DNA of 64,000 nt from Methanofollis tationis. Its GTDB lineage: Archaea > Halobacteriota > Methanomicrobia > Methanomicrobiales > Methanofollaceae. The first letter of the stretch is position 1. Each line of letters starts with the position of its first letter. The translations under genes and the position numbers were made by a program. The notes beneath the pieces are model-generated. The model saw only the letters and a list, made by a program, of their open reading frames with translations. It did not search any database and was not told the DNA's origin. The stretch lies in contig NZ_JABXWR010000001.1 in assembly GCF_013377755.1 (NCBI RefSeq), positions 2,119,104 to 2,183,103 on the forward strand. The letters run 5' to 3'. This document shows, piece by piece, positions 1 through 64,000 of this stretch.

Positions 1-27
1 CGTCGTTATCGGTTCGTCTTCTATCAT
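1..27 (-). CDS. start of next ech subunit gene (probably echD), truncated by window edge
   Basis: An ATG at 25-27 overlaps the TGA of echC in an ATGA arrangement, and the nine codons inside the window read MIEDEPITT. Ech operons run A-B-C-D-E-F, so the next gene should encode the EchD hydrophilic subunit. Only the N-terminus is visible, so the assignment rests on position alone. Confidence 0.45.
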
Positions 28-467
28 GCCGATCCCTCCTGTCCCTTCATTTTCGCTCGTTTTTCCTCAAGAATCCCGAGTGCCTTCACGATCCCGTCGA
101 TGATCGACTCGGGGCGCGCGGCGCAGCCCGGCACATAGACGTCCACCGGGATCACCTCGTCGACGCCCCCGGCGATGTTGTAGCACTCCCTGAAGACGCC
201 GCCCGTGGCAGCGCAGATGCCCACGGCGACGACGACTTTCGGGTCGGGCATCTGCTCGTAGATGTTTTTCACCACCTCACGGTTCATCTCGTTGACCCCG
301 CCGGTGATCACGAAGACATCGGCGTGTTTCGGGTTGCCGGTGTTGATGATCCCGAATCGCTCCACGTCGTACAGCGGGGTGAGACAGGCAAGCACCTCGA
401 TATCACAGCCATTGCAACTTGAGGCGTCATAATGGAGAAGCCATGGTGATTTTTTCAGATATGCCAT
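24..467 (-). CDS. echC: Ech-type energy-converting hydrogenase small subunit (EchC, NuoB-like)
   Basis: This is the small subunit of a group 4 membrane-bound [NiFe] hydrogenase. It carries the proximal [4Fe-4S] cluster that passes electrons from the NiFe site toward ferredoxin. In its 147 residues the cluster ligands are visible: SSCNGC near residues 16-21, a GIC near 84 and a PGC near 115, the pattern shared with NuoB. The length matches EchC rather than the longer NuoB. It lies 4 nt downstream of the NuoH-like gene and overlaps the next gene by ATGA, so it is in one operon with echA and echB. Ech links proton or sodium gradients to ferredoxin reduction with H2. The large subunit lies outside the window, so Mbh-type naming is not fully excluded. 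Confidence 0.85.
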   Translation of the reverse strand: MAYLKKSPWLLHYDASSCNGCDIEVLACLTPLYDVERFGIINTGNPKHADVFVITGGVNEMNREVVKNIYEQMPDPKVVVAVGICAATGGVFRECYNIAGGVDEVIPVDVYVPGCAARPESIIDGIVKALGILEEKRAKMKGQEGSA

Positions 468-471
468 TGTT

Positions 472-1332
472 TCACACCCCCAGATAGAAGTAATAAAGGA
501 CGACGAGGTTAAGGAACCCGAGTATTGCGGCAGAACCCCATCCGCTCTTCATGGTCATCTGCCACTTCATTCTCGAGAAGGTGTTGTCGATGAAGATCTC
601 CAGAATGTAGGCGACAACGATGACGGCGAGCCCCAGCAGTGGGTTGAACCCGAAGAAGAGGTACACAATCCCGAGGAGCACCACCGTCTCGTACCAGTGG
701 GCGATCTCGATCTTCGCCAGGGTCGCCCCGGAAAACTCCGTGGTCAATCCCTTCACCAGTTCCTGGTGGGCGTGGTGCGAGGTCGAGATGTCGAAGGGCG
801 ATTTTCTCAGTTTGATCGTCAGCACCGTCAGGAAGCCCAGGAAGACGCCTGGCAGGTAGAGGATCACCGGCACCTGCGATGTGGCGATCGTCTCCACATA
901 GAAGCTTCCGGTCACCAGATAGAGCCCGATTGCGGTGAGGATGATCATCGGCTCATAGGCCATCAGGGTGATCAGCTCCCGTTCGGCCCCGACATAGCTG
1001 TACGGCGAGTAGGCGGCGTATGCCCCGAGCACGATGAAGATGTGGGCCAGGGTAAAGGCGAAGATCAAGAGCAGCAGGTCCTCTCCGGCAAAGAAGAGGG
1101 CGCCTGTCACGGCCATGAAGACCAGGTACGAGAGGATGTAGAAGTTCTGCGAGGGGGTGACGGTGACGTCCTCCTTCTCGAAGAGCTTTGCCACGTCGTA
1201 GAAGGGCTGGAGGATCGGCGGACCGACCCTCCCCTGCATCCGTGCGGTGAGCTTCCGGTCGATCCCGGCGATCAGCCCGCCCAGGACCGGGGCGAGGATC
1301 AGGTAGACGATTGCCATGACGACCGAGGTCAC
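472..1332 (-). CDS. echB: Ech hydrogenase membrane subunit EchB (NuoH/subunit 1 family)
   Basis: A 286-residue multi-span membrane protein of the NADH dehydrogenase subunit 1 family, the subunit that docks the hydrophilic hydrogenase arm onto the ion-pumping membrane arm. Family features seen are the N-terminal region ending in GIDRKLTARMQGRVGPP, the acidic loop with GAERELITLMAYEP and the conserved EFSGATLAKIEIAHWYE segment. The start is a GTG that overlaps the echA stop (GTGA); an ATG five codons later at 1317 is the alternative. It sits between echA and echC in one transcription unit. Confidence 0.87.
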   Translation of the reverse strand: MTSVVMAIVYLILAPVLGGLIAGIDRKLTARMQGRVGPPILQPFYDVAKLFEKEDVTVTPSQNFYILSYLVFMAVTGALFFAGEDLLLLIFAFTLAHIFIVLGAYAAYSPYSYVGAERELITLMAYEPMIILTAIGLYLVTGSFYVETIATSQVPVILYLPGVFLGFLTVLTIKLRKSPFDISTSHHAHQELVKGLTTEFSGATLAKIEIAHWYETVVLLGIVYLFFGFNPLLGLAVIVVAYILEIFIDNTFSRMKWQMTMKSGWGSAAILGFLNLVVLYYFYLGV

Positions 1333-3233
1333 AGGATCGCCCCCGCCAGGATCGCCCCTGCAAGCAGGATCAGCAGGATGCAGAGCGGGTTTGCCACGCG
1401 CAGGAGTCTGCCCTCGCCGAAGTACTCGGTGAAGTAGTAGTTCCGCGTTGTCATCGTCCGCTCAATGCCGGCAGAACCGGCAAACTTCAGGTCGGTCGTC
1501 ACCGGCCGTCCACACATGTATGCGGGCATCTTTTTTCCTCCCTTTGCGTAGAACGGGAGGGAGAAAGGCAGTATCAGCAGGAGCGAGATCATCAGGACCA
1601 TGATGATGATGTTGTCCTGCGCAAGCCGCGCCGTCTCGCCGAAGGTGCCGAGAAGATAGGGCTCGATGAGCCCTGATGAGATGAGCGGGAAGAAGAGTGC
1701 GGCGAGCACGGTCAGCGCCGTGAGGGTGGTGAGCACGACCCACTTCTGACGCGAGATCGTTCCCTCGATCTTCTCGCCGTACGGGGTGACCGAGATGATC
1801 TTGCCCATCCACTTCGACCAGAAGAAGACCGTCAAGGCACCGCCGAAGGCGAGGATGGTGACGAAGATCAGGCCGAAGGGTGCATCGATGAAGCCCTCAA
1901 TCGCCGCCCACTTCGATATGAGCATGCCGAACGGGGCGAGGAACATGCCGGCGATGCCGACGAACATCATGGCGGCAAGCCGCGGCATGCGGACGATGAG
2001 TCCGTCCATGTCCTCGATGTCCCGGCTCCCGGTGCGGTGCTCCACCGTCCCGACGCAGAGGAAGAGGAGGGATTTTGCAATGGCGTGGAAGATGATCAGG
2101 AGGATCGCGGCCCAGACGAGTTTGTAGGTGCCGACGCCCGCGCAGGCGACGATCAGCCCGAGGTTTGCAATCGTCGAGTATGCCAGCACTTTCTTTGCAT
2201 TGCTCTGGGAGATTGCGATCCCGGACGCCACGAGGAACGTGACGGCGCCGACCATTGCGATCGAGATCCCGGCGAGACTGCCGGCAAGTACGGGAGCGAA
2301 CCGGACGATGATGTACACACCGGCCTTGACCATCGTGCTCGAGTGCAGGAGGGCCGAGACCGGCGTCGGGGCGACCATCGCCCCGACAAGCCATCCGGAA
2401 AAGGGCATCTGTGCGGCTTTCGTCAGCCCCGCAAAGCTGATCAGCACGGCAGGGACGATTGCCATTGCCTGGCCCGAGGCAATGAGGGCGTCGAGTTCGA
2501 GCAGACCGCCGGCGGGATCGGCCGAGGCGAGGTAGAGAATGGCTCCGGCGAAGGCGATCCCTCCGAGCAGGTTCATCTTCAGGGCAAGGAAGGCGTTGTT
2601 CGTCGCCTCCTCACTCTCGGCGTAGCCGATGAGAAGGAACGACGCCAGCGTCGTGATCTCCCAGAAGAAAAAGACCCACAACAGGTTGTTCGAGAAGACG
2701 AGGCCGAACATCGCCGCAAGGAAGATGAACGTCACGAAGAAGAAGAACCGCCGCCGGTCCCGAACCTCGGGGTGGTGGCCGTGGTAGGTCTGCATGTAGC
2801 TGACGGCGTAGACGGCGATGAGGCTGCCGATGATCCCGATGATCATCGCCATGATGATGGAGAACTGGTCGAAAAAGAGGTTTTTGACCGGGTCCATCCC
2901 ATGGCTCATCGCAAACTCGTAGTAAACTATCAGTGCCGACTGCGCAAGCACCAGGAGAACGGCGATATATTGTTTGAACCTGATCCCGAGCCAGAGAAGC
3001 AGGAGTGCGATCCCCATCTCGATGGCGAACATCATCTGACTCGCGGGCTCGAAGGGAACGGTGTAATAGACCGTGCCCCGCGCATATGAGGTTGCGAGAA
3101 GATAGATGGACGCCGCAGAGATGACAAGTGCGGCGAGTGCAACGATTGCATATCTAATCCGGTTATTAGACAACAATAACAGGATGAATGCGATTATCGT
3201 TGGAAACGCTATCAGGAATATTAGTTCATTCAC
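1329..3233 (-). CDS. echA: Ech hydrogenase membrane subunit EchA (NuoL/MrpA-like antiporter subunit)
   Basis: A 634-residue polytopic membrane protein of the proton-conducting membrane transporter family, very close in length to known EchA proteins. The central segment with FFWEITTLASFLLIGY, the HSSTMVKAGVYIIVRF stretch and the conserved lysine helix AGLTKAAQMPFSGWL are typical of NuoL/MrpA subunits that carry ion translocation. The chosen start is GTG at 3231-3233, with a GAGGG ribosome-binding site 6-7 nt upstream; the nearby ATG at 3229 is out of frame. It is the first gene of the ech operon and diverges from the PP-loop gene on the other strand, with AT-rich TATA-like sequence between them. 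Confidence 0.88.
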   Translation of the reverse strand: MNELIFLIAFPTIIAFILLLLSNNRIRYAIVALAALVISAASIYLLATSYARGTVYYTVPFEPASQMMFAIEMGIALLLLWLGIRFKQYIAVLLVLAQSALIVYYEFAMSHGMDPVKNLFFDQFSIIMAMIIGIIGSLIAVYAVSYMQTYHGHHPEVRDRRRFFFFVTFIFLAAMFGLVFSNNLLWVFFFWEITTLASFLLIGYAESEEATNNAFLALKMNLLGGIAFAGAILYLASADPAGGLLELDALIASGQAMAIVPAVLISFAGLTKAAQMPFSGWLVGAMVAPTPVSALLHSSTMVKAGVYIIVRFAPVLAGSLAGISIAMVGAVTFLVASGIAISQSNAKKVLAYSTIANLGLIVACAGVGTYKLVWAAILLIIFHAIAKSLLFLCVGTVEHRTGSRDIEDMDGLIVRMPRLAAMMFVGIAGMFLAPFGMLISKWAAIEGFIDAPFGLIFVTILAFGGALTVFFWSKWMGKIISVTPYGEKIEGTISRQKWVVLTTLTALTVLAALFFPLISSGLIEPYLLGTFGETARLAQDNIIIMVLMISLLLILPFSLPFYAKGGKKMPAYMCGRPVTTDLKFAGSAGIERTMTTRNYYFTEYFGEGRLLRVANPLCILLILLAGAILAGAIL

Positions 3234-3433
3234 CCAAATCCCTCATGATAATCCATGATAATTATTGGTTTATTAACCATGCGAAAGCGGCGCCCATCAT
3301 GACCGCCCGCGGGGCGGATTTTGCATCGCTCGCCCTAAGGCCGATCCTGCCGGCGTCGTACCCCCCCCTTTTCACACCTGCCGTCTGTACATACCCCGAT
3401 CTTTTTGACCTGCTCCGTCAAACAGTACTGCCA

Positions 3434-4843
3434 ATGCGTCCGTCATATCTGGGAAAAATACATCTGAACTGGTGCGATACCTGCCACACTCCCGTTCTCG
3501 GCACAACATGCGCCTGCGGATCAGATACACGTCCGGTCGCCGTCACCCCGCCGGGCGACGCACGCCCAGCGTTCAGGGCGGACATCGATCTCGTCAACGA
3601 GATCTTCACCGACCACTTCGGCGCCCCCCTCATCCCAAAAGGGCATCTCGCCGTCCTGAACAAGGTGCCCGAGATCGACAGGATGGAGGAGATCGTTCTT
3701 GGCGGCGCCATTGTTGCGGCGATCCGGTATCTCCCGGAAAAAGGCGAATGGGAGCCTCTCCCGCGGCCGGCCGCCGCCCGCTATCTTGTCCCGACAAAGC
3801 GGTATGTCGTCGCCGACGACGGCGCCGTGCCCTCAATCCGGGAGGGTTCAAGCCTCCTCGCCCCCGGCCTCGTCGAGATCGAGGACGCCGTCCGGCCTGG
3901 CGACGAGGTGTTCATCCTCTCGAAGAGCGGAGAGTGCATCGGCGTCGGCAGGGCGAAAGTGGACGCTGCAGAGGCGAGGACGATGACGCGGGGGGCCATC
4001 GTCAGGACGCGTAAAGCCGCACCGGCCGATGCAGTCCCGGGAACTGCATCATGGGACGACGCTGTCGCCGCCAACAGACAGATCCTGGACACGTATGAAG
4101 GCGCATCGCTCGATTTCATCAGGAACGTCCGGGCGAGCCACACCCATCTCCCGGTGAACGTCTCGTACTCCGGGGGCAAGGACAGTCTGGCGACGCTCCT
4201 TCTGGTGCTCAGGGAGATGGGGCCGGTCCCGATCCTCTACGCCGATACCGGCCTTGAGTTCCCGGAGACCGATGCGAATGTGAGGGACGTGGCGGCGCGC
4301 TACGGCCTCGAGGTGGTGCGGGCCGAGACCGGCGACACGTTCTGGGAGCACTTCAGAAAAGAAGGCCCTCCGGCGGTGGACGCGCGCTGGTGCTGCAGCG
4401 TCGCAAAGCTCCTGCCGGTCAGTAAGATCATTGCCGAGCGGTGGGGCGAATCGCTCTCCTTCATCGGCCAGCGGAAGTACGAGTCGCTCTCCAGAAAAAA
4501 CAGCCCGAGAATATGGCGGAACCGGGTCGTCGGCAACCAGATCTCGGCCGCCCCGATCCAGCACTGGACGGCCCTGCACGTCTGGCTCTACATCTTCAGG
4601 GAGGGAGCCCCCTATAACTGTCTCTACACCGAAGGGCTCGATCGGATCGGATGCTTTATGTGTCCGTCCAGCGACCGCGCGGTGCTGAAACGGATCCGGG
4701 CGGCATATCCTGACCTCTGGAAGGATTGGGAGGCGAGGCTGCGCTCATGGCAGGGGGAGCACGGCCTTCCCGAAGAATGGATCAGTGACGACGGCTGGAG
4801 AAGAAGAGGATCGGGATCAGATGAAGACGATAGTTATAATTGA
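3434..4843 (+). CDS. PAPS reductase-like PP-loop protein with zinc ribbon and PUA domain
   Basis: A protein of about 469 residues combining an N-terminal zinc ribbon (WCDTC near residue 15, then CAC), a PUA-like RNA-binding domain near residues 130-205, and a phosphoadenosine-phosphosulfate-reductase PP-loop ATPase domain with SGGKDS near 245 and cysteine pairs (RWCCS, CFMC near 405). Methanogens carry several such proteins; the PUA domain suggests action on RNA, for instance tRNA thiolation, rather than sulfate assimilation, but this is inference. The start was placed at the ATG just before the YLGK-zinc ribbon motif shared by family members. The frame is open further upstream (ATG at 3299), so a longer N-terminus is possible. 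It overlaps hisH by 23 nt. Confidence 0.72.
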   Translation: MRPSYLGKIHLNWCDTCHTPVLGTTCACGSDTRPVAVTPPGDARPAFRADIDLVNEIFTDHFGAPLIPKGHLAVLNKVPEIDRMEEIVLGGAIVAAIRYLPEKGEWEPLPRPAAARYLVPTKRYVVADDGAVPSIREGSSLLAPGLVEIEDAVRPGDEVFILSKSGECIGVGRAKVDAAEARTMTRGAIVRTRKAAPADAVPGTASWDDAVAANRQILDTYEGASLDFIRNVRASHTHLPVNVSYSGGKDSLATLLLVLREMGPVPILYADTGLEFPETDANVRDVAARYGLEVVRAETGDTFWEHFRKEGPPAVDARWCCSVAKLLPVSKIIAERWGESLSFIGQRKYESLSRKNSPRIWRNRVVGNQISAAPIQHWTALHVWLYIFREGAPYNCLYTEGLDRIGCFMCPSSDRAVLKRIRAAYPDLWKDWEARLRSWQGEHGLPEEWISDDGWRRRGSGSDEDDSYN

Positions 4844-5423
4844 TTACGGGCTTGGAAACCTCCGCAGCGTGCTGCGCGGCCTGGAGAAGGCCGGCGCCCG
4901 TGCGGTGGTCTCGGCCGACACCTCCGCGATCGCCGCAGCAGACGCCCTGGTCCTTCCGGGCGTGGGGGCCTTTCGCGACGGCATGGGGATGCTCGGCCCC
5001 CTTGAGGGCACGGTGCGGGCGGCGGCGCGGGAGGTTCCGGTGCTCGGGATCTGTCTCGGGATGCAGATGCTCATGGAGAGTTCTGACGAGGGCGGGCTCC
5101 AGGCCGGCCTCGGGCTGATCCCGGGCGATGTCCGTCGGTTCCCGCGGGTGCCCGGAATGAAAGTCCCGCACATGGGCTGGAACACCCTCGAGGTCCGGGA
5201 GGGCGAACCGCTCTTCGAGGGGATTGCGGACGGCTCGTACGTCTATTTCGTCCACTCCTACTATGCCTCGGCGGCGCCGGCGCATACGATGACCACGACA
5301 GAATACATCTGCCCCTTTGCCTCGTCGGTGCGGAACGGGTCGGTCTATGGGGTGCAGTTCCACCCGGAAAAGAGCGGGGCGGTGGGGCTGCGCCTGCTGA
5401 AAAATTATATCGACCTGATCTGA
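4821..5423 (+). CDS. hisH: imidazole glycerol phosphate synthase, glutaminase subunit
   Basis: Class I glutamine amidotransferase subunit of histidine biosynthesis; it hydrolyses glutamine and channels ammonia to HisF. The 200-residue protein shows the IDYGLGNLRSV opening, the oxyanion region VLPGVGAF, the nucleophile in GICLGMQ (Cys near residue 78) and the His-Glu pair in QFHPEKSG near residue 180. The chosen ATG begins MKTIVIIDYG, the usual HisH N-terminus, and has a GAAGAGGA-like ribosome-binding site upstream. It overlaps the end of the PP-loop gene, so the two are probably cotranscribed. hisF is not adjacent. Confidence 0.93.
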   Translation: MKTIVIIDYGLGNLRSVLRGLEKAGARAVVSADTSAIAAADALVLPGVGAFRDGMGMLGPLEGTVRAAAREVPVLGICLGMQMLMESSDEGGLQAGLGLIPGDVRRFPRVPGMKVPHMGWNTLEVREGEPLFEGIADGSYVYFVHSYYASAAPAHTMTTTEYICPFASSVRNGSVYGVQFHPEKSGAVGLRLLKNYIDLI

Positions 5424-5473
5424 ACCTCATCTTTTCTGGCGCTATGGCATGGGCGGCCTGTCCCCCATGGTCC

Positions 5474-7279
5474 TCACAACATCTGGTACAGCGTGACCAC
5501 GTCGTTGTAGCCGATCATCCCGCTGCCGTCATAGTCGAAGGCCGCAAGGGGCTGGTGTTCCCTGATGAATGGCATGTTTTCGTAGTAGACGATGACGTCA
5601 TTGAATTCGATCAGGCCGTTTCCGTCGACGTCCTCGTACAGCCCGTCGCCGTCCGGGTCGGTGGGCGGATCTCCCTGCCCTGGAAAGGCCAGCGGGCCGG
5701 AAACCGGGCCGTTGCTCTCCAGTTTCACCACCCAGATGTCATGGCCGCCGTGGTTGCCGCTCACGTCGCCGTCGTTTGATGCGGTGCTCCCGGCGATGAT
5801 ATACCCGCCGTCCGCCGTCTGCTCTGCGCTGCCGGCACGCTCATCCGCCGATCCCCCGAGGCACCGCTGCCATTCGATCCCGCCACCGGCGTCCATCTTT
5901 ACCATCCAGATGTCATAGCCGCCGTGGTTGCCGCTTGCGTCGCCGTCGTTTGATGCGGTGCTCCCGGCAAGGATATACCCGCCTTCGTCGGTCAGCTCCA
6001 CGCTGGAACACCTGTCATCGCCAGAACCCCCGAGGCATCTCAGCCAATCTACCGCGCCGGTGGCACTGAGTTTGACCGCCATCCCGTCCGGCAGAGAGTC
6101 GAGTTCAGGATCTCCATGATATCCTTCCAGGTCTTCAGATGTGGTGGACCCTGCAAGGATGTATCCGCCATCGCCGGTCTGCCTGATGCTGTAGGCATAA
6201 TCCCTGCGGATCCCCCCGATATCGCGTTGCCACCGGGCGGCACCGGCGGCAGTGAGGTTCAGCACGTATCCGTCGAACATACCGTGTGTCCCGAGTGCCG
6301 TCCACCCGCATATGACATACTCCCCGTCTTTTGTCTGCTGTACGCATGTGTTGAACATGAAGGCGCCGAAGAGATTCTGCCACTCTATCCCCCCTTCAGG
6401 GCCAATCTTCAGCACCCAGCAGGTATCAGACGACAATCCGGTCAGATCCCCATCTGATGACGCTGCGTATCCTGCAATAATATATCCGCCCTCAGCCGTC
6501 TGCTGTACATATTCGGCTCTGTCGTCGCCGGTCCCGCCGAGGCACCGCTGCCATTCTATCGCACCTGTGGTGTTGAGTTTTATCACCCATCCGTCACGTT
6601 CGGTGATACCGCCCGGGCTGGTGCCGCCGTGATGCCCGATCACATCGCCGTCAGTGGACCTGGTGGTCGCCGCAATGATGTAACCCGTATCGTCGGTCTG
6701 CTGGATGCTGGAGGCGGTGTCCTGATCGCTTCCGCCGAGGCATCTCTCCCACTCTATCGCTCCGGTGGCATCCAGTTTCACCACCCACACATCGGTGCCG
6801 CCGTGATGCCCGATCACATCGCCGTCGGTGGACCCGGTCTCCCCGACGAGGATGTAACCGCCGTCGGTCGTCTGCCTGATGGATTTTGCCCGGTCATCGT
6901 CCGAACCCCCGAGACACCTCTGCCAGGCGATCGAAACGGGTCTTTTCTGATCCGTTCCCTCAAAGACGGCGTCTGATACTGCAGGGCGATCCCGGGAGAT
7001 CGGTTCACCTGCGGCCCCGGGATGTACGGGGTTGATCATATGCTGTCTGTTGCCCGGGAGATCAGGCGTTTTGAGGAGGGGCTCATCATGAAGAGAAACC
7101 TCCCGGTCGCCTGCGATGGTTCCGGCCTGAACGGTCAGGGTCAGAAACACTCCGGCACATAGCACTGCACATGCCAGAATGATCCCCCGACGCCTGAAGG
7201 TCAGGCTTTTTTTGCCGCCGGTTCTGTTATGGCCATGATCTGACGGCTGATCTCTGGTCCATCTGCTCTTTTCCATCAT
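5474..7279 (-). CDS. secreted seven-repeat beta-propeller-like protein with C-terminal dockerin/EF-hand module
   Basis: A predicted exported protein of about 600 residues. After a basic N-terminus and a hydrophobic stretch (ILACAVLCAGVFL) it carries seven tandem repeats of roughly 50-60 residues. Each has a core like W-QRCLGGS-DD-A-S-QQT-DGGYI-AGST-S-DGD followed by VVKL-A-GAIEW. Seven such units fit a seven-bladed propeller, though no structure can be checked here. The C-terminus has two calcium-binding-like motifs (DPDGDGLYEDVDGNG and FDYDGSG) typical of dockerin type I modules. I start at the ATG that follows a GGGGGGG Shine-Dalgarno by 6 nt (7277-7279); ATGs at 7276 and 7285 also exist. 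The role is unknown; adhesion or cell-surface assembly is likely. It stands alone. Confidence 0.75.
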   Translation of the reverse strand: MMEKSRWTRDQPSDHGHNRTGGKKSLTFRRRGIILACAVLCAGVFLTLTVQAGTIAGDREVSLHDEPLLKTPDLPGNRQHMINPVHPGAAGEPISRDRPAVSDAVFEGTDQKRPVSIAWQRCLGGSDDDRAKSIRQTTDGGYILVGETGSTDGDVIGHHGGTDVWVVKLDATGAIEWERCLGGSDQDTASSIQQTDDTGYIIAATTRSTDGDVIGHHGGTSPGGITERDGWVIKLNTTGAIEWQRCLGGTGDDRAEYVQQTAEGGYIIAGYAASSDGDLTGLSSDTCWVLKIGPEGGIEWQNLFGAFMFNTCVQQTKDGEYVICGWTALGTHGMFDGYVLNLTAAGAARWQRDIGGIRRDYAYSIRQTGDGGYILAGSTTSEDLEGYHGDPELDSLPDGMAVKLSATGAVDWLRCLGGSGDDRCSSVELTDEGGYILAGSTASNDGDASGNHGGYDIWMVKMDAGGGIEWQRCLGGSADERAGSAEQTADGGYIIAGSTASNDGDVSGNHGGHDIWVVKLESNGPVSGPLAFPGQGDPPTDPDGDGLYEDVDGNGLIEFNDVIVYYENMPFIREHQPLAAFDYDGSGMIGYNDVVTLYQML

Positions 7280-7509
7280 GTGCATCCCCCCCATACGCTG
7301 CGATCTGGTTTTGCCCCGGCGTTTCACTCCTGCAATCTTATTATGGCGCGCAGATTATTTTTGGTTTTGTATGGTTCACCCTGTCGCGGTTTTGTGGGGT
7401 CTGCACGATCCCTCCGGGGTTCACCCGCGTGAAAGGGCGAAGGGCAAAAAAATAGAATTCTGGTTTTTCAGGAGTATATAATGCAGGAGAAAGAGTCGTC
7501 TCCCCCGCA

Positions 7510-8103
7510 TCAGTCCCTCGCTCTTCTCCGCCGGTAATAGGTGAAATAGAGATAGACCTCGTAGACCATCAGCGCCAGCACCACGGTGCTCCCGCCCAGG
7601 AAGAAGGCGGTGACCGCATCGAGGGCGACCGACGGGACGGCGGCCGTGGCCTCAGGGGCACCGGCACCCTTTGCATCGAAGGCCATCATCCGCGGCTCCT
7701 CCGCCGGCACCCCGCCGAGAAGGGGCAGGATCATCGCGACAACGATGCTCGCAAAGATGACGACCGCGAAGAGCGATGCATACTTGAGCAGGATCGCCCT
7801 GATATCCTTCACCGGCGGCGTGACGATGATCAGCCGTGAGGTGAGGCCGTAGACCTTCACCTCCCGCCCCTTCGAGCTCCACTTTGTCCTGACGATCTCG
7901 ATCAGGCCGGCGTCGGCCAGGTTCTCGACATGATACTTCAGGGTGGTGAGGGGGATCGCGAGGCGGTCGGCGATCTCGGCCGCGCTCAGGGGTGCGTCCC
8001 TGAGGGCAGACAGGATATCGCTTGCCGTCTGGCTCGCCATCGCCTTTGCGATCCGCTGCGCCCGCTCGTCGCCGGGCTCCATCACCACGATCTCTTCAGC
8101 CAT
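7510..8103 (-). CDS. membrane-anchored ArsR-like winged-helix regulator
   Basis: A 197-residue protein with an N-terminal winged helix-turn-helix (residues about 20-85, with SAAEIADRLAIPLTTLKYHVENLADAGLI) of the ArsR/HTH_20 type. Two hydrophobic spans follow (near 107-130 and 165-187), ending in a basic tail, YYRRRRARD. This layout, a DNA-binding domain tethered to the membrane, occurs in many methanogens. The target genes and signal are not visible. Its ATG overlaps the alaS stop by 8 nt, so it is translated with alaS. Confidence 0.72.
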   Translation of the reverse strand: MAEEIVVMEPGDERAQRIAKAMASQTASDILSALRDAPLSAAEIADRLAIPLTTLKYHVENLADAGLIEIVRTKWSSKGREVKVYGLTSRLIIVTPPVKDIRAILLKYASLFAVVIFASIVVAMILPLLGGVPAEEPRMMAFDAKGAGAPEATAAVPSVALDAVTAFFLGGSTVVLALMVYEVYLYFTYYRRRRARD

Positions 8104-10840
8104 TCAGGTTCGACTCGATGAGGGCGCGGCCGCGGGCGAGGGCTTCTCCGATCCGCCCGACCTCAGGGCCGCCGCCCTGTGCAATCTGTGGTTTTCCGCC
8201 GCCTTTTCCGCCAAGAACTTCACAGACCTCCCTGATCACCTCGACGGCGTTCAGGCTCTCGACCGGCGAGGCCATCACGGCGTGGACGCGCTCTCTTCCC
8301 CCGGCGAGCAGCGCAATGTCGCCGCCTTCAGAGATCCGTGAGGCGAGGGCGACGAGTTCCTGCGGCGGGAGGTCGACCTCCCTGATCACGACACCAAAGC
8401 CGCCGATCTCCTCGGCGACCAGTTGCTGGACCTCGAGGTCGACGACCTTCTGCTGGAGGCGCTCGATCTCTTTCCTCTGCTCTTTCCACTCGGTGAAGAA
8501 CCGGTTCACGCTCGCGGGCAGGTTCTCCTGCTGGACCGAGAGGGTCTCGGCCGATACGGCGATGAGTTCCTTGAGGTGCTGCATCGCGGTGATCGCCGCA
8601 ATCCCGGCCGAGAACTCCAGGCGTTCGATCCCGTCCTGGATATGCTCGACTTTGAGCAGGGCAATCGGGCCTATCTCGCCGGTGGAGCGGCAGTGGGTTC
8701 CGGCGCATGCCTCGATGTCGCCTGCGACCTGCACGACCCGGATCTGCCGGCCCGGCGGTACGCCGCCCTGGTAGAGCCCGAAGCCGTACTTCTGTTCGGC
8801 CTTCGTGCGGTTCTCCCAGTTGACATAGACCGGGGTGTTCTCCATCACCATCTGGTTCGCCCTGATCTCGATCCGTTTCATCTCCTCAGGGGTGATGTGC
8901 TTGAAGTGCCTGATATCGATACGGGCGCTCTCGCTCCCCTTCTGGGCGCCGGCCTGATGGATATGGGCGCCGAGCACCTCCTTTGAGGCGCGGAGGATCA
9001 GGTGCGTCGCCGTGTGGTGGCGCATTAAGGACCAGCGCCGCTCCTCGTCGACGATCCCCTTCACCCGGTCGCCCCGCTTGAGGGTGCCGCCCTTCACGCG
9101 GTGGAGGATCACCTCGCCGAGCTTGATCGTGTCCTCGACCCTGACCATCGTCTCGGTGGTGACGAGTGTGCCGGTGTCGGCAGGCTGACCGCCGCCTTCG
9201 GGGTAGAAGAGCGTCTGGTCGAGGACGGCGCAACCGTCGAAGTAGTCGATGACCATCGCCTCGAACTCGACCTCGGCCGGCTGATCGTAGTAGGCCTTCT
9301 TCGTTGCCGGGAGACCGGCGATCCGCTCGCGGTACTTTGCGAGCGGGTCCTCGGCCGCCTTCTCCGGGAGGTTCTCGGAGTGCAGGTCGGCGATCTGCGA
9401 GTAGAAGTTGTCCGGGATCTCGACGACCGCCCCTTCCTGTGCGGCGATATCCTTCACCATCTCGGGCGGGATGCCGTGGGAGTCGTACAGGGTGACGACC
9501 TCCTGCAGGGGGATGCGCTCGCTCTTCTTCTTGTAGGTGCGGGCGATCCGCTGCACGATCCGCGCCCCGCGGGCGAGGGTTGCGGCGTACTTCTCCACCT
9601 CGCGGTCGATGATCTCGCGCACGCCGGCGATGCTCTGCTCGAAGGAGTCGGTGCCGATGATCCGCATCTGCATCTCGACCAGGTCGGCAAGGTTGTCCTT
9701 GAGGTCGAGGTCGGCCATCATCCGCAGGGTCCGGCGCAGGACGAGGCGGGCGAGGTATCCTTCCCGCACATTGGAGGGCACGACGCAGTCGCCGAGCATA
9801 TAGGCAAGGCAGCGGGTGTGGTCGGCGATGGCGTAGATCTTCTCGATCGGGGTGATCAGTTTGTCGAGTTTCTCCTGCGGGACGTCGATCGCCGCCGCCA
9901 CCTTCCGGCGGAGCTGGAAGAGGTTGGGGCCGCTGATGTCCATGAGACCGGCGAACCTGGCGTTGAGCCCGAGGATCTTCGTGAACTCCTTGTTGTCCAG
10001 GAGGTGCTCGAGGCCCGCGGCGTGCATCAGGCGGCTGACCATCTCGGGGAAGACTGCGTCGTAGATGGTCGGAGAGCCTTTCGAGGCCCAGGTGAGCCGT
10101 TCAAGCCCGTAACCGGTGTCGACAATCCGCATCTTCATCGGATAATAAAGAACGCCCTCGAGCTCGACCGGTTCCTGGTCGTTTGGCACCCTGGTCAGGC
10201 TCATGAAGACGAGGGTTGCCACCTCGAGGCCACCGATCAGCACCTCCACCGAGGGGCCGGCGTTGCCGCCGCCCATCCAGGGGTGCTCCTTGTAGGTGAC
10301 CTTATTCAAGTCGGCCCCGATCGAACTGAGGAACTCGTCGCAGAGTTCGACGGTCCGGTCTTTCCAGTAGATATCCTCACCCGGCGAGTTGAAGGCGTGA
10401 TGGGCCATCATCTCGAAGAGGGTCAGGTGCCGGCCTGACCGTCCCACCGAGTCGAGGTCGTTGAGCCTGATACACGGCTGCGAGATGGTCAGGGGGTTTG
10501 CCGGCGGCGGCACAAGGCCGTTCGTCACGAAGGGCTGGAAGTCGGCGATCGAGGCGATGGTCAGGTAAATATCGTCGCGCCAGCGTGCGACGACCGGGTA
10601 GCGTTCGATCCGCGTGTGGCCGTGCCGCTCGAAAAACGAAAGATAGGCCTCCCTCATCTCATCCAGGGAGTGCGGGGCGAAGACCGGGTTTGCAATAAAG
10701 GAGTACGGCTCGCAGGGTGCGTCCCCGCAGGTCTCTCTGGACGGGTCGCGTGTCCAGTACGCCGCCCCGCACTTGCTGCAGACCTTCCGAACCAGTCCCT
10801 GGGATTTGAAATATTCAAGTTGATACTCTTCTTCGAGCAT
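8096..10840 (-). CDS. alaS: alanyl-tRNA synthetase (archaeal type)
   Basis: Class II synthetase that charges tRNA-Ala. The 914-residue length and the N-terminal extension with a CSKCGAAYWTRDP zinc-like motif are characteristic of archaeal AlaRS. The aminoacylation core (FFERHGHTRIERYPVVARW, GRHLTLFEMMAHHAFN) is followed by the editing domain with HTATH near residue 606 and CAGTH near 712, the metal-binding His/His/Cys/His set that removes mischarged serine. The C-terminal oligomerisation domain ends with a GGGKPQIAQGGG segment typical of DHHA1. The downstream regulator gene overlaps its stop. AT-rich sequence upstream separates it from the SWIM gene. Confidence 0.96.
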   Translation of the reverse strand: MLEEEYQLEYFKSQGLVRKVCSKCGAAYWTRDPSRETCGDAPCEPYSFIANPVFAPHSLDEMREAYLSFFERHGHTRIERYPVVARWRDDIYLTIASIADFQPFVTNGLVPPPANPLTISQPCIRLNDLDSVGRSGRHLTLFEMMAHHAFNSPGEDIYWKDRTVELCDEFLSSIGADLNKVTYKEHPWMGGGNAGPSVEVLIGGLEVATLVFMSLTRVPNDQEPVELEGVLYYPMKMRIVDTGYGLERLTWASKGSPTIYDAVFPEMVSRLMHAAGLEHLLDNKEFTKILGLNARFAGLMDISGPNLFQLRRKVAAAIDVPQEKLDKLITPIEKIYAIADHTRCLAYMLGDCVVPSNVREGYLARLVLRRTLRMMADLDLKDNLADLVEMQMRIIGTDSFEQSIAGVREIIDREVEKYAATLARGARIVQRIARTYKKKSERIPLQEVVTLYDSHGIPPEMVKDIAAQEGAVVEIPDNFYSQIADLHSENLPEKAAEDPLAKYRERIAGLPATKKAYYDQPAEVEFEAMVIDYFDGCAVLDQTLFYPEGGGQPADTGTLVTTETMVRVEDTIKLGEVILHRVKGGTLKRGDRVKGIVDEERRWSLMRHHTATHLILRASKEVLGAHIHQAGAQKGSESARIDIRHFKHITPEEMKRIEIRANQMVMENTPVYVNWENRTKAEQKYGFGLYQGGVPPGRQIRVVQVAGDIEACAGTHCRSTGEIGPIALLKVEHIQDGIERLEFSAGIAAITAMQHLKELIAVSAETLSVQQENLPASVNRFFTEWKEQRKEIERLQQKVVDLEVQQLVAEEIGGFGVVIREVDLPPQELVALASRISEGGDIALLAGGRERVHAVMASPVESLNAVEVIREVCEVLGGKGGGKPQIAQGGGPEVGRIGEALARGRALIESNLNG

Positions 10841-10864
10841 TCAAAACCACGTCTTAATAATCTA

Positions 10865-11218
10865 TTATTCGGAATTGTTCATTATATTGTTTGTTGTGAT
10901 ACCCTCTTTCCTCAGGCGATCGATATACCACTCCTCCCGCCGTTCAAAGCGGTCTGATGCGAGAGCGATCCTGACGGCAAGGATATGCCAGCAGCACCCC
11001 CCGCGGTAGGTGAAGTCCTTGCAGGTGCAGAAATCGTCCTCGACGACGTACTCCGCCGTCCGCCCGCGGACCACGAAAAAATCGAGGTATCGCCTTACCG
11101 CCCCGGCGTCCACGGCGGCCAGGGCTTTTCGCCCCCGGTCGCGGTACGCCCTGAGGATCGCTTCCCTGAGGGAAGGAGTAAGATCTTCCCTTCCGATCCG
11201 GTCAAATAGTTCCTTCAT
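10865..11218 (-). CDS. SWIM zinc-finger protein
   Basis: A 117-residue protein whose C-terminal half holds a SWIM motif, CTCKDF followed by CCWHIL (CxC-Xn-CxH), preceded by a small helical N-terminus. SWIM domains bind DNA or proteins; archaeal ones have been compared with the Sws1/Shu recombination mediators, but a function for this protein is not established. The open frame extends upstream through the Nif3 gene in another frame. The real start is placed at ATG 11216-11218 because it overlaps the Nif3 stop (ATGA) and begins the conserved part. The pair is translationally coupled. Confidence 0.72.
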   Translation of the reverse strand: MKELFDRIGREDLTPSLREAILRAYRDRGRKALAAVDAGAVRRYLDFFVVRGRTAEYVVEDDFCTCKDFTYRGGCCWHILAVRIALASDRFERREEWYIDRLRKEGITTNNIMNNSE

Positions 11219-11928
11219 GTGATCGTGCGGACCGCCGGCAGGTCTTCGATGTACTCCCACCCTGACCGTTCGGCGAGCGCCTGCATCGCCGGGGCTTCGA
11301 GAGCGTAGTGCGTCGACTCGATGCAGGGGAGAGGGGATGCCCGGGCCACATGGTGCTTCAGTTCTGCCGAGAGGAAGGCGTCGGCACCGAGGGAGACCGC
11401 TTCTGCGATCAGCGCAGGGTCGAACCCGCTCCCGCCGACGACGGCGAGACGGTCGGGGTCTTCGATCTCTCCCCAGACCCGCACGTTGCCGCCGATCCGT
11501 GCCGCCATCTCGTCGAGCCCTGCGGTGCACCTGCCGACAAGCCCGTTCGTCATCGGCACCGGATCGACCAGGCCGAGGATATCGGCAAGGGTGTCGTTCA
11601 CCCCGCCCGGGGCGCGGTCGAAGTTCGTGTGCATCACATAGAGATTGACCTCCCCGGCAAAGAGGGGGCGGAGGACCGCCGCGGCACGCCCGGTGATCGC
11701 GGTCAGCGGCTCCCAGAGGGGCGTGTGGTGGACGACGAGGAGTCCGGCCCCCATGCGGACGGCGGCGCGAGCAACGGCTGGTGTGGCGTCGAGGGCGCAG
11801 CAGACGGTCTCGACCTCCTCCCGGCCTTCGATGATGAGTCCGATCCTGCCGGTGTCATACTCTTCGGCGAGTTCCGGAGGGGCGATCCCCTCGAGGTGGG
11901 CGATCAGGTCTGCAATGTGCATATTCAC
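11215..11928 (-). CDS. Nif3-like dinuclear metal centre protein
   Basis: A 237-residue member of the NIF3/YbgI family (COG0327). It shows the metal-ligand histidines in LLVVHHTPLW near residue 65-72, the VMHTNFDRAPGGVNDTLA segment near 105-125, and the C-terminal AELKHHVA and CIESTHYALE motifs. These proteins form ring-shaped hexamers with two metal ions per subunit; the biochemical role is debated (GTP cyclohydrolase-type or metallochaperone activity). It begins 84 nt from the divergent COG1900 gene and is coupled by ATGA to the SWIM gene downstream. Confidence 0.85.
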   Translation of the reverse strand: MNMHIADLIAHLEGIAPPELAEEYDTGRIGLIIEGREEVETVCCALDATPAVARAAVRMGAGLLVVHHTPLWEPLTAITGRAAAVLRPLFAGEVNLYVMHTNFDRAPGGVNDTLADILGLVDPVPMTNGLVGRCTAGLDEMAARIGGNVRVWGEIEDPDRLAVVGGSGFDPALIAEAVSLGADAFLSAELKHHVARASPLPCIESTHYALEAPAMQALAERSGWEYIEDLPAVRTIT

Positions 11929-11980
11929 AGGTCTCGCTCTCCGCTAATGAAGGCACGTATTACTTTGAGTAATAAGAAAG

Positions 11981-11992
11981 ACCTATAAATAT
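11981..11992 (+). promoter_or_regulatory. TATA box of the homocysteine-biosynthesis operon
   Basis: The sequence ACCTATAAATAT is a strong archaeal TATA element. Its centre lies about 26 nt before the ATG at 12012, so transcription should begin at or next to the start codon, giving a leaderless message. This also argues against the in-frame ATG at 11991, which lies inside the TATA box. Confidence 0.6.
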
Positions 11993-12011
11993 GCGGGATA
12001 AATACACCACT

Positions 12012-13520
12012 ATGGAGAAATCCATAGACGAGATCAATATAAGAATACGCGATGGCAATGCGCGCGTTGTCACGGCCGAGGAGATGCCTGACATCGTCGC
12101 CGAACTGGGCGAGGAGGCGGCGCTGAGAGAGGTGGATGTCGTCACCACCGGTACCTTCGGCGCCATGTGCTCTTCAGGCGCCTTTTTTAACTTCGGTCAC
12201 GCGGATCCCCCGATACGGATGGAGAGGGTCTGGCTCAATGACGTCGAGGCCTATGCCGGCATTGCGGCGGTCGACGCCTATCTCGGCGCAACCCAGCAGT
12301 CGACGACACAGGGCGACCGCTATGGCGGGGCGCATGTGATCGAGGACCTCATTTCCGGCCGCTCGGTCGAGCTGCGGGCAATATCGCGAGGCACCGACTG
12401 CTACCCGTTGCGGACCGTCACCACGAACCTCCTCCTCGAAGACCTCAACACCGCCACGATGCTGAATCCCAGAAATGCATACCAGTGCTACAATGCGGCG
12501 GCCAACTCCACCGACCGCGTCCTCCACACCTATATGGGCACCCTCCTCCCGAACTGCGGGAACGTCTCGTACTCGGGCGCCGGGGCCTTATCCCCGCTTG
12601 CAAACGACCCGACCTACCATGTGATCGGGAGCGGCGTCCCGATCTTTCTCGGTGGGGCGCAGGGGATGGTCGTCGGCGAAGGCACGCAGTCGTCCCCGGC
12701 CACCGGGTTCGCCACCCTGATGACGACCGGGGACCTCACCCATATGAGCCCGGACTATATCAGGGCCGCAACCTTCCAGGGCTACGGCGTGACGATGTAC
12801 GTCGGTCTCGGCATTCCCCTGCCGGTGACCGATCTGACGGTCGTGCGGAGCACGGCCGTACGCGACGAGGACCTGACGACCGGCGTCGTCGACTATGGCG
12901 TGCCTTCCCGCGACCGCCCGACGCTCAGGCGCGTCACCTACGCCGAACTGAAGAGCGGCCGGATCGAACTCAACGGCGAGGAGGTGCGGACATCCTCGCT
13001 TTCGAGTTACCGCAAGGCGCGGCAGGTCGCCGAGGCCCTGAAGGGCTGGGTGGAGATGGGATCGATCGCACTCTCTCTCCCGACCCGCCGGGTGGAGGCC
13101 TCCAGGCGGACGCGCCCGATGCGCGAGACCAAACTCGTGCCGCGGGTGCGGGAGGTGATGGAGGCGAAGGTCGTCTGCATCACCGAGGACGAACCGATCA
13201 CCGAGGCGGCCCTTAAACTCCTCAGGGGCGAGACAAACCATCTCCCGATCCTGGACGGCGACCGCCGCCTGGTCGGGATCGTGACCACCTACGACGTCAC
13301 CAAGGCGGTGGCGCGGCCTGGCGAACGGCTCTGCGTGCGGGACATCATGACCAGGAAGGTCGTGCGCACGACCCCCGAGGAGGCGGTAGATATCGCTGCC
13401 CAGAAACTGGAGCGTCACAACATCAGCGCCCTGCCGGTCGTTGATCCGCAGAACCATGTCATCGGGATGCTCACGGCCATCAACCTCGGCAAACTCCTTG
13501 GCGGGAGGTGGAAGGCATGA
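12012..13520 (+). CDS. COG1900 (DUF39) homocysteine biosynthesis protein with tandem CBS domains
   Basis: Homologue of MA1821 of Methanosarcina acetivorans. With its ferredoxin partner it transfers sulfur to aspartate semialdehyde to make homocysteine. The 502-residue protein has an N-terminal DUF39 domain (residues about 1-365) including the conserved GTFGAMCSSGAFFNFGH segment, whose Cys is a likely catalytic thiol. A C-terminal CBS pair (about 375-500) probably senses an adenosyl ligand. The ATG at 12012 starts MEKSIDEINIRI, matching family N-termini, and sits about 26 nt after a TATA box. Its stop overlaps the NIL-ferredoxin ATG (ATGA), and UPF0280 follows, giving the full three-gene pathway in one operon. 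Confidence 0.9.
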   Translation: MEKSIDEINIRIRDGNARVVTAEEMPDIVAELGEEAALREVDVVTTGTFGAMCSSGAFFNFGHADPPIRMERVWLNDVEAYAGIAAVDAYLGATQQSTTQGDRYGGAHVIEDLISGRSVELRAISRGTDCYPLRTVTTNLLLEDLNTATMLNPRNAYQCYNAAANSTDRVLHTYMGTLLPNCGNVSYSGAGALSPLANDPTYHVIGSGVPIFLGGAQGMVVGEGTQSSPATGFATLMTTGDLTHMSPDYIRAATFQGYGVTMYVGLGIPLPVTDLTVVRSTAVRDEDLTTGVVDYGVPSRDRPTLRRVTYAELKSGRIELNGEEVRTSSLSSYRKARQVAEALKGWVEMGSIALSLPTRRVEASRRTRPMRETKLVPRVREVMEAKVVCITEDEPITEAALKLLRGETNHLPILDGDRRLVGIVTTYDVTKAVARPGERLCVRDIMTRKVVRTTPEEAVDIAAQKLERHNISALPVVDPQNHVIGMLTAINLGKLLGGRWKA

Positions 13521-13903
13521 AACTGATGGTCTCGTTCTCGCGCAAAAAGGTGAGGGAACCGATCATCGCCCGGGTGGTGATGGATACCGGTGTGCTGATC
13601 AATGTCGAACGGGCGCGGATCGAACCGAGCGAGGGTGACGTCCTCATCGACGTCCCTGACGAGAGCGCGCGCATTGTCTGCATGAAGATGCGGGACCTCG
13701 GGGCGACGGTCAGCGTCCTGAAGGATGCGATCATCCATGACGAGAACGAGTGCGTGGACTGCGGCGCCTGTATATCGATCTGCCCGCAGGACGTCTTCTC
13801 CTTCGATGAAAACTGGAAACTCAGCCTCGACAAGCCGCGCTGCGTTCTCTGCGGCAGGTGCATTCAGGCCTGCCCGCATGGGGCGCTCTCCCTCCAGAAA
13901 TAA
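13517..13903 (+). CDS. NIL-domain ferredoxin of the homocysteine pathway (MA1822-like)
   Basis: A 128-residue protein with an N-terminal NIL domain (about 1-70) and two C-terminal 4Fe-4S motifs, CVDCGACISICP and CVLCGRCIQACP, each a CxxCxxCxxxC/P cluster site. In Methanosarcina the homologue MA1822 acts with MA1821 in homocysteine formation from sulfide, probably supplying electrons. The ATG at 13517 overlaps the preceding TGA and follows a GGGAGGTGG ribosome-binding site; a GTG at 13508 is in frame but less convincing. Confidence 0.9.
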   Translation: MKLMVSFSRKKVREPIIARVVMDTGVLINVERARIEPSEGDVLIDVPDESARIVCMKMRDLGATVSVLKDAIIHDENECVDCGACISICPQDVFSFDENWKLSLDKPRCVLCGRCIQACPHGALSLQK

Positions 13904-13925
13904 TTCTTTTTTGCCGGGGCAGGGA

Positions 13926-14636
13926 ATGATCCGCGAGCACTTCGAGCACAAACAGACGATCACGACGATCCTTGCCGACGATCAGGCCCATATCGAGGCG
14001 GCGAAGGCAGGCATGCTCGCCGCCCGCCATGGCCTCGAAGCCTTCCTCTTCAAAGACCCCTACTTCGGGGTCACCTTCGAGTCCTACGACCCGCCGGCCG
14101 GGAGCCGGACGGTGCAGAGGATGGGGGCGGCGTCCGTGTCTGCCGGCGTCGGGCCGATGGCGGCCGTCGCCGGGACGATTGCGTGGGCCGGGGCCGAAGC
14201 GATGCAGGATGCCGGGGCATCGTTCGGGGTCGTGGACAACGGCGGGGACATCGCCCTCTTCTCCGACCGGGAGGTGCGGGTCGGGATCCATGCCGGGGCC
14301 TCGCCGTTCTCGGACAGGCTCGCCTTTCTTGTCAGGCCGCAGGAGGAGATCCTGGGCATCTGCACCTCGTCGGCGACGGTCGGCCCTTCCATCTCCTTCG
14401 GGGTTGCAGACGCCGTCTGCATCTTCTCCCGTGACGTCTCGCTCGCCGACGCATGGGCGACCGCCCTCTGCAACTCCCTCCTGCCCGGTGCGGAGGAGCC
14501 TTTCGCCGCCCTTGAGGGCACCGGCGTTATGGGAGCGCTCGCGATCATCGGGGAAGCGGTCATGACGTGGGGCGACCTCCCGCCGATCGCCGGGGCGAGC
14601 GTCGACCCCTCCCTGATCACGCGCGGCGAACCCTGA
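13926..14636 (+). CDS. UPF0280/COG2122 ApbE-like protein (MA1715 type)
   Basis: A 236-residue UPF0280 family protein, distantly related to the flavin-transfer protein ApbE. It shows the family segments AASVSAGVGPMAAVAGTIA and VVDNGGDIAL and the GICTSSATVGPS motif. Genetic work in Methanosarcina placed its homologue (MA1715) with COG1900 and the NIL-ferredoxin in homocysteine biosynthesis, and the adjacency here agrees. The start is ATG 13926 with a GGGGCAGGGA ribosome-binding site; the frame is open upstream through the ferredoxin gene, but that region is a shadow. The gap to the ferredoxin gene is 22 nt. Confidence 0.86.
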   Translation: MIREHFEHKQTITTILADDQAHIEAAKAGMLAARHGLEAFLFKDPYFGVTFESYDPPAGSRTVQRMGAASVSAGVGPMAAVAGTIAWAGAEAMQDAGASFGVVDNGGDIALFSDREVRVGIHAGASPFSDRLAFLVRPQEEILGICTSSATVGPSISFGVADAVCIFSRDVSLADAWATALCNSLLPGAEEPFAALEGTGVMGALAIIGEAVMTWGDLPPIAGASVDPSLITRGEP

Positions 14637-15032
14637 TCATGCCAGGTTTTCGAGGACGTAGTTTTCCGCTGCGGTCCTGGCATTTTTCCCGGAGAACCGC
14701 CTGTATTCCTGCTCCCCGTCGGTGACGACGATCTCGGCCCTGCCCTTTTCGCAGAGGAAGACGAGGCTGAAGAGTTCGACCTCGTCCAGGAGCACCCCGC
14801 GCAGGGTCTCTGAGGCGGGCGTGAGCATGAGCCGTTCCGCGGGGAGTTCCCCGGGATCTTCCCTGAAATAGTAGTAATAGACCTGATAGGCGTTGAGGAG
14901 GTCGGACGTGAGGAGTTCTGCCCTCACCTCCGGGTCGATGCCCTCAAGGAGGCGGGCGAGGCGCGTGTCGTCTTCATCGGCCCGCTCAAGAAGATCGTCC
15001 GCTATCGCCGCAAGGCGCTCATAATCGGTCAT
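14637..15032 (-). CDS. hypothetical acidic protein
   Basis: A 131-residue acidic, soluble protein with no domain I recognise. It has a helical N-terminus (DYERLAAIADDLLERADEDD) and a Y-rich middle (NAYQVYYYYFRE). The ATG at 15032 was chosen over an upstream in-frame start because a GGAGAG ribosome-binding site precedes it and a TATA-like CAATATACTT lies about 34 nt upstream. It converges with UPF0280 (the ends abut at 14636/14637) and diverges from the small gene at 15094. Confidence 0.6.
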   Translation of the reverse strand: MTDYERLAAIADDLLERADEDDTRLARLLEGIDPEVRAELLTSDLLNAYQVYYYYFREDPGELPAERLMLTPASETLRGVLLDEVELFSLVFLCEKGRAEIVVTDGEQEYRRFSGKNARTAAENYVLENLA

Positions 15033-15093
15033 TGAAACATGATGTTCTCTCCGGGTACAAAAGTATATTGTGGCTCCCGGCACAGATCTGGGT

Positions 15094-15387
15094 GTGAAAA
15101 CCGAAGAATTCGACTGGGCGGTCTATCATGCAATCGCCTGGAACAGGGCTGCGACCCTTCCCGCCCTGATCGATTATATGGGCGGCGATGCGGCGGCAGT
15201 CGAATCTTCTGTTCGGAGACTCACTTCATATCTCCTGATCGAACAGAGAGGAGACGATCTCCGCACCCTCTCGATCGAGGAGTCGATTCTCACGTGCCAG
15301 ATCAGGCACGGCGTCGGCACCACCCTGGAGATCGAGAACGGCGTCATAAAAATACCTGACTATGCACGGAAGGGAGAGAACAGATGA
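15094..15387 (+). CDS. small predicted winged-helix-like protein upstream of trm56
   Basis: A 97-residue protein, first codons [16 protein letters not shown], whose middle ([38 protein letters not shown], read in parts) looks like a winged helix; no cysteine or enzyme motif is seen. The GTG at 15094 lies about 30 nt past a TATA-like GTATATTG; a GTG at 15070 is an alternative that overlaps that TATA. Its stop overlaps the trm56 start (ATGA), so it is translated with it. It may regulate this operon, which is inference. Confidence 0.58.
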
Positions 15388-15911
15388 GGAAAGTATGTAT
15401 CCTCAGACTCGGCCACCGGCCTGAGCGGGATCAGCGGGTCACCACCCATGTCGGGCTCACGGCGCGGGCACTGGGTGCGAACGGCATGTACCTGGCCGCA
15501 AACGACACCGGCGTCGTCGCATCCATCGGCGACGTCGTGGAACGCTGGGGCGGGAACTTCTTTGTTGAAAACGATGTGAAATGGAAGAAGTGCATCAGGG
15601 AGTGGAAAGAGCGCGGCGGGATCGTCGCCCATCTCACGATGTACGGGCTTGAGGTCGGTGAGGTCGTCGCCGCGGTGCGGGAGCGCCCCGAAGACCTGCT
15701 CATCATCGTCGGCGCCGAGAAGGTCCCCGGCGACGTCTACGGCATGGTCGACTATAATGTCTCGGTCACAAACCAGCCCCACTCCGAGATCTCGAGCCTG
15801 GCCGTATTCCTCGACCGCCTGTTCATGGGCAGGGAGATCGAGCAAGACTTCCCTGACGCGAAGATCCGTGTCGAGCCCTGTAAGGTCGGGAAGCGGGTGA
15901 TCGAGCTGTGA
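15384..15911 (+). CDS. trm56: tRNA (cytidine(56)-2'-O)-methyltransferase aTrm56
   Basis: An archaeal SPOUT-class methyltransferase that methylates the ribose of C56 in the T-loop of tRNA using S-adenosylmethionine. The 175-residue length fits. Visible family segments are the N-terminal [19 protein letters not shown], the VAHLTMYG stretch, and the knot region [29 protein letters not shown] (read in parts), where the cofactor binds. It sits in a chain of overlapping genes (ATGA before, GTGA after). Confidence 0.92.
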
Positions 15912-16981
15912 AGGGTCGGGTGCTTGTCGCGGGTTTTGCGACCAGGCATGTGGTCAGTTCTGCAAAAAAAGCCGGCTACGAGGTATACGCTGTCGACCAT
16001 TTCTGTGACCAGGACCTCTGCCGGGACGCACGCGAGCACCGCCGTTTTGACGAACTCGACGAGGTCCCCGATCTGGTCGAGGAGATCTCTGCCGGCCGCA
16101 GCATCGACTGGTTTGTCGCCACATCAGGGGCCGAGGGCATGACCGTCCCGGTTCGCAGGGCCGGCACTCCGCCTGAGGTCTCGGCCAGGTTCCTGGACAA
16201 ATACGAGATCCAGCGGTTCTTCGAGGAAAATGCGATCCCGGTGCCGGCGTGCCGGGCCGGGGCCTACCCGGCGATGGTCAAGCCGCGCCGCGGCGCCGGC
16301 GGATGGCGGAACCGGGTGGCGTCGTCGGAGGAAGACCTGCGGGCCTGGGAAGAGGAGTGGCCCGACGTCCCCTATCTGGTGCAGGAATGCGTCGCCGGCA
16401 CGCCCGCAAGCGTCTCCTGCATCGCAGACGGGCGCCGGGCGGTGGCTGTCGCCGTCAACGAGCAGATCCTGCGGGGCGGGGAGGGGGATAGGGCATACGG
16501 TTTCTCCGGCTCGATCACCCCGTTCGACCACCCCCTCTCGGCACGCATGGCCGATATCGCCGAGCGTGCGGTGGCCCTCAGCGGCTGTGTCGGTTCGGTC
16601 GGGGTGGACTTCGTCGCCAGCGACGATGCATGGGCGATCGAGATCAACCCGCGGTTTCAGGGCACCCTCGACACCGTGGAGGCGGCAACCGGGCAGAGCA
16701 TATTCGGCCTGCATGTCGACGCCTGCACAGGCGTGCTTCCCGCCGCCAGGCCTCGGGCCGGGCAGGTGTGCGCACGGACAATACTCTTTGCCGACCGCGA
16801 CCTCACCGTGCATGCAGATCTTTCTCGCCTCTCTGATATCTGCGCTGATATTCCCTGGCCCGGCACCGAGATAGAAGAAGGGGGCGCCGTGGTCAGCGTC
16901 TACGGGCAGGGCCCGGACCGCGCTGCCGCCTGCGCCATGCTGGATAGAATTATAACACGCGTCCGTACATATATCTCGTGA
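15908..16981 (+). CDS. ATP-grasp carboligase-like protein (COG2232)
   Basis: A 357-residue ATP-grasp enzyme related to biotin carboxylase and PylC-like ligases. It has an N-terminal Rossmann-like region ([20 protein letters not shown]), an ATP-binding part with [12 protein letters not shown] near residue 125 and YLVQECVAG near 160, and the metal-binding [12 protein letters not shown] near 240. The substrate is unknown; ATP-grasp enzymes typically join a carboxylate to an amine or thiol. GTG overlaps the trm56 stop, and its own TGA touches the TFE start. Methanopterin or cofactor glutamylation is possible but not supported by the sequence itself. Confidence 0.72.
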
Positions 16982-17499
16982 TGGTTGGCAAAGACGAGAT
17001 GCTGGCAGACCCGGCGATCCGGGCCTATCTTCTCCGTCTGATCGGAAACGAGGGAATCAACCTCATGGAACGGTTCCCGCCCGAAGGGGAGTTTTCCGAT
17101 GAGGAACTTGCGGAAAAAACCGGCATCAACCTCAACTCTGTTCGGCATACGTTATATACGCTTTACGAGAGGAGGCTTGCCGAATACCGGCGTATCAAAG
17201 ATCCCGACACTGGATGGCTGACCTATCTCTGGATGCTGAGGACCGATCAGGTATATCCGGTGCTGAAAGAGGAACTTGAGCACGTCCTCGAACTCCTGGT
17301 GAAGAGGGAGAAATACGAAGAGGAGAACGATTTCTTCATCTGCGATGAGTGCGGCATCTTCACCTTCAATGACGTGTTCGCCACCGATTTCGCCTGTCCC
17401 CGGTGCGGACAGCCCCTGAAGCACTTCGATAATGAGATGCTTCTCGGCGCGCTCAAACGGAGGATCGAGGCGATACGGAAATCTACCGGGCATGTATGA
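16981..17499 (+). CDS. tfe: transcription initiation factor E alpha subunit (TFE)
   Basis: The archaeal homologue of the TFIIE alpha subunit, which helps RNA polymerase open promoters. The 172-173-residue protein has an N-terminal winged helix (about 10-90, SDEELAEKTGINLNSVRHTLYTLYERRLA read in parts) and a C-terminal zinc ribbon (CDEC near 122, CPRC near 140), exactly the TFE layout. Start is ATG 16981 overlapping the preceding TGA by one base; a GTG at 16978 is one codon longer. The HD-domain gene overlaps its 3' end. Confidence 0.93.
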   Translation: MVGKDEMLADPAIRAYLLRLIGNEGINLMERFPPEGEFSDEELAEKTGINLNSVRHTLYTLYERRLAEYRRIKDPDTGWLTYLWMLRTDQVYPVLKEELEHVLELLVKREKYEEENDFFICDECGIFTFNDVFATDFACPRCGQPLKHFDNEMLLGALKRRIEAIRKSTGHV

Positions 17500-17974
17500 G
17501 CGTGTTCTCAAAGAAGCAGGCTGCGATCAGGGAGTGATCGCCCATTGCCTGACCGTGGCCGGGGCGACCCGGGCGTATGCGCGTTCATCGGTCGTTGACC
17601 GGCGTCTGCTCGAAGCAGGGGCGATGCTCCACGACCTCGGGCGTTCAGAGACGCATGCCCCTGGCCATGCCGGCGTCGGGGCCGATCTGGCGGCGGCGAT
17701 GGGGTGCCCCGACGGGGTTGTTCGCATCGTCGGCCGGCACCTCGGCGCCGGCCTGACCCTTGAGGAATCCGCGCTTCTTGGCCTTCCTCCGGTTGACGCC
17801 ATGCCAGAACGCCTCGAGGAGAGGATTGTCGCCCATGCCGACAATCTGGTAAAAGGGACGCGGGAGATCACTCCCGAAGAGCGGTGGGACCGCTCGATCG
17901 CCCTTGGAAGAAAATATCTGGTGCGGGCGTTCAGGCTCGGCCTCGACCTCGAACCCCTCCGCCACCTCAGATGA
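17492..17974 (+). CDS. HD domain protein (TIGR00295 family)
   Basis: A 160-residue metal-dependent phosphohydrolase-fold protein. The HD signature is MLHDLGRSETH (His-Asp near residues 48-49), with further metal-site histidines in GHAGVGADLA and GRHLG and an aspartate in AHADNLVKG. The substrate is unknown; the family is conserved in methanogens. ATG at 17492 lies inside the end of the tfe gene, and the reading frame upstream of it is only the tfe shadow. It ends the run that begins with the small gene at 15094 and overlaps the ACT gene on the other strand by 8 nt. Confidence 0.78.
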   Translation: MYERVLKEAGCDQGVIAHCLTVAGATRAYARSSVVDRRLLEAGAMLHDLGRSETHAPGHAGVGADLAAAMGCPDGVVRIVGRHLGAGLTLEESALLGLPPVDAMPERLEERIVAHADNLVKGTREITPEERWDRSIALGRKYLVRAFRLGLDLEPLRHLR

Positions 17975-18467
17975 TCAGCTGTTTTACCTGTGGGAGGGCC
18001 CGCAACTCTTCGAGCACGCCGGTAGGCAGTGACTCGTCCAGGATGATGACCAGTCTGGGCTCTTCGGCGAAGTAGGGGTCGGTGACGAAGATCTGCCTGA
18101 TCGCAAGGTCGTGCCTGGAGAGCACCCTGACCGCCGCTCCGACGATCCCTTTTTGCTGGGCATCGTTCGGGATGATGGTGATGACCGTGAGGTTGAGGTA
18201 TCCGGCCACCTCTGAGAGGTCGGGGGTGGCCCTCATGCGCGCGAAGATGTCGCCCGTCTCCTCCATGGACGTGATCCGCCGTGCCGTGGCGTCCACAACC
18301 CTGCGGTCAATCTTGATGGCGCGGGCGATATGGGTGGCCGGTATTTCTATGCCGTTGCAGGTGATTTTGCCTTCAGGTGAGACCCCGAAACCGTTTTCAA
18401 GGAGAAAACGAACCACCCTGCTCTGAGCGGGCGAATCGGAGAATTCCCGCATGAGTGTTGCCCACAT
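17967..18467 (-). CDS. ACT-domain regulator of amino acid metabolism (COG2150)
   Basis: A 166-residue protein with an N-terminal HTH-like region (SPAQSRVVRFLLENGFGV, then IARAIKIDRRVVDATARRI) and a C-terminal ACT domain (about 95-166, with NDAQQKGIVGAAVRVLSRHDLAIRQI read in parts). COG2150 proteins are annotated as amino acid-responsive regulators. Start set at ATG 18467 (MWATLMREF) because family members begin there and a TTAATATG TATA-like element lies about 30 nt upstream; ATG 18485 is the alternative. Converges with the HD gene. Confidence 0.75.
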   Translation of the reverse strand: MWATLMREFSDSPAQSRVVRFLLENGFGVSPEGKITCNGIEIPATHIARAIKIDRRVVDATARRITSMEETGDIFARMRATPDLSEVAGYLNLTVITIIPNDAQQKGIVGAAVRVLSRHDLAIRQIFVTDPYFAEEPRLVIILDESLPTGVLEELRALPQVKQLII

Positions 18468-18649
18468 ATCTGCCAGAATGTACATCTGTGGTGCATATTA
18501 ATCCTGGGGTTCTGCTCGTGTGCGCTCTGGCGTCTGAAACCTGCCCCTATCCCGGGCTTTTTCCTCTCTGATCCTGGACGAGGGGCATCCTGAGGCCGGA
18601 TCGAGCGATAGATTATTTAACCAGTATATCATTGTTTATAGGGTAACAG

Positions 18650-18734
18650 GCGAGGGTTGCCGAGCTAGGTCAAAGGCGCAAGGTTGAGGGCCTTGTCACG
18701 CAGGTGTTCGGGCGTTCGAATCGCCTCCCTCGCA
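18650..18734 (+). tRNA. tRNA-Leu (anticodon GAG)
   Basis: An 85-nt cloverleaf with a long variable arm, as in type II tRNAs. Acceptor strands GCGAGGG and CCCTCGC pair perfectly, with discriminator A at 18734. The anticodon stem CAAGG/CCTTG encloses the loop TTGAGGG, giving anticodon GAG. The T-arm is GGCG-TTCGAAT-CGCC. No intron is seen and CCA is not encoded. TATA-like AT-rich sequence (GATTATTTAA and GTTTATAG) lies upstream. Confidence 0.95.
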
Positions 18735-18921
18735 TACTTTTGTGATGTTTTTCCGCAAGGCGGAGAGCATATTTCTGGTTCATCGCTCTTTCACGCGGGT
18801 TGTCCCGATTTCACGCCCCGAGTCTGCTTATTGCGTTTCTTTTTCAGCCTCTGACCCGTGCGTGGGCGTTGCATCTTCCGGGCGCAATGTTGATAACCAG
18901 ATGTATCTATTCCACAATCTG

Positions 18922-19920
18922 ATGAAGGTAGCAATTGCCGGTGCAGGTGTAGCCGGGAGTTATTGCGCCCGGCTCCTTCTTGCCGAAGGCTACGAGATCG
19001 ATCTCTATGATCTGCCGCATCCAAACCCCTGCGGGATCGCCCCGTGCGCCTGGATGACGACGGCCGGGATAGCCCCGCTCCTTGCCGCCGCCGGACTCGA
19101 TTATCAGGCCTATATTCTCGAACGCTTCTCCTCGGTGCGCTTCGAGGACCATGAGGTCCAGGCCGCGCTGATGACGATCGACAAGCCCCGCCTGATCCGC
19201 GATTTGCAGAGCGGCATTACGGTCATTGCGGGGTCGCCTGATCCATCGCGCTACGACCGCCTCATCGATGCGACCGGGACGGCGCGGGCTTTTCTGCCGC
19301 CGGTACCTCAAGACTGCCTCGGTCAGTGCGTGCAGGTGCGCGTACAGGTCTCGCCGGCCCTTCAGTCCGTCCCCATGGTCAGGTATGTGAACGGGGGATA
19401 TGCCTGGTCCTTTCCCATAGGCTGCAATCTTCGCCACATCGGCTGCATCAGCCACCTGACGGACCCGGCTTCCCTTCTGCAGGGGTGTCATCTCCTCGAA
19501 GATGCAATCGGTCTGCCCATCTGCAGGTGCCGGAGTCTTCTGCGGGTTACAGCGCCTTCGGGCGCCCTGCCCTTTGTCTCCCCTGACAGAAAGATATGGG
19601 GGGTCGGCGAGGCGATCGGGTGCGTCTACCCCATCGTCGGCGACGGGATCGTCCCGGCGTTCGAGAGCGTGCGCCTCCTCCTCAGCCACATGGACGATCC
19701 CGGTGCTTATACCGCAGAGGTCATGGCAGCGTTTCCTCAGATGGAGGCTGAACGCGACATCCTGCTCGCCCTGAAAGCGGGCCGGCTGCCCGGGCCCGGA
19801 CAACTGCTCAGGGCAGGGGATCTGGATCGGCTCGGGATGCGAATCGGGACCGTCGAGATTGCCCGGATAATCACCCGGGCACTCGCCTGTACGAGCCAGG
19901 TCGGGGATCAGCGACCTTGA
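18922..19920 (+). CDS. FAD-dependent oxidoreductase, geranylgeranyl reductase-like
   Basis: A 332-residue flavoprotein starting with the dinucleotide-binding motif VAIAGAGVAGSYCARLL (GxGxxG, residues 3-20). The late motif GVGEAIGCVYPIVGDGIVPA near 230 resembles the FAD-ribityl GD motif of geranylgeranyl reductases and p-hydroxybenzoate hydroxylase relatives. A role in saturating isoprenoid lipid chains is possible, but the protein is shorter than typical archaeal GGR (about 400 residues). ATG 18922 is chosen because it opens the Rossmann motif; the frame is open back to 18742. Several cysteines (CRCRS near 200) are notable. Confidence 0.65.
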   Translation: MKVAIAGAGVAGSYCARLLLAEGYEIDLYDLPHPNPCGIAPCAWMTTAGIAPLLAAAGLDYQAYILERFSSVRFEDHEVQAALMTIDKPRLIRDLQSGITVIAGSPDPSRYDRLIDATGTARAFLPPVPQDCLGQCVQVRVQVSPALQSVPMVRYVNGGYAWSFPIGCNLRHIGCISHLTDPASLLQGCHLLEDAIGLPICRCRSLLRVTAPSGALPFVSPDRKIWGVGEAIGCVYPIVGDGIVPAFESVRLLLSHMDDPGAYTAEVMAAFPQMEAERDILLALKAGRLPGPGQLLRAGDLDRLGMRIGTVEIARIITRALACTSQVGDQRP

Positions 19921-20072
19921 GGGGGGGTCAGTGTGATTGATCGGCTCTGGATACAGGTGTGCCGATCGCCTCCGGTGCGCCGCTATAATCGTTCTGGCAA
20001 AACTTTCAGAAAAAGGCAGTGTCATGCCGGCAGCGATAAAATAGAATGCCGGCGGTGCGGGATATCTGCTCT

Positions 20073-20225
20073 TCAGAGATCCCTGATTTCCAGATGGGTT
20101 TCTTGAACCGTGTTCAGTTTCAGTGCGACGGCCCGGTAGAGATTGACATTGCGTACGCACTCCCTGAACTCTCCGTTGTACCAGTCGTCCATCGAATCTT
20201 GATACATCATCATTTTTATTTTCAT
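20073..20225 (-). CDS. small hypothetical protein cut off from its promoter by the IS element
   Basis: A 50-residue open frame starting MKIKMMMYQDSMDDWYN and ending LEIRDL, with no recognised domain. ATG at 20225 is preceded by GGTGATCGGC. A TATA-like GAATATATG lies at 21518-21526 on this strand, beyond the insertion sequence. With the element and one target copy removed, it would lie about 30 nt before the start codon. So the IS seems to have separated this gene from its promoter. Whether it is a real gene is uncertain. Confidence 0.4.
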   Translation of the reverse strand: MKIKMMMYQDSMDDWYNGEFRECVRNVNLYRAVALKLNTVQETHLEIRDL

Positions 20226-20239
20226 GTGCCGATCACCGG

Positions 20240-20247
20240 TAGGATCT
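20240..20247. repeat. 8-bp target-site duplication, left copy
   Basis: TAGGATCT, identical to the copy at 21505-21512 directly after the right inverted repeat. IS256-family elements generate 8-9 bp duplications. The bases outside the 8-mer differ (G at 20239 against C at 21504), which fixes the length at eight. Confidence 0.85.
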
Positions 20248-21504
20248 GACAGTGTAACGAATCTTCTGTAAAAATAATTTGGCCCTGAATCCAACCTAGA
20301 TTTGCAGAAAGGAGAAACAGGGCCATGGATCCCTTAGCGTTAATCGAAGATTATCTTTCCGATAATGAGAATGGCATGAAGACCCTCATCACCTGGTTCC
20401 TCAACCAGGTGATGCTGCTCGAAGCCCTCCACCAGGCGGGAGCCGAGCAGTATGAACGAACCGATGCGCGGAAGGCTCACCGAAACGGCTACAAGAAGCG
20501 ATCTCTGAAAACCCGATATGGAGAAACGATCCTCCAGAAACCGCAGTTCCGAGAATTTCCCTTCGAAACACAGGTATTTGGACGCTATTCCCGGGTTGAG
20601 AAGGCTCTTGAGAATGCTATCTTTGAATCCTACCTTCAGGGAGTCTCAACCCGCCGGATCCAGGAGATTGTTGCTCATTTTGGCATCGAACAACTCTCTC
20701 CTGCTTCAGTATCCAGGATAGCAAAGGACCTCGATGAACAGGTCCATGCATTCCTTCAGAGGCCGATTGAACAGGAGATTCCCTATCTCTTTGTGGATGC
20801 TTCGTACTACAAAGTCAGAGAGGGACCACGGTACATCACCAAAGCTCTTCTGGTGATCGCCGGTGTTCGAATGGATGGCTACCGGGAAATCCTGGGAGCT
20901 AGAATCACTGATTGTGAAAATGAGATGTTCTGGTCGGGATTGTTCGAAGACCTCAAAGAACGAGGATTGGTGGGTGTCAAGATGGTTGTCTCAGATGGTC
21001 ATGCCGGGATCCAGAAGGCGGCGGAAGCCGCCTTCCTCGGCGCATCGTGGCAGATGTGCTCGGTCCATTGCACCCGGGCGGTTTTAAAGAATATTCCACG
21101 GAAACATCAGAAAGAAGTTGCTGAGTCCTTGAAGGAGGCATATGGGGACGAGGAGAGACTGCAGGAGCTTGCAGACGATCTGAACGAACGAGGATATCGG
21201 AAAGCGGCCAATACGATCGAGAGATTCATCCCGGGACTTATGAGTTACACGGCGTTCCCGAAAGAGCACGCAAAGCGGATCCGAACGACGAACATGATGG
21301 AAAGAGTCAACAAGGAACTGAAACGGAGAACCAAAGTTGTAGGGGCCTTTCCCAATGAAGAGTCACTCCTCAGGCTGGCAGGATCCATCCTGATGGACAT
21401 CAATGAGGAGTGGGTGACCGGCAGAAGATATTTGACGATGGAGGGGGAATGATCAAACAAGGAGACAGGGCTCAGACGAATTACAGAAGATCTGAAACAC
21501 TACC
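20248..21504 (+). mobile_element. complete IS256-family insertion sequence
   Basis: A 1257-bp element bounded by imperfect inverted repeats. The left end reads GACAGTGTAACGAATCTTCT and the reversed right end reads GGTAGTGTTTCAGATCTTCT; both continue with GTAA. An 8-bp direct duplication, TAGGATCT, flanks it at 20240-20247 and 21505-21512. It carries one transposase gene. Intact ends, intact gene and perfect target duplication point to a recent insertion. Confidence 0.88.
20325..21452 (+). CDS. IS256-family (mutator type) transposase
   Basis: A 375-residue DDE transposase. The catalytic aspartates appear in YLFVDASYYK near residue 150 and VVSDGHAGI near 225. The C-terminal glutamate lies in the RTTNMMERVNKELKRRTKV segment (read in parts), a hallmark of the IS256 family. 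The N-terminal region includes HRNGYKKRSLKTRYGE, also typical. ATG follows an AGGAGAAACAGGG ribosome-binding site. No frameshift or stop interrupts it, so it may be active. Codon use is AT-richer than in the host neighbours. Confidence 0.93.
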   Translation: MDPLALIEDYLSDNENGMKTLITWFLNQVMLLEALHQAGAEQYERTDARKAHRNGYKKRSLKTRYGETILQKPQFREFPFETQVFGRYSRVEKALENAIFESYLQGVSTRRIQEIVAHFGIEQLSPASVSRIAKDLDEQVHAFLQRPIEQEIPYLFVDASYYKVREGPRYITKALLVIAGVRMDGYREILGARITDCENEMFWSGLFEDLKERGLVGVKMVVSDGHAGIQKAAEAAFLGASWQMCSVHCTRAVLKNIPRKHQKEVAESLKEAYGDEERLQELADDLNERGYRKAANTIERFIPGLMSYTAFPKEHAKRIRTTNMMERVNKELKRRTKVVGAFPNEESLLRLAGSILMDINEEWVTGRRYLTMEGE

Positions 21505-21512
21505 TAGGATCT
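21505..21512. repeat. 8-bp target-site duplication, right copy
   Basis: TAGGATCT, matching the copy at 20240-20247 on the other side of the insertion sequence. Confidence 0.85.
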
Positions 21513-21823
21513 TGCGGCATATATTCTTACTGATGTTTATTCTGTGGATTCTCAATGTTTTTTGTTAAAATGCTCATGATATTGCAGGAATATCCCTTTT
21601 TTCGTCTTAATGGGTTCTATGAGATATCCCGTCCATTTCAGATCGGCTTTGAGAATTTTTCGGCTTTTCCCGGGATATGCTCTCATCCCCTCTTTTTCAT
21701 CCCGCAGGAGACCTGCGGGGTGGTCGGCAGAGAAAAAGTACCTGGGGGTCCCCTCCTATTTTATATATCAGTATTACAATATGCCGTCAGGTCACCACGT
21801 GAGTGCGTTGACAGGGGGGAAGT
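21513..21823. other. intergenic region right of the IS element
   Basis: About 310 nt of AT-richer sequence. It holds a TATA-like element on the minus strand (21518-21526) that probably served the small gene at 20073-20225 before the insertion, and a TATTTTATATATC run near 21757-21770 that suits a promoter for the plus-strand gene at 21824. The open frames here have no ribosome-binding site or recognisable protein and are not annotated. Confidence 0.5.
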
Positions 21824-22093
21824 GTGAAGCGGGTGGGCATCAGAATGGACGCCCTTGCACAGATCATCGAGGACCTGAATAAAAACGAGGAGTTGAGAAA
21901 TATTTTTGGGGAACCGGTCGCCGGTCGCCTCCTTGTCATTGCGGAGTTTGCCGATGGCGATGTCGACCTGAGAATCGAAGAAAATGGCGATGTGGGAATG
22001 GGTGATACCGAATCGAGGAGGTTTGTGGAGATCATCGACAGGGTCGTCTTCACAAACCTGAATAGAAGTCAGTACTCCAGTGGTTCGAACTGA
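21824..22093 (+). CDS. hypothetical protein, DUF-like
   Basis: An 89-residue acidic protein that I do not recognise; it has a helical N-terminus ([21 protein letters not shown]) and a beta-rich middle ([21 protein letters not shown]). GTG 21824 is preferred because an AGGGGGG ribosome-binding site precedes it by about 6 nt; ATG 21845 is the alternative. It converges with the rubredoxin gene, and the 3' ends overlap by 25 nt. Confidence 0.55.
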
Positions 22094-22452
22094 CTCTTCC
22101 CTACTTTTCCGTAATGTTCGGTGATCGTTGGGTCCAGGCCGCAGACCGGGCAGGTGTAATCCTCGGCAAGGTCGTCGAATTTCGTTCCCGGAGGTATGCC
22201 GCGGTGGGGTTCTCCCCGTTTTTCGTCATACACGTAGCCGCAGATCTTGCAGACAAAACGGGTCGGCTCCCATAACTCGAACCCCCAGGTTCCGATTGGC
22301 CCTTTTCCTGTAGCGCCGCAGACCGGGCAGATATAATCGTCGGGCAGATCTTCAAACTCTGTTCCGGCCGGTATACCGCGGTGCGGCTCACCCCGCAGGG
22401 GCGAGTAGATATACCCACAGTACTTGCAGATGTATCGCCGTGCTTTTTGCAT
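22069..22452 (-). CDS. two-domain rubredoxin
   Basis: A 127-residue protein made of two rubredoxin units. Each has a CxxCG pair near its start (CKYCGYIY and CKICGYVY) and a CPVCG pair after a [15 protein letters not shown] segment. Each unit should bind one iron in a Cys4 site. Rubredoxins pass single electrons to oxygen- or peroxide-detoxifying enzymes in anaerobes. Start at ATG 22452 with a GGAG site upstream; the nine residues further upstream in frame are not family-like. No partner redox gene is adjacent. Confidence 0.92.
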
Positions 22453-22594
22453 AGGACGTCTCCAGGGGTGGATGGGCACCGCGTACTATATAATGCTGTC
22501 TGGATCAGGTCACCCCCCGGTGTGCGGGGCCGGGCGATCCCTCCGGGAGCAAAAACCGGGGCTTTATCATGGTATCGGCATATATTTTCCGGAC

Positions 22595-23347
22595 ATGAGA
22601 TGGTGTCCTCTGTTCAGGTGCACGGTATGGGCGATCGTCGCCCTCTTTCTCCTCGGGGCTCCGGCGGTCTCCGCAGCGACGATCGAGGCCGTACTCGGTG
22701 AAGACATCCCGCTTTCGGGGACCTCGACCGGGGGCGGCGACGTATATCTCTTCCTCACCGGGCCGAACCTCGCCGCCGGCGGCGTCAGCCTTGACCGCCT
22801 CTCTCCGGTCGCGACCGGGTCGAAATCATCCTTCACCGTCGTCTCCACCGGCGACGACAACCGCTGGAACTACCGCTGGAAGACCGCCGGACTCGCCCTT
22901 GACCCTGGCGCGTACACCCTGTACGCCTCTGACACGCCGGCGGCGAGGGGAGCCCTCGGCGCACGCAATGCCGTGTACGGCACGGTCGGGATCAGTCTTC
23001 GCAGCCCCGGTCTCACCCCTGACACCGGGGGAACGCTGACGATCGACGCATCGGTGGACGGTGCCCGGGTTGCGGTGAACGGAGAAGAGATCGGCGCCGC
23101 CCCTCTGACCCTGAAGGGGCTTGGGCCGGGCGAATATCGGGTCGGCGTCAACGCAAGCGGTTATGAACCCTGGTCGGGCGCGGCGGTGGTAAATGGGAGC
23201 GGTACGACGGAGATCAGCGCCGACCTGATCCCGCTGACGACTGTGGAGACAACGGTGCCCTCCACCCCGGCAACCACGCCCGCGTCGGCCTCCCCCCTCC
23301 CTGCCGCCTTTATTCCCCTGATCCTCTTCGCCCTCAGAAAGAGATGA
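22595..23347 (+). CDS. exported PEGA-domain surface protein with C-terminal membrane anchor
   Basis: A 250-residue secreted protein with an N-terminal signal peptide (TVWAIVALFLLGAPAVSAA) and an N-terminal domain beginning ATIEAVLGEDIPLSGTS, as in many Methanomicrobiales surface proteins. A PEGA domain (about 150-215, with VDGARVAVNGEEIGAAPLTL) is followed by a Thr/Pro-rich spacer (TTVETTVPSTPATTP) and a hydrophobic tail ending RKR. The layout fits an S-layer-associated or membrane-tethered protein. ATG 22595 immediately precedes the signal peptide; the upstream open frame overlaps the rubredoxin promoter and is not used. Confidence 0.72.
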   Translation: MRWCPLFRCTVWAIVALFLLGAPAVSAATIEAVLGEDIPLSGTSTGGGDVYLFLTGPNLAAGGVSLDRLSPVATGSKSSFTVVSTGDDNRWNYRWKTAGLALDPGAYTLYASDTPAARGALGARNAVYGTVGISLRSPGLTPDTGGTLTIDASVDGARVAVNGEEIGAAPLTLKGLGPGEYRVGVNASGYEPWSGAAVVNGSGTTEISADLIPLTTVETTVPSTPATTPASASPLPAAFIPLILFALRKR

Positions 23348-23350
23348 GGA

Positions 23351-23548
23351 TCACTGCTCATATTTTCCTTTGACGTCTGCCCATCCGGTATATCCGCAAT
23401 AGATGCAGCCGTCGCCGCCGCACCTCTTGCAGAGGCAGGCCGGTTTTCTGGCAGACACCCGACCTTTTTTATCGCAATACGTGCATCCGGCACCGTCGCA
23501 ATGCCTGCAGACGACTTCCTCGTAGGTCTCACTGTCCATGCCCTTCAT
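23351..23548 (-). CDS. small zinc-ribbon protein with DnaJ-type cysteine repeats
   Basis: A 65-residue protein with two cysteine modules, CRHCDGAGCTYCDKKG and CKRCGGDGCIYCGYTG, like the CxxCxGxG repeats of the DnaJ central domain, each likely to take part in binding zinc. No J-domain is present. It may be a stand-alone zinc-binding adaptor; the function is unknown. Start at ATG 23548 (MKGMDSETYEE); ATG 23539 is also possible. It ends 3 nt from the end of the PEGA gene, convergently. Confidence 0.62.
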   Translation of the reverse strand: MKGMDSETYEEVVCRHCDGAGCTYCDKKGRVSARKPACLCKRCGGDGCIYCGYTGWADVKGKYEQ

Positions 23549-23625
23549 TTTCGTCAGCAGATGGATTAATCCTTCGAAGAGGGAAAACCGCAGGGCTATT
23601 ATCCTATCGCATACCATCAGCACGC

Positions 23626-24198
23626 ATGGATGAATACGGGCGCCAGGCCGTCCATCTCATCTTCGGCACCGCCATTGCAGCCGTCCTCCTCATCCCTGAT
23701 CCCCGGATGGCCCCGATGATCTACGCCGCCGGTCTCCTCGGCGGTCTCGTCTGTCTTGAAGCGCACCTGAAAGGATGGTATGTCCCGATCATCGCCGAAC
23801 TGGTCGGCGCCTTCGAGAGGGACGGCGCCTTCGAGAGGGACGGCGCCTTCCCGGGAAAAGGTTCGTTTTATTTTGTGGCGAGTGCGCTCTTCTGCTCGAT
23901 CATCTTCAGGCCAGACGTGGCGTTCGTCGCCGTCCTCTCCCTTGCCCTCCTCGACGCTGTCGCCACCGCTGCAGGCATCCGCTTCGGCAGGCACCGGATT
24001 GTGAACGGCAGGACGCTTGAAGGATCACTCTCCGGTTTCGCCGTCCTGTGTGCGGTCCTCCTGACGTTCACCGGGCCGGTCGCCGCCCTGACCGCCTCCG
24101 CCGTCGCCGCCGTCGCCGAACTGATCTCCCCGATAGACGACAACCTTGTCGTCCCGCTGGTCGTAGGCGCCGCCCTCACCCTGCTTCCGATCGCCTGA
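23626..24198 (+). CDS. membrane protein of the dolichol kinase/CTP-dependent lipid kinase type
   Basis: A 190-residue polytopic membrane protein. It resembles the archaeal SEC59/dolichol-kinase-like family: an N-terminal YGRQAVHLIFG segment, the DAVATAAGIRFGRHRI motif near residue 105-120 and LEGSLSGFAV near 130, followed by an ISPIDDNLVVP segment near 165-175. Members phosphorylate polyprenol or diacylglycerol-like lipids. An in-frame 18-bp tandem duplication gives GAFERD twice near residues 61-72, so this loop is longer than expected. No neighbouring lipid gene is seen. Confidence 0.65.
   Translation: MDEYGRQAVHLIFGTAIAAVLLIPDPRMAPMIYAAGLLGGLVCLEAHLKGWYVPIIAELVGAFERDGAFERDGAFPGKGSFYFVASALFCSIIFRPDVAFVAVLSLALLDAVATAAGIRFGRHRIVNGRTLEGSLSGFAVLCAVLLTFTGPVAALTASAVAAVAELISPIDDNLVVPLVVGAALTLLPIA
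23806..23850. repeat. 18-bp tandem duplication with a partial third unit
   Basis: The unit GGCGCCTTCGAGAGGGAC occurs at 23806-23823 and 23824-23841, and its first nine bases recur at 23842-23850. The period is a multiple of three, so the reading frame of the kinase-like gene is kept and GAFERD is repeated. Confidence 0.9.
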
Positions 24199-24394
24199 TC
24201 TTCTGCCTCAGGCGCCGCCCTGTTTCTCTTCCGTGTTTATGAGGGATTTGTGTTGTCCGGCTGGCGCTCAGGACCACGGACCTGACCATGTCCGTGTGCA
24301 GATATGTTGATGCCCATCCTCTCCTAAGAAGTATCAGGAATGGCAGGCAGACAATGAAAGGGCAGCAGAAGGGACATCACGGGGTAGAAATCGG

Positions 24395-25186
24395 ATGAAC
24401 AGGGATATCTTCTCTCTCTCGACACCGTTGCGGGGCCTTCTCTCCACCCATACTTCCCGGCAGCGTTTTCGGGAGATCGACTTCCTGCGGGGCGTCGCCA
24501 TCATCATGATGCTTGTCTACCATCTCCTCTTCGATCTCGCCTTCTTCGGGGTCGCGGCGATCGATGTGCTGGGCGGGTTCTGGCGATTATTTGCCCTTGC
24601 CACCGCCACCCTCTTCATCGCCCTTGCCGGTCTGTCCCTGCCGATCAGCTATGCCAGACGAAAAGACCGGGAAACCGGCCTCTCTCTCTGGCTGGACTAT
24701 GGATGGCGGGGGGGGAAGATCTTCGCGTTCGGGCTGCTCGCCACCATCGCCACCTGGCTCTTCATCGGCGACGGGTTCATCGTATTCGGGATCCTCCACC
24801 TCATCGGGACGGCGATCATCCTCGCCCCCATCTTCCTCAGGTTCGGGAGGTGGAACCTTCTCCTGGGGGCAGGGATCGCGCTTGCGGCCCTTCCTCTCGA
24901 CAGGGTGACCGGACCGTACTGGCTCGTGCCCCTCGGCATCCATCCGGCTGTCTTTTACAGCGTGGACTATGTGCCGCTGGCCCCCTGGCTCGGGGTTGCG
25001 CTGATCGGGATGGGTGCCGGTTTCCTCCTCTATCCCGGCGGCAAACGGCGATTTTTCCTGCCTGCGTTCAATCTGGCCGGGTCTGAGATCGTCTGCATAA
25101 TGGGACGAAACTCGCTCCTGATCTATCTCGTCCACCAGCCGGCGATCGTCGCCCTGCTCCTGGCCTGGCTGGCGCTGATCACGTGA
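24395..25186 (+). CDS. DUF1624/HGSNAT-like membrane protein
   Basis: A 263-residue multi-span protein whose N-terminal REIDFLRGVAIIMMLVYHLLFDLAFF is the signature of the DUF1624 acetyltransferase-fold family (related to heparan-alpha-glucosaminide N-acetyltransferase). The first helix arginine and the histidine in VYHLLFD are the conserved polar residues. The acyl acceptor is unknown. About seven or eight hydrophobic segments follow. Its stop codon overlaps the start of a palindromic sequence resembling the end of an IS200/IS605-type element. Confidence 0.72.
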   Translation: MNRDIFSLSTPLRGLLSTHTSRQRFREIDFLRGVAIIMMLVYHLLFDLAFFGVAAIDVLGGFWRLFALATATLFIALAGLSLPISYARRKDRETGLSLWLDYGWRGGKIFAFGLLATIATWLFIGDGFIVFGILHLIGTAIILAPIFLRFGRWNLLLGAGIALAALPLDRVTGPYWLVPLGIHPAVFYSVDYVPLAPWLGVALIGMGAGFLLYPGGKRRFFLPAFNLAGSEIVCIMGRNSLLIYLVHQPAIVALLLAWLALIT

Positions 25187-25216
25187 ACTACCCCGGCCTA
25201 AAGGGCGGGGTCTTCT
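25184..25216. repeat. solo IS200/IS605-type right-end palindrome
   Basis: The sequence TGAACTACCCCGGCCTAAAG and following bases form an imperfect hairpin (CCCCGGCC with GGGCGGGG). It closely matches the sequence at 52804-52836 next to a TnpB relic. No transposase remnant is nearby, so it may be an orphan element end, or it may serve as a terminator between the convergent DUF1624 and PP2C genes. Confidence 0.5.
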
Positions 25217-25253
25217 CGCTCTGCCCCCTTCACCCCTGCAAGATAAAATAGAT

Positions 25254-25967
25254 CTATTCTTTCAAGACGACAACAGTCACGTCGTCGTCTGATCTGGCGA
25301 GGCCCCCCTGCAGGAGTTCCCGCGCGATCTCCTCGCTCCTCCTCTCAGCCCCCGAAGAGAGGATCTCCCGGGCCGCTTCGTCTGGAAGGCCGTCGCTACA
25401 GAGGACCAGGATCTCTCCTGGCCGGAGATCCTCTTCATAGAGGTCGACCGTCATAGTGATGCCGAGCGCATGGACGATCACGTTCCTGAGGGGGTGGTGC
25501 CTCGCCTCTGCGGCGTCGATGGATCCCAGTTCGAGCAGCATCTGTACCAACGTGTGTTCCCGCGTCTTAAACCTCAGACCGTTCCCGGTGACAAACGCCC
25601 GGCTGTCTCCGCAGTTTGCGATCACGGCGCAGCGGTTTGTGACGATGGCGGCGACAAGGGTCGTTCCCATTCTTCCCTCGCTCTTCGCCGCCTCCCTGAT
25701 CCTGAGGTCAGCTTCGGCAAAGGCGGACGCCAGAAGATCCCTGATCTCCCCCCTTTCCATCCCCCGCCGGTATGTCCCGGTGAAGGCGGCGGTGACACTC
25801 TCGATCGCAATCTGCGCCGCCCGGTCGCCGTGCACCTCCCCGCCCACCCCGTCGGCGACGGCGAGAAGAGATGCGTCGGCGATCTCTATCACGGTGTACG
25901 CATCTTCGTTCCGGCCTTTCTGGCCGGTATGCGTCATGCCGCAGATATCGTACCTGACCAATCTCAC
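25254..25967 (-). CDS. PP2C-family protein phosphatase
   Basis: A 237-residue metal-dependent Ser/Thr phosphatase. PP2C motifs are visible in order: TGQKGRNEDAY near residue 12-22, LLAVADGVGGEVHGDRAA near 33-50, VAAIVTNRCAVIANCGDSRAF near 105-125, LVLCSDGLPDE near 185-195 and DDVTVVVL near the end, supplying the metal-binding aspartates. GTG 25965-25967 is chosen because GGAGG lies 6 nt upstream; the longer frame to 26120 has no family similarity. It follows the small gene at 25987 by 19 nt. The substrate protein is unknown. Confidence 0.82.
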   Translation of the reverse strand: MRLVRYDICGMTHTGQKGRNEDAYTVIEIADASLLAVADGVGGEVHGDRAAQIAIESVTAAFTGTYRRGMERGEIRDLLASAFAEADLRIREAAKSEGRMGTTLVAAIVTNRCAVIANCGDSRAFVTGNGLRFKTREHTLVQMLLELGSIDAAEARHHPLRNVIVHALGITMTVDLYEEDLRPGEILVLCSDGLPDEAAREILSSGAERRSEEIARELLQGGLARSDDDVTVVVLKE

Positions 25968-25986
25968 CCCTGTCCTCCTCTTTTTT

Positions 25987-26187
25987 TTAGCCGGATGCAG
26001 AGGTCTCTTCGCAGGAGCGGTGTGCATACCCCGGCACCAACGCCAGTGCAGCGAGGATTGCATCGGCCGGTGCCTCCTCACCCGCGGAGGGTACCGGTTG
26101 CGACAGCACATCTGCTTCATGGAGAGTGCGCACCTCCTCGAAAAAGGCAGTCCGTGATTGTGAGAGTTCGTCTTTCAGTTTTTGCAC
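25987..26187 (-). CDS. small hypothetical protein upstream of the PP2C gene
   Basis: A 66-residue open frame (GTG start, opening VQKLKDELSQSRTAFFEEVRTL) with a helical, possibly coiled-coil N-terminus. A GAGGG ribosome-binding site sits 7 nt before the GTG, and AT-rich TATA-like sequence lies at about 26215-26240. It ends 19 nt before the phosphatase start, so the pair is probably an operon and the small protein may be a partner or substrate. No family is recognised. Confidence 0.45.
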   Translation of the reverse strand: MQKLKDELSQSRTAFFEEVRTLHEADVLSQPVPSAGEEAPADAILAALALVPGYAHRSCEETSASG

Positions 26188-26881
26188 GGTTTTTCCCTCT
26201 TTTCTCCAGGTTGTCTTTTAAAATCGTTGGGAATACGAATTAAAACTCAAGAGGTGAGCATATCCTCTGAAACAGGCCTGCGACGGCATTATCAGGACGT
26301 CCTTTGCACCTGACCTCTGGCGGTGCGTACGATCCGGCCCGCAGGTCCCCGACGCTTGATGGGAGGAGGGTGAATGAGGCGGTATCCTTCCTTCCCTTCT
26401 CCTCCCGTTGTTGAGGAGGCAGATTTTATACTCATAACGGTTCAGGGACCTGTCTTCAGATCAGGCCCACCTGTTTTGAGTATCGTGCGGCGCTCTCCTG
26501 AGGACACTTTCTCGTTTTGTTCAGGTGATCCCTCTGGTTCGTGTGTGGATGCCGTTTCCAGCACCCGAAGAAAAAATAGACCTTTGAGGTTATATATTTC
26601 CATAATGCCTTTGCTCTATTGATTAAACACGACAGGAAATGGGTTGAACCATTCTGTTCTATCCTCTGGTGGGTGGCATCAGGAAGGGACAGGGTATCAA
26701 TGGTTTTTCGCAGACGCGACAGGCAGGCGCGGTCGGAGATCGTCGAAGAGAAATCGCACCTCTGGTGCTGAACCGGCACTCTCCTGCCGGATGAGAAACA
26801 ATTTTTTTTGAAGAAATGATTGCTCTGTCTCCAGGGAAAGCCCTTTCAACGGCGATCGGACGTGTTCAACACAAAAAAAGA
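26188..26881. other. long intergenic region with a possible untranslated transcript
   Basis: About 690 nt between the small PP2C-operon gene and marker protein 8. I find no convincing protein gene; the longest open frames lack ribosome-binding sites and family similarity. A TATA-like TATATATTT at 26591-26599 and a hairpin with a T-run ending at 26809 could bound a plus-strand transcript of about 190 nt. Confidence 0.4.
26773..26809 (+). terminator. putative hairpin-plus-T-run terminator
   Basis: CCGGCA (26773-26778) and TGCCGG (26785-26790) form a perfect 6-bp stem with a 6-nt loop. An 8-T run lies at 26802-26809. The orientation suits plus-strand transcription. Confidence 0.4.
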
Positions 26882-27733
26882 TCAGATGAGGGGTTCGGGT
26901 TCGCGTTTCCCGGCGACCGGGAGCCGCTCTGCTTTGATAAACACCGGGGCGTCGGTCTCCCGGATCTTTTCAAGAATGATCTCCTTGCCCTGTTGCGTCA
27001 GGGCAAAGACCGGGATCGCGGCCCCGCCCTGGAGGAGCGCCACCGTTCCGGCCGCCTCGCGGAGGTGCCGGGATGCGCAGACGGTGACGATATCGGCGAC
27101 GGCGACGAGACGTTCCGCCTCCTCTGCCGTGAGACCGGTGGTGTGGACGCCGACGATGAGGGTCTCCGGGAAGAGGCGGCGGATTCTCTCTGCGTCGCCA
27201 GGGCTGGCGACCGTGACCGCCGCCCTGGCGCACCCCAGGGTGCGGGCGAAGGCCACGCCTCCCACCTGGTCGATCGCCGCCGTCGCCGGGTCGAGGACGA
27301 GGCCGCCGTTCGCCTCGATCCGCCTGATTACCCAGGGGATCGGCGAGGTCTTCACCAGACCGGACATTCTCCCGCCGATGCCCTGGACGAGCGCCGGGTT
27401 CTGTGCGACCAGCGTGCCGGCGCCGTCGCAGGCGATGACGGCACAGTCGAGCAGACCCCTGCGTATGGCGCAGGAGAGCAACTCGGAGGCCCCGAACAGG
27501 ACAAAATCCGGGCCGGCAAGCACCTGGCGGTCAGGGGTGCACATCCCGAACGAGCGGATCCGCTCCTCGATGTTCTCCCGGATCGCCTCTTTCGTCATCT
27601 CCCGCACCGGTCTGCCGAAGCGCTCGGCCAGGGGGCAGGCGCGGATCAGGGGGTCGCCGACCTCGACGACCTGCCCGTCCCGCACGACGACCCGCGTCTT
27701 TCCTATCGCCTCGATGATATGCTCGTCGTTCAT
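26882..27733 (-). CDS. methanogenesis marker protein 8 (DUF2099)
   Basis: A 283-residue protein of the DUF2099 family, found almost only in methanogens and named methanogenesis marker 8. Recognisable segments are the N-terminal DEHIIEAIGKTRVVVRDGQV, FGMCTPDRQV near 62, and FGASELLSCAIRRGLLDCAV near 80-100. The molecular role is unknown; cofactor or methyl-coenzyme M reductase maturation has been suggested for such markers. The ATG overlaps the adenine deaminase stop (ATGA), so it is translated from that message. Conserved cysteines (C64, C88, C96 by count) may bind metal. Confidence 0.88.
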   Translation of the reverse strand: MNDEHIIEAIGKTRVVVRDGQVVEVGDPLIRACPLAERFGRPVREMTKEAIRENIEERIRSFGMCTPDRQVLAGPDFVLFGASELLSCAIRRGLLDCAVIACDGAGTLVAQNPALVQGIGGRMSGLVKTSPIPWVIRRIEANGGLVLDPATAAIDQVGGVAFARTLGCARAAVTVASPGDAERIRRLFPETLIVGVHTTGLTAEEAERLVAVADIVTVCASRHLREAAGTVALLQGGAAIPVFALTQQGKEIILEKIRETDAPVFIKAERLPVAGKREPEPLI

Positions 27734-29390
27734 GGCTCTTCCTGAAAGAGGGGGACGTCGGTAAAGGCGTCGCCGTCAAAGACGCCGCGGGGCGTGATGC
27801 GCAGGTGCGGGATCACGGTGAGAGCCAGAAACGAGAGGTACATGAATGGGTTCTCGATTGCCCCCATCGAACGTGTCTGCTCTGCAAGGCGGTCGAGCGC
27901 GGCGACGACCTCACCATACGGCGCCGTCGCCATCAGCCCGCCGCATGGCAGGGGAAGAACGGTCGTCCCGGCCTGTGATACTGCCACCATCGCCCCCCGG
28001 TTCCTGATCACCTCGCCGATGGCGGCGATGATCGCCGCGTCCGAGACGCCGACCGCCACAATGTTGTGGGCATCGTGGGAGACGCTTGCGGCAAGGGCTC
28101 CTTCTTTCAGGCCGAACCCGTGGGCCAGTCCGACACCCGCCCCCTCGCCGCGGTAGCGGTCGCAGACCGTCACTTTGAGGATATCCCTCTCAAGGTCGGG
28201 GATCGCGGCCGCGTCCGCCTGGATGGAGAGCGTCTCGGTGACGATCTGGCCTTCCACCAGCCCGATCACCCGTGCCGTCCCCGTCCCGTGCAGGGCGAGG
28301 TCTTCGGGCCCGGGCAGGCGACAGGTGATCTGCGGCTTCGGACAGGCGGCCTCCCGGTAGCCCGGGTCCGTGTAGCGGCGGCCGAGGATATAGGTCTCCT
28401 TCACCCTGAACTCGTCGCCTCCTGCAAGCACGCAGAAATCGGCCCGCCGCCCGGGTGCGATCGCTCCCCTGTCGGACAGACGGAAGCGCTCTGCAGCCGT
28501 CAGGGTCGCCGCACGCAGGGCGAGTTCGAGCGGGACGCCGTAGCCCACCAGTTTCCTGATGCATCCGTCGATATGCCCCTCGCGGGCAAGCGTATCGGCG
28601 TGCCGGTCGTCAGTGGCAAGGCAGCAGCGCGACGCCGTGCACGGCGTCAGCAGCGGGGCGAGGGCCGCAAGGTTCCGCTCGGTCGAGCCCTCCCGCATCA
28701 TGATGTACATGCCGAGGCGCAGTTTCTCCGCGGCTTCGGTGTAGGAGGTGCATTCGTGATCGCTCTGCAGCCCTGATAGCACGTAGGCGTTGAGGTCTTT
28801 TCCGGTGAGGAGCGGGGCGTGCCCGTCCCTGACCGGGAAGATGCCGAGTTTCTTCCAGACCTCAGGGTCGCCGCCCAGGACGCCGGGGACGTTCATCATC
28901 TCGCCGAGGCCGACGATCTCTTTTCTCCCTGCGAAGGAGAGGAGGTCGTCTGCAGAGAGGACAGCCCCCCCCTGTCAGGCGGCGTGGCCGGGACGCATGA
29001 GGGGAGGGTGACGAGGATGGACATGCCTGATCTGCTCCCTTCGGCGAGGATGAACTCTATTCCCTCTTTTCCCGAGACGTTGGCGATCTCGTGGGGATCG
29101 ACGATCACCGTCGTCGTCCCGTGCGGAACGACGCAGCGTGCATACTCGCACGGGGTGAGGAGCGAACTTTCGATATGGACATGGGCGTCGATGAGGCCGG
29201 GGACGACCCTGGCGCCGCCGAGGTCGACCGTTTTTTCTGCTTCGTATTCCCCCGGGCCGACAACGATCCCGTCCCTGACGGCAAATGCGGTCTCCTCCCA
29301 CGAACAGGTGAAGGGGTTGAAGAGGACCCCCCCGGTGTATGTGGTGTCGGCCGGGATGCGCCCCCGCGCCGCCTCTATCATTCTCTGCAT
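27730..29390 (-). pseudogene. adeC: adenine deaminase with a single-base frameshift
   Basis: Adenine deaminase converts adenine to hypoxanthine in purine salvage. The N-terminal part (29390 to about 28970) has the amidohydrolase metal motif LIDAHVHIES and DPHEIANVSG. The C-terminal part, in another frame down to 27730, has EMMNVPGV, GHAPLLTGKDLNAYVLSG and VSHDAHNIVAVG. The frames join in a run of eight C on the plus strand (28965-28972). Adding one base restores a continuous protein of 553 residues reading AVLSADDLLSFAGRKEIVGL across the junction. So either the run was miscounted, or the gene is inactive or phase-variable. It overlaps marker protein 8 by 4 nt. Confidence 0.85.
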
Positions 29391-29393
29391 TGT

Positions 29394-29750
29394 CTACACC
29401 GTGATGTCCCTGATCACCGAAACGGTTCTGGCACTCCCCTTCGAGATATAGAGGTAGAGCTTATAGGTGCCGGGTTCGAGGTCAACCGGGAAGGTGAACG
29501 TGTTTGACCCCCGCTGGAAGGTCACCACCTCTGCAAAGTTCGCCACCCCGGTCTGGGTGAAATTGTCCGTCCTGAAGATGGTCACCTGCAGCGTCGCCTC
29601 CTCGGGTTCGCCGGTGTTGTCCACCATGACCTCAAGTTGCCCGCTGCTATAGGTCACCTCTCCAAAACCGATGCCCGTGCAGCCCCCGGTACAGGTCAGC
29701 ATACAGAGGCAGAGAATCGTGGGAAAAACTGCAGTCCCTTTGGTCGCCAT
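29394..29750 (-). CDS. small lipoprotein-like secreted protein
   Basis: A 118-residue protein with a hydrophobic leader (VFPTILCLCMLTCTGGCTG) ending in a lipobox-like LTCTGGC, so it may be anchored by a lipid-modified cysteine. The mature part looks like a single beta-sandwich domain (LEVMVDNTGEPEEATLQVTIF and LEPGTYKLYLYI). Start at ATG 29750; a TTG one codon upstream is in frame. The stop lies 3 nt before the adenine deaminase ATG, so they may share a message, although no functional link is evident. Confidence 0.6.
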   Translation of the reverse strand: MATKGTAVFPTILCLCMLTCTGGCTGIGFGEVTYSSGQLEVMVDNTGEPEEATLQVTIFRTDNFTQTGVANFAEVVTFQRGSNTFTFPVDLEPGTYKLYLYISKGSARTVSVIRDITV

Positions 29751-29804
29751 CAAATCAATGGTGACGTCTCAGAAAAGATATACTATTTGGTTTTCGCCGG
29801 GTTT

Positions 29805-30287
29805 TCACCCTACAATGGTGCCCACGAATGATGAGAGCGCTTCATGCACGTTCTCGCCGTTTTTCGCTGAAATGAGGTGGACGGCGGCATCCCCGATCTC
29901 ATGCGCAAAACGGGAGGGGGAGGAGCCGGGAAGGTCGCATTTGTTCAGCATGAGGGCCACCGGCACGCTCTGGTCTTTCAGCCAGGCCAGGAGTTTTCTG
30001 GTCATATCATCGGGCGCGGCCGTTGAATCCACGATGATGATCGCACCGTCCATCCCACGCGCAAGGATATGGCGGACGAATTCGTAGCGTTCCTGGCCGG
30101 GGGTTCCGAAGAGGTAGACCATCTGCTCTCCGATCTTTACCCTGCCGAAATCAAGGGCGACCGTCGTGGTTCCGCCCGGGCAGTTCGCTTCGATATGCCG
30201 CGTGTGGGGATCGAGCGCCTGGACGAAACTGGATTTGCCGGCGTTGAAGGTGCCGAAGACACAGAGTTTGAGTTTCCCCTCTCCCAT
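29805..30287 (-). CDS. small Ras/Arf-like GTPase (COG2229 type)
   Basis: A 160-residue single-domain GTP-binding protein. G1 is GTFNAGKSS (residues 12-20), the switch I threonine lies in GGTTTVALDFG, G3 is FGTPGQER (60-67) with Thr in place of the usual Asp of DxxG, G4 is NKCD (115-118) and G5 is SAKNG (140-144). Related proteins include MglA-like GTPases that control cell polarity, but archaeal members have no assigned role. It stands alone between divergent or spaced genes, without an obvious activator protein. Confidence 0.75.
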   Translation of the reverse strand: MGEGKLKLCVFGTFNAGKSSFVQALDPHTRHIEANCPGGTTTVALDFGRVKIGEQMVYLFGTPGQERYEFVRHILARGMDGAIIIVDSTAAPDDMTRKLLAWLKDQSVPVALMLNKCDLPGSSPSRFAHEIGDAAVHLISAKNGENVHEALSSFVGTIVG

Positions 30288-30439
30288 TATCAGATAGTGT
30301 GATGCCGCCCTATTTCATAGTTTCTCTATGATTTTTTAGATCTTGGTGGCGCAATCGTGAATATGATTCTGTTGCTGTCTTTTATGGGAATGGGCCGATC
30401 GGTTGGTGCGCAAAAGAGGGAGCGAAAGGATCCTACCTT

Positions 30440-30637
30440 TCAGATCTTTTCAACGGTGATCCGTACCCGATCGCCGGCCTTGAAGCCGTGACCCTTTGGC
30501 ACATCGATATTGAACCAGAGCTTTCCAGGGTCTTCGTTGCTCGAACCTTCCGGTCCCTGCTGCATCAGACAGTCCTTGACCTCATTGATCCTGGCGACAA
30601 ACTCGATCTCAGAATCGAACGATATGATCTTTTCCAT
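30440..30637 (-). CDS. hypothetical 65-residue protein
   Basis: A short basic-acidic protein (MEKIISFDSEIEFVARINEV at the start, GHGFKAGDRVRITVEKI at the end). The C-terminus resembles a small beta-barrel edge as in OB-like or TRAM-like folds, but no family is assigned. ATG 30637 has a TATA-like AATTATATC about 24 nt upstream, so the message may be leaderless. It follows the small HTH gene by 28 nt on the same strand. Confidence 0.6.
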   Translation of the reverse strand: MEKIISFDSEIEFVARINEVKDCLMQQGPEGSSNEDPGKLWFNIDVPKGHGFKAGDRVRITVEKI

Positions 30638-30665
30638 ACTTAAAAATCGAAGGGTGATATAATAA

Positions 30666-30917
30666 TTATGCCGCTCGCGGGCTGACCAGCCAGGTGGTGG
30701 AGTTTGAATAACTCCAGCGGGTGATCTCGAGCTCCTCGCAGATTTCAGCGAGTATGGCGAGGTTCGTCCCGACCTCCTTTGACGAAAGACCGAGATCGTT
30801 GGCAATATATTTCGATTTGAAATAGTGTTTGCCTCGCTGTATGCCGTTTTTGAGATAATATACAATCCGGCTCTGGGTATCGTTGTACTTATCCCGGATA
30901 CTTTTTTTATCGACCAT
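30666..30917 (-). CDS. small archaeal winged-helix protein (DUF7123-like)
   Basis: An 83-residue protein with a winged-helix core: a helix (SRIVYYLKNGIQRGKHYF), then KSKYIANDLGLSSKEVGTNLAIL as the recognition region, and a beta-wing ending RWSYSNSTTWLV. Similar stand-alone proteins are widespread in Euryarchaeota. A GAGG ribosome-binding site lies about 7 nt before ATG 30917, and a strong TATA (30955-30963) lies upstream. DNA targets are unknown. Confidence 0.68.
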   Translation of the reverse strand: MVDKKSIRDKYNDTQSRIVYYLKNGIQRGKHYFKSKYIANDLGLSSKEVGTNLAILAEICEELEITRWSYSNSTTWLVSPRAA

Positions 30918-30954
30918 CTCGAATCCTCGGCGTGTTAGATGTAATAGTCGATTA

Positions 30955-30963
30955 TTATATATA
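30955..30963 (-). promoter_or_regulatory. TATA box for the small winged-helix gene
   Basis: On the minus strand the sequence reads TATATATAA, about 42 nt before ATG 30917. That predicts a leader of roughly 15-20 nt containing the GAGG ribosome-binding site. Confidence 0.5.
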
Positions 30964-31411
30964 GTCTTTGTTTTGACTGCCGGTTTGTCTGCGCGAGTGT
31001 TCGGGTATGCCAGTGCCCGGTCGGTTCGATGGCGAAAGGGCGATTGAGAGGCGTTCGTGAAGCCAAAATATTATCTCTGGGGCGTGGAAATCCTTGCTCC
31101 GTCATTACGGGGCATTCGATCCCGTCGGGGATGACGGAAAAGCGGTGGCGGGCGATCTTCCGGCCCGGTCGGAAAATATCCGCGCCTTGGTTCTGTTGAA
31201 TCGCACATGAGTCCGGGAAGGGGACACAAGCATACCCCATGAAATGTTTTTCATGGAAATCCTATTCTGGCGTGCCTGCGCCGGGGAACTGCTGCCCCCG
31301 GCAGGCAGGAGGGGGAAGGCGGGGGATACGCGCTCCCTCCCTGCGATTAAAGGGGAGATATCAAACTCGGTATGAGGGTTTCAACCTTCATCTGACCAAA
31401 ACCCCTGATTC
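30964..31411. other. intergenic region with dispersed repeat copy 1
   Basis: About 450 nt without a convincing gene. Its right half contains the 31190-31301 copy of a repeat that recurs inverted near 52.1 kb. The open frames across it have no ribosome-binding site and no recognisable product. Confidence 0.5.
31190..31301 (+). repeat. dispersed intergenic repeat, copy 1
   Basis: About 110 nt that match the reverse complement of 52092-52201 at roughly nine in ten positions by eye. The core has a perfect hairpin, CCATGAAA (31237-31244) and TTTCATGG (31249-31256) with loop TGTT, then the shared ATCCTATTCTGGCGTG segment and a GC-rich part (CTGCTGCCCCCGG). The copies are non-coding. Confidence 0.8.
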
Positions 31412-32776
31412 TCAGTTCCTGAAACTATGAATCGGTGCAGGTATCCTGCCGCCACGGTTGATGAAATCTTCACACCCAAATGTGTTTACCCGCTGAACCG
31501 GTGCATGCCCTAACAGCCCTCCGAACTCCACCGTATCGCCGACATCTTTTCCTATTACCGGGATCAGGCGGACGGCGGTTGTCTTCTGGTTCACCATGCC
31601 GATCGCCGCTTCATCGGCGATGATGCCGGAGATCGTGGCGGCGGACGTGTTTCCGGGGATGGCGATCATATCCAGGCCGACCGAGCATACGCAGGTCATC
31701 GCCTCAAGTTTTTCAAGCGTCAGGGCCCCGCGGTTTACCGCATCGATCATGCCCTGGTCCTCGCTGACCGGGATAAAGGCGCCACTGAGTCCGCCGACGA
31801 AGGAACTTGCCATGACGCCCCCTTTCTTTACCTGGTCGTTCAACAGGGCAAGGGCAGCGGTGGTCCCCGGAGCGCCTGTAGATTCCAGGCCCATCTCCTC
31901 TAAAATTTCTGCCACACTGTCGCCCACCGAGGGCGTCGGCGCCAGAGAGAGATCGACGATCCCGAAAGGAACCCCGAGCCTCTCCGAGGCTTCCTGGGCC
32001 ACCAGCTGCCCGACCCGGGTGACTTTAAAGGCCGTTTTCTTCACGGTCTCGCAGAGGACTTCAAAGTTCTCGCCCCTGACTCCCTCAAGGGCATGCTTGA
32101 CAACCCCGGGGCCGCTGACCCCCACGTTGATCACGGCATCTGCTTCGGTCACGCCGTGAAAGGCACCGGCCATGAATGGATTGTCGTCGGGAGCGTTGCA
32201 GAAGACGACCAGTTTTGCACAGCCCAGGGAGTTGTGTTCTTTTGTCGCCTCTGCAGTCTCCTTAACAATCTCACCCATCAATTTGACGGCGTCCATGTTG
32301 ATCCCGGTCCTGGTGGAGCCGATATTTACGGAACTGCATACCCGTTCCGTGGAAGAGAGGGCCATGGGAATGGAGCGGATGAGATTTTCATCGGTCCTGG
32401 TCATGCCTTTGGATACGAGAGCAGAGTAGCCTCCCAGAAAATTCACCTGCGTCGCTCTGGCGGCCTTATCCAGGGTCCTGGCAATCGCCACAAAGTCCTC
32501 GGGGCACGTGCAGGCCCTTCCACCCACCAGTGCTATCGGGGTGACGGAGATGCGTTTGTTGACGATGGGAATGCCATATTCACGTTCAATGTCCCTGCCG
32601 GTGGAGACCAGATCCTTTGCTACACAGGTGATTTTATCATAGATGTTCTGGTTCAAGATGTCCAGATCAGCGTCGCAGCAGTCAAGAAGGCTGATGCCCA
32701 GAGTAATCGTACGGACATCAAGTTTTTCCTGCTCGATCATCTTGTTTGTTTCATTTACCTCAAATAGGGTGACCAT
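31412..32776 (-). CDS. PFL (DUF711/UPF0210) family protein
   Basis: A 454-residue protein of UPF0210/DUF711, a family with a pyruvate-formate-lyase-like fold but no demonstrated reaction. Conserved parts are the N-terminal [13 protein letters not shown], the VNKRISVTP segment near 75, [14 protein letters not shown] near 115 and the C-terminal [15 protein letters not shown]. In bacteria and archaea it is nearly always paired with a small ACT protein, as here, 11 nt upstream. ATG 32776 has a GAGGGG ribosome-binding site. The ACT partner may sense an amino acid; the enzyme role is unknown. Confidence 0.88.
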
Positions 32777-32787
32777 CGGAATTCCCC

Positions 32788-33060
32788 TCAGATACGGTGC
32801 ATTTTCGTAAAAATGTCTTCATGCTGGCATCTGATTTTTACGCCGATTTCGTCGCCGAGGTTCTCAAGTTCACGTACCATCTCGCCAAAAGGTCTGGAAG
32901 ACCCGCTGGTATCGACGATCATCATCATGTTAAAATAGCCCTGCACGATAGTCTGGGAAATATCTTCAACATTGACCTGATTGTCTGCCAGGTATGTGCA
33001 GACCTTCGCAATGATCCCGACTGCATCTTTGCCTACGACGGTGATGATGGTTTTTTTCAT
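32788..33060 (-). CDS. ACT-domain protein (UPF0237)
   Basis: A 90-residue single ACT domain, opening [21 protein letters not shown] and continuing with the [21 protein letters not shown] strand pattern. ACT domains bind amino acids to control enzymes. UPF0237 genes are the standard partners of UPF0210, here in one operon. ATG 33060 is preferred to the GTG four codons upstream because the family begins MKK-IITV-G. Confidence 0.88.
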
Positions 33061-33402
33061 GCTCTGTCGCACCCTTATGGTACCATAGGCATTCTTTGGG
33101 GATTAACTCGCGGGGGCATGCGGGTTGGAGCGGGGCGTTGCGGGCGTTCGCATCAAGCCCTTTTCGGTCGGCGCCACGCGTATCTGCAGGATTCATCTTC
33201 GGTGCCGGGATCTTTGCGGCGCTCCATCCGGAGATCTTCCGCCCATGACCATCATGCCGGTGATGCCGGTGCTCCCCGTCTTCGCGGTCGTGCTCTCCGG
33301 GCCCGGGACGGTGGACCCTGGCAGGAACCGGCAACCTATTTATCAGGACGATCTCCTTACTCTCAGTCATCTGTCGGGAAGGACAGGCACGGGGTGGGGA
33401 AG
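33061..33402. other. intergenic region between the ACT and STAS-like genes
   Basis: About 340 nt between divergent genes. It holds a TATA-like CCTATTTAT at 33335-33343 that suits the gene at 33403, and no credible protein gene. No repeats were recognised. Confidence 0.5.
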
Positions 33403-33798
33403 ATGATAGAGATACTGCCGGAAAGCACGGGAGGCGTCATCGGGTTTTTGATCAGCGGCGACGTCACCGATGAGGACTACATGCAGGTGTTCATGCCGGC
33501 GATCGACCTGGCGATCGAACGCTACGGCACCGTCCGTGTGCTGGTCGATATCGTCGATTTCAAGGGGGAAGACTTCGGAGCGATGGCCGACGACCTCATT
33601 CAGGACATCAAGGTTTCCTCGGTCGAGCGTGAGGCGATCGTCGGTGGGGAGGAATGGGAGGCTCGTCTGCTCTCTGTTCAGCCGGCGTTCTTCCTCTTCT
33701 CCAGCACCGATGTCAGGTTCTTCAGGCCCGAACACCGCCAGGAGGCATGGAGATGGATCGAGGAGGGGATGCGTGCGTCCGGGCCTGAGTCGCGCTGA
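33403..33798 (+). CDS. SpoIIAA/STAS-like protein (DUF3478 type)
   Basis: A 131-residue single-domain protein. It follows the SpoIIAA-like pattern: MIEILPESTGGVIGFLISGDVTDEDY at the start, a central VRVLVDIVDFKGEDFGAM strand-helix, REAIVGGEEWEA near 85-95, and RFFRPEHRQEAWRWIEEG at the end. Such proteins are thought to bind membranes or lipids; none has a clear enzymatic role. ATG 33403 follows GGGGTGGGGA, a good ribosome-binding site. The gene appears monocistronic. Confidence 0.75.
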   Translation: MIEILPESTGGVIGFLISGDVTDEDYMQVFMPAIDLAIERYGTVRVLVDIVDFKGEDFGAMADDLIQDIKVSSVEREAIVGGEEWEARLLSVQPAFFLFSSTDVRFFRPEHRQEAWRWIEEGMRASGPESR

Positions 33799-33869
33799 AG
33801 GGGAACACTGATTTCTGGTTTATCGGCGACGCAGGTCGGGGGTCAGGCAGGTTTGCTCTGAAAAAGGTG

Positions 33870-34874
33870 TTATTTCCGCCTCAACACCAGGAGGAGTGCA
33901 GCCGCCGCACCGATCAGGGGCAGGAGCGCTGTCCCGGCCGCCTGCGTCGTCGGTGCCGTCGTCGGCGGCGCTGTGGTCTCCGTGGCGGTCGGCAGGGCCG
34001 TGGTTGCGGTCGTCACCGGCGGTGTCGTGGCCGTCGGTGCAGGGGGTGCCGTCGTCGGTGGCGCTGTGGTCTCCGTCGTCGCCGGCGTCACCGTGACGTC
34101 CACTCCTATCCGGTCGCCCACAAAGAACGTGATTACATTCGAGTCCTCTGCGGAGTCGGCAAAACTCTGCGGAGAACGCCACCGCGCCTGCACCCTGTAT
34201 GTGCCCTCTTCAAGGCGGTCGAGGACGATCGGGGCGGCGAGGTCGTCGGTGTAGAACTGCTGGGCCGTGACCGGAAGGTTTGCAAGGTTCGCCCCGCCGA
34301 AGGCGGTCATCTCGGCGCCGCCCGGCGTCGTGACGACAATATCGACGGAGGCATGGGTCGCTCCAGCGACATAATCACTCCCCACGAACGGCGAGACGAC
34401 CTTGATCGCGATCGACGTTCCGACAGGTATCGTAATCCCTTCGATCCTCTCGGCATGATACGGGTTTGCGAGCACCGCCTCGATGCTCACTTCTGGATAA
34501 CGCACGGTGACGCTCTTTGTCGTCAGGCCGTCCGCCTGGCTGTAGGCATAATACAGCCCGGTGTACCCCCTGACCGAGGCGTCCAGCACGTCAAGGTTCG
34601 TATCGTCCGCCACCGGGATCTCGTTGACGATCCCTTTTGTGACGTCGTCGTCGGTGAAACGCCTGAGGGCAGTGACCGGGTTGCCGGTCGCGGTATTCTG
34701 CAGGGCGGTGATATCGAGTCCCTCCTCATAGACGAATATCGTGTCGCCCGGCAGGACATCGGAAATGGTGGCGCCCCGTGCCGAAACCGGAGCGGCAAGT
34801 GCCGCAAAGAGCAGCAGTGCAAGGCAGCAGAGCACGCATATGCCTGTCCCTGTATGATCCAGTCTTCGCTCCAT
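33870..34874 (-). CDS. DUF3821 surface protein with Thr-rich stalk and membrane anchor
   Basis: A 334-residue exported protein. A signal peptide (ICVLCCLALLLFAALAAPVSA) is followed by the DUF3821 N-terminal motif ATISDVLPGDTIFVYEEGLD, which is typical of Methanomicrobiales surface proteins. Ig-like beta domains come next, then a Thr/Pro-rich stalk of TTAPPTTAP-like repeats, and a C-terminal hydrophobic helix ending LRRK. The stalk is likely O-glycosylated and exposed outside the cell. ATG 34874 directly precedes the signal peptide; the frame is open upstream only as a shadow of the RecJ-like gene. Confidence 0.8.
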   Translation of the reverse strand: MERRLDHTGTGICVLCCLALLLFAALAAPVSARGATISDVLPGDTIFVYEEGLDITALQNTATGNPVTALRRFTDDDVTKGIVNEIPVADDTNLDVLDASVRGYTGLYYAYSQADGLTTKSVTVRYPEVSIEAVLANPYHAERIEGITIPVGTSIAIKVVSPFVGSDYVAGATHASVDIVVTTPGGAEMTAFGGANLANLPVTAQQFYTDDLAAPIVLDRLEEGTYRVQARWRSPQSFADSAEDSNVITFFVGDRIGVDVTVTPATTETTAPPTTAPPAPTATTPPVTTATTALPTATETTAPPTTAPTTQAAGTALLPLIGAAAALLLVLRRK

Positions 34875-34959
34875 AATGATCCTACCCATGCGGTTTGGAA
34901 AACTTATGCCTTTCGCAAAATCAGAGAAAAAGAGATTGATGGTATGGATTCCGGGTGCC

Positions 34960-36798
34960 TTATTCGACCGGGGCCTGCCCGATCTTCTCGATAAGGCCGT
35001 TGAGGGAGGCTTCGCGCATACCCTCGACGAACTTGATCGAGCCGACGACCAGGTGACCGCCGCCGCTGATGCCGCCGCCGGTGATCTCGTCATGGAGTTC
35101 GCGGACCATCCGCGGGATGTTCATGAGCACGCCGCGGGAGCGGAGCACTGCAAAGTCCGGGCCAAAACCGAGAGTGACCACCGGTTCTCCCGGGTGCTGC
35201 CGGCAGAGCCGGTCGTGGATCTCGCCCGAGGTCTTGCCCGGCGGGGGGAAGGTGAAGCGGTGGGCGAAGATCTCCACGTCGATCCTGAAGAGATATGCCC
35301 CGTTCGGGAGCCGCTCCTCGACCACATGGGGCATGGACGCCGCCATCTGCTCTTCGATTGCCGCGTTCGCCGATTCGACCAGGAGGCCGATGAGGTTCTT
35401 ATGGAGGTCGCGGTTCCCCTTGAGATTGAGGATGTCCTTGATCAGTTCCCTGCCGTCGTTGAACCTGAGCCAGAACTGCTCGTAGTCCAGGGCAAGGGCG
35501 ATGTCCTTGCATTCCTGCTCGGAATAATCCTCTGCGATGAGGTCGAGATAGCGCTGCCGTTCGGGCGCCTCGCTCCGGTCGCCGACGCCCGCGACGGCTG
35601 GCAGGTGCCTGATTGCGTCGCTGACCTTCGGGTTGATCAGCCGCGCCACCTCGGTCCCGAGCATGCCGGCCGTGACCCCGAAATCCCCGCCGACGTGGTA
35701 GGGGTTGACATGGGCGATCACGTAGTCGTCGACGATTGCGTCCGGGTGGTGGTGGTCGACGACGATCATCGGGAGGCTATAGATCTGGGCCATCTTCATC
35801 GAGGGGAGGTCCTCCTCGGTGGAGCCGTTGTCCATCAGGACGATCAGCGGCATCTTCTGCCCGAACCGCTCGTGGTCCTTCAGGGCGAAGTCGAGGTCGC
35901 GGGTGATGTCCTCGATCTCATAGAAGGGCGCCTTTGAGGGGGAGCGCTTGAAGAGATAGTAGGCGGTGTCCAGGTCGTCGCCTTCCTGGCGCATCAGGGA
36001 GATCACCGCCTGCTCGACGGCGACGGCGGCCGAGATGCCGTCGGCGTCTGCATGGTGGCGGAGGATGATCGGCTGCGCCTCGAAGACGGCCCGCCTGATC
36101 ATCTTTGCAACTTTCCGCATCGCGGGGCGCAGGCGGTCGAGGACGTCGCTCTCGATCAGGAGCGGGATATCCTCGGGTTCGGCGCGCGCGTCGAGGGCTG
36201 TCTCGATCCGGTCGTGCACTCTCTGTGCGTCCTCGCCGGTGAGCGCCTCCATCGAGCTGACCTCGATCTGGAGCTGGTTCTGCCGGCGCATCACCTCTCC
36301 GCTGACCATCACGGTGCTCCCGAGTTCGATCTCGGGATATGCCCGGACGCCGGCCTCGATAAAGGCGGCGGCGTTGCCGCTCCCGGACTCATCGACGAGG
36401 GTGAAGATCGTCGGCCCGCTCGTCTGCTTGATCTGGGCGACCGAGGCTTCGAGGGTGACGCTCCTGCCGACCTGCGATGAGAGATCGCCCATTTTTGTCA
36501 CATGGACCCGCCTGGTGACAGTCTCGAGCCGGTACACCCGGGGCAGGACCTCTGCAAGGTCAATGTTCCCGTTGTTCCTGATATTGATGACCTTTACAAA
36601 GATCTGCTCGCGCTCCTGGTGCTCCTGAACCATGTTGCTCTTGTGGATCAGTCCCTTGAGCCGGGCGTTCAACTGGACGAAGGTTCCGAAGTTTGCAAAG
36701 CCCTGAACGGTCCCTGCATAGGTTTTCCCTTCTTCGACCTCCCCGATCCCGCAGTTAGGGCCGAGGGAATAGATTATCGTATCTTCTTGATTCGCCAT
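34960..36798 (-). CDS. RecJ-like DHH phosphoesterase with S1 and OB domains
   Basis: A 612-residue protein with an N-terminal S1 RNA-binding domain (about 20-85, YAGTVQGFANFGTFVQLNARLKGLIH read in parts), an OB-fold (about 95-195) and a DHH catalytic region starting with ILRHHADADGISAAVAVEQ (DHH motif I). VLMDNGSTEED and VVDHHHPD (the DHH motif) follow, then a DHHA1-type tail with GGGISGGGHLVVGS. This is the archaeal S1-OB-DHH type of RecJ homologue, an RNA or DNA exonuclease; related proteins join the GINS/CMG replisome as GAN. Metal ligands (H, D, DHHH) appear intact. It is followed by the DUF3821 gene after 85 nt. Confidence 0.87.
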   Translation of the reverse strand: MANQEDTIIYSLGPNCGIGEVEEGKTYAGTVQGFANFGTFVQLNARLKGLIHKSNMVQEHQEREQIFVKVINIRNNGNIDLAEVLPRVYRLETVTRRVHVTKMGDLSSQVGRSVTLEASVAQIKQTSGPTIFTLVDESGSGNAAAFIEAGVRAYPEIELGSTVMVSGEVMRRQNQLQIEVSSMEALTGEDAQRVHDRIETALDARAEPEDIPLLIESDVLDRLRPAMRKVAKMIRRAVFEAQPIILRHHADADGISAAVAVEQAVISLMRQEGDDLDTAYYLFKRSPSKAPFYEIEDITRDLDFALKDHERFGQKMPLIVLMDNGSTEEDLPSMKMAQIYSLPMIVVDHHHPDAIVDDYVIAHVNPYHVGGDFGVTAGMLGTEVARLINPKVSDAIRHLPAVAGVGDRSEAPERQRYLDLIAEDYSEQECKDIALALDYEQFWLRFNDGRELIKDILNLKGNRDLHKNLIGLLVESANAAIEEQMAASMPHVVEERLPNGAYLFRIDVEIFAHRFTFPPPGKTSGEIHDRLCRQHPGEPVVTLGFGPDFAVLRSRGVLMNIPRMVRELHDEITGGGISGGGHLVVGSIKFVEGMREASLNGLIEKIGQAPVE

Positions 36799-36824
36799 CT
36801 TCGTACTCTCTTGAATGATAATGC

Positions 36825-38018
36825 TTATGTATTTTTACCCGAGCAGAGGGTTGCGAGTTGCTCTTCGCCGTCCCGACGCCCCTTCGCGACGATGAGGTCG
36901 CCGGCGAAGAGGCGCTCGTCTCTGCCCGGCCTGTACGTCCAGCGCTCTCCGCCGCGCCTGATCGCAAGCACGACCATGCCGGTGACGGTGGCGAGGGACA
37001 TCTCTTTCAGGCTTCGGTTCGCAAGCGCCGATCCTTCTTCCACCTCGAAACGGGTGATGATCTCGTCGGACTCCCGAACAATCATCCTGAACACCGGGGG
37101 GATCTCGATATCGCGGAGGAGGACGTCGGCGATCGCAGACGCCGCTTCTGCGATCGTCTCTGCGAATGAGGAGAGGTGGAGGAGGCCCCTGAGGTATTCC
37201 ACGTTCTCGATGCGTTTTGCCGCTTCCAGGACCCAGAGGTCGAACTGGTAGCGCATATCCTCCATCCGCCCTTCAAGCGCTCTGACCTCCCGTGCAAGGT
37301 CTTCGTTGGTGAAGAGGAGGGCGGTGTAGGCGAGACCGACGGCGAGTTCCGAGAGGTTCTTCATCTCGATCATCAGGGCGACGGCCCGGTCGAGATCGTC
37401 GACGCACCCGGCCCGCGCCCATTCGCGGTGGGGCTCGGGGGTGGCTCCGGCCATCGTATGGAGCGGAGCCACGCCGGCACCGATCCCCTTTGCAAGGAGG
37501 ATGTCCCCGCCTTTGATCACGGAGCGTTTGTCGGGATCGTAGATCCAGCCGTTTCCGCGCCGGATCGCGATCACCCGCATCCCGGACCGGCTCTGGAGTT
37601 TCACCTCGCCGAGGGTTGTTCCGTCGAGCAGGGCGTGAGGGGCGACCTCGATCCGCACTGTCACCTCTTCGGCCTCGGGAAGGGCTTCGCGCAGTTTTTG
37701 CGGGAACTTTGCACCTTTCCTGATGATCCGTGCGATCTCGGTGGCCGAGTTGGCGATCCGTTCCGCCGACTCGGCGATCTGCAGGAGCCCGCTCATCGAT
37801 TCCGCCTCTTCGACCCTTCTGGCACCGAGCATCCCGGAGATGCGCGCCTGGTAGGTGTGGCGGTTCATGATCTCTTCAAGGTTCTCGATTTCGCCGGCGA
37901 TCTCCCGGCTCTCGAAGAGGATCGCAGAATAGGCAAGGTCAACCATCAGCTCGGAGATGTCCTTCATCTCGATGAGGACATCCTTGAGGCTGGTCGGCTG
38001 ATACTCGACTTCCATCAT
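36825..38018 (-). CDS. tandem PhoU-TrkA-C regulatory protein (COG3273)
   Basis: A 397-residue soluble protein built from two copies of a PhoU-like helical domain (about 5-100 and 215-310), each followed by a TrkA-C (RCK_C) domain (about 110-190 and 320-395). The RCK_C domains have the GVRVIAIRR-like segment and the GD-LLAKG or GDLIVAKG motif. TrkA-C domains bind ligands such as cyclic dinucleotides and gate K+ transport; no channel is adjacent. A TATA-like TTAATATACTC (about 38055-38065) lies upstream of ATG 38018; ATG 38015 is the next choice. Confidence 0.8.
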   Translation of the reverse strand: MMEVEYQPTSLKDVLIEMKDISELMVDLAYSAILFESREIAGEIENLEEIMNRHTYQARISGMLGARRVEEAESMSGLLQIAESAERIANSATEIARIIRKGAKFPQKLREALPEAEEVTVRIEVAPHALLDGTTLGEVKLQSRSGMRVIAIRRGNGWIYDPDKRSVIKGGDILLAKGIGAGVAPLHTMAGATPEPHREWARAGCVDDLDRAVALMIEMKNLSELAVGLAYTALLFTNEDLAREVRALEGRMEDMRYQFDLWVLEAAKRIENVEYLRGLLHLSSFAETIAEAASAIADVLLRDIEIPPVFRMIVRESDEIITRFEVEEGSALANRSLKEMSLATVTGMVVLAIRRGGERWTYRPGRDERLFAGDLIVAKGRRDGEEQLATLCSGKNT

Positions 38019-38354
38019 CTGTGTGTACCGTCTCTCATGTACGTATGGCATCGGGAGTATATTAACCGGTAGTTCTGTGCAGGCTGCGGCCGTTCCGAAC
38101 GTGAAGTGCGGCTGCAAATGGCCAGTTGTGACCACAGGAGGAAATTGGAGATTTGAACCCATAAAATGGCGAACGAAAAGATATACTGGCGCAAATCGGT
38201 TACGGGATGCATCACGCTCTCTCTGGAAGCGGATGGATGTTTGCAGGGATCGGTCGAGAATGCTTCCCGATTTATCGAATCTCTTATCATGAGTGCTAAA
38301 ACCGGAATAAATCCTGTTTTATTCACGATTTCTCAAAACAGGGGCAAAAACCCA
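38019..38354. other. intergenic region between the PhoU/TrkA-C gene and tRNA-Val
   Basis: About 335 nt. It contains the minus-strand TATA of the PhoU/TrkA-C gene. A plus-strand open frame (38166-38417) lacks a ribosome-binding site and runs antisense into the tRNA, so it is not called. Sequence is AT-richer in 38270-38350. Confidence 0.45.
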
Positions 38355-38428
38355 TGGGCCTGTCCGGGTTCGAACCGGAGATCTTCGCCGTGTAAGGGCG
38401 ACGTCATAACCGACTAGACCACAAGCCC
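38355..38428 (-). tRNA. tRNA-Val (anticodon TAC)
   Basis: A 74-nt cloverleaf on the minus strand. Acceptor strands GGGCTTG and CAGGCCC pair (one G-T pair), with discriminator A. The anticodon stem TCGCC/GGCGA encloses the loop CTTACAC, giving TAC. The T-arm is TCCGG-TTCGAAC-CCGGA. No intron; CCA is not encoded. A TATA-like GATATATGATC lies upstream near 38456-38466. Confidence 0.93.
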
Positions 38429-38560
38429 CGAAATACCGTTTATTGTTGCACCTTGGATCATATATCTCTGTTGCCCTCCTGCTTCTCTCTCCGGCAGGGC
38501 TGGAACACTCTGATTGCACCGCCCCGCAGCAGGGGAGGGGGCGGCGATCACCCGATGCCG

Positions 38561-39154
38561 CTAGCGTTTTTCCCCGGCCATACCTTCGAGCAGGTGCCTG
38601 ATCGCCCGCAGTTCCGCGATCACGTCGCCTTCCTCCCCGGACGTCTCCGCGCCGCCGGTCGCCGCCGCCACCGGCGCTCGTCCCCTCACCTGGGCCATGA
38701 TCAGTTCCCTGAGGGGCTCGGGCTCCTCGATGCCCATCAGTTTGATCTCGGCCTGCGGCTGCGCCGAGTAGCCGGCGGTCTGGATGCGGAGGTCAGAGAT
38801 GCCGAAATAGCGCATCACCGGCCCCTGGATGATATCGACGTTTGTGATCCGGTTGTAGGGCACGATCCCGGTCTGCCTGAACCAGACCCCCCGCCGCCAG
38901 GTCATCTCGGTCGGCGTCAGGTGGTAGAGGATGCTCTGGTAGTACATCGGGATCCATGCGCCGACAAAGACGGCGATCGCCGAGATCCCGAGGGCGATCG
39001 CGAGTATCACCGGGAGGGGGGCGCCGGCGAAAATGGTCGGGAGGATCGCAAAGGCGACCAGAAACACGATGACGATGATCAGAGAAAGGAAGTAATAGGC
39101 CCTGAACCGGGGGGCCGGTTTGAACTCCTTTCCAATGGTAATCTCTTCGGACAT
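38561..39154 (-). CDS. bacterial-PH-domain membrane protein (YdbS-like)
   Basis: A 197-residue protein with a short N-terminal cytosolic part, two close transmembrane helices (about 22-45 and 48-70) and a bPH2 domain. The domain has the YHLTPTEMTWRRGVWFRQTGIVPYNRITNVDIIQGP segment (read in parts), which matches the DUF304/YdbS pattern of a beta-sandwich following a membrane hairpin. A flexible Ala/Gly-rich region and an acidic helix (EEGDVIAELRAIRHLLE) end the protein. The function is unknown. ATG 39154 starts MSEEITIGKEF. Confidence 0.8.
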   Translation of the reverse strand: MSEEITIGKEFKPAPRFRAYYFLSLIIVIVFLVAFAILPTIFAGAPLPVILAIALGISAIAVFVGAWIPMYYQSILYHLTPTEMTWRRGVWFRQTGIVPYNRITNVDIIQGPVMRYFGISDLRIQTAGYSAQPQAEIKLMGIEEPEPLRELIMAQVRGRAPVAAATGGAETSGEEGDVIAELRAIRHLLEGMAGEKR

Positions 39155-39279
39155 GATGCTTCGACCTCTGTACCCGGTAATCGACGCCGCACCTCATCAA
39201 TCCATGTGCCGGGCGCCCCCTGTCCTCTGCCCTGACCCTGACGAACCTTTATTATGCCGGTGTACAAGAAGGCGTTCCT

Positions 39280-39861
39280 ATGCCACCACATGCCGAAGAA
39301 GTCCTGGACGCCATCATGGGGAGGCGGAGCATCCGTGCCTATGAGGGCCGCTACCTTGACGATGAGACCGTGCTCTCGATCATCCATGCGGGGATCCATG
39401 CTCCGACAACGCTCGGCCTCCAGCCGTGGCGTTTTGTCGTCGTCCGCGACCACGACCTCATGAAGCAGATCTCCGACTACTGCAAACCAATCCTGCTCCT
39501 CAACCTGAAGGATATGACCGCTCCCGAAGCGGTAGAGCAGAAAAAACTGCTCGCTTCCAGGGATTTCAACATCTTCTATGGTGCGGCCGTCCTGGTCCTC
39601 GTTCTCGGGGACGAGAAAAACCGTTTCAGCACCTATGATTGCACGCTCTGCGCCGGAACCATGATGCTCGCCGCCCATGCACTGGGAGTCGGGAGCTGCT
39701 GGATCGGGGCTGCGGGCCCGGTCTCAGGCAACCCGGAGCTGATGAAGGCCCTGAAGGTGCCTGAGGGGTGGATGATCGTGGCGCCGATCGTCCTGGGCTA
39801 CCCGAAGGAGATCCCTGAAAAACCGCCGCGGCGCGAACCCGAGATCGACTGGGTCAGATAA
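39280..39861 (+). CDS. nitroreductase-family FMN protein
   Basis: A 193-residue protein of the nitroreductase fold. The N-terminal IMGRRSIRAYEGR (FMN phosphate binding) and HAPTTLGLQPWRFVVV segments are characteristic, as is the later MLAAHALGVGSCWIGA motif. Members reduce nitro groups or flavins, or act in cofactor metabolism, using FMN and NAD(P)H; the substrate here is not evident. The ATG is about 27 nt after a TATA-like TTATTATG (39249-39256), so the message is likely leaderless. It faces the PH-domain gene. Confidence 0.87.
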   Translation: MPPHAEEVLDAIMGRRSIRAYEGRYLDDETVLSIIHAGIHAPTTLGLQPWRFVVVRDHDLMKQISDYCKPILLLNLKDMTAPEAVEQKKLLASRDFNIFYGAAVLVLVLGDEKNRFSTYDCTLCAGTMMLAAHALGVGSCWIGAAGPVSGNPELMKALKVPEGWMIVAPIVLGYPKEIPEKPPRREPEIDWVR

Positions 39862-39912
39862 TCGCGGGGAGGATCATTCCCTCCCCCTCTCAATTCTCCA
39901 AAAAAAACGTAT

Positions 39913-40857
39913 TCACTGAAGCCCGAAGGACTTCAGGGTCACCTCGGGGTTCACGCCGCCGACGCGGTAGATGACACCCTCGGAGAGCTCGTTGATGATC
40001 ACTTCTGCCGGCGAGAAGAGCGAGGTGTCGATCTTGTAGAAGTCGTAGCCCGCTTCCTTGAAGATCTCGTTGAAGGGCTTGCCGTAGCCCTGCGACGTGC
40101 AGGACGGAATCTTATCGAGGTAGTCCTTGATCTCGGGCGCCTTCATCGTCAGGGAGATCTGGCCGTGGTAGATGGTGGCGTCGTTGGTGACACCCATGGC
40201 GAGCTTGGGGCCGCGGACCGGCGGAATCGGGGCGGTGCCGAAGCCGGAGATGATCTTTCTGGTATCGAACCCGAGTTCGTTCAGTTTGTAGACGGCGGTC
40301 TCGACACAGCGGCCGGCGACCTGGATGGACCCGACGATCGAGGAGGTCGGGGCGACGATGGCGCAGGTGTTGGCAACGTCCACCTTGCAGGACTCGGCGA
40401 TCTTCTGCATGACCTCGCCGTTCGGGAGGTGGTCGCTCTCCAGGCAGATCACGGCCGTATCGCACTCGTCCTCGTAGCCGATCACCTCATAGGTGTGCTT
40501 CGGCTTGAGGGAGAGGGCGCGTGCCGGTCCCGACCCCATCGCAAAGTAGTTGCCGACCTTGACGGTCCAGCCGGCTTTCTGGGCGCCGAGGCAGGCGATC
40601 GCCGGGAAATCGGTGGAGACCTCGATGAAAGGCATCGGAACCCCCTTGATCTGCCCCATGGTGAAGTTGATCTCGGCGAGACCGCCGAGGCAGATGTCTG
40701 TGAAGACGCGTCCTGCCCGGTATCCACCTTCTACGCTTACACCCGCATCGACGATCCGCGCACCGTTGTCCAGTTCGTGGGCGGCGGCATTGTAGTCTTC
40801 AGGATATTCGAAGATGTCGTTAAATATATCAAGGGCCTGTTCGTTCACGCTCAGCAT
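39913..40857 (-). CDS. mch: methenyltetrahydromethanopterin cyclohydrolase
   Basis: Mch interconverts 5-formyl- and 5,10-methenyl-tetrahydromethanopterin in the C1 branch of methanogenesis. The 314-residue length fits. Recognised stretches are MGQIKGVPMPFIEVSTDFPAIACLGAQKAGWTV (read in parts), NYFAMGSGPARAL near 120 and the SGFGTAPIPPV segment near 210. ATG 40857 was chosen because it begins the family N-terminus (MLSVNEQALDIF) and has GGTGAT upstream. The other methanogenesis genes are not adjacent. Confidence 0.97.
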   Translation of the reverse strand: MLSVNEQALDIFNDIFEYPEDYNAAAHELDNGARIVDAGVSVEGGYRAGRVFTDICLGGLAEINFTMGQIKGVPMPFIEVSTDFPAIACLGAQKAGWTVKVGNYFAMGSGPARALSLKPKHTYEVIGYEDECDTAVICLESDHLPNGEVMQKIAESCKVDVANTCAIVAPTSSIVGSIQVAGRCVETAVYKLNELGFDTRKIISGFGTAPIPPVRGPKLAMGVTNDATIYHGQISLTMKAPEIKDYLDKIPSCTSQGYGKPFNEIFKEAGYDFYKIDTSLFSPAEVIINELSEGVIYRVGGVNPEVTLKSFGLQ

Positions 40858-40919
40858 GGAAATATCACCGTTCACATAAACAACGCAAAGAGAATAGATA
40901 AGACTTGCCAATCGATCGC

Positions 40920-42044
40920 TCAGTCCAGCAGTTCGAGGACGCGCTGCGGCTCGTACCTGAGCGTGATCACCCGTGTCCGGCCCCGTCCTTCCCGGTAATC
41001 GAGATTTATCAGCCTTATTGCGTCAAGCTTCTTGACGATCTCGTGGAAACGGGTGTAACCGAGTTTTGCTTCCTGTTTTGCATGCTTATAGACCTCGCCG
41101 GCGTTCATCTCACCGCCGCCGACGCTCATTGTGGCGATTGTCCTGAGCAGATTTTTCTCCTCGGTTTTCAGGGTCCGCAGGGTGAAGGTGAGGTGGAGGT
41201 ACTTCGAGATCTGGTATGCGCGGCAGACATCGTCCTCCTCGATCCGCCGGCGTGCATCCTTTTCGGCGTTTAAAGCCGCCCTCTTCAGCAGGTCAAGCCC
41301 GACCCGCAGGTCGCCGCTCTTCATGGTCTGCTCGGTGACGAGGTCGAGCATTGTATCAGGGAGCACGCCAGGGTAGAGGCCGGTGAGCACCCGCTCGGTG
41401 AGGATGTGCCTGACCTCGTCTGCCGAATAGGGTGGGAAATAGATCTCGGTCGGCCGAAAGACCGAGGCGACCCTCGGGTCGACCTCACGCGAGAGGTCGA
41501 CGCTCAGATCGGAGATGATCGTGATCACCCCGATCCTGGTGCCCGGATAGGACTCGTGCGCCCTGAGGAGTGCGTAGAGCACCCGGTTGATCTCGTTTTC
41601 ATAGAGGAGATAGTTGGCGTCGTCGAGGGCGACGAGGAGGACTGCCTCCTCCTTCAGGAGGATCCGGCAGATGGCGTCGAAGATCTGCTTGAACGAGGTG
41701 CCCGAGGTCGGCGGGAGATGACCCGAGAGTTTATGATAGATCTGGGCAAAGATGGCGAACTTGGTGTTGTCGATCTGGCAGTTGATGTACACCGGAATGA
41801 GTTTTCTGGTGGCCTCCTCGATCTGGGTGAAGAGTTTGCGCACGCTCGTCGTCTTGCCGGTGCCGGGAAGCCCCCTGCAGATCGTGTTCAGGGGGCGGCC
41901 GCCTCGCAGGCCGGGTTTGATCTGGAAGGCGAGCTCCCGCATCTGGGTCTCGCGGTAGTCGAACTGCTCAGGGACGTAGTCGATTTCAAACACCTCGGGG
42001 TCTCGAAAGAGCGTTTCGTCCCACATGAGCAGGTCCCGTTTCAT
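40920..42044 (-). CDS. Orc1/Cdc6 family replication initiator
   Basis: A 374-residue AAA+ ATPase with Walker A GLPGTGKTT at residues 58-66, Walker B LLVALDDAN near 140, a sensor-1 region VITIISDLS and a C-terminal winged helix (about 290-374). Orc1/Cdc6 proteins recognise origin recognition boxes and load the MCM helicase. The N-terminal LFRDPEVFEIDYVPEQ segment is the family signature. I looked for origin boxes next to it and saw none clear, so it may be one of several paralogues. ATG 42044 follows a short AT-rich tract. Confidence 0.92.
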   Translation of the reverse strand: MKRDLLMWDETLFRDPEVFEIDYVPEQFDYRETQMRELAFQIKPGLRGGRPLNTICRGLPGTGKTTSVRKLFTQIEEATRKLIPVYINCQIDNTKFAIFAQIYHKLSGHLPPTSGTSFKQIFDAICRILLKEEAVLLVALDDANYLLYENEINRVLYALLRAHESYPGTRIGVITIISDLSVDLSREVDPRVASVFRPTEIYFPPYSADEVRHILTERVLTGLYPGVLPDTMLDLVTEQTMKSGDLRVGLDLLKRAALNAEKDARRRIEEDDVCRAYQISKYLHLTFTLRTLKTEEKNLLRTIATMSVGGGEMNAGEVYKHAKQEAKLGYTRFHEIVKKLDAIRLINLDYREGRGRTRVITLRYEPQRVLELLD

Positions 42045-42108
42045 TATTGATCCCTCGTGCCGGGCCTATATATTATATTGGACGCCGTGCCTCTCCTGCG
42101 CCGCTGTC

Positions 42109-42693
42109 TCACCTCTGGTGGGTCAGCCGGTCCATGCAGGCCTTGCAGAGCGTCCGGTTCAGGAAGAGCTGGCTCATCTGCTTCTGGGTCTTTGTCACGG
42201 CGGCTTTGCACTCCTCGCAGAGGTCCGGTGCCGCTGCAGCAGGTTCAGGCGCCTTTTTCGCCGGTGTCTCCGGTGCATGGGCGAGAGGTTTTGCCATTGC
42301 CGCCGCAGGGCCGGGCGTCGTCACGGGTTTGGGTTCTGCCGCTGCCCGGGCCGGCTCTTGCTGTTCTTTTGCAACGGCCGGTTCCGGTACGGGCTTCTTC
42401 ACGGGTTCTTGGGGCGCTTCCACCGCAACAGGCGTCAGCACCGTCTGCACCCCGGGTTCGGGATGTTTTTCTGTGGCCTTCATCGAGAACACCCGTTTTC
42501 GATAGGTGTCCACACGTTCTGCCGTCGCCTCGTCGCCGCGCCCGAGGCGGGCAAGGGTGGCGTCGAGGAAGCCCGCGAGGTCGTCGGCTTCCTCGGGCGA
42601 ACTGACCTCGCCCGTGATCTCAAGGCGGATATTCTCGTAGTTGTCCAGGTTGACGGTGATACCCAGAGTGAGTGTCTTTTTTGTCGGCGTCAT
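42109..42693 (-). CDS. hypothetical protein with Pro/Ala linker and C-terminal zinc ribbon
   Basis: A 194-residue protein I do not recognise. A small N-terminal domain (TLTLGITVNLDNYENIRLEITGEV, read in parts) is followed by a helical segment, a long Pro/Ala/Glu-rich linker (about 75-150) and a C-terminal four-cysteine motif, CEEC and CKAC near residues 160 and 185, probably binding zinc. ATG 42693 is preferred over GTG 42699. It is upstream of orc1/cdc6 on the same strand (64-nt gap with a TATATATTATATT tract). A DNA-related role is possible but unproven. Confidence 0.6.
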   Translation of the reverse strand: MTPTKKTLTLGITVNLDNYENIRLEITGEVSSPEEADDLAGFLDATLARLGRGDEATAERVDTYRKRVFSMKATEKHPEPGVQTVLTPVAVEAPQEPVKKPVPEPAVAKEQQEPARAAAEPKPVTTPGPAAAMAKPLAHAPETPAKKAPEPAAAAPDLCEECKAAVTKTQKQMSQLFLNRTLCKACMDRLTHQR

Positions 42694-42847
42694 GATCACA
42701 GATAGATGGTGGTCTGATATCTAATATGCGCTGGATACTCTTCCGGGAACCGGATTGCGGACATCCGGGTGAACGCTGCAGGGATGGTTCTCAGGGGAAA
42801 TCAGGTCCGGGTTTCAGACCGGGTCTTCGACCGGACCCAGATCTCGC

Positions 42848-44401
42848 TTATGCCGTCCGGATCTCTGCCCCGCGGTTGCGCGCGCGGGTGAGGACCGTCG
42901 TCCCTCCACACCCTCCCATCGCCTCCTTTGCGGCGTGCTCGGCCTCGATCATCCCGGTGTCGCCGATCGCATAGACCGTCGGCCCGAAGGAGCTCAGGCC
43001 CACGCATGCGGCGTCTGTGCTCCTCAGCGCCGCAATCAGTTCCTGTGTCAGGGGCGGCTGGAGGCTGTGCTCGACGCGTTTGAACCCGATCTCCTGGATC
43101 GTGTTCACCGCGGACCCGAAGAGGTCGAGGTCGTGATCGACGATCCCGGGCAGCATCTGCATCAGGATCGTATGACAGAGCGCCTGCACCTCCCCGAGGG
43201 GGACCGGGCAGTGGTCCCTGAAGATGTGCTTCTCCTGCTGCCCGCTGACCCCGGCGCCGACCGTCGGGGTGGCAAGGAGGATCTGCCAGTCTGTCGGGAA
43301 GGCGTGCCTGAGCACCACCGGCGCCGGCCTGATCCCGCGGGACGCCGCCGATGGCCTGAAGTCATTTTTCTCTCCCGACGCCCCGAAACTGTGCCCGCCG
43401 TCAAGGACAAACCCGCCCGACTCAAAGGCCGCCGTCCCGATCCCCGATGTGCCGCCACGCCCGGCGAGGGCTGCAATCTCTCTTGTGCAGGGGGGCGCGC
43501 TGCCGGGTGCGGGCCGCCGGTAGAGTTCGGCAAGCGCCCGGGCGGTGGCGAGGGCGAGCTGGGTGCCGCTCCCGAGGCCGGCATGCCTGGGATATGTGTG
43601 TCGCAGGGTGATCTCGGCGCCCCCGTTCACGCCCATCGCCGGGAGCACCTGCCCGGCCGTCTTTTTTACCGTCTCCGCACTCTCTTGATCGCCGTGGACC
43701 GCGATCTCCTCGCTCCGCCTCGCCTCAAGCACGATCGTCGGCTCTTCGAGAGAGATCCCGATCCCCCCGTCGACGCGCCCCGAACTCCCGTTCATATCGA
43801 TCAGGGTCATGTGGATCCGCGCCGGGGCCTCCACGATCACCCGGGTATCGTCGGCAAACGTCCCGTACGGGAAGGTCTCGTTGATGGCGATGAGAGGTTT
43901 TCCCCGGTTGATGATCTGGTATTTCCGGGAGAGGAGGGGTTCGTGGCGGTATATCCCGAATATCCGGCTGAGTTCGGTATCGGCGACGACGACGCCGGCC
44001 TCCTTGAGTTCTCTGCGCGCCTCGATCCGGTGCATCTGCATGATCCGGCCGATCGGGATGTCGGCCCGCATGAGGTCCTGCCTGAACGCCGGGTCGAGCC
44101 TGCTGAGCGGCGTATCTGAGACGGCGTACATGAGTGTTTCCCCGGTATCGCCGTTGTTCAGGGTCACGATGCGGTGGTTGACCTCTTCACCTTCAGGGAT
44201 GTCGAGGTCTGCCGCAACCTTCTCGTCTGCCGGGACGATCCGTTGCAGGAGGGTGGCGACTTCTACCCGGCATCCGAGCACGTTTTCCAGGATGGCGGTC
44301 ACGGATCCGTCTGTTCCGAGCAGGATCTTCTGCATCGGTGAGAGGGTGCCTACCTCTCTCTCGATCTCCCGGATCGTGCTGGCGATGCTGAATGGTGCCA
44401 T
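42848..44401 (-). CDS. chorismate lyase-like/ribofuranosylaminobenzene 5'-phosphate synthase fusion
   Basis: A 517-residue fusion. Residues about 1-175 resemble DUF98 chorismate lyase (LLQRIVPADEKVAADLDI, VNHRIVTLNN, ADIPIGRIM), which makes 4-hydroxybenzoate from chorismate. Residues about 185-517 form a GHMP-type RFAP synthase (PARIHMTLIDMNG, LRHTYPRHAGLGSGTQLALATARAL read in parts, GLSSFGPTVYAI), which joins the aromatic acid to phosphoribosyl pyrophosphate as the first committed step of methanopterin synthesis. The two consecutive steps are thus on one polypeptide. ATG 44401 has GAGAGAAG upstream, and a TATA-like TAGTATATT near 44450-44458 precedes it. No frame break separates the parts. 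Confidence 0.82.
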   Translation of the reverse strand: MAPFSIASTIREIEREVGTLSPMQKILLGTDGSVTAILENVLGCRVEVATLLQRIVPADEKVAADLDIPEGEEVNHRIVTLNNGDTGETLMYAVSDTPLSRLDPAFRQDLMRADIPIGRIMQMHRIEARRELKEAGVVVADTELSRIFGIYRHEPLLSRKYQIINRGKPLIAINETFPYGTFADDTRVIVEAPARIHMTLIDMNGSSGRVDGGIGISLEEPTIVLEARRSEEIAVHGDQESAETVKKTAGQVLPAMGVNGGAEITLRHTYPRHAGLGSGTQLALATARALAELYRRPAPGSAPPCTREIAALAGRGGTSGIGTAAFESGGFVLDGGHSFGASGEKNDFRPSAASRGIRPAPVVLRHAFPTDWQILLATPTVGAGVSGQQEKHIFRDHCPVPLGEVQALCHTILMQMLPGIVDHDLDLFGSAVNTIQEIGFKRVEHSLQPPLTQELIAALRSTDAACVGLSSFGPTVYAIGDTGMIEAEHAAKEAMGGCGGTTVLTRARNRGAEIRTA

Positions 44402-44568
44402 GGTCTTCTCTCTGGTGGCAGTTACGAACAATAATTACCGGGGCTCACCAATATACTATTCTCTGGAACCATACCGGGTTCACTGCGGCAGATGATGAGA
44501 GTTACCCCCACTGATCAGTGATGAAGCAGGGTGCTGATGCCGCAACCGCTTTTAAAAAGAGTTTTTTG

Positions 44569-45744
44569 TTATTCCTTCTGTTCGAAGGGTTTCTTCCCGA
44601 AGAGGAGGGAGAGGAAATCCGGCCCCTCGACCAGACCGAAGGCGCCGTTCGCCGCCGCCCGCTCTGAGTAGGCGACGGTATCGTCCCGCGCCCGGCCGCG
44701 GATCGCGAACGGCACCGGGTCGCGGGTATGGGTCTTCAGCCTGATCGGGGTCGGGTGGTCGGGGAGGACGGCCACCGTCCCGTCGAAGTGGTCCAGGATC
44801 GTGCCGACGATCCCGTCGACCCCCTCGATCGCCCGCACCTTCTCCTCCACGCTCCCCATATGCCCGGCCTCGTCCGGCGCCTCGACGTGGATGTAGACGA
44901 AGTCGAGACGCTCGATCGCCTCCAGAGCACAGCGAGCCTTTGCGGCGTAGTCGGTGTCCAGGAAACCGGTGGCGCCGGGCACATGGATCACCTCCATCCC
45001 GGCGTAGCGGGCGATGCCGTTGAGGAGGTCGACCGCCGAGATCATCCCGCCTGAGAGCCCCCAGCGCTCATGGAACGCGGGGATGGACGGGCGCTCCCCT
45101 CCGCTCCACGGCCATATCGTCGTGGCCGGGAGTTTTCCTGCGGCGATGCGCGCCCGGTTTACCGGGTGGTCGGCGAAGGCCGCCGTAGCCGCCTCCATGC
45201 ACCGGGAGAGCAGGGGGGCGTCCGGACCTTCGGGAAGGTGCGGCACCGTCTCCTGCCCGACGATATCGTGGGGCGGGGTGGTCACCGACCCCTTTGCGCC
45301 GTGGACGACCATCAGGTTCCGGTACGAGATGCCCGGGTGAAACTCAACGCCCGGCACCTTCCCCTCCAGGGAGGCGATGAGCGCCGCTCCTTCCTCGCTG
45401 GTGATGTGCCCGGCGTTGAAGTCCTCCATCACGCCGCCGCGCACCGTGACCAGGTTGAAGCGATACGCATAGTCGGTCGGGGCGAGGTCGATGCCCATGC
45501 TGGCGGCTTCGAGGGGGCCCCGGCCCGTATAGCAGGTGCCGGGATCGTAGCCGAGCACCGAGAGGTTGGCGACGTCGCTGCCAGGCTCGTAGACGTCTTT
45601 TACCGTGCGCAAAAGACCGCAGGCTCCTTCCCGCGCCACCCGGTCCATATTGGGGGTATCTGCATATTCAAGGGGCGTTTTTCCGCCGAGTTCCTCAATG
45701 GGCTCGTCGGCCATCCCGTCCCCGAGAACGACGATGTATTTCAT
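44569..45744 (-). CDS. apgM: 2,3-bisphosphoglycerate-independent phosphoglycerate mutase (archaeal)
   Basis: A 391-residue metalloenzyme interconverting 2- and 3-phosphoglycerate in gluconeogenesis. The alkaline-phosphatase-like core shows VVLGDGMADEP (metal aspartate) near residue 6-16, the phosphorylated serine region YEPGSDVANLSVLGYDP near 55 and AAAFADHPVN near 190. HVEAPDEAGHMG near 280 supplies metal-binding Asp and His. ATG 45744 overlaps the stop of the membrane-protein gene (ATGA). The open frame further upstream is a shadow of that gene. Confidence 0.94.
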   Translation of the reverse strand: MKYIVVLGDGMADEPIEELGGKTPLEYADTPNMDRVAREGACGLLRTVKDVYEPGSDVANLSVLGYDPGTCYTGRGPLEAASMGIDLAPTDYAYRFNLVTVRGGVMEDFNAGHITSEEGAALIASLEGKVPGVEFHPGISYRNLMVVHGAKGSVTTPPHDIVGQETVPHLPEGPDAPLLSRCMEAATAAFADHPVNRARIAAGKLPATTIWPWSGGERPSIPAFHERWGLSGGMISAVDLLNGIARYAGMEVIHVPGATGFLDTDYAAKARCALEAIERLDFVYIHVEAPDEAGHMGSVEEKVRAIEGVDGIVGTILDHFDGTVAVLPDHPTPIRLKTHTRDPVPFAIRGRARDDTVAYSERAAANGAFGLVEGPDFLSLLFGKKPFEQKE

Positions 45745-46220
45745 GGGTATCCTCCAGGTATTCCCTGTATAATGGTGATCCCGAGCATGGTAATGGTAGT
45801 GATGGTGATGGCAACGATCATCCCGGCGGCGATCGCGGGGAGGGCATAGCGGAAGCGGATCCCGAAGACGAACGCCGCCGCGCAGGCGGTCCACGACCCG
45901 GTCACCGGGATGGGCACGGCAACGAAGGGGACGAGGGCCAGCGCCCCCCAGCGCTCGAAACGCTCGGTGTGCCGGCGCGTCCGGGTGAAGAGCCAGTCGA
46001 AGAAGCGCGCAAAAATTTTCGAGTGCGCGCTCAGGAAGTCCGAAACCGGCTCCAGCAGGAGGAGGAGCACGACGACGACGGCGAGGTTGCTCACGAATCC
46101 GACGGCAAACGCCGCTGGCGGCGGGTAGCCCCCCTGTATGGCGAGGGGGATCGCATATCGCGACTCCCAGAACGGCAGGGCGCTCTGGACGGCCAGGAGG
46201 GTTGTTGCGATCAGGTCCAT
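45741..46220 (-). CDS. small membrane protein of the COG2426 (Sm_multidrug_ex) family
   Basis: A 159-residue protein with about four hydrophobic segments and the family motifs PFWESRYAIPLAI near 17 and FVAVPIPVTGSWTACAAAFVFG near 105-125. The family is named small multidrug export protein, but the function is not proven. A positive segment (TRTRRHTERFERWG) separates the helices. The TGA overlaps the apgM ATG, and its start lies close to the epimerase stop, so the three genes form one operon (epimerase, COG2426, apgM). Confidence 0.78.
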   Translation of the reverse strand: MDLIATTLLAVQSALPFWESRYAIPLAIQGGYPPPAAFAVGFVSNLAVVVVLLLLLEPVSDFLSAHSKIFARFFDWLFTRTRRHTERFERWGALALVPFVAVPIPVTGSWTACAAAFVFGIRFRYALPAIAAGMIVAITITTITMLGITIIQGIPGGYP

Positions 46221-46221
46221 A

Positions 46222-47154
46222 TCATCCCTGCAGCATGGCGCGGACGGTCTTTCTGACGCTCTCTTCCGAGCCGATCGCCGGCGTCCAGCCCAGCGTCTTC
46301 ATCCGCCCGACCGAGAGCTGCATTCTCGGGACGTCCCCGACCCAGCCGCGCGCGCCCCCGGTGAACCGGTATTTCACGCCCGAGAGCCCCATCTCTGCCG
46401 CGATGATGTCGGCGATGGCGACGACGTCGATCCAGTCCTCAGAGCCGATATTGAAGGTGTTGACCGTCTCGCGGGAGTGCGCCACGGCGTACTCAAAACC
46501 GGCGACGCACGCCCTGACGTCAAGATAGGACTTGGTCTGCCGACCGTCGCCCAGGATCTCGAGTTCGGCCGGGTTCGCCTGGAGTTTCCTGATGAAATCG
46601 GTGATCACGCCGTGGCCGCTGCGCTCGCCGATGATGTTGGCGAACCTGAAGATCCAGGCGGTCATGCCGAACGAGTGGGCGTAAGCCGAGATCAGCGCCT
46701 CGCAGGCGAGTTTCGACGCCCCGTAGACCGAGATCGGGAGCATGGGGGTATAGTCCTCCGGGGTCGGTATGGTCGCCGCCTCGCCGTAGACGGTGGAGGT
46801 GGAGGTGAAGACAATCTCGGGAACGCCGTGCTCTCGCATGGCGTCGAGCACCCGCTGGGTCGCCACGATGTTGTTCCTGACCTGTGCGCCCGGCGCCTGT
46901 GCGCTCCCCCGCACGTCAGGGTCGGCGGCGATGTGGTACACCCGGTCGGCCCCGGCAAAGACCGACTGCCAGCCGTCGTCGAGGAGGTCGGCCTGAATGA
47001 GCCGCGCTTTCCCGGATTTCAGGTGCGCGGCGATATTGTCGGGGGTTCCAGCGCTGAGGTTGTCGATGACCGCCACCTCGTCGCCGCGTGCGACGAGGGC
47101 GTCCACGGTATGCGAGCCGATGAACCCGGCACCGCCTGTGACAATGCAGAACAT
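46222..47154 (-). CDS. NAD-dependent sugar-nucleotide epimerase (GalE-like)
   Basis: A 310-residue short-chain dehydrogenase of the extended type. It has the NAD-binding GGAGFIGS motif (residues 6-13) and a TSTSTVYGEA segment. The catalytic YGASK (Tyr and Lys) lies near 145, and the FRFANIIGERSGHGVITDFI region near 180 is typical of UDP-glucose 4-epimerase relatives. The sugar is not determined; UDP-GlcNAc or UDP-Glc are usual. ATG 47154 opens MFCIVTGGAG; ATG 47160 is the alternative. Divergent from marker protein 12, with a 39-nt gap. Confidence 0.85.
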   Translation of the reverse strand: MFCIVTGGAGFIGSHTVDALVARGDEVAVIDNLSAGTPDNIAAHLKSGKARLIQADLLDDGWQSVFAGADRVYHIAADPDVRGSAQAPGAQVRNNIVATQRVLDAMREHGVPEIVFTSTSTVYGEAATIPTPEDYTPMLPISVYGASKLACEALISAYAHSFGMTAWIFRFANIIGERSGHGVITDFIRKLQANPAELEILGDGRQTKSYLDVRACVAGFEYAVAHSRETVNTFNIGSEDWIDVVAIADIIAAEMGLSGVKYRFTGGARGWVGDVPRMQLSVGRMKTLGWTPAIGSEESVRKTVRAMLQG

Positions 47155-47193
47155 TACCATTGAATAGCCTTCCAATGCTATAGGAATACTGGT

Positions 47194-48066
47194 ATGTTCA
47201 TCGGGATCGATCATGGCACGACGGCCATGCGCTTTTCGTCTGAGGAAGGGCATTTCAAGATATCACGCGAGGCGGCGCGGGAGTTTGCCGTCGGCGACCT
47301 CGAACGCCTCTGCCCCCTCGAGGAGATCGAGGGGATTGCAGTCTGCTACTCGATGGGCGACGGGATCGCGGCGATCACCGGTATCGGAAAGGTGGCGAAC
47401 CGCGGCGTCGTCTCGCGGGAGGGCGCGGGCAAGCATATCGGGGGCGGCACCCGCGTCTACGACGAGATCGCGAGGAGCGGCCTGCCGGCCGTGGTGATCC
47501 CGGGGATCCACCGGGGATCGCCGACCGATCCCAGGTTCAAGGCATACTCCCACCAGACCAGCCCTGAAAAGATCGGGATCGCCTACGAGGCCTGCCACGA
47601 CCTGGGCCCTGATGTGGTGGTCTCGGACATCTCCTCGAACACCGTGACGACCCTGGTCTCCGGGGGAAGAATTGTCGGCGCCTTCGACGCCTGCATCTTC
47701 GCCCCGGGCACGCAGCACGGGGCGCTGGACGTAGATGCGATCCGCCGGATCGACGCCGGTCTCCAGACGGCGAACGATGCCTTCCTCCATGCCGGGGTCG
47801 CCCACACCCTCCCGTCCGCCGAGCAGGACCGGACGATCGCGATGTTTGCGGCGATGGAGTGCGCCGCCATGCTCCTGTTAAACCCGGAGGCGAAGGTCGC
47901 TCTGGCCGGATCGAAGGCGCCGGTCGTCGCCGGCGAGGTGGAGGGGCTGCTCAGGCGGAAGGTTGCCGTCTATGACGAGTGGTGTGCGGCACAGGGGCTG
48001 GCCAGGATCGCACGGGACGTTTTTTTAATCGGTGAACCGATCCTTGGTCTTCCCCTTGACCTATGA
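47194..48066 (+). CDS. methanogenesis marker protein 12
   Basis: A 290-residue protein of the methanogenesis marker 12 family, an ASKHA-like fold beginning with the phosphate-binding GIDHGTTAMRF. Other segments are MGDGIAAITGIGKVANRGV near 55-72 and the APGTQHGALDVDAIRRID stretch near 170. It is found only in methanogens; the molecular function is unknown, possibly an ATPase in coenzyme or reductase activation. The ATG lies near a GCTATAGG element. It has its own short intergenic promoter region opposite the epimerase gene. Confidence 0.9.
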   Translation: MFIGIDHGTTAMRFSSEEGHFKISREAAREFAVGDLERLCPLEEIEGIAVCYSMGDGIAAITGIGKVANRGVVSREGAGKHIGGGTRVYDEIARSGLPAVVIPGIHRGSPTDPRFKAYSHQTSPEKIGIAYEACHDLGPDVVVSDISSNTVTTLVSGGRIVGAFDACIFAPGTQHGALDVDAIRRIDAGLQTANDAFLHAGVAHTLPSAEQDRTIAMFAAMECAAMLLLNPEAKVALAGSKAPVVAGEVEGLLRRKVAVYDEWCAAQGLARIARDVFLIGEPILGLPLDL

Positions 48067-48229
48067 TCTCCACAAGACTAAAGATAGATCAGGACAATTT
48101 AGAAACCGGACAATCCTAATTCTGGCGTAATGACGAGTAATATCCGTTTTATTTCAGGAATCTCAAAGGATTGTTCCTGGCACAATGTTCTTAACGATTC
48201 ATCATGATAAATTATGTGGGGTATTCTGA

Positions 48230-48772
48230 TTGAGAGAGTTACGCATCCATGGCAGGGGCGGACAGGGCTCTGTCACTGCTGCCGAACTGATCGCCGTTGC
48301 TGCGTTTGAGGGCGGCGTCTATTCGCAGGCTTTTCCTGCATTTGGAGTCGAACGACGCGGTGCCCCCGTGCAGGCGTTCGTCCGGTTCAGCGACGAGAAG
48401 ATACGCCTGCGAAGCCAGGTGTACGAACCCGACTACATCATCGTCCAGGACAGCACCTTAATCAGGGACGTCAATGTCTTCGGCGGGATGAAGCAGGGCG
48501 GCATCGCCATCGTCAACACCGAAAAGTCCATCACTGCCGCTGTTCCTGAAGGCGTGAGACTGATCGCCCTCGACGCCACCAAAATCGCCCTCGAGATCCT
48601 TGGCGTCCCGATCACGAATACGACGCTGATGGGGGCCTTTGCGGCCGCAACCGGTGAGATCGAGCTGCCTGCACTGGAAAAAGCCCTGAGAGCCCGCTTC
48701 CCGGGATCGCTCGGGGAGAAGAACGTAAAAGCGGCTGTGCACGCCTACAACCTTGTCAGGGGTGAGGCCTGA
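48230..48772 (+). CDS. porC: pyruvate:ferredoxin oxidoreductase, gamma subunit
   Basis: Gamma subunit of the four-part pyruvate synthase that fixes CO2 onto acetyl-CoA. The 180-residue protein begins [25 protein letters not shown], a signature of the gamma domain, and has the [17 protein letters not shown] segment near 32-48. Start is TTG 48230, about 25 nt after a TATA-like AAATTATGTG, so the message may be leaderless and begin at a non-ATG codon. It is the first gene of porC-D-A-B. Confidence 0.94.
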
Positions 48773-49033
48773 ATGGCGCTCAACGTGGGATGCTCTGCTG
48801 CCCCCGGACGGGCGCGGGACAACAAGACCGGATCGTGGCGGGTCTTCAAGCCGGTCTTCAAGCACGAGACCTGCACGAAGTGCGGGCTCTGCGAGACCAT
48901 ATGTCCCGAAGGGTGCGTGAAAGAAGATAAAGACGGCTTTTTCGTCCCTGATCTTGACTACTGCAAGGGCTGCGGCCTCTGTGCGAAAGAGTGCCCGGCC
49001 GATGACATCGAGATGGTGCAGGAGGAGAAATAA
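48773..49033 (+). CDS. porD: pyruvate:ferredoxin oxidoreductase, delta (ferredoxin) subunit
   Basis: An 86-residue polyferredoxin subunit with two 4Fe-4S sites: CTKCGLCETICPEGC near 37-49 and CKGCGLCAKECPADD near 67-81. It carries electrons between the TPP site of PorAB and external ferredoxin. The start codon abuts the porC stop with no gap. The N-terminus also holds the segment NKTGSWRVFKP, typical of PorD. Confidence 0.95.
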   Translation: MALNVGCSAAPGRARDNKTGSWRVFKPVFKHETCTKCGLCETICPEGCVKEDKDGFFVPDLDYCKGCGLCAKECPADDIEMVQEEK

Positions 49034-49035
49034 CT

Positions 49036-50190
49036 ATGATGAAAATTGTCGAAGGGTCTCACGCTGTCGCTGAAGCGGTGAAACTCTGCCGCCCGCAGGT
49101 GATCTCCGCATACCCGATCACCCCCCAGACCCATATCGTCGAGGCCCTCGCCAGCATGGTCGCCGACTGCGAGCTGGACGCCGAATACATCTGTGTGGAG
49201 AGCGAGTTCTCCGCCCTTTCCGGATGTGTCGGCGCGAGCGCCGCCGGTTCGAGGACCTATTCGGCGACCACCTCCCAGGGCCTCGCCCTGATGTTCGAGG
49301 TCTGCTTCAACGCCGCCGGCATGCGCCTTCCCATCGTCATGACGATCGCAAACCGGGCCATGGGAGCGCCGCTGAGTATCTGGAACGATCAGCAGGACTC
49401 GATATCCCTCCGTGACGCAGGATGGCTGCAGTACTACGCCGAAGATATTCAGGAGGTATCTGACCTCCATTTCATCACCTACCGGGTGGCCGAAGACCAC
49501 AGGGTGCTTCTGCCCGCCTTCGTCTGCTTCGACGGCTTTATTCTGACCCACACCTACGAACCGGTCGATATGCCTACCCAGGCGGAGGTGGATGCCTATC
49601 TCCCCGCCTTCAAGCCGTACCAGCACCTGGATGCGAAAAATCCAATCAGCATGGGGATGTATGCCACCCCTGATTATTACATGGAGTTCAGGTACGAGGT
49701 GGACCGTGCGATGCAGCGGGCGCGCGATGTGTATGTCGAGGCTGCCCGTGCATTTGCCGATCAGTTCGGCAGGGACTACACCGGCGCCGTCGAGGGCTAC
49801 CGGCTCGAGGATGCGGACACCGCCCTCGTTGCCATGGGCTCGATCTGCGGCACGGTGAAGGATGCGATCGACGAGATGCGTGCCGACGGAAAGCGTGTCG
49901 GCCTCCTGAAGATCCGCTCCTTCCGCCCCTTCCCGGCGGAAGAGGTCGCCGCCGCCCTGAAGGGGGCGAGCACCGTCGCGGTTCTCGACAAGAACATCTC
50001 GCTCGGGCAGAAGGGCGCCGTGGCCCTTGAGGTGAAGGACGCCCTCTACGGCAGCGGCATCCCGGTGCTCGACTATATCGTTGCGCTCGGTGGGCGCGAC
50101 ATCAGGAAGAGAGACATCGCGAAGATCGTCGATCTCGCTGAAAAGGGGACTGGCGATATGTTTTACGGGCTGAGAACGGAGGTGCTCTGA
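49036..50190 (+). CDS. porA: pyruvate:ferredoxin oxidoreductase, alpha subunit
   Basis: A 384-residue alpha subunit containing the CoA-binding and pyrimidine-binding regions. It shows [31 protein letters not shown] (read in parts), where the YPITPQT motif is diagnostic, then [13 protein letters not shown]-like sequence near 75-82 and a C-terminal [11 protein letters not shown] segment. Starts two bases after porD. Two ATGs are adjacent at 49036 and 49039; the first is used. Confidence 0.95.
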
Positions 50191-50191
50191 A

Positions 50192-51088
50192 ATGGCCGAA
50201 AATTCCTCTGAACTCTTTGATGCGGGCCACCGCGCCTGCGGAGGATGCGGCCCGGCCCTCGCGGCGCGGCTGATCATGAAGGGCTCTGGCGAGAACACGA
50301 TCGTCGTGGCCTCGACCGGGTGCATGGAGGTCTTCTCCACGCCCTACCCGGAGACCGCCTGGAAGGTGCCCTGGATCCATTCCCTCTTCGAGAACGCCGC
50401 CGCGGTGGCATCGGGGATCGAGGCATCCCTCAAAAGGCAGGGGCGCGACGAGCACGTCATCTGCATCTGCGGCGACGGAGCCACCTTCGATATCGGGATG
50501 CTCTGCATCTCCGGCGCCTTCGAGCGCGGGCACAATATCACCTACATCTGCTACGACAACGAGGCCTACATGAACACCGGCATCCAGCGCTCGGGTGCGA
50601 CGCCCTACGACGCCGACACCACGACGAGCCCGGCCGGAAAGTGCTCGACCGGGAATGCCCGGCCGAAGAAGGACCTGCCGGCGATCCTGGTGGCCCACGG
50701 TTCGCCCTATGTCGCCACCGCTTCGATCGCCTACCCCAACGATCTCGTGAAGAAGGTCGAACGGGCGGTGAACACCGAGGGGCCGTGCTATATCCAGGTC
50801 CATACCCCGTGCTGCACAGGCTGGGGCTTTGACGGGGCCGATACGATGGCGCTCGGCAGACTTGCCGTCGAGACCGGGCTCTGGGTGAACTACGAGATCG
50901 TGGACGGCGAACTGGAGAAGGCAAAGAAGATCGTGAACAGGAAACCGGTCGAGGAGTACCTCAAGGCCCAGAAGCGTTTCCGCCACCTCTTCAGGCCCGG
51001 TCGGAACGAGGAAGAGATCGCCAAGATCCAGGCGATCGCCGACCGCAACGCCAAAAAGTTCGGGATCGATATCGCCCTGAAGAAATAA
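50192..51088 (+). CDS. porB: pyruvate:ferredoxin oxidoreductase, beta subunit
   Basis: A 298-residue TPP- and Fe-S-binding beta subunit. It has the [15 protein letters not shown] cysteine motif near 11-25, the TPP motif [20 protein letters not shown] near 92-111 and a [14 protein letters not shown] segment near 125-138. C-terminal cysteines in [11 protein letters not shown] bind a cluster. It completes the porCDAB operon. The region after it (from 51089) is repeat-rich and non-coding. Confidence 0.95.
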
Positions 51089-51155
51089 GGGCGGCCACCC
51101 GGATACGTTTTTTTTCGCCAGACGCTCCCCCCCGAGAACGCCTGAAGGTACGGGC

Positions 51156-51236
51156 GGTGTCCGCTCCACCCATCAGAGCTCATTCCACACCCTCGCGCTG
51201 AGCACGTGAGGGTTCCTGAAAACCAGAGTGGACACC
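51156..51236. repeat. structured repeat unit, copy 1
   Basis: An outer stem GGTGTCCGCTC (51156-51166) pairs with GAGTGGACACC (51226-51236), with one G-T pair. An inner stem CCTCGCG (51191-51197) pairs with CGTGAGG (51205-51211), also with one G-T pair, around a 7-nt loop. Copy 2 keeps the same structure. Confidence 0.65.
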
Positions 51237-51350
51237 TGCCGGGGGGCTGGCTGCCCCTGCAGACCTGCGATTGGGACAGGAACCCACAAAACCCTCCTGC
51301 ACGACCATCCAGAATATCTCATCGAGAACCAGACCGCTTGGCCGATCACC

Positions 51351-51400
51351 CGCACATCCAGGGGCAATCGCATGCAGGGATCCGGGGGTGCAACCCCCGG
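51351..51400. repeat. GC-rich dyad element with flank, copy near 51.4 kb
   Basis: A CATCCAGGGGCAAT tract followed by the dyad TCCGGGGGTGCAACCCCCGG (51381-51400). The same arrangement recurs at 53130-53179. Shorter relatives of the dyad lie at 51552-51570 and 52089-52109. These resemble REP-like elements. Confidence 0.65.
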
Positions 51401-51487
51401 GTGGTGTCCGCTTCACCCACCGATCTATTTTCCACATCCTCGCGCTGAGAACGCGAGGGTTCCAGAAAAACCAGAGCAGACACCACC
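51400..51487. repeat. structured repeat unit, copy 2
   Basis: Outer stem GGTGGTGTCCGCT (51400-51412) pairs with AGCAGACACCACC (51475-51487) apart from one mismatch. Inner stem CCTCGCG (51438-51444) pairs perfectly with CGCGAGG (51452-51458) around CTGAGAA. The flanking sequence that follows (GGCTGCCCC, then CAGACCTGCGATTG) also recurs after copy 1, so the duplicated unit is longer than the hairpin. Confidence 0.65.
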
Positions 51488-51632
51488 CCGGGGGCCGGCT
51501 GCCCCCCACAGACCTGCGATTGTGGCAGAAACCCCTAAAACCTGTGCAGGGTCCGGGGCAGAACCCCCGGCGCGAGGATTGTGGAAGGCGAAGAGAATTG
51601 AGGACTCCTACAGAGCCAAAAAATGGTTGGAT

Positions 51633-51803
51633 CTAATGTGTTGCCATTATCTCAAGGGCCTCGCGGTTCTCTTCGATAGAGTCGGCGATTGCCTTCCGCT
51701 CGGATTGAGTAAGAGTGTCATCCATAAATGCGCCTTTCGACCGACGCGACGCAGGGAGATTGTAGGGCATTATATCACTATTGGTGCTGGGAGTCATCAC
51801 CAT
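51633..51803 (-). CDS. possible small antitoxin-like protein
   Basis: A 56-residue minus-strand frame. Starts at GTG or ATG codons near 51797-51803 are possible, with a further ATG at 51770. The C-terminal part reads TLTQSERKAIADSIEENREA followed by LEIMATH, which looks like a helical antitoxin-type segment. A TATA-like CAATATATACACG lies upstream near 51850-51862. It is not next to and does not overlap the Doc gene, and codon statistics are thin, so it may be a relic. Confidence 0.35.
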   Translation of the reverse strand: MVMTPSTNSDIMPYNLPASRRSKGAFMDDTLTQSERKAIADSIEENREALEIMATH

Positions 51804-52301
51804 CACACACCCCGAAGAGGTAATTACCTACTATTAGTATCTATACGTGTATATATTGATGCCGTGCATTTCAGAACCGATAATTTCCATCTAAAATGGC
51901 TTTGTAGAATCCCTCTTACCGTGTTTGACGTATCTCCTGTAATCGCAGGGAGAGAGTGCGGATCCCCCCACCTTCCCCCTCTTGTTTGCCGGGGGCTTCA
52001 CCCCATTGGAGCGGATGGGCCCCGGGAAGAGCAAACAGCATATCCGGGGAGGGAGCGTGCCGTATCCCCACCTATCCTGCGCGGGGGTCCGGGGGCAGCA
52101 GTCCCCCGGTTCAAACACGCCAGAATAGGATTACCATGAAAAACATTTCATGGGATATGCTTGCGTCCCCTTCCTGGACTCATATGCGATTCTACAAAGC
52201 CAAAAAAATAACATATTTGAAGACAAAGAAAGCGTCAGAGTTCAAATCGACGAAAAAATGGCGTGAACGTTTAAAAAATCGAATGATGTTTTGCTGGCAC
52301 C
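51804..52301. other. AT-richer region before the Doc gene, with repeat copy 2
   Basis: About 500 nt. The left part has AT-rich, TATA-like runs (51840-51865). The centre holds the GC-rich dyad at 52089-52109 and repeat copy 2 (52092-52201). The stretch 52205-52300 reads openly in two frames, and one ends in the peptide FEDKESVRVQIDEKMA before a stop. That could be the tail of a degraded antitoxin gene, but no start or complete protein is seen. Confidence 0.45.
52092..52201 (-). repeat. dispersed intergenic repeat, copy 2 (inverted relative to copy 1)
   Basis: The reverse complement of this segment matches 31190-31301 through AATCGCATATGAGTCC, GGAAGGGGAC, the ATG-containing hairpin and ATCCTATTCTGGCGTG, with about nine in ten identical bases by eye. 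It ends about 100 nt before the Doc gene. Confidence 0.8.
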
Positions 52302-52721
52302 ATGAACACCCCGGAAAAACTCAGCCCTCTTGCGCGGCACATTATCTTCATACAGGCAGAGATAATCCACAAAAGCGATCTACCAGAGGATCGAGGCGCC
52401 GCGGGAGTTGTGAGGGATTACGGAGTATTTGGTTCAATCGATTTTTTCTTAGACTATGAAGCGAAATTTGACACCATGGCCGATTCAGTACACCGCGCAG
52501 CGTGGATCCTTTATGCAATAGCGGTTCGGCATCCTTTCCAGAATGGAAATAAGCGCACTGCCTTTGTCGTTGTGGATGCTCTTCTTCGAGAAGAGTGGGG
52601 ATTTCATATCGGTGCCCCACAGAGAGAAAAAGGGAAATTTTTGATCGAAGTTGCAGATTATCAGCATGATGTTGATGATGTCGAGCGGTGGATCTGGAAA
52701 TATCTTGAAAAAAATGGTTAG
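52302..52721 (+). CDS. Doc/Fic-family death-on-curing-type protein
   Basis: A 139-residue Fic-fold protein of the Doc type. Its active-site motif HPFQNGNKRTA starts at His 77; the His, the phosphate-binding N-G-N-K-R stretch and the short length are as in Doc, which phosphorylates EF-Tu in bacteria. The N-terminal segment LARHIIFIQAEIIHKSD also suits the family. It is AT-richer than the surrounding genes and sits in a repeat island, suggesting horizontal acquisition. No complete Phd/AbrB antitoxin is adjacent. ATG 52302 lacks a strong ribosome-binding site. Confidence 0.8.
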   Translation: MNTPEKLSPLARHIIFIQAEIIHKSDLPEDRGAAGVVRDYGVFGSIDFFLDYEAKFDTMADSVHRAAWILYAIAVRHPFQNGNKRTAFVVVDALLREEWGFHIGAPQREKGKFLIEVADYQHDVDDVERWIWKYLEKNG

Positions 52722-52803
52722 AACATCTCTGCTGAACTGCTCCTCCCGAGACTGGTCGAGAACGCCTGAACGCTCTCCGGCGAGGTTGTTAATAGATCCT
52801 CCC

Positions 52804-52836
52804 GTCAACTACCCCGGCCTGAAGGCCCGGGCTTGA
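52804..52836. repeat. IS200/IS605-type right-end palindrome next to the TnpB relic
   Basis: GTCAACTACCCCGGCCTGAA and the following GGCCCGGGCTTGAG form an imperfect hairpin. It closely resembles the sequence at 25184-25216. Its position about 50 nt beyond the stop of the minus-strand TnpB fragment is where the right end of such an element belongs. Confidence 0.6.
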
Positions 52837-52882
52837 GACTCTATCCTGTCGATAGTTCTTGTCCAGGTGGTTGACTGTACCC

Positions 52883-53095
52883 CTACACCTCCTGGGTACA
52901 CCTGTAGGTGCGTGCTCTGGCCTCGATGTTCCGAGCACCGATCAGAACGGCATGAAGCGAATGCCCACAACATTCGCAGACAAAAGACCGTCCATTCAGG
53001 TGTTTTTTGCTGATAGGGCAATCCGCCTCTATGAGGGATAAAACCAGGACAGGGACAGAAACCCACAAAAGCGCCCCGACACACCCATCCATCAT
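52883..53095 (-). pseudogene. TnpB (IS605 OrfB) C-terminal relic
   Basis: The frame encodes CPISKKHLNGRSFVCECCGH followed by SLHAVLIGARNIEARA. This corresponds to the C-terminal zinc ribbon and the H-AD-NAARNI tail of TnpB nucleases. In the usual CPxC...CxxC ribbon the second cysteine is replaced by Ser, and the RuvC-like core upstream is missing. It is therefore a non-functional fragment. It lies beside a matching element end. Confidence 0.6.
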
Positions 53096-53129
53096 TTGTC
53101 ATCGGCAGGTTCTCAGTCCTACCTTTCCC

Positions 53130-53179
53130 CGCGCATCCAGGGGCAATCCTGCGCGGGGGTCCGGGGGTGCAACCCCCGG
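53130..53179. repeat. GC-rich dyad element with flank, copy near 53.15 kb
   Basis: A CGCATCCAGGGGCAAT tract followed by the dyad at 53160-53179, matching 51351-51400. Sequence upstream (GGACAGAAACCCACAAAA) also matches the region after copy 1 of the structured repeat (GGACAGGAACCCACAAAA). Confidence 0.65.
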
Positions 53180-53275
53180 CGCGAGGAGGGCGTTGCGGGA
53201 ACGTACGGGAAATCAAACAAACCCCTGCCGGGGCAACCTGCTGCCAACGGGCGTGGAAAAGAGGAGTGACAGGGG

Positions 53276-53893
53276 TTACTGCCCTGATTTTCGCCGCATC
53301 AGCAGGAACGGGACGAGCAGCACCGCCGCCACGGTGAACCAGACAGCCCCGAAGATCAGGAGGAGGCGCTCCTGGCCAGAATCATAGAAGCGGACCTCCA
53401 CAAACCTGGTCCCGTCCCAGCGGATCACGGTGGCGTTGTCTTCCTGTGAGATTGTCCCCCCCTCGCTTACCCGGCCGAGGAGGGGGTTTTGCACGTTGAG
53501 CCCCTCAGGGAGGGTGACGGCGATCGCCGACGGCTCTTCAAGGAGGACCTGGAGATTTTTCAAAACGATCTCGGCCTCGTAACTGACCGTGACGTTCCCC
53601 CTCTCAAAGGCGATGGTGTTCCGGTCTTTCTGGGTATAACTGCAGTTATCGCCGCATTCGCCTGAGACGGTGACGTTTTTCACCGTGAGGGGCAACCGCT
53701 CGCCGAGCATCCCGGCCTCCCAGAAGGCGTACTCCTCTGCGTCGGTGAGGGTGACCTCACCGATATAGGCCTCCCCTCCCGGCAGTACGGTCACCGTTGC
53801 GTTATAGGCTGCGGCCTGCACCGTCAGGAGGACAAGTGCAGCACAGAGAGCAATGCCTGCTCGGTAGCGTCGATCTCGATCGGAGGTGGACAT
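53276..53893 (-). CDS. membrane-anchored beta-domain protein (DUF5803-like)
   Basis: A 205-residue protein with an N-terminal signal or anchor (IALCAALVLLTVQAAAYN), a beta-rich extracytoplasmic domain containing paired cysteines (ECGDNC near 80), and a C-terminal transmembrane helix (LLLIFGAVWFTVAAVLLVPFLLM) ending in basic residues. It resembles archaeal DUF5803 proteins. The start overlaps thrC by 70 nt; later start codons would remove the signal peptide, so the overlap is accepted. The function is unknown. Confidence 0.62.
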   Translation of the reverse strand: MSTSDRDRRYRAGIALCAALVLLTVQAAAYNATVTVLPGGEAYIGEVTLTDAEEYAFWEAGMLGERLPLTVKNVTVSGECGDNCSYTQKDRNTIAFERGNVTVSYEAEIVLKNLQVLLEEPSAIAVTLPEGLNVQNPLLGRVSEGGTISQEDNATVIRWDGTRFVEVRFYDSGQERLLLIFGAVWFTVAAVLLVPFLLMRRKSGQ

Positions 53894-55035
53894 TGTCTGA
53901 TCACTGTTTCCGGGTCTTTGAGAAGGTGGCCGGTCACCACGCAGACGATCCGCTCGTCCCGGTCGATCCGCCCTTCTTCAACCAGCTTTCTGATGCCGGC
54001 AACCGATGCGGCCGATGCGGGCTCGACACCGATCCCTTCCTTCTGTGCAAGGTCGCGCTGCATCGCCAGGATCTCCTCGTCGGTCACCGAGGCCGCGGTG
54101 CCGCCGGTCTTCCTGATGGCGATCAGCGCTTTCTCGCCGTTGACCGGTGCGCCGATCCGGATGGCGGTCGCCACCGTCTCCGGGTTCGCCTCGGGCACGA
54201 CCGCGGGGAGGCTCCCCTGGATCGCCTGCACCAGCGGCTGCGATCCTGCCGCCTGGATCCCGGTCATCATCGGGAGGCGGTCGATGAACCCCAGGGTTTC
54301 AAGTTCCCGCAGTCCCTTGTACACGGCCGAGATGTTGCCCGCGTTGCCCACCGGCAGCACCAGGCGGTCGGGGACGTCGCCGAGCTGGTCGACTGCCTCG
54401 AAACCGATCGTCTTCTGGCCTTCGAGCCGGTACGGGTTCACCGAGTTCAGGAGATAGATCCCGTGCTTCAGGCAGAGGTCCCTGACCATCTCGAGGGAGC
54501 GGTCGAAGTTGCCCCTGACGGCGATCACCTTTGCGCCGTGCATCAGGGCCTGGGCGACCTTGCCGAGGGCGACCTTGCCCGCCGGGAGGAGAACGACCGC
54601 AGGGATCCCGCCTTTTGCCGCATAGGCGGCAAGGCTTGCCGAGGTGTTACCGGTGCTGGCGCATGCCACGCTCTTCATCCCGAGCTGGACGGCCATTGAG
54701 ACGCCGACGGTCATCCCGCGGTCCTTGAACGAACCGGTCGGGTTCATTCCCTCATGCTTTGCATAGAGGTGCGGCAGCCCCATCTCGGCCCCGAGGCGTT
54801 CGAGGTGGTAGAGGGGCGTGCCGCCCTCCTGGAGGGTGACCGGAGGTATGGTGACCGGCAGGATTTCACGATAGCGCCAGACCGAGATCGGGCGGCGGTT
54901 CCATGCCTCTCTCGACACGTTGATGGCGTCTAGATCATAGTCGACGGTGAGCAGGTGCCCGCACTTCGGGCAGGTATAGATGATCTCGCCGGGCGCGTAT
55001 TCGGCACCGCAGTGGATGCACGCGAGATGGTACAT
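53824..55035 (-). CDS. thrC: threonine synthase
   Basis: PLP enzyme that makes threonine from O-phosphohomoserine. The 403-residue protein has an N-terminal zinc-ribbon-like pair (CIHC, CPKC) and the PLP lysine in NPTGSFKDRGM near residue 100. The CASTGNTSASLAAYAAKGG segment lies near 125-143, and the phosphate-binding PVGNAGNISAVYKGL near 215. The N-terminal zinc ribbon is frequent in archaeal ThrC. It precedes the DUF5803-like gene with an unusual 70-nt overlap. Confidence 0.94.
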   Translation of the reverse strand: MYHLACIHCGAEYAPGEIIYTCPKCGHLLTVDYDLDAINVSREAWNRRPISVWRYREILPVTIPPVTLQEGGTPLYHLERLGAEMGLPHLYAKHEGMNPTGSFKDRGMTVGVSMAVQLGMKSVACASTGNTSASLAAYAAKGGIPAVVLLPAGKVALGKVAQALMHGAKVIAVRGNFDRSLEMVRDLCLKHGIYLLNSVNPYRLEGQKTIGFEAVDQLGDVPDRLVLPVGNAGNISAVYKGLRELETLGFIDRLPMMTGIQAAGSQPLVQAIQGSLPAVVPEANPETVATAIRIGAPVNGEKALIAIRKTGGTAASVTDEEILAMQRDLAQKEGIGVEPASAASVAGIRKLVEEGRIDRDERIVCVVTGHLLKDPETVIRQCPPPIEIDATEQALLSVLHLSS

Positions 55036-55076
55036 AGGGTGATATTGGTCCTTGTGGTAGATGAAAATTCGTGAAC

Positions 55077-55790
55077 CTACCGCCGGGGGCGGGCGGCGAG
55101 GAGGAAGATGACCCAGAGGGCGGCGGCAACGGCGATACCGGCATAGGGAAAGAGAGCGGCGGGGACGGCCTCAACGTTACCGGCGGCAAAGAGCCCGCCG
55201 GCGGCAACGGCCATCACGGCGGCGTAGATTGTCGGTCTGGGGTCGCCGCTGCCGGTGATGATCCCGCCGTGCGTCCGGTGTCCTGAGAGGGGGAAGAGCC
55301 ATGCCACGCCGCTGCGCGTGCACGAGTCCTCGAGGAGGTGGCCGACCGCCCCCCCCAGGAAACCGAGGAGGAAGACGGTATAGCCTATGTCCCAGGGAAT
55401 ACGAAGGCCGATCGTCCCGATCGCCCATGCATAGGCACCGAGGACGAGGGTCATCAGGACGATCCCGATCGCCGAGTGGAGGACGCCGCGGTGGCGGGGC
55501 ATCCCGCGTTCACCGAGCAGGGCGATGAAGGGGAGGGAGATCGGGTAGTAGACCAGGTAGCGGATGGCATAGCCGAAGAACGGCAGGAAGATGAGCCGTT
55601 TTCCCTTCCCGCCGGGAATGCGGGTATGAAAGATCGCCGAGTCGTTGGCGTCGGCATCAGGGGCGAGCGCCCCGATAAAAACCCCGAAAAGGGCGGCGAC
55701 CAGCCATTCTGGCGGCAGGACGGAGACCCACGGCACCAGCACGACGGCGGCGGTCGCAAGGCTGATGGAAAGGTGCTCGTCACCGTTCAC
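55077..55790 (-). CDS. DUF457/YdjM-like membrane hydrolase-family protein
   Basis: A 237-residue polytopic membrane protein of the DUF457 (YdjM) family, often described as inner-membrane metal-dependent hydrolase. The family residues are in FGVFIGALAPDADAND near 45, MPRHRGVLHSAIGIVL near 95 and GHLLEDSCTRSGVAWLFPLSGHR near 155 (read in parts), supplying Asp and His residues. GTG 55788-55790 is preferred to upstream codons, giving an 11-nt overlap with the nitrilase gene. The substrate is unknown. Confidence 0.72.
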   Translation of the reverse strand: MNGDEHLSISLATAAVVLVPWVSVLPPEWLVAALFGVFIGALAPDADANDSAIFHTRIPGGKGKRLIFLPFFGYAIRYLVYYPISLPFIALLGERGMPRHRGVLHSAIGIVLMTLVLGAYAWAIGTIGLRIPWDIGYTVFLLGFLGGAVGHLLEDSCTRSGVAWLFPLSGHRTHGGIITGSGDPRPTIYAAVMAVAAGGLFAAGNVEAVPAALFPYAGIAVAAALWVIFLLAARPRR

Positions 55791-56526
55791 AGGCGTTCCT
55801 CCATCTTGTATAGAGGTCGGGCCGCCGGTCATGCAGGACCGGGAGGACGGCGCGCATTTTCAGCACCTCGTCTTTGCGGATCTCGCCGATGAGATGGCCA
55901 TGATCTGTTTTTCCCCGGAGGCTGCCGTCAGGCCCGGCGATGCATGAGCGCCCCCATGCGTTCGCCCCGGCAATATAGCACTCGGTGTCCAGGGCGCGCC
56001 CGCGGAGCAGCAGTTCCCACTGGTCGAGGCGCTCTGCCGGCCACGCCGCCGGGACGAGAATGCAATCGGCGCCGCACGCCGCATAATGGACGAAGAGTTC
56101 CGGGAACCGGAGGTCGTAGCAGACGGCCAGGGCGAACCGAAGCCCGCCGGCGTCGAAGACCGCCGGTTCTGTGCCCGGGGTGCAGGTCAGGCCCTCGCCG
56201 CCGGGCGAGAAGAGATGGATCTTCGCATAGGTCGCCTGCACTCTCCCGTCCGGGCCGGCGGCACAGGTCAGGTTCAGAGGAGGCGGTGCGCCCCTCCAGC
56301 AGGAGCCCACGACCCAGATCCCGTACTCGGCGGCGATGCGGCAGATCGCCGGGAGGATGGCAGGGTCAGGCCGCGCCGTCGCCGGGTTCCAGCCGGTGGC
56401 GAACTGCTCGGGGAAGAGAATGAGGTCGGCGCCCTCCGCCGCCGCAGCAGCCGCGGCCTCTTCTGCCTCTCTCAGCCCACTCTCGACCGAGACGGGCGGC
56501 GCCATCCCATAGCAGCAGACCCTCAC
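55780..56526 (-). CDS. carbon-nitrogen hydrolase (nitrilase superfamily)
   Basis: A 248-residue amidase-fold enzyme. The Glu-Lys-Cys triad is seen in LFPEQF (Glu near 40), YAKIHLF (Lys near 101) and AVCYDLRFPE (Cys near 135). The substrate (an omega-amide, N-carbamoyl compound or other) cannot be told. The GTG start overlaps the MarC stop (GTGA), so MarC, this enzyme and the DUF457 protein are translated from one message. Confidence 0.85.
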   Translation of the reverse strand: MRVCCYGMAPPVSVESGLREAEEAAAAAAAEGADLILFPEQFATGWNPATARPDPAILPAICRIAAEYGIWVVGSCWRGAPPPLNLTCAAGPDGRVQATYAKIHLFSPGGEGLTCTPGTEPAVFDAGGLRFALAVCYDLRFPELFVHYAACGADCILVPAAWPAERLDQWELLLRGRALDTECYIAGANAWGRSCIAGPDGSLRGKTDHGHLIGEIRKDEVLKMRAVLPVLHDRRPDLYTRWRNACER

Positions 56527-57179
56527 AATCCTGCTCCTGCCAGCATCGGGAAAGCCGTCTTGACCCCGACGATGATGAACTGGACGGCGATGGCGATGAG
56601 CATCATACCCATCAGCCTGTTAACGGCGCGGTACTCGCGGTGACCGATCCGCCCTACGATCATCTCCGAGCGGGAGAACATCAGGTACGTGACCCCGATC
56701 GCAAGGGCGATGGCGGCGATGACGACGGCGACCGCCGCCGGGTGAATGGTGGTCGCCTCGTTGGTGAGCACGATCACCGTCGTGATCGCACCGGGCCCGG
56801 CGATCATCGGAACGGCGAGGGGCATCACCGCCACCTCGTCGGTATCCTGGCTCTCGTACTTCTCGGTCGCCGAGATCTTCGTCCTGGAGGTCTTCGCATA
56901 GACCATCTCCATGCCGATCCCGAAGAGGAGGAGGCCGCCGGCAATCCTGAAGGCCTCGAGGGTGATCCCGAAGAGCTGGAGGATCACGCCCCCGGCGATC
57001 GCAAAGGTGAGCAGGATGACCAGGGCGTATTTGCAGGCAATTGCGGCGACTGCCATGCGCTGGGCGTGCTCCATCGCCTCGGTCAGGGAAACGAAGAGCA
57101 GCGTCGCTGCGAGCGGGTTGGTGATGATGAGGATGGAGGTGATGCTCAGCAGGACGAAACTCAGCAGTTCGCCATTCAT
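56523..57179 (-). CDS. MarC-family integral membrane protein
   Basis: A 218-residue protein of UPF0056 (MarC) with six predicted transmembrane helices. Characteristic segments are ITNPLAATLLFVSLTE near 20-35, FRIAGGLLLFGIGMEM near 77-92 and AVPMIAGPGAITTVIVL near 122-138. The role, once linked to antibiotic resistance, is unresolved. It is the first gene of the MarC-nitrilase-DUF457 group and lies 74 nt from the ndk stop. Confidence 0.87.
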   Translation of the reverse strand: MNGELLSFVLLSITSILIITNPLAATLLFVSLTEAMEHAQRMAVAAIACKYALVILLTFAIAGGVILQLFGITLEAFRIAGGLLLFGIGMEMVYAKTSRTKISATEKYESQDTDEVAVMPLAVPMIAGPGAITTVIVLTNEATTIHPAAVAVVIAAIALAIGVTYLMFSRSEMIVGRIGHREYRAVNRLMGMMLIAIAVQFIIVGVKTAFPMLAGAGL

Positions 57180-57253
57180 GCAGACTTTTTAGGTCTTCTT
57201 CTGGTTAATGCCTTTCGAGGCAGGAAAAAAAGTCCGGGGTTATCCCCGACGAT

Positions 57254-57703
57254 TCACTCGTACAGGGCCGGTTCGTCGAGCCGCGCATAGGCGACGAATT
57301 CAGCGTCTGCAAAGTGGATGGCGATCTCGCGCGCGGCACTCTCGTCTGAGTCCGAAGCGTGGATCACGTTCTTGCCGGTCTCCATTGCCATGTCGCCCCT
57401 GATCGTTCCCGGAGCGGCGTCGGCGGGGTTCGTGGCACCCACGAGTTTCCGCACGATGGCGACCGAGCCCTTGCCCTCCCAGACCATGGCGACCACCGGG
57501 CCGGACATGATATACTCCTTGAGCGAGGGGAAGAACGGCTTTGCAACATGCTCGGCATAGTGCTCCATCACCTTCTCCTCGGAGATCATGGTGAGGTTTG
57601 CCGCCACGAGCTTGAGGCCTTTTGCCTCAAGGCGGGAGATGACAGCCCCGATGATGCCGCGCTGGACACCGTCGGGCTTGATCATCACAAAGGTCCGGTC
57701 CAT
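57254..57703 (-). CDS. ndk: nucleoside diphosphate kinase
   Basis: A 149-residue Ndk that balances nucleoside triphosphates through a phosphohistidine. The N-terminal [17 protein letters not shown] and the active-site NVIHASDS (His near residue 115) are present. It is the last gene of the L7Ae-S28e-L24e-Ndk group, which is a common archaeal arrangement. ATG 57703 follows the L24e stop by a few bases; the longer frame upstream is the L24e gene in another frame. Confidence 0.96.
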
Positions 57704-57708
57704 CAGGC

Positions 57709-57900
57709 TCACTCCTTCCCGAGGGCCTTGCGGCCAGCTTCGGTCCAGGTGACCCGGCGGGGGACACGCTTGAGCTTGTAGTTCTTCTGGCACTTCGTCG
57801 AGCAGAAGTAGAAGAGCGCGCCGTCCTTGCGGACGAAGAGCTTCCCTGTACCGGGCTCGATCATCTCGCCGCAGAAGCTGCACTTGTAGGTCTCAACCAT
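57709..57900 (-). CDS. rpl24e: 50S ribosomal protein L24e
   Basis: A 63-residue zinc-binding ribosomal protein. The N-terminal [21 protein letters not shown] (read in parts) has the first CxxC pair, and CSTKCQKNY gives the second. This matches the archaeal L24e, which sits near the factor-binding side of the large subunit. Gap to the S28e gene is 5 nt. Confidence 0.95.
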
Positions 57901-57905
57901 TCTCT

Positions 57906-58112
57906 TTACCGCCTCGAAAGTTTCTTCGCTTCGCGCTCGGTCTCGAGGAGCATCAGGATGTCGCCCTCGCGGATGGGGCCGACGGTGTTGCGGGTGATGA
58001 TCCGGCCCTTGTTGTTACCCTCAAGGACCCGGCACTTCACCTGCATGGCTTCGCCGTGCATCCCGGTGCTGCCGATGACCTCAATGACCTCTGCGGGTGT
58101 TCCGTCTGCCAT
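57906..58112 (-). CDS. rps28e: 30S ribosomal protein S28e
   Basis: A 68-residue OB-fold protein of the small subunit. Typical features are [20 protein letters not shown] near the N-terminus and the C-terminal [18 protein letters not shown]. In the ribosomal block with L7Ae and L24e. Archaeal S28e proteins normally run 65-75 residues. Confidence 0.95.
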
Positions 58113-58125
58113 CTGGAAAACCCCC

Positions 58126-58494
58126 TCAGGCCCTCAGTTCGCCGACCTGCTTGGCAACCTCTTCGACGAGTTCCTTTGCCTTGCCGGGCTTGACGATTGC
58201 TGCTGCAGCTGATCCCACGTTCAGGCCGCTTGCCGCGCCGATCTCGTTCTGCTTGCTGATGAAGATGTACGGGATTTTCTTCTCCTCGCACAGGGGTGCA
58301 AGGTGCATCACAATCTCTTCAGGCTGGACATCGGCGCCGATCAGGACGAGCTGGGCGGTGCCGCGCTCGATGCACTTGGTGGCCTCGTTGGAACCCTTCT
58401 TGATCTTGCCGGTGTCGCGGGCGATTTCGAGCGATTCAAGCGCTTTGTTCTGGATCTCTTCCGGAACTTCAAATGTTACGTATACCTTTGCCAT
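58126..58494 (-). CDS. rpl7ae: 50S ribosomal protein L7Ae
   Basis: A 122-residue kink-turn RNA-binding protein that acts both in the ribosome and in archaeal box C/D and H/ACA complexes and RNase P. The [22 protein letters not shown] core (read in parts) is the family hallmark, followed by [18 protein letters not shown]. First gene of the block; a regulatory kink-turn in its leader was not examined further. Confidence 0.96.
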
Positions 58495-58590
58495 GATTCA
58501 CCTCATTCAGGAGCGTAGCCTCTCCTTCATCAATCATCAGTTGTGATTGAGTAGCCATATGAAATCTACAGGAAAACTGATAAACCTTCC

Positions 58591-60567
58591 TCAGGTGCGC
58601 TCATAGACCGTAACCCCGGCGGCATTGTACACCGGCATGAGCCCGTCCGCCGGGAGGTTGATCTGGTAGGTCTCCTCTTCGAGGTCGCCGACGTAAAGGA
58701 TGGTGGCGCCGTATTTTTCCATGAGGGCAAGACACTCTGTAGGGTTCTCGTATATCGCCTGCACGTCCGCTTTACGTTTGGATATCGCGTCCCAATCGCT
58801 CCGCCACATCTGTTCGTGGAATGGCTGGCCGAGGACTGTCGGGATGCCGGTGAAGGCCGAGACGCGGCCGGCATGGGTGTAGTCGCCGCCGACCGCCTCG
58901 ACGAGAATGAGGCTCCCCTCCTCTGCCTGGAGCCACGCAATGGCGGCGGCGTCGCCAGGGTGCTGCGTCTGGAGCCAGGCAAGGCCGTCCAGGGAGCGCG
59001 AGGCGTAGCCGAAGTCGAGGTCGATCGCAAGGGGGGCGATTAAGAGGGCAAGAGCGGCGACGGCTGCAAGGGCGTGTTTCCTTTTCCCTGCGACCCGGTC
59101 GACCAGACCGGTCCCGGCGATCCGCTCGCCGAGCATCAGCAGCACGCCGGTCCCGAGGAGGATCCAGGCGACCGAGTAGCACTTGAAGACAGAGTTCAGC
59201 CGGTAATACACGCCTCCCATGTTGTCCTTCAGGTAGAAGAATTCGCAGATGATGACGATCACGAGGCCGGCGGCGCAGAGGAGGTCGATCGGCGAGAGGC
59301 GGCGGCGCGAGAGGATCGCCGCGAGCGGCAGGGCGGCGATCCCTGCGGCGACGTATCCGGCCAGGCCGAGGATCGCCGGCGCACCGAGGAGCCAGGGGCG
59401 GGCGAGGACGTCGCGGGCAGAGGCGGCATAGAGCACGGCGAGGAAAAAGCCGTGGACGAGGAGGAACTGGACGGGATCGGTGGGTGCGGTCACAAGGCCT
59501 GCCCCTTCGACCCCCGCGCCGGCGAACTGGAGGTAATAGGGGGCGTACAGGGCGATCGAGAGGGGCGGGACGGCGACGAGGAAGAGCGGATCGCCGTGCC
59601 GCCGCCAGATCAGGAGCCCTGCAACAACGACAAGGGGGGCGTAGAGGAGGACGTCCCATGAGTTGATCGGTGGTATCGAGCCCAGGCTGACGGCGGTGCA
59701 GGCGACAAGACCGATCCTGGCGTTTCGGCCGAGCCCTTCCCACCTTGTCAGGGCATAGCAGAGGAGGAAGATGAGGAGGAACTGGCCGAAGATCCCCAGG
59801 ACATGCGGGTGCAGGTCGCCCCAGAGGAAGGAGAACATGGTGTACTCGTTGATCGTTCCGTCGATGACGCGGGTGCTGTTCCAGAGGAGGGTCTGCATCG
59901 GCGTACCGGAGAGCGCCTCCCACAGGAAGGCCGGGTTTACCAGGGGAAAGATGAGGAGGGGGATCCATGCGGCCTTCGGGACGAGCAGGCGCCCGGTCGC
60001 ATAGGCCATGACGGCCGCCGCCCCGAGCACGGTGGGGAGACCGAGGTTGAAGACGACGGAGGACGGCACCCCGGCCGTGATCCCGAGCGCTCCAGGCGTC
60101 CAGTATCCCATATAGTAATAGATATCGAGGGTTCCCCCGGCAAACCAGGGGTCGAGGGGGGGGACGACCGGTTCGCGCATGATAGAGGCGAGAAAGGCGT
60201 GGTCCATGAACTTCTCGGCAAACGAGATCGTCGGGTTGACGAAGCGGAAGAGGAGCATCGAGGTGAAAAAGACGAGGAAGACGGCGTCCCAGTGTGCGAA
60301 TCGTTTGAACTCCTCGACGGTGTATTCGCGCCGCCAGAGTGCGTATGCCGCCAGGGCGGCAAAGGGCAGGAGGGCGGCCTGCACCGGGAGGTGGAGGAGG
60401 GCGAGGTACCAGGATGCGGCCCCGAAGAGGAGGATGGAGAGCGGGTATGCCGCCGGGTAGGCGAACTCCCCGAGCACCGTGGTGAGGCGCGGCCAGAGGG
60501 CGCACTGGATCGCCTTGATCAGGACGATCCAGGAGACGACCATGAGGACCTGCGCCTCAGGGCTCAC
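58591..60567 (-). CDS. DUF2298 (Chlor_Arch_YYY) membrane protein
   Basis: A 658-residue polytopic membrane protein with at least a dozen hydrophobic segments. The family signature is visible near residues 115-160 as SFAEKFMDHAFLASIMR, DPWFAGGTLDIYYYMGYW and the following TPGALG segment; the run of tyrosines gives the YYY name. Related multi-span proteins are lipid-linked sugar transferases, and the operon context with GT2 and a flippase-like protein supports a role in glycan assembly, but no activity has been shown. A C-terminal soluble domain (about 520-658) lies outside the membrane. It overlaps the preceding gene by 11 nt. Confidence 0.82.
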   Translation of the reverse strand: MSPEAQVLMVVSWIVLIKAIQCALWPRLTTVLGEFAYPAAYPLSILLFGAASWYLALLHLPVQAALLPFAALAAYALWRREYTVEEFKRFAHWDAVFLVFFTSMLLFRFVNPTISFAEKFMDHAFLASIMREPVVPPLDPWFAGGTLDIYYYMGYWTPGALGITAGVPSSVVFNLGLPTVLGAAAVMAYATGRLLVPKAAWIPLLIFPLVNPAFLWEALSGTPMQTLLWNSTRVIDGTINEYTMFSFLWGDLHPHVLGIFGQFLLIFLLCYALTRWEGLGRNARIGLVACTAVSLGSIPPINSWDVLLYAPLVVVAGLLIWRRHGDPLFLVAVPPLSIALYAPYYLQFAGAGVEGAGLVTAPTDPVQFLLVHGFFLAVLYAASARDVLARPWLLGAPAILGLAGYVAAGIAALPLAAILSRRRLSPIDLLCAAGLVIVIICEFFYLKDNMGGVYYRLNSVFKCYSVAWILLGTGVLLMLGERIAGTGLVDRVAGKRKHALAAVAALALLIAPLAIDLDFGYASRSLDGLAWLQTQHPGDAAAIAWLQAEEGSLILVEAVGGDYTHAGRVSAFTGIPTVLGQPFHEQMWRSDWDAISKRKADVQAIYENPTECLALMEKYGATILYVGDLEEETYQINLPADGLMPVYNAAGVTVYERT

Positions 60568-61528
60568 GCAGTTCCTCCCTGGAGAGCCCCTCGTGGAACG
60601 AGCGCTTCATCAGGTGTACCGACCAGTCGCCGAAGTAGTAGAGGGATCCGATCCCGCCGACGAGAGTGACCAGGTTCTTGATCAGGTGGTCGACGACGGC
60701 GATCACGGTGGCCGTCGCCGGGGCCGTGCCGGCGAGCTCGAAGGTAATGGCGAGGGCGAATTCGTAGGTGCCGACACCGCCCGGGGTGATCGGTACGGCC
60801 TTGACCAGATTGCCGATGACGATGGCGAGCACGACGACCATGAAGGGGATGCTCTCGCCGAACATCAGGACCACGACGGCGCAGACCAGGATGTCCGCAA
60901 GCCAGATCGCGATCGAGGAGGCCCCGAGCACGAGCAGGGCCCTCGCGTTCAAGGAGGCCGCCCTGATCTCGGCGAGCATGCCGTAGACGATGCCGAGATA
61001 CCTGTTCTCGGAATGGCGGTCGCCCATCAGGAGGAGGAAAGCGGCGAAGACCGCCCCGCCGACGATCGGGACGGCGATGAGGGGCAGAAACCATTCGGGG
61101 GTTTCGATAACGAACGGGAGCGCCACAAGGCCGAGGAGGGCGATCGTCACCACGTCGAAGATCCGCTCGACGACGAGAGAGGAGACGCCCTGCGAGTAGG
61201 TCGCCAGGTCCTCGTGCTTGAGGATGAAGATCCTGACCAGGTCGCCGAGGCGGGCCGGGACGATCAGGTTTGCCGTCTGCGAGAGGAGGATGCAGGCTGT
61301 GGAGAAGACGAGGGCGATTCTGACGGCGAGGCCGCCCAGAATAGACCGGTACCGCCATCCCCGCATGATCCAGGCGATGGCGCAGACCAGGACGGCGACG
61401 GCGAGGTACAGGGGATCGGCATGGACGAGGGTGATCACCAGGTCGTCCCAGACCCGCCAGAGCATGTACGCCAGGATCCCGCAGGCGATCAGGGTCGGAA
61501 TGACGACGGCGCTAACTTTTCGCCACAT
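60557..61528 (-). CDS. UPF0104/lysylphosphatidylglycerol synthase-like membrane protein
   Basis: A 323-residue integral membrane protein with about eight helices. Family segments are SILGGLAVRIALVFSTACILLSQTANLIVPARLGDLVRIF (read in parts), with the conserved PARLGDLVRI motif, and AVPITPGGVGTYEFALAI near 245. These belong to the flippase-like UPF0104 group, which includes AglD-associated lipid-handling proteins in archaea. It overlaps the GT2 gene by 17 nt and the DUF2298 gene by 11 nt, so it is in one operon with them. Confidence 0.82.
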   Translation of the reverse strand: MWRKVSAVVIPTLIACGILAYMLWRVWDDLVITLVHADPLYLAVAVLVCAIAWIMRGWRYRSILGGLAVRIALVFSTACILLSQTANLIVPARLGDLVRIFILKHEDLATYSQGVSSLVVERIFDVVTIALLGLVALPFVIETPEWFLPLIAVPIVGGAVFAAFLLLMGDRHSENRYLGIVYGMLAEIRAASLNARALLVLGASSIAIWLADILVCAVVVLMFGESIPFMVVVLAIVIGNLVKAVPITPGGVGTYEFALAITFELAGTAPATATVIAVVDHLIKNLVTLVGGIGSLYYFGDWSVHLMKRSFHEGLSREELREP

Positions 61529-62222
61529 GGATCTGCCACCAGAGCCACAGGATCTGCGAGCCCATAGAGAATATGTCCTTGAACCGGACGGTCGTGCCCG
61601 GCCCCTGCCGCCAGACCACCGGAAACTCGGCGATCCGGTAGCCCTTCCGCTGCCCGCGCACCAGCGACTCGGTGTCCCAGAACCAGTGCGGGGCCCGGAT
61701 CTCCGGTATCAGGTCGAGGATACGCTCTCTCCTGAACCCTTTGAACCCGCACTGGTGGTCGTAGAGCCTGCTCCCGAGGATCGTGCGCACCAGGAAGTTG
61801 TAGCCGCGGCTGGCGATCTCCCGCCCGCCGCTCCTGACGATGTTGGAGTCGGGCATCAGCCGCGATCCCGTGGCGATATCGGCCCCGTCCCGGATCGCCC
61901 CGACGAGTTCGGGCAGGTGGGCGAGATCGGTGGCGAGATCGACGTCGTAATAGCAGACGATCCCGTACCTCGCCGCGGCGATCGCCCTGTTGAGGGCCCG
62001 ACCCCGGCCGAGCCTCTCGTCGGCGTGGAGGAGGACGACGCGGGGGTCTTTCTCGTGCCACTCCTGCACGTATTCGGCGCTCCCGTCGGTGCTCCCGTCC
62101 TCGGCGACGATCACCTCGAAGGTTTCCGTGATCGCTGCGAGGGCGGCGATGGACGCCGGGATCGCCTCTTCAAGGGCGGTGCGGTCGTTGTAGACCGGGA
62201 GGATCACCGAGACGCCGTTCAT
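61512..62222 (-). CDS. family 2 glycosyltransferase (dolichyl-phosphate sugar synthase-like)
   Basis: A 236-residue GT-A enzyme. Recognised motifs are VSVILPVYND near 4-13, AEDGSTDGS near 40, CYYDVDLATDLAHLPEL near 90 (DxD-like metal site) and DHQCGFKGFRRE near 150. The C-terminal FWDTESL-RG---GYRIAEFPVVW stretch is typical of dolichol-phosphate glucose or mannose synthases. It probably transfers a sugar from a nucleotide donor to a polyprenyl phosphate at the membrane. The donor sugar is unknown. The ATG overlaps the FAD-protein stop (ATGA). Confidence 0.85.
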   Translation of the reverse strand: MNGVSVILPVYNDRTALEEAIPASIAALAAITETFEVIVAEDGSTDGSAEYVQEWHEKDPRVVLLHADERLGRGRALNRAIAAARYGIVCYYDVDLATDLAHLPELVGAIRDGADIATGSRLMPDSNIVRSGGREIASRGYNFLVRTILGSRLYDHQCGFKGFRRERILDLIPEIRAPHWFWDTESLVRGQRKGYRIAEFPVVWRQGPGTTVRFKDIFSMGSQILWLWWQIHVAKS

Positions 62223-63448
62223 TGCACCGCTCCCGTGATCCGTGCCGCCACCTCCTGTCCGGCGGCAATCGATCCTTCCATCGACCGCTCCGGGTAGTTC
62301 GGGCGGGAGAACATCCCGGCAAGGTACAGCCCGTGCTCCTCGTAGGCCGGGATGATGCCGGCGAAGCCGGTGGTATAGACCGGTCCGGCGAAACGCTCCA
62401 CGGCGAGTTCGCTCCAGTGGACGGCGGTCTTCGGGACGGAGAAGCGCCTGCAGAAGTCAGAGAGCATCGTCTCTTTCAGGTTGGGTGCCGGTTTCTCCCC
62501 GAAATACGAGGCGAGGTAGACGACCTCCTCGCCGTAGCGCTCACGCGGCGCAAAATTCGTGTGGGCGACGACGGCGCCGTACGGGGCGGGGTCTTTCATG
62601 TTCAACCAGTATATGCCGTTGGTGACGTCCCGGTCGAGCCCGATCGTCATGCAGGCCGCACCCTGGTACGGGATCTCTGCGAACCCCCCCATGCCGCTGA
62701 GTCTGCCGATCTCCTGCGGTGGTATGGTGGCGAGGACGGCGTCAAAACGCTGACCGTTCACCTCCCACCCGTCTCCGGTGCGCCTGATCGCCGTGACCGA
62801 TGTTCCGGTCTCGATGGCGGCGCCTCTCTTCTGCGCCTCCTCTGCCATCCCGTCGACAAGTTCGTGCCACCCGCCCCTCATATAGCCGAGGCGTTCGCCC
62901 TCAACTCCCCGGTCTGAGCGGATGGCGATCCTGGAGATGAGCCACGCCGCCGAGACCTCGTCGCGCCGGTCACCGAACTTGCTCCGCAGCAGCGGTTCGA
63001 AAAACGAGGCGTACACGCTCTCGCCCAGGTTCTTCCTGATATACTCCGATGCCGGCACCGCGTCCAGCGCTGCAAGGTCCAGCCGTTTCGCCCGCAGGGT
63101 CAGCAGCCCGAGGCGGACCTTGTCGGCGAGGGAGAGGTGAGGGTAGCGGAGGATCTCGATCGGGCTGGTCAGCGGGTGGATCGTCCCGTCTACATAGTAG
63201 CCGGTCGAGCCGCTGAGCCATTCGAAGCGGTCGGAGAGACCGAGATCCCTGATCAGGGAAAAGAGGCGTTCGTCACCGGCGAAACAGTGGTGGTAGTAGC
63301 GTTCGATCCAGTAGTCATCCCGTTTGTAGGAGGCGAGACACCCGCCAAGAAGGGGTCTGCTCTCGAATATTGTGACCCCGGCGGTTTCTGTGAGGGGGAG
63401 AGCGGCGGCAAGGCCGGTGAGGCCACCCCCTATGATACAAATATCCAT
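62219..63448 (-). CDS. FAD/NAD(P)-binding oxidoreductase (COG1232-like)
   Basis: A 409-residue flavoprotein starting with the FAD motif MDICIIGGGLTGLAAAL (GxGxxG) and containing FESRPLLGGCLASYK near 33-47. A late FAD-binding stretch YLAGMFSRPNYPERSMEGSIAAGQEVA (read in parts) is typical of protoporphyrinogen-oxidase-like or carotenoid/isoprenoid desaturase-like enzymes and UDP-galactopyranose mutase relatives. Placement at the head of a glycan-type operon suggests it acts on a polyprenyl lipid or a nucleotide sugar, which is inference. ATG 63448 is chosen over TTG 63457. Confidence 0.75.
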   Translation of the reverse strand: MDICIIGGGLTGLAAALPLTETAGVTIFESRPLLGGCLASYKRDDYWIERYYHHCFAGDERLFSLIRDLGLSDRFEWLSGSTGYYVDGTIHPLTSPIEILRYPHLSLADKVRLGLLTLRAKRLDLAALDAVPASEYIRKNLGESVYASFFEPLLRSKFGDRRDEVSAAWLISRIAIRSDRGVEGERLGYMRGGWHELVDGMAEEAQKRGAAIETGTSVTAIRRTGDGWEVNGQRFDAVLATIPPQEIGRLSGMGGFAEIPYQGAACMTIGLDRDVTNGIYWLNMKDPAPYGAVVAHTNFAPRERYGEEVVYLASYFGEKPAPNLKETMLSDFCRRFSVPKTAVHWSELAVERFAGPVYTTGFAGIIPAYEEHGLYLAGMFSRPNYPERSMEGSIAAGQEVAARITGAVQ

Positions 63449-63579
63449 AATCTGCAATAGTGTGTATCATCCAAAGCGCATAAGAAAGTTTTTGAACTCT
63501 TATGAGAACTCTACTATTAGCTAGATACCAGCAACGAGCGTTCTTGCATTTATGGTAGCCGACTGGATGGTGTAACTGA

Positions 63580-64000
63580 ATGAGAGTATTTTTCATAGGA
63601 TTCGGCCAGGCTGGCGGTAAGGTTGTCGACATGTTCATCGAGCAGGACAAAAAGTCCGGGATGAACAGTTTCAGGGGGATCGTTGTCAATACCGCCCGCA
63701 CCGACCTTATGGGGCTCAAAAACATCGAACTCAAAGATCGCATACTTATCGGCCAGACTGTGGTCAAAGGTCATGGCGTGGGAACCGACAACGTCACCGG
63801 CGCCCGGATCGCCGCGGACGAGATCGATTCGATCATCAATTCGATCGATACCCGCGGTACCCATGACGTGGATGCCTTTGTGATTGTGGCAGGTCTCGGT
63901 GGCGGGACGGGCTCCGGCGGTTCCCCGGTGCTTGCACGCCACCTGAAGAGGATCTACCGCGAGCCGGTCTATGTGCTCGGTCTCCTTCCCGCCCCCGAGG
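63580..64000 (+). CDS. cetZ: CetZ tubulin-superfamily protein, truncated by window edge
   Basis: The first 140 residues of a CetZ-type GTPase. The N-terminal FFIGFGQAGGKVVDMFIEQ, the ILIGQTVVKGHGVGTDNVTGAR segment (read in parts) and the tubulin signature GGGTGSGG near residue 108 are present, continuing into KRIYREPVYVLGLLPAPE. CetZ proteins control cell shape and motility in haloarchaea; the KGHGVG motif separates CetZ from FtsZ. ATG 63580 is preceded by AT-rich TATA-like sequence (CTACTATTAG near 63512). The C-terminal half lies outside the window. Confidence 0.87.
   Translation, partial: MRVFFIGFGQAGGKVVDMFIEQDKKSGMNSFRGIVVNTARTDLMGLKNIELKDRILIGQTVVKGHGVGTDNVTGARIAADEIDSIINSIDTRGTHDVDAFVIVAGLGGGTGSGGSPVLARHLKRIYREPVYVLGLLPAPE

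Follow-up and report, generated by a model that had tools for sequence, protein, structure and literature searches.

A 64,000-nt stretch of the Methanofollis tationis genome (assembly GCF_013377755.1, contig NZ_JABXWR010000001.1, positions 2,119,104 to 2,183,103; here termed the window) contains an operon that is almost certainly part of a conserved five-gene module encoding an FAD-dependent oxidoreductase, a GT2 glycosyltransferase, a UPF0104 membrane protein, a DUF2298 protein and a TIGR03663 protein. On balance, we favor the view that the module directs extracytoplasmic glycosylation that uses a dolichyl-phosphate (Dol-P)-linked hexose as the donor and the DUF2298 protein as the transferase; that the donor would be a Dol-P-hexose is, taken by itself, probable.

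According to the open reading frames, the four genes at 58591-63448 are transcribed in the order FAD enzyme, GT2, UPF0104 and DUF2298 and overlap by 4, 17 and 11 nt (Table 1). The preliminary description of this DNA had read them as an operon, and this was borne out by the overlaps and by the preserved spacing: the FAD gene lies approximately 3 kb upstream of DUF2298 in 35/35 genomes of the same order, the FAD, UPF0104 and DUF2298 genes fall within approximately 4.5 kb, and UPF0104 sits between the other two in the same-order genomes that were checked position by position. As the spacing is kept across the order and the genes recluster in unrelated lineages, an operon accounts for the arrangement better than chance does, and the chance adjacency of four glycan genes is ruled out by synteny and co-occurrence.

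Table 1. Genes of the module and a candidate target (positions in the window unless the contig is named)
Feature	Position	Strand	Remarks
FAD-dependent oxidoreductase (NF005560/PRK07233, PF01593)	62219..63448	-	ATG start; alternative TTG start possible at 63457
GT2 glycosyltransferase, predicted polyprenyl/dolichyl-phosphate hexose synthase	61512..62222	-	PF00535; Dol-P-hexose-synthase-like motifs
UPF0104/LPG_synthase_TM integral membrane protein, predicted flippase or GT2 membrane partner	60557..61528	-	PF03706, TIGR00374
DUF2298/TIGR03662 membrane protein, predicted GT-C glycosyltransferase	58591..60567	-	PF10060, TIGR03662; GTG start
TIGR03663 protein, 531 aa	contig ~2185547-2187142, beyond window end, ~3 kb upstream of operon	- (operon's strand)	assigned by family score
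Candidate target: secreted protein, Thr/Pro-rich stretch before C-terminal hydrophobic segment	33873..35093	-	related to MEMAR_RS02690 S-layer glycoprotein family, below model cut-off

The preliminary description had proposed co-occurrence across archaea and Chloroflexi as a check, and the outcome was positive in samples of 197 genomes from the phylum of M. tationis, 35 of them from its own order, and 121 genomes from the Chloroflexota, the sampled genomes not being phylogenetically independent. In the phylum, strong hits to DUF2298 were present in 97 genomes, the FAD enzyme family NF005560 in 100 and TIGR03663 in 99; DUF2298 had 96 genomes in common with each of these partners (MCC 0.950 and 0.960, respectively), and the values were still 0.936 and 0.948 when the window's order was removed. 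Among the Chloroflexota, DUF2298, the FAD family and TIGR03663 were found in 78, 84 and 78 of the 121 genomes, with 77 in common pairwise (MCC 0.856-0.964). The three families vary jointly even inside families of organisms: within one family, probably the Methanosarcinaceae, only the genus Methanosarcina has them. Haloferax volcanii and Methanosarcina acetivorans each match all three. A few genomes depart from the joint occurrence, two of them carrying the FAD enzyme and TIGR03663 without DUF2298. The NCBI notes on TIGR03663 reportedly already cite its co-occurrence with TIGR03662. PF03706, included as a control, occurred in 192/197 phylum genomes, and UPF0104 alone is therefore no marker of the module.

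Gene order points the same way. The set appears as TIGR03663-FAD-GT2-DUF2298-DUF2298-UPF0104-GT2 at a locus of the Methanocellales, as TIGR03663-FAD-(GT2+UPF0104 fusion)-DUF2298 in Ca. Mnemosynella, as FAD, DUF2298 and a GT2+UPF0104 fusion, in that order, in Methanosarcina, as FAD-GT2-DUF2298 at two loci of the Aenigmatarchaeota, and as DUF2298-TIGR03663-(UPF0104)-FAD in Chloroflexota operons (L182-L188, with UPF0104 listed for L184-L186). Where GT2+UPF0104 fusions adjoin DUF2298 in other lineages, their GT2 parts are 44-54% identical to the GT2 protein of the window. Haloarchaea-like genomes that encode large DUF2298 proteins show co-occurrence of the FAD gene without linkage.

The DUF2298 protein scored 331.8 bits against PF10060 (cut-off, 27.8), its sole Pfam match, and 486.8 against TIGR03662 (chlor_Arch_YYY; cut-off, 300.25), whose Y150-Y151-Y152-x-G154 motif was invariant in 48 sequences. 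When an AF2 model based on 48 sequences (pLDDT 82.9, pTM 0.88) was compared with known structures (VIA), the top 41 matches were all GT-C enzymes, with Z scores from 11.7 to 5.6, and the first unrelated match scored 4.7. STT3, AftA, PMT, ArnT, AglB, DPY19, ALG12 and Emb were among them, the Z scores being 11.7 for yeast STT3, 10.6 for PMT, 9.8 for ArnT, 9.7 for AglB, 9.2 for DPY19 and 9.1 for ALG12; of the top GT-C matches that span the full length, AftA (Z 11.3, 463 residues aligned, 5.1 A) had both the fullest coverage and the lowest rmsd. Residues 530-658 matched the C-terminal globular domain of AglB (3vu0; Z 9.3, 2.7 A, 108 residues), and Foldseek alone gave one significant match, DPY19 (E 2.3e-6). 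A profile search against PDB sequences gave no match up to E 0.5, HHalign detected no homology to TIGR03663 (probability 3.6%) and Pfam gave no PMT or PMT_2 domain; as none of these sequence comparisons connected DUF2298 to a known GT-C family, the GT-C assignment rests on the model. E118 (47/48 sequences) and D139 (48/48) follow the first core helix, in a loop that the model places on the outer side, and are predicted to occupy the GT-C catalytic position in the first extracytoplasmic loop; H253, H255, R456, N458 and K462 were invariant in the 48 sequences, and the GDLHPH and RxNxxFK motifs were conserved. The fold comparison with GT-C transferases, also proposed at the outset, was therefore positive, and on the strength of the model we consider it very likely that the DUF2298 protein is a GT-C glycosyltransferase. 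No functional study of DUF2298/TIGR03662 was found in the open-access literature searched, and the proposal offers a function for a family present in approximately half of the sampled phylum genomes and two thirds of the sampled Chloroflexota.

The GT2 protein matched PF00535 (97 bits), conserved the D93-x-D95, QCGFK and WDTE motifs, and had ArnC and Dol-P-Man synthase as PDB matches; among NCBIfam models, no curated equivalog cut-off was reached. From its family and motifs it is predicted to be a polyprenyl/dolichyl-phosphate hexose synthase of the DPM1/ALG5 type, and it would load the hexose onto dolichyl phosphate in the cytoplasm. The UPF0104 protein (PF03706, 164.5 bits; TIGR00374, 103) is predicted to be a flippase or a membrane partner of GT2 and, with or without TIGR03663, may carry the Dol-P-hexose to the outer face, where DUF2298 would move the hexose to an outside acceptor. 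The TIGR03663 protein scored 425.9 bits (cut-off, 126.25) against a family named by NCBIfam "flippase activity-associated protein Agl23"; it carries PMT_2 and PMT domains, and the PMT-like domain makes it a possible second transferase. We take the Agl23 of Haloarcula hispanica to belong to TIGR03663 on the basis of the family name. That protein is described as a putative Glc/Gal-P-Dol flippase serving extracellular N- and O-glycans, and in purified form it translocates M5GN2-PP-Dol in liposomes and rescues a yeast rft1 deletion (PMC11182771). The logic of loading, flipping and transfer that the preliminary description had read from the four genes is well supported, since the checks on co-occurrence in archaea and Chloroflexota and on the GT-C-like fold of DUF2298 were both positive. 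Its further suggestion of an undescribed glycosylation pathway holds only in part: the tightest partner of DUF2298, TIGR03663, bears the name of the partly characterized Agl23, and the pathway is therefore not wholly undescribed. Dol-P-sugar-dependent extracytoplasmic glycosylation was likewise known, whereas the five-gene set, the prediction of DUF2298 as a GT-C enzyme and the flavoenzyme partner are new; the published descriptions of H. hispanica Agl22/Agl23 that were consulted mention neither DUF2298 nor the FAD enzyme nor the GT2-UPF0104 unit.

The FAD enzyme scored 460.6 bits against NF005560/PRK07233 (cut-off, 252) and also matched PF01593, with HpnE as the next NCBIfam model. The nearest fold to its model (pLDDT 90.6) was phytoene desaturase (Z 35.9, 402 residues, 2.9 A), which was also matched by profile (E 1.6e-23); amino-acid and amine oxidases and protoporphyrinogen oxidases followed and, lower, UDP-galactopyranose mutase (Z ~30). 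From these matches, an isoprenoid and a sugar substrate are both possible, and the enzyme would act on the isoprenoid carrier or on the carried sugar. A role in reducing, desaturating or isomerizing the polyprenyl chain to yield a dedicated carrier, in place of a step on the sugar, is compatible with every reading of the module considered here and has close to an even chance of being correct; the isoprenoid enzyme is the best match in both fold and sequence and HpnE is the next model, but the sugar-acting mutase shares the fold, which is hence not decisive. A general dolichol saturase role is unlikely, in that the family tracks the module and is absent from approximately half of the phylum's genomes.

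With respect to the acceptor, O-glycosylation of Thr-rich surface proteins is the leading candidate, with Thr/Ser residues in the Thr-rich stalks of surface proteins, S-layer proteins included, most likely to receive the sugar, and we regard O-glycans as a plausible product of the module while stopping short of calling them probable. Thr-rich regions of haloarchaeal S-layer proteins bear Gal-Glc disaccharides; according to the literature, the pathway that makes them and the enzymes behind O-glycosylation in archaea have yet to be identified (PMC8241124, PMC4245038). A Gal-Glc-type disaccharide would fit a five-gene, STT3-independent Dol-P-hexose set that has two GT-C-type proteins. More tentatively, we suggest that the five genes could constitute a machinery for O-glycosylation of archaeal surface proteins, shared with the Chloroflexota, in which TIGR03663 and DUF2298 would use Dol-P-hexoses to build a Thr-linked hexose disaccharide stepwise and the flavoenzyme would act on the carrier or the sugar, a step without parallel in the Dol-P-hexose pathways known so far. 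A 2022 study by Kelly of the N- and O-glycans of Methanoculleus marisnigri reportedly placed hexose O-glycans in a Thr-rich region. The scheme resembles PMT (GT39) and its Dol-P-Man synthase in the GT-C fold, the Dol-P-sugar donor logic, the proposed Thr/Ser acceptors and the PMT_2/PMT match of TIGR03663, but DUF2298 has no PMT Pfam match and possesses the AglB-like C-terminal domain. Many secreted proteins with Thr-rich stalks had been put forward as targets in the window; this number was overstated, as two cases are clear, the one in Table 1 and a second at ~22424-23347, but a role as targets is plausible. The gene set amounts to a short, genetically testable list of candidate enzymes for archaeal O-glycosylation, and an uncharacterized flavoenzyme family would become tied to surface glycosylation in two domains of life.

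A different acceptor would be a protein-bound N-glycan, to which the module might add a peripheral sugar after a hexose had been placed on its own Dol-P and flipped. The H. volcanii AglD-AglR-AglS system, in which Dol-P-linked mannose is made, flipped and passed to an N-glycan, works along parallel lines (PMC4335974): as the proteins are described, a GT2 glycosyltransferase charges a dedicated Dol-P with a single sugar, which then crosses the membrane and is handed over on the outside. Agl23, too, has been reported for N- as well as O-glycans (PMC11182771). The two systems differ, however, in that the transferase candidate here is DUF2298, the module consistently includes the flavoenzyme and TIGR03663, and its occurrence does not track STT3. 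STT3 was found in 185/197 phylum genomes, including nearly all of those that are module negative (MCC with the module, 0.17), and in 1/121 Chloroflexota genomes, against 78 with DUF2298. The module is thus no by-product of oligosaccharyltransferase-dependent N-glycosylation, and we judge a peripheral N-glycan sugar unlikely.

Similarly doubtful is the glycosylation of a membrane lipid or surface polysaccharide in the manner of mycobacterial AftA/Emb, with the flavoenzyme acting like DprE1 on a lipid-linked sugar. AftA is the fullest of the GT-C alignments, AftA/EmbA-C share the fold with near full-length structural alignment and use a polyprenyl-phosphate sugar as the donor, and the gene set is also common in the Chloroflexota; but no sequence relation to AftA/EmbA-C was found, the accessory genes differ, and the C-terminal domain of DUF2298 resembles that of a protein glycosyltransferase, AglB. 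A DprE1-like step is disfavored in that DprE1 and the FAD enzyme come from different flavoprotein families. In addition, Agl23 is tied to glycoprotein glycans (PMC11182771).

Less likely again is a reading in which DUF2298 and TIGR03663, despite a GT-C-like fold, mainly translocate Dol-P-sugars or lipid-linked oligosaccharides and an unlinked enzyme performs the transfer. The liposome and yeast results with Agl23 speak for it, even though TIGR03663 has a PMT-type domain, but the retention of E118 and D139 at the GT-C catalytic position, the invariance of H253, H255, R456 and K462, and the presence of UPF0104 as a candidate flippase argue against it.

Upstream of the operon, a CetZ tubulin gene runs in the opposite direction from 63580, and beyond it lies a gene for a putative secreted coiled-coil protein; another protein in the window matches a methanogenesis marker model.

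The CetZ tubulin gene and that of a putative secreted coiled-coil protein, which sit between the TIGR03663 gene and the operon and as a pair also adjoin the cassette in other fetched neighbourhoods (L032-L035), make an odd yet conserved neighbour of the cassette. Among the Thr-rich secreted proteins of the window, that at 33873-35093 carries 18 Thr in a stretch of 40 residues, followed by a C-terminal hydrophobic segment and RRK.

Features of the window
Feature	Position	Strand	Match or remark
Long ORF	5474-7327	-	no NCBIfam model at 1e-20
Long ORF	18742-19920	+	no NCBIfam model at 1e-20
IS256 family transposase	20325-21452	+	
Second Thr-rich protein	22424-23347	+	Thr/Pro/Ser-rich end stretch, then short hydrophobic C-terminus
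Secreted protein	33873-35093	-	akin to MEMAR_RS02690 S-layer glycoprotein model; 93 bits, below its cut-off of 600
CetZ tubulin and putative secreted coiled-coil protein	63580-64000 and 6684-8990 of neighbourhood L159	opposite operon	

A second FAD-GT2-UPF0104 cassette was present within a single genome (L064, G033:C26, 2138-5100), and no DUF2298 match was found on its contig, which is short; several genomes of the window's order carry second DUF2298 paralogues outside the cassette (L062, L063). In ANME-2 and other Methanosarcinales, DUF2298 is followed by a KaiC/RadA-like ATPase of ~247 aa, with neither a GT2 nor an FAD gene close by (L099, L101, L103, L107-L109, and L111-L113). DUF2298 domains also occur within proteins of 1500-2700 aa (L145, L147, and L149; Chloroflexota genomes G260, G294, and G326), several of which contain two such domains, and these long proteins are adjoined by a single-domain DUF2298 protein.
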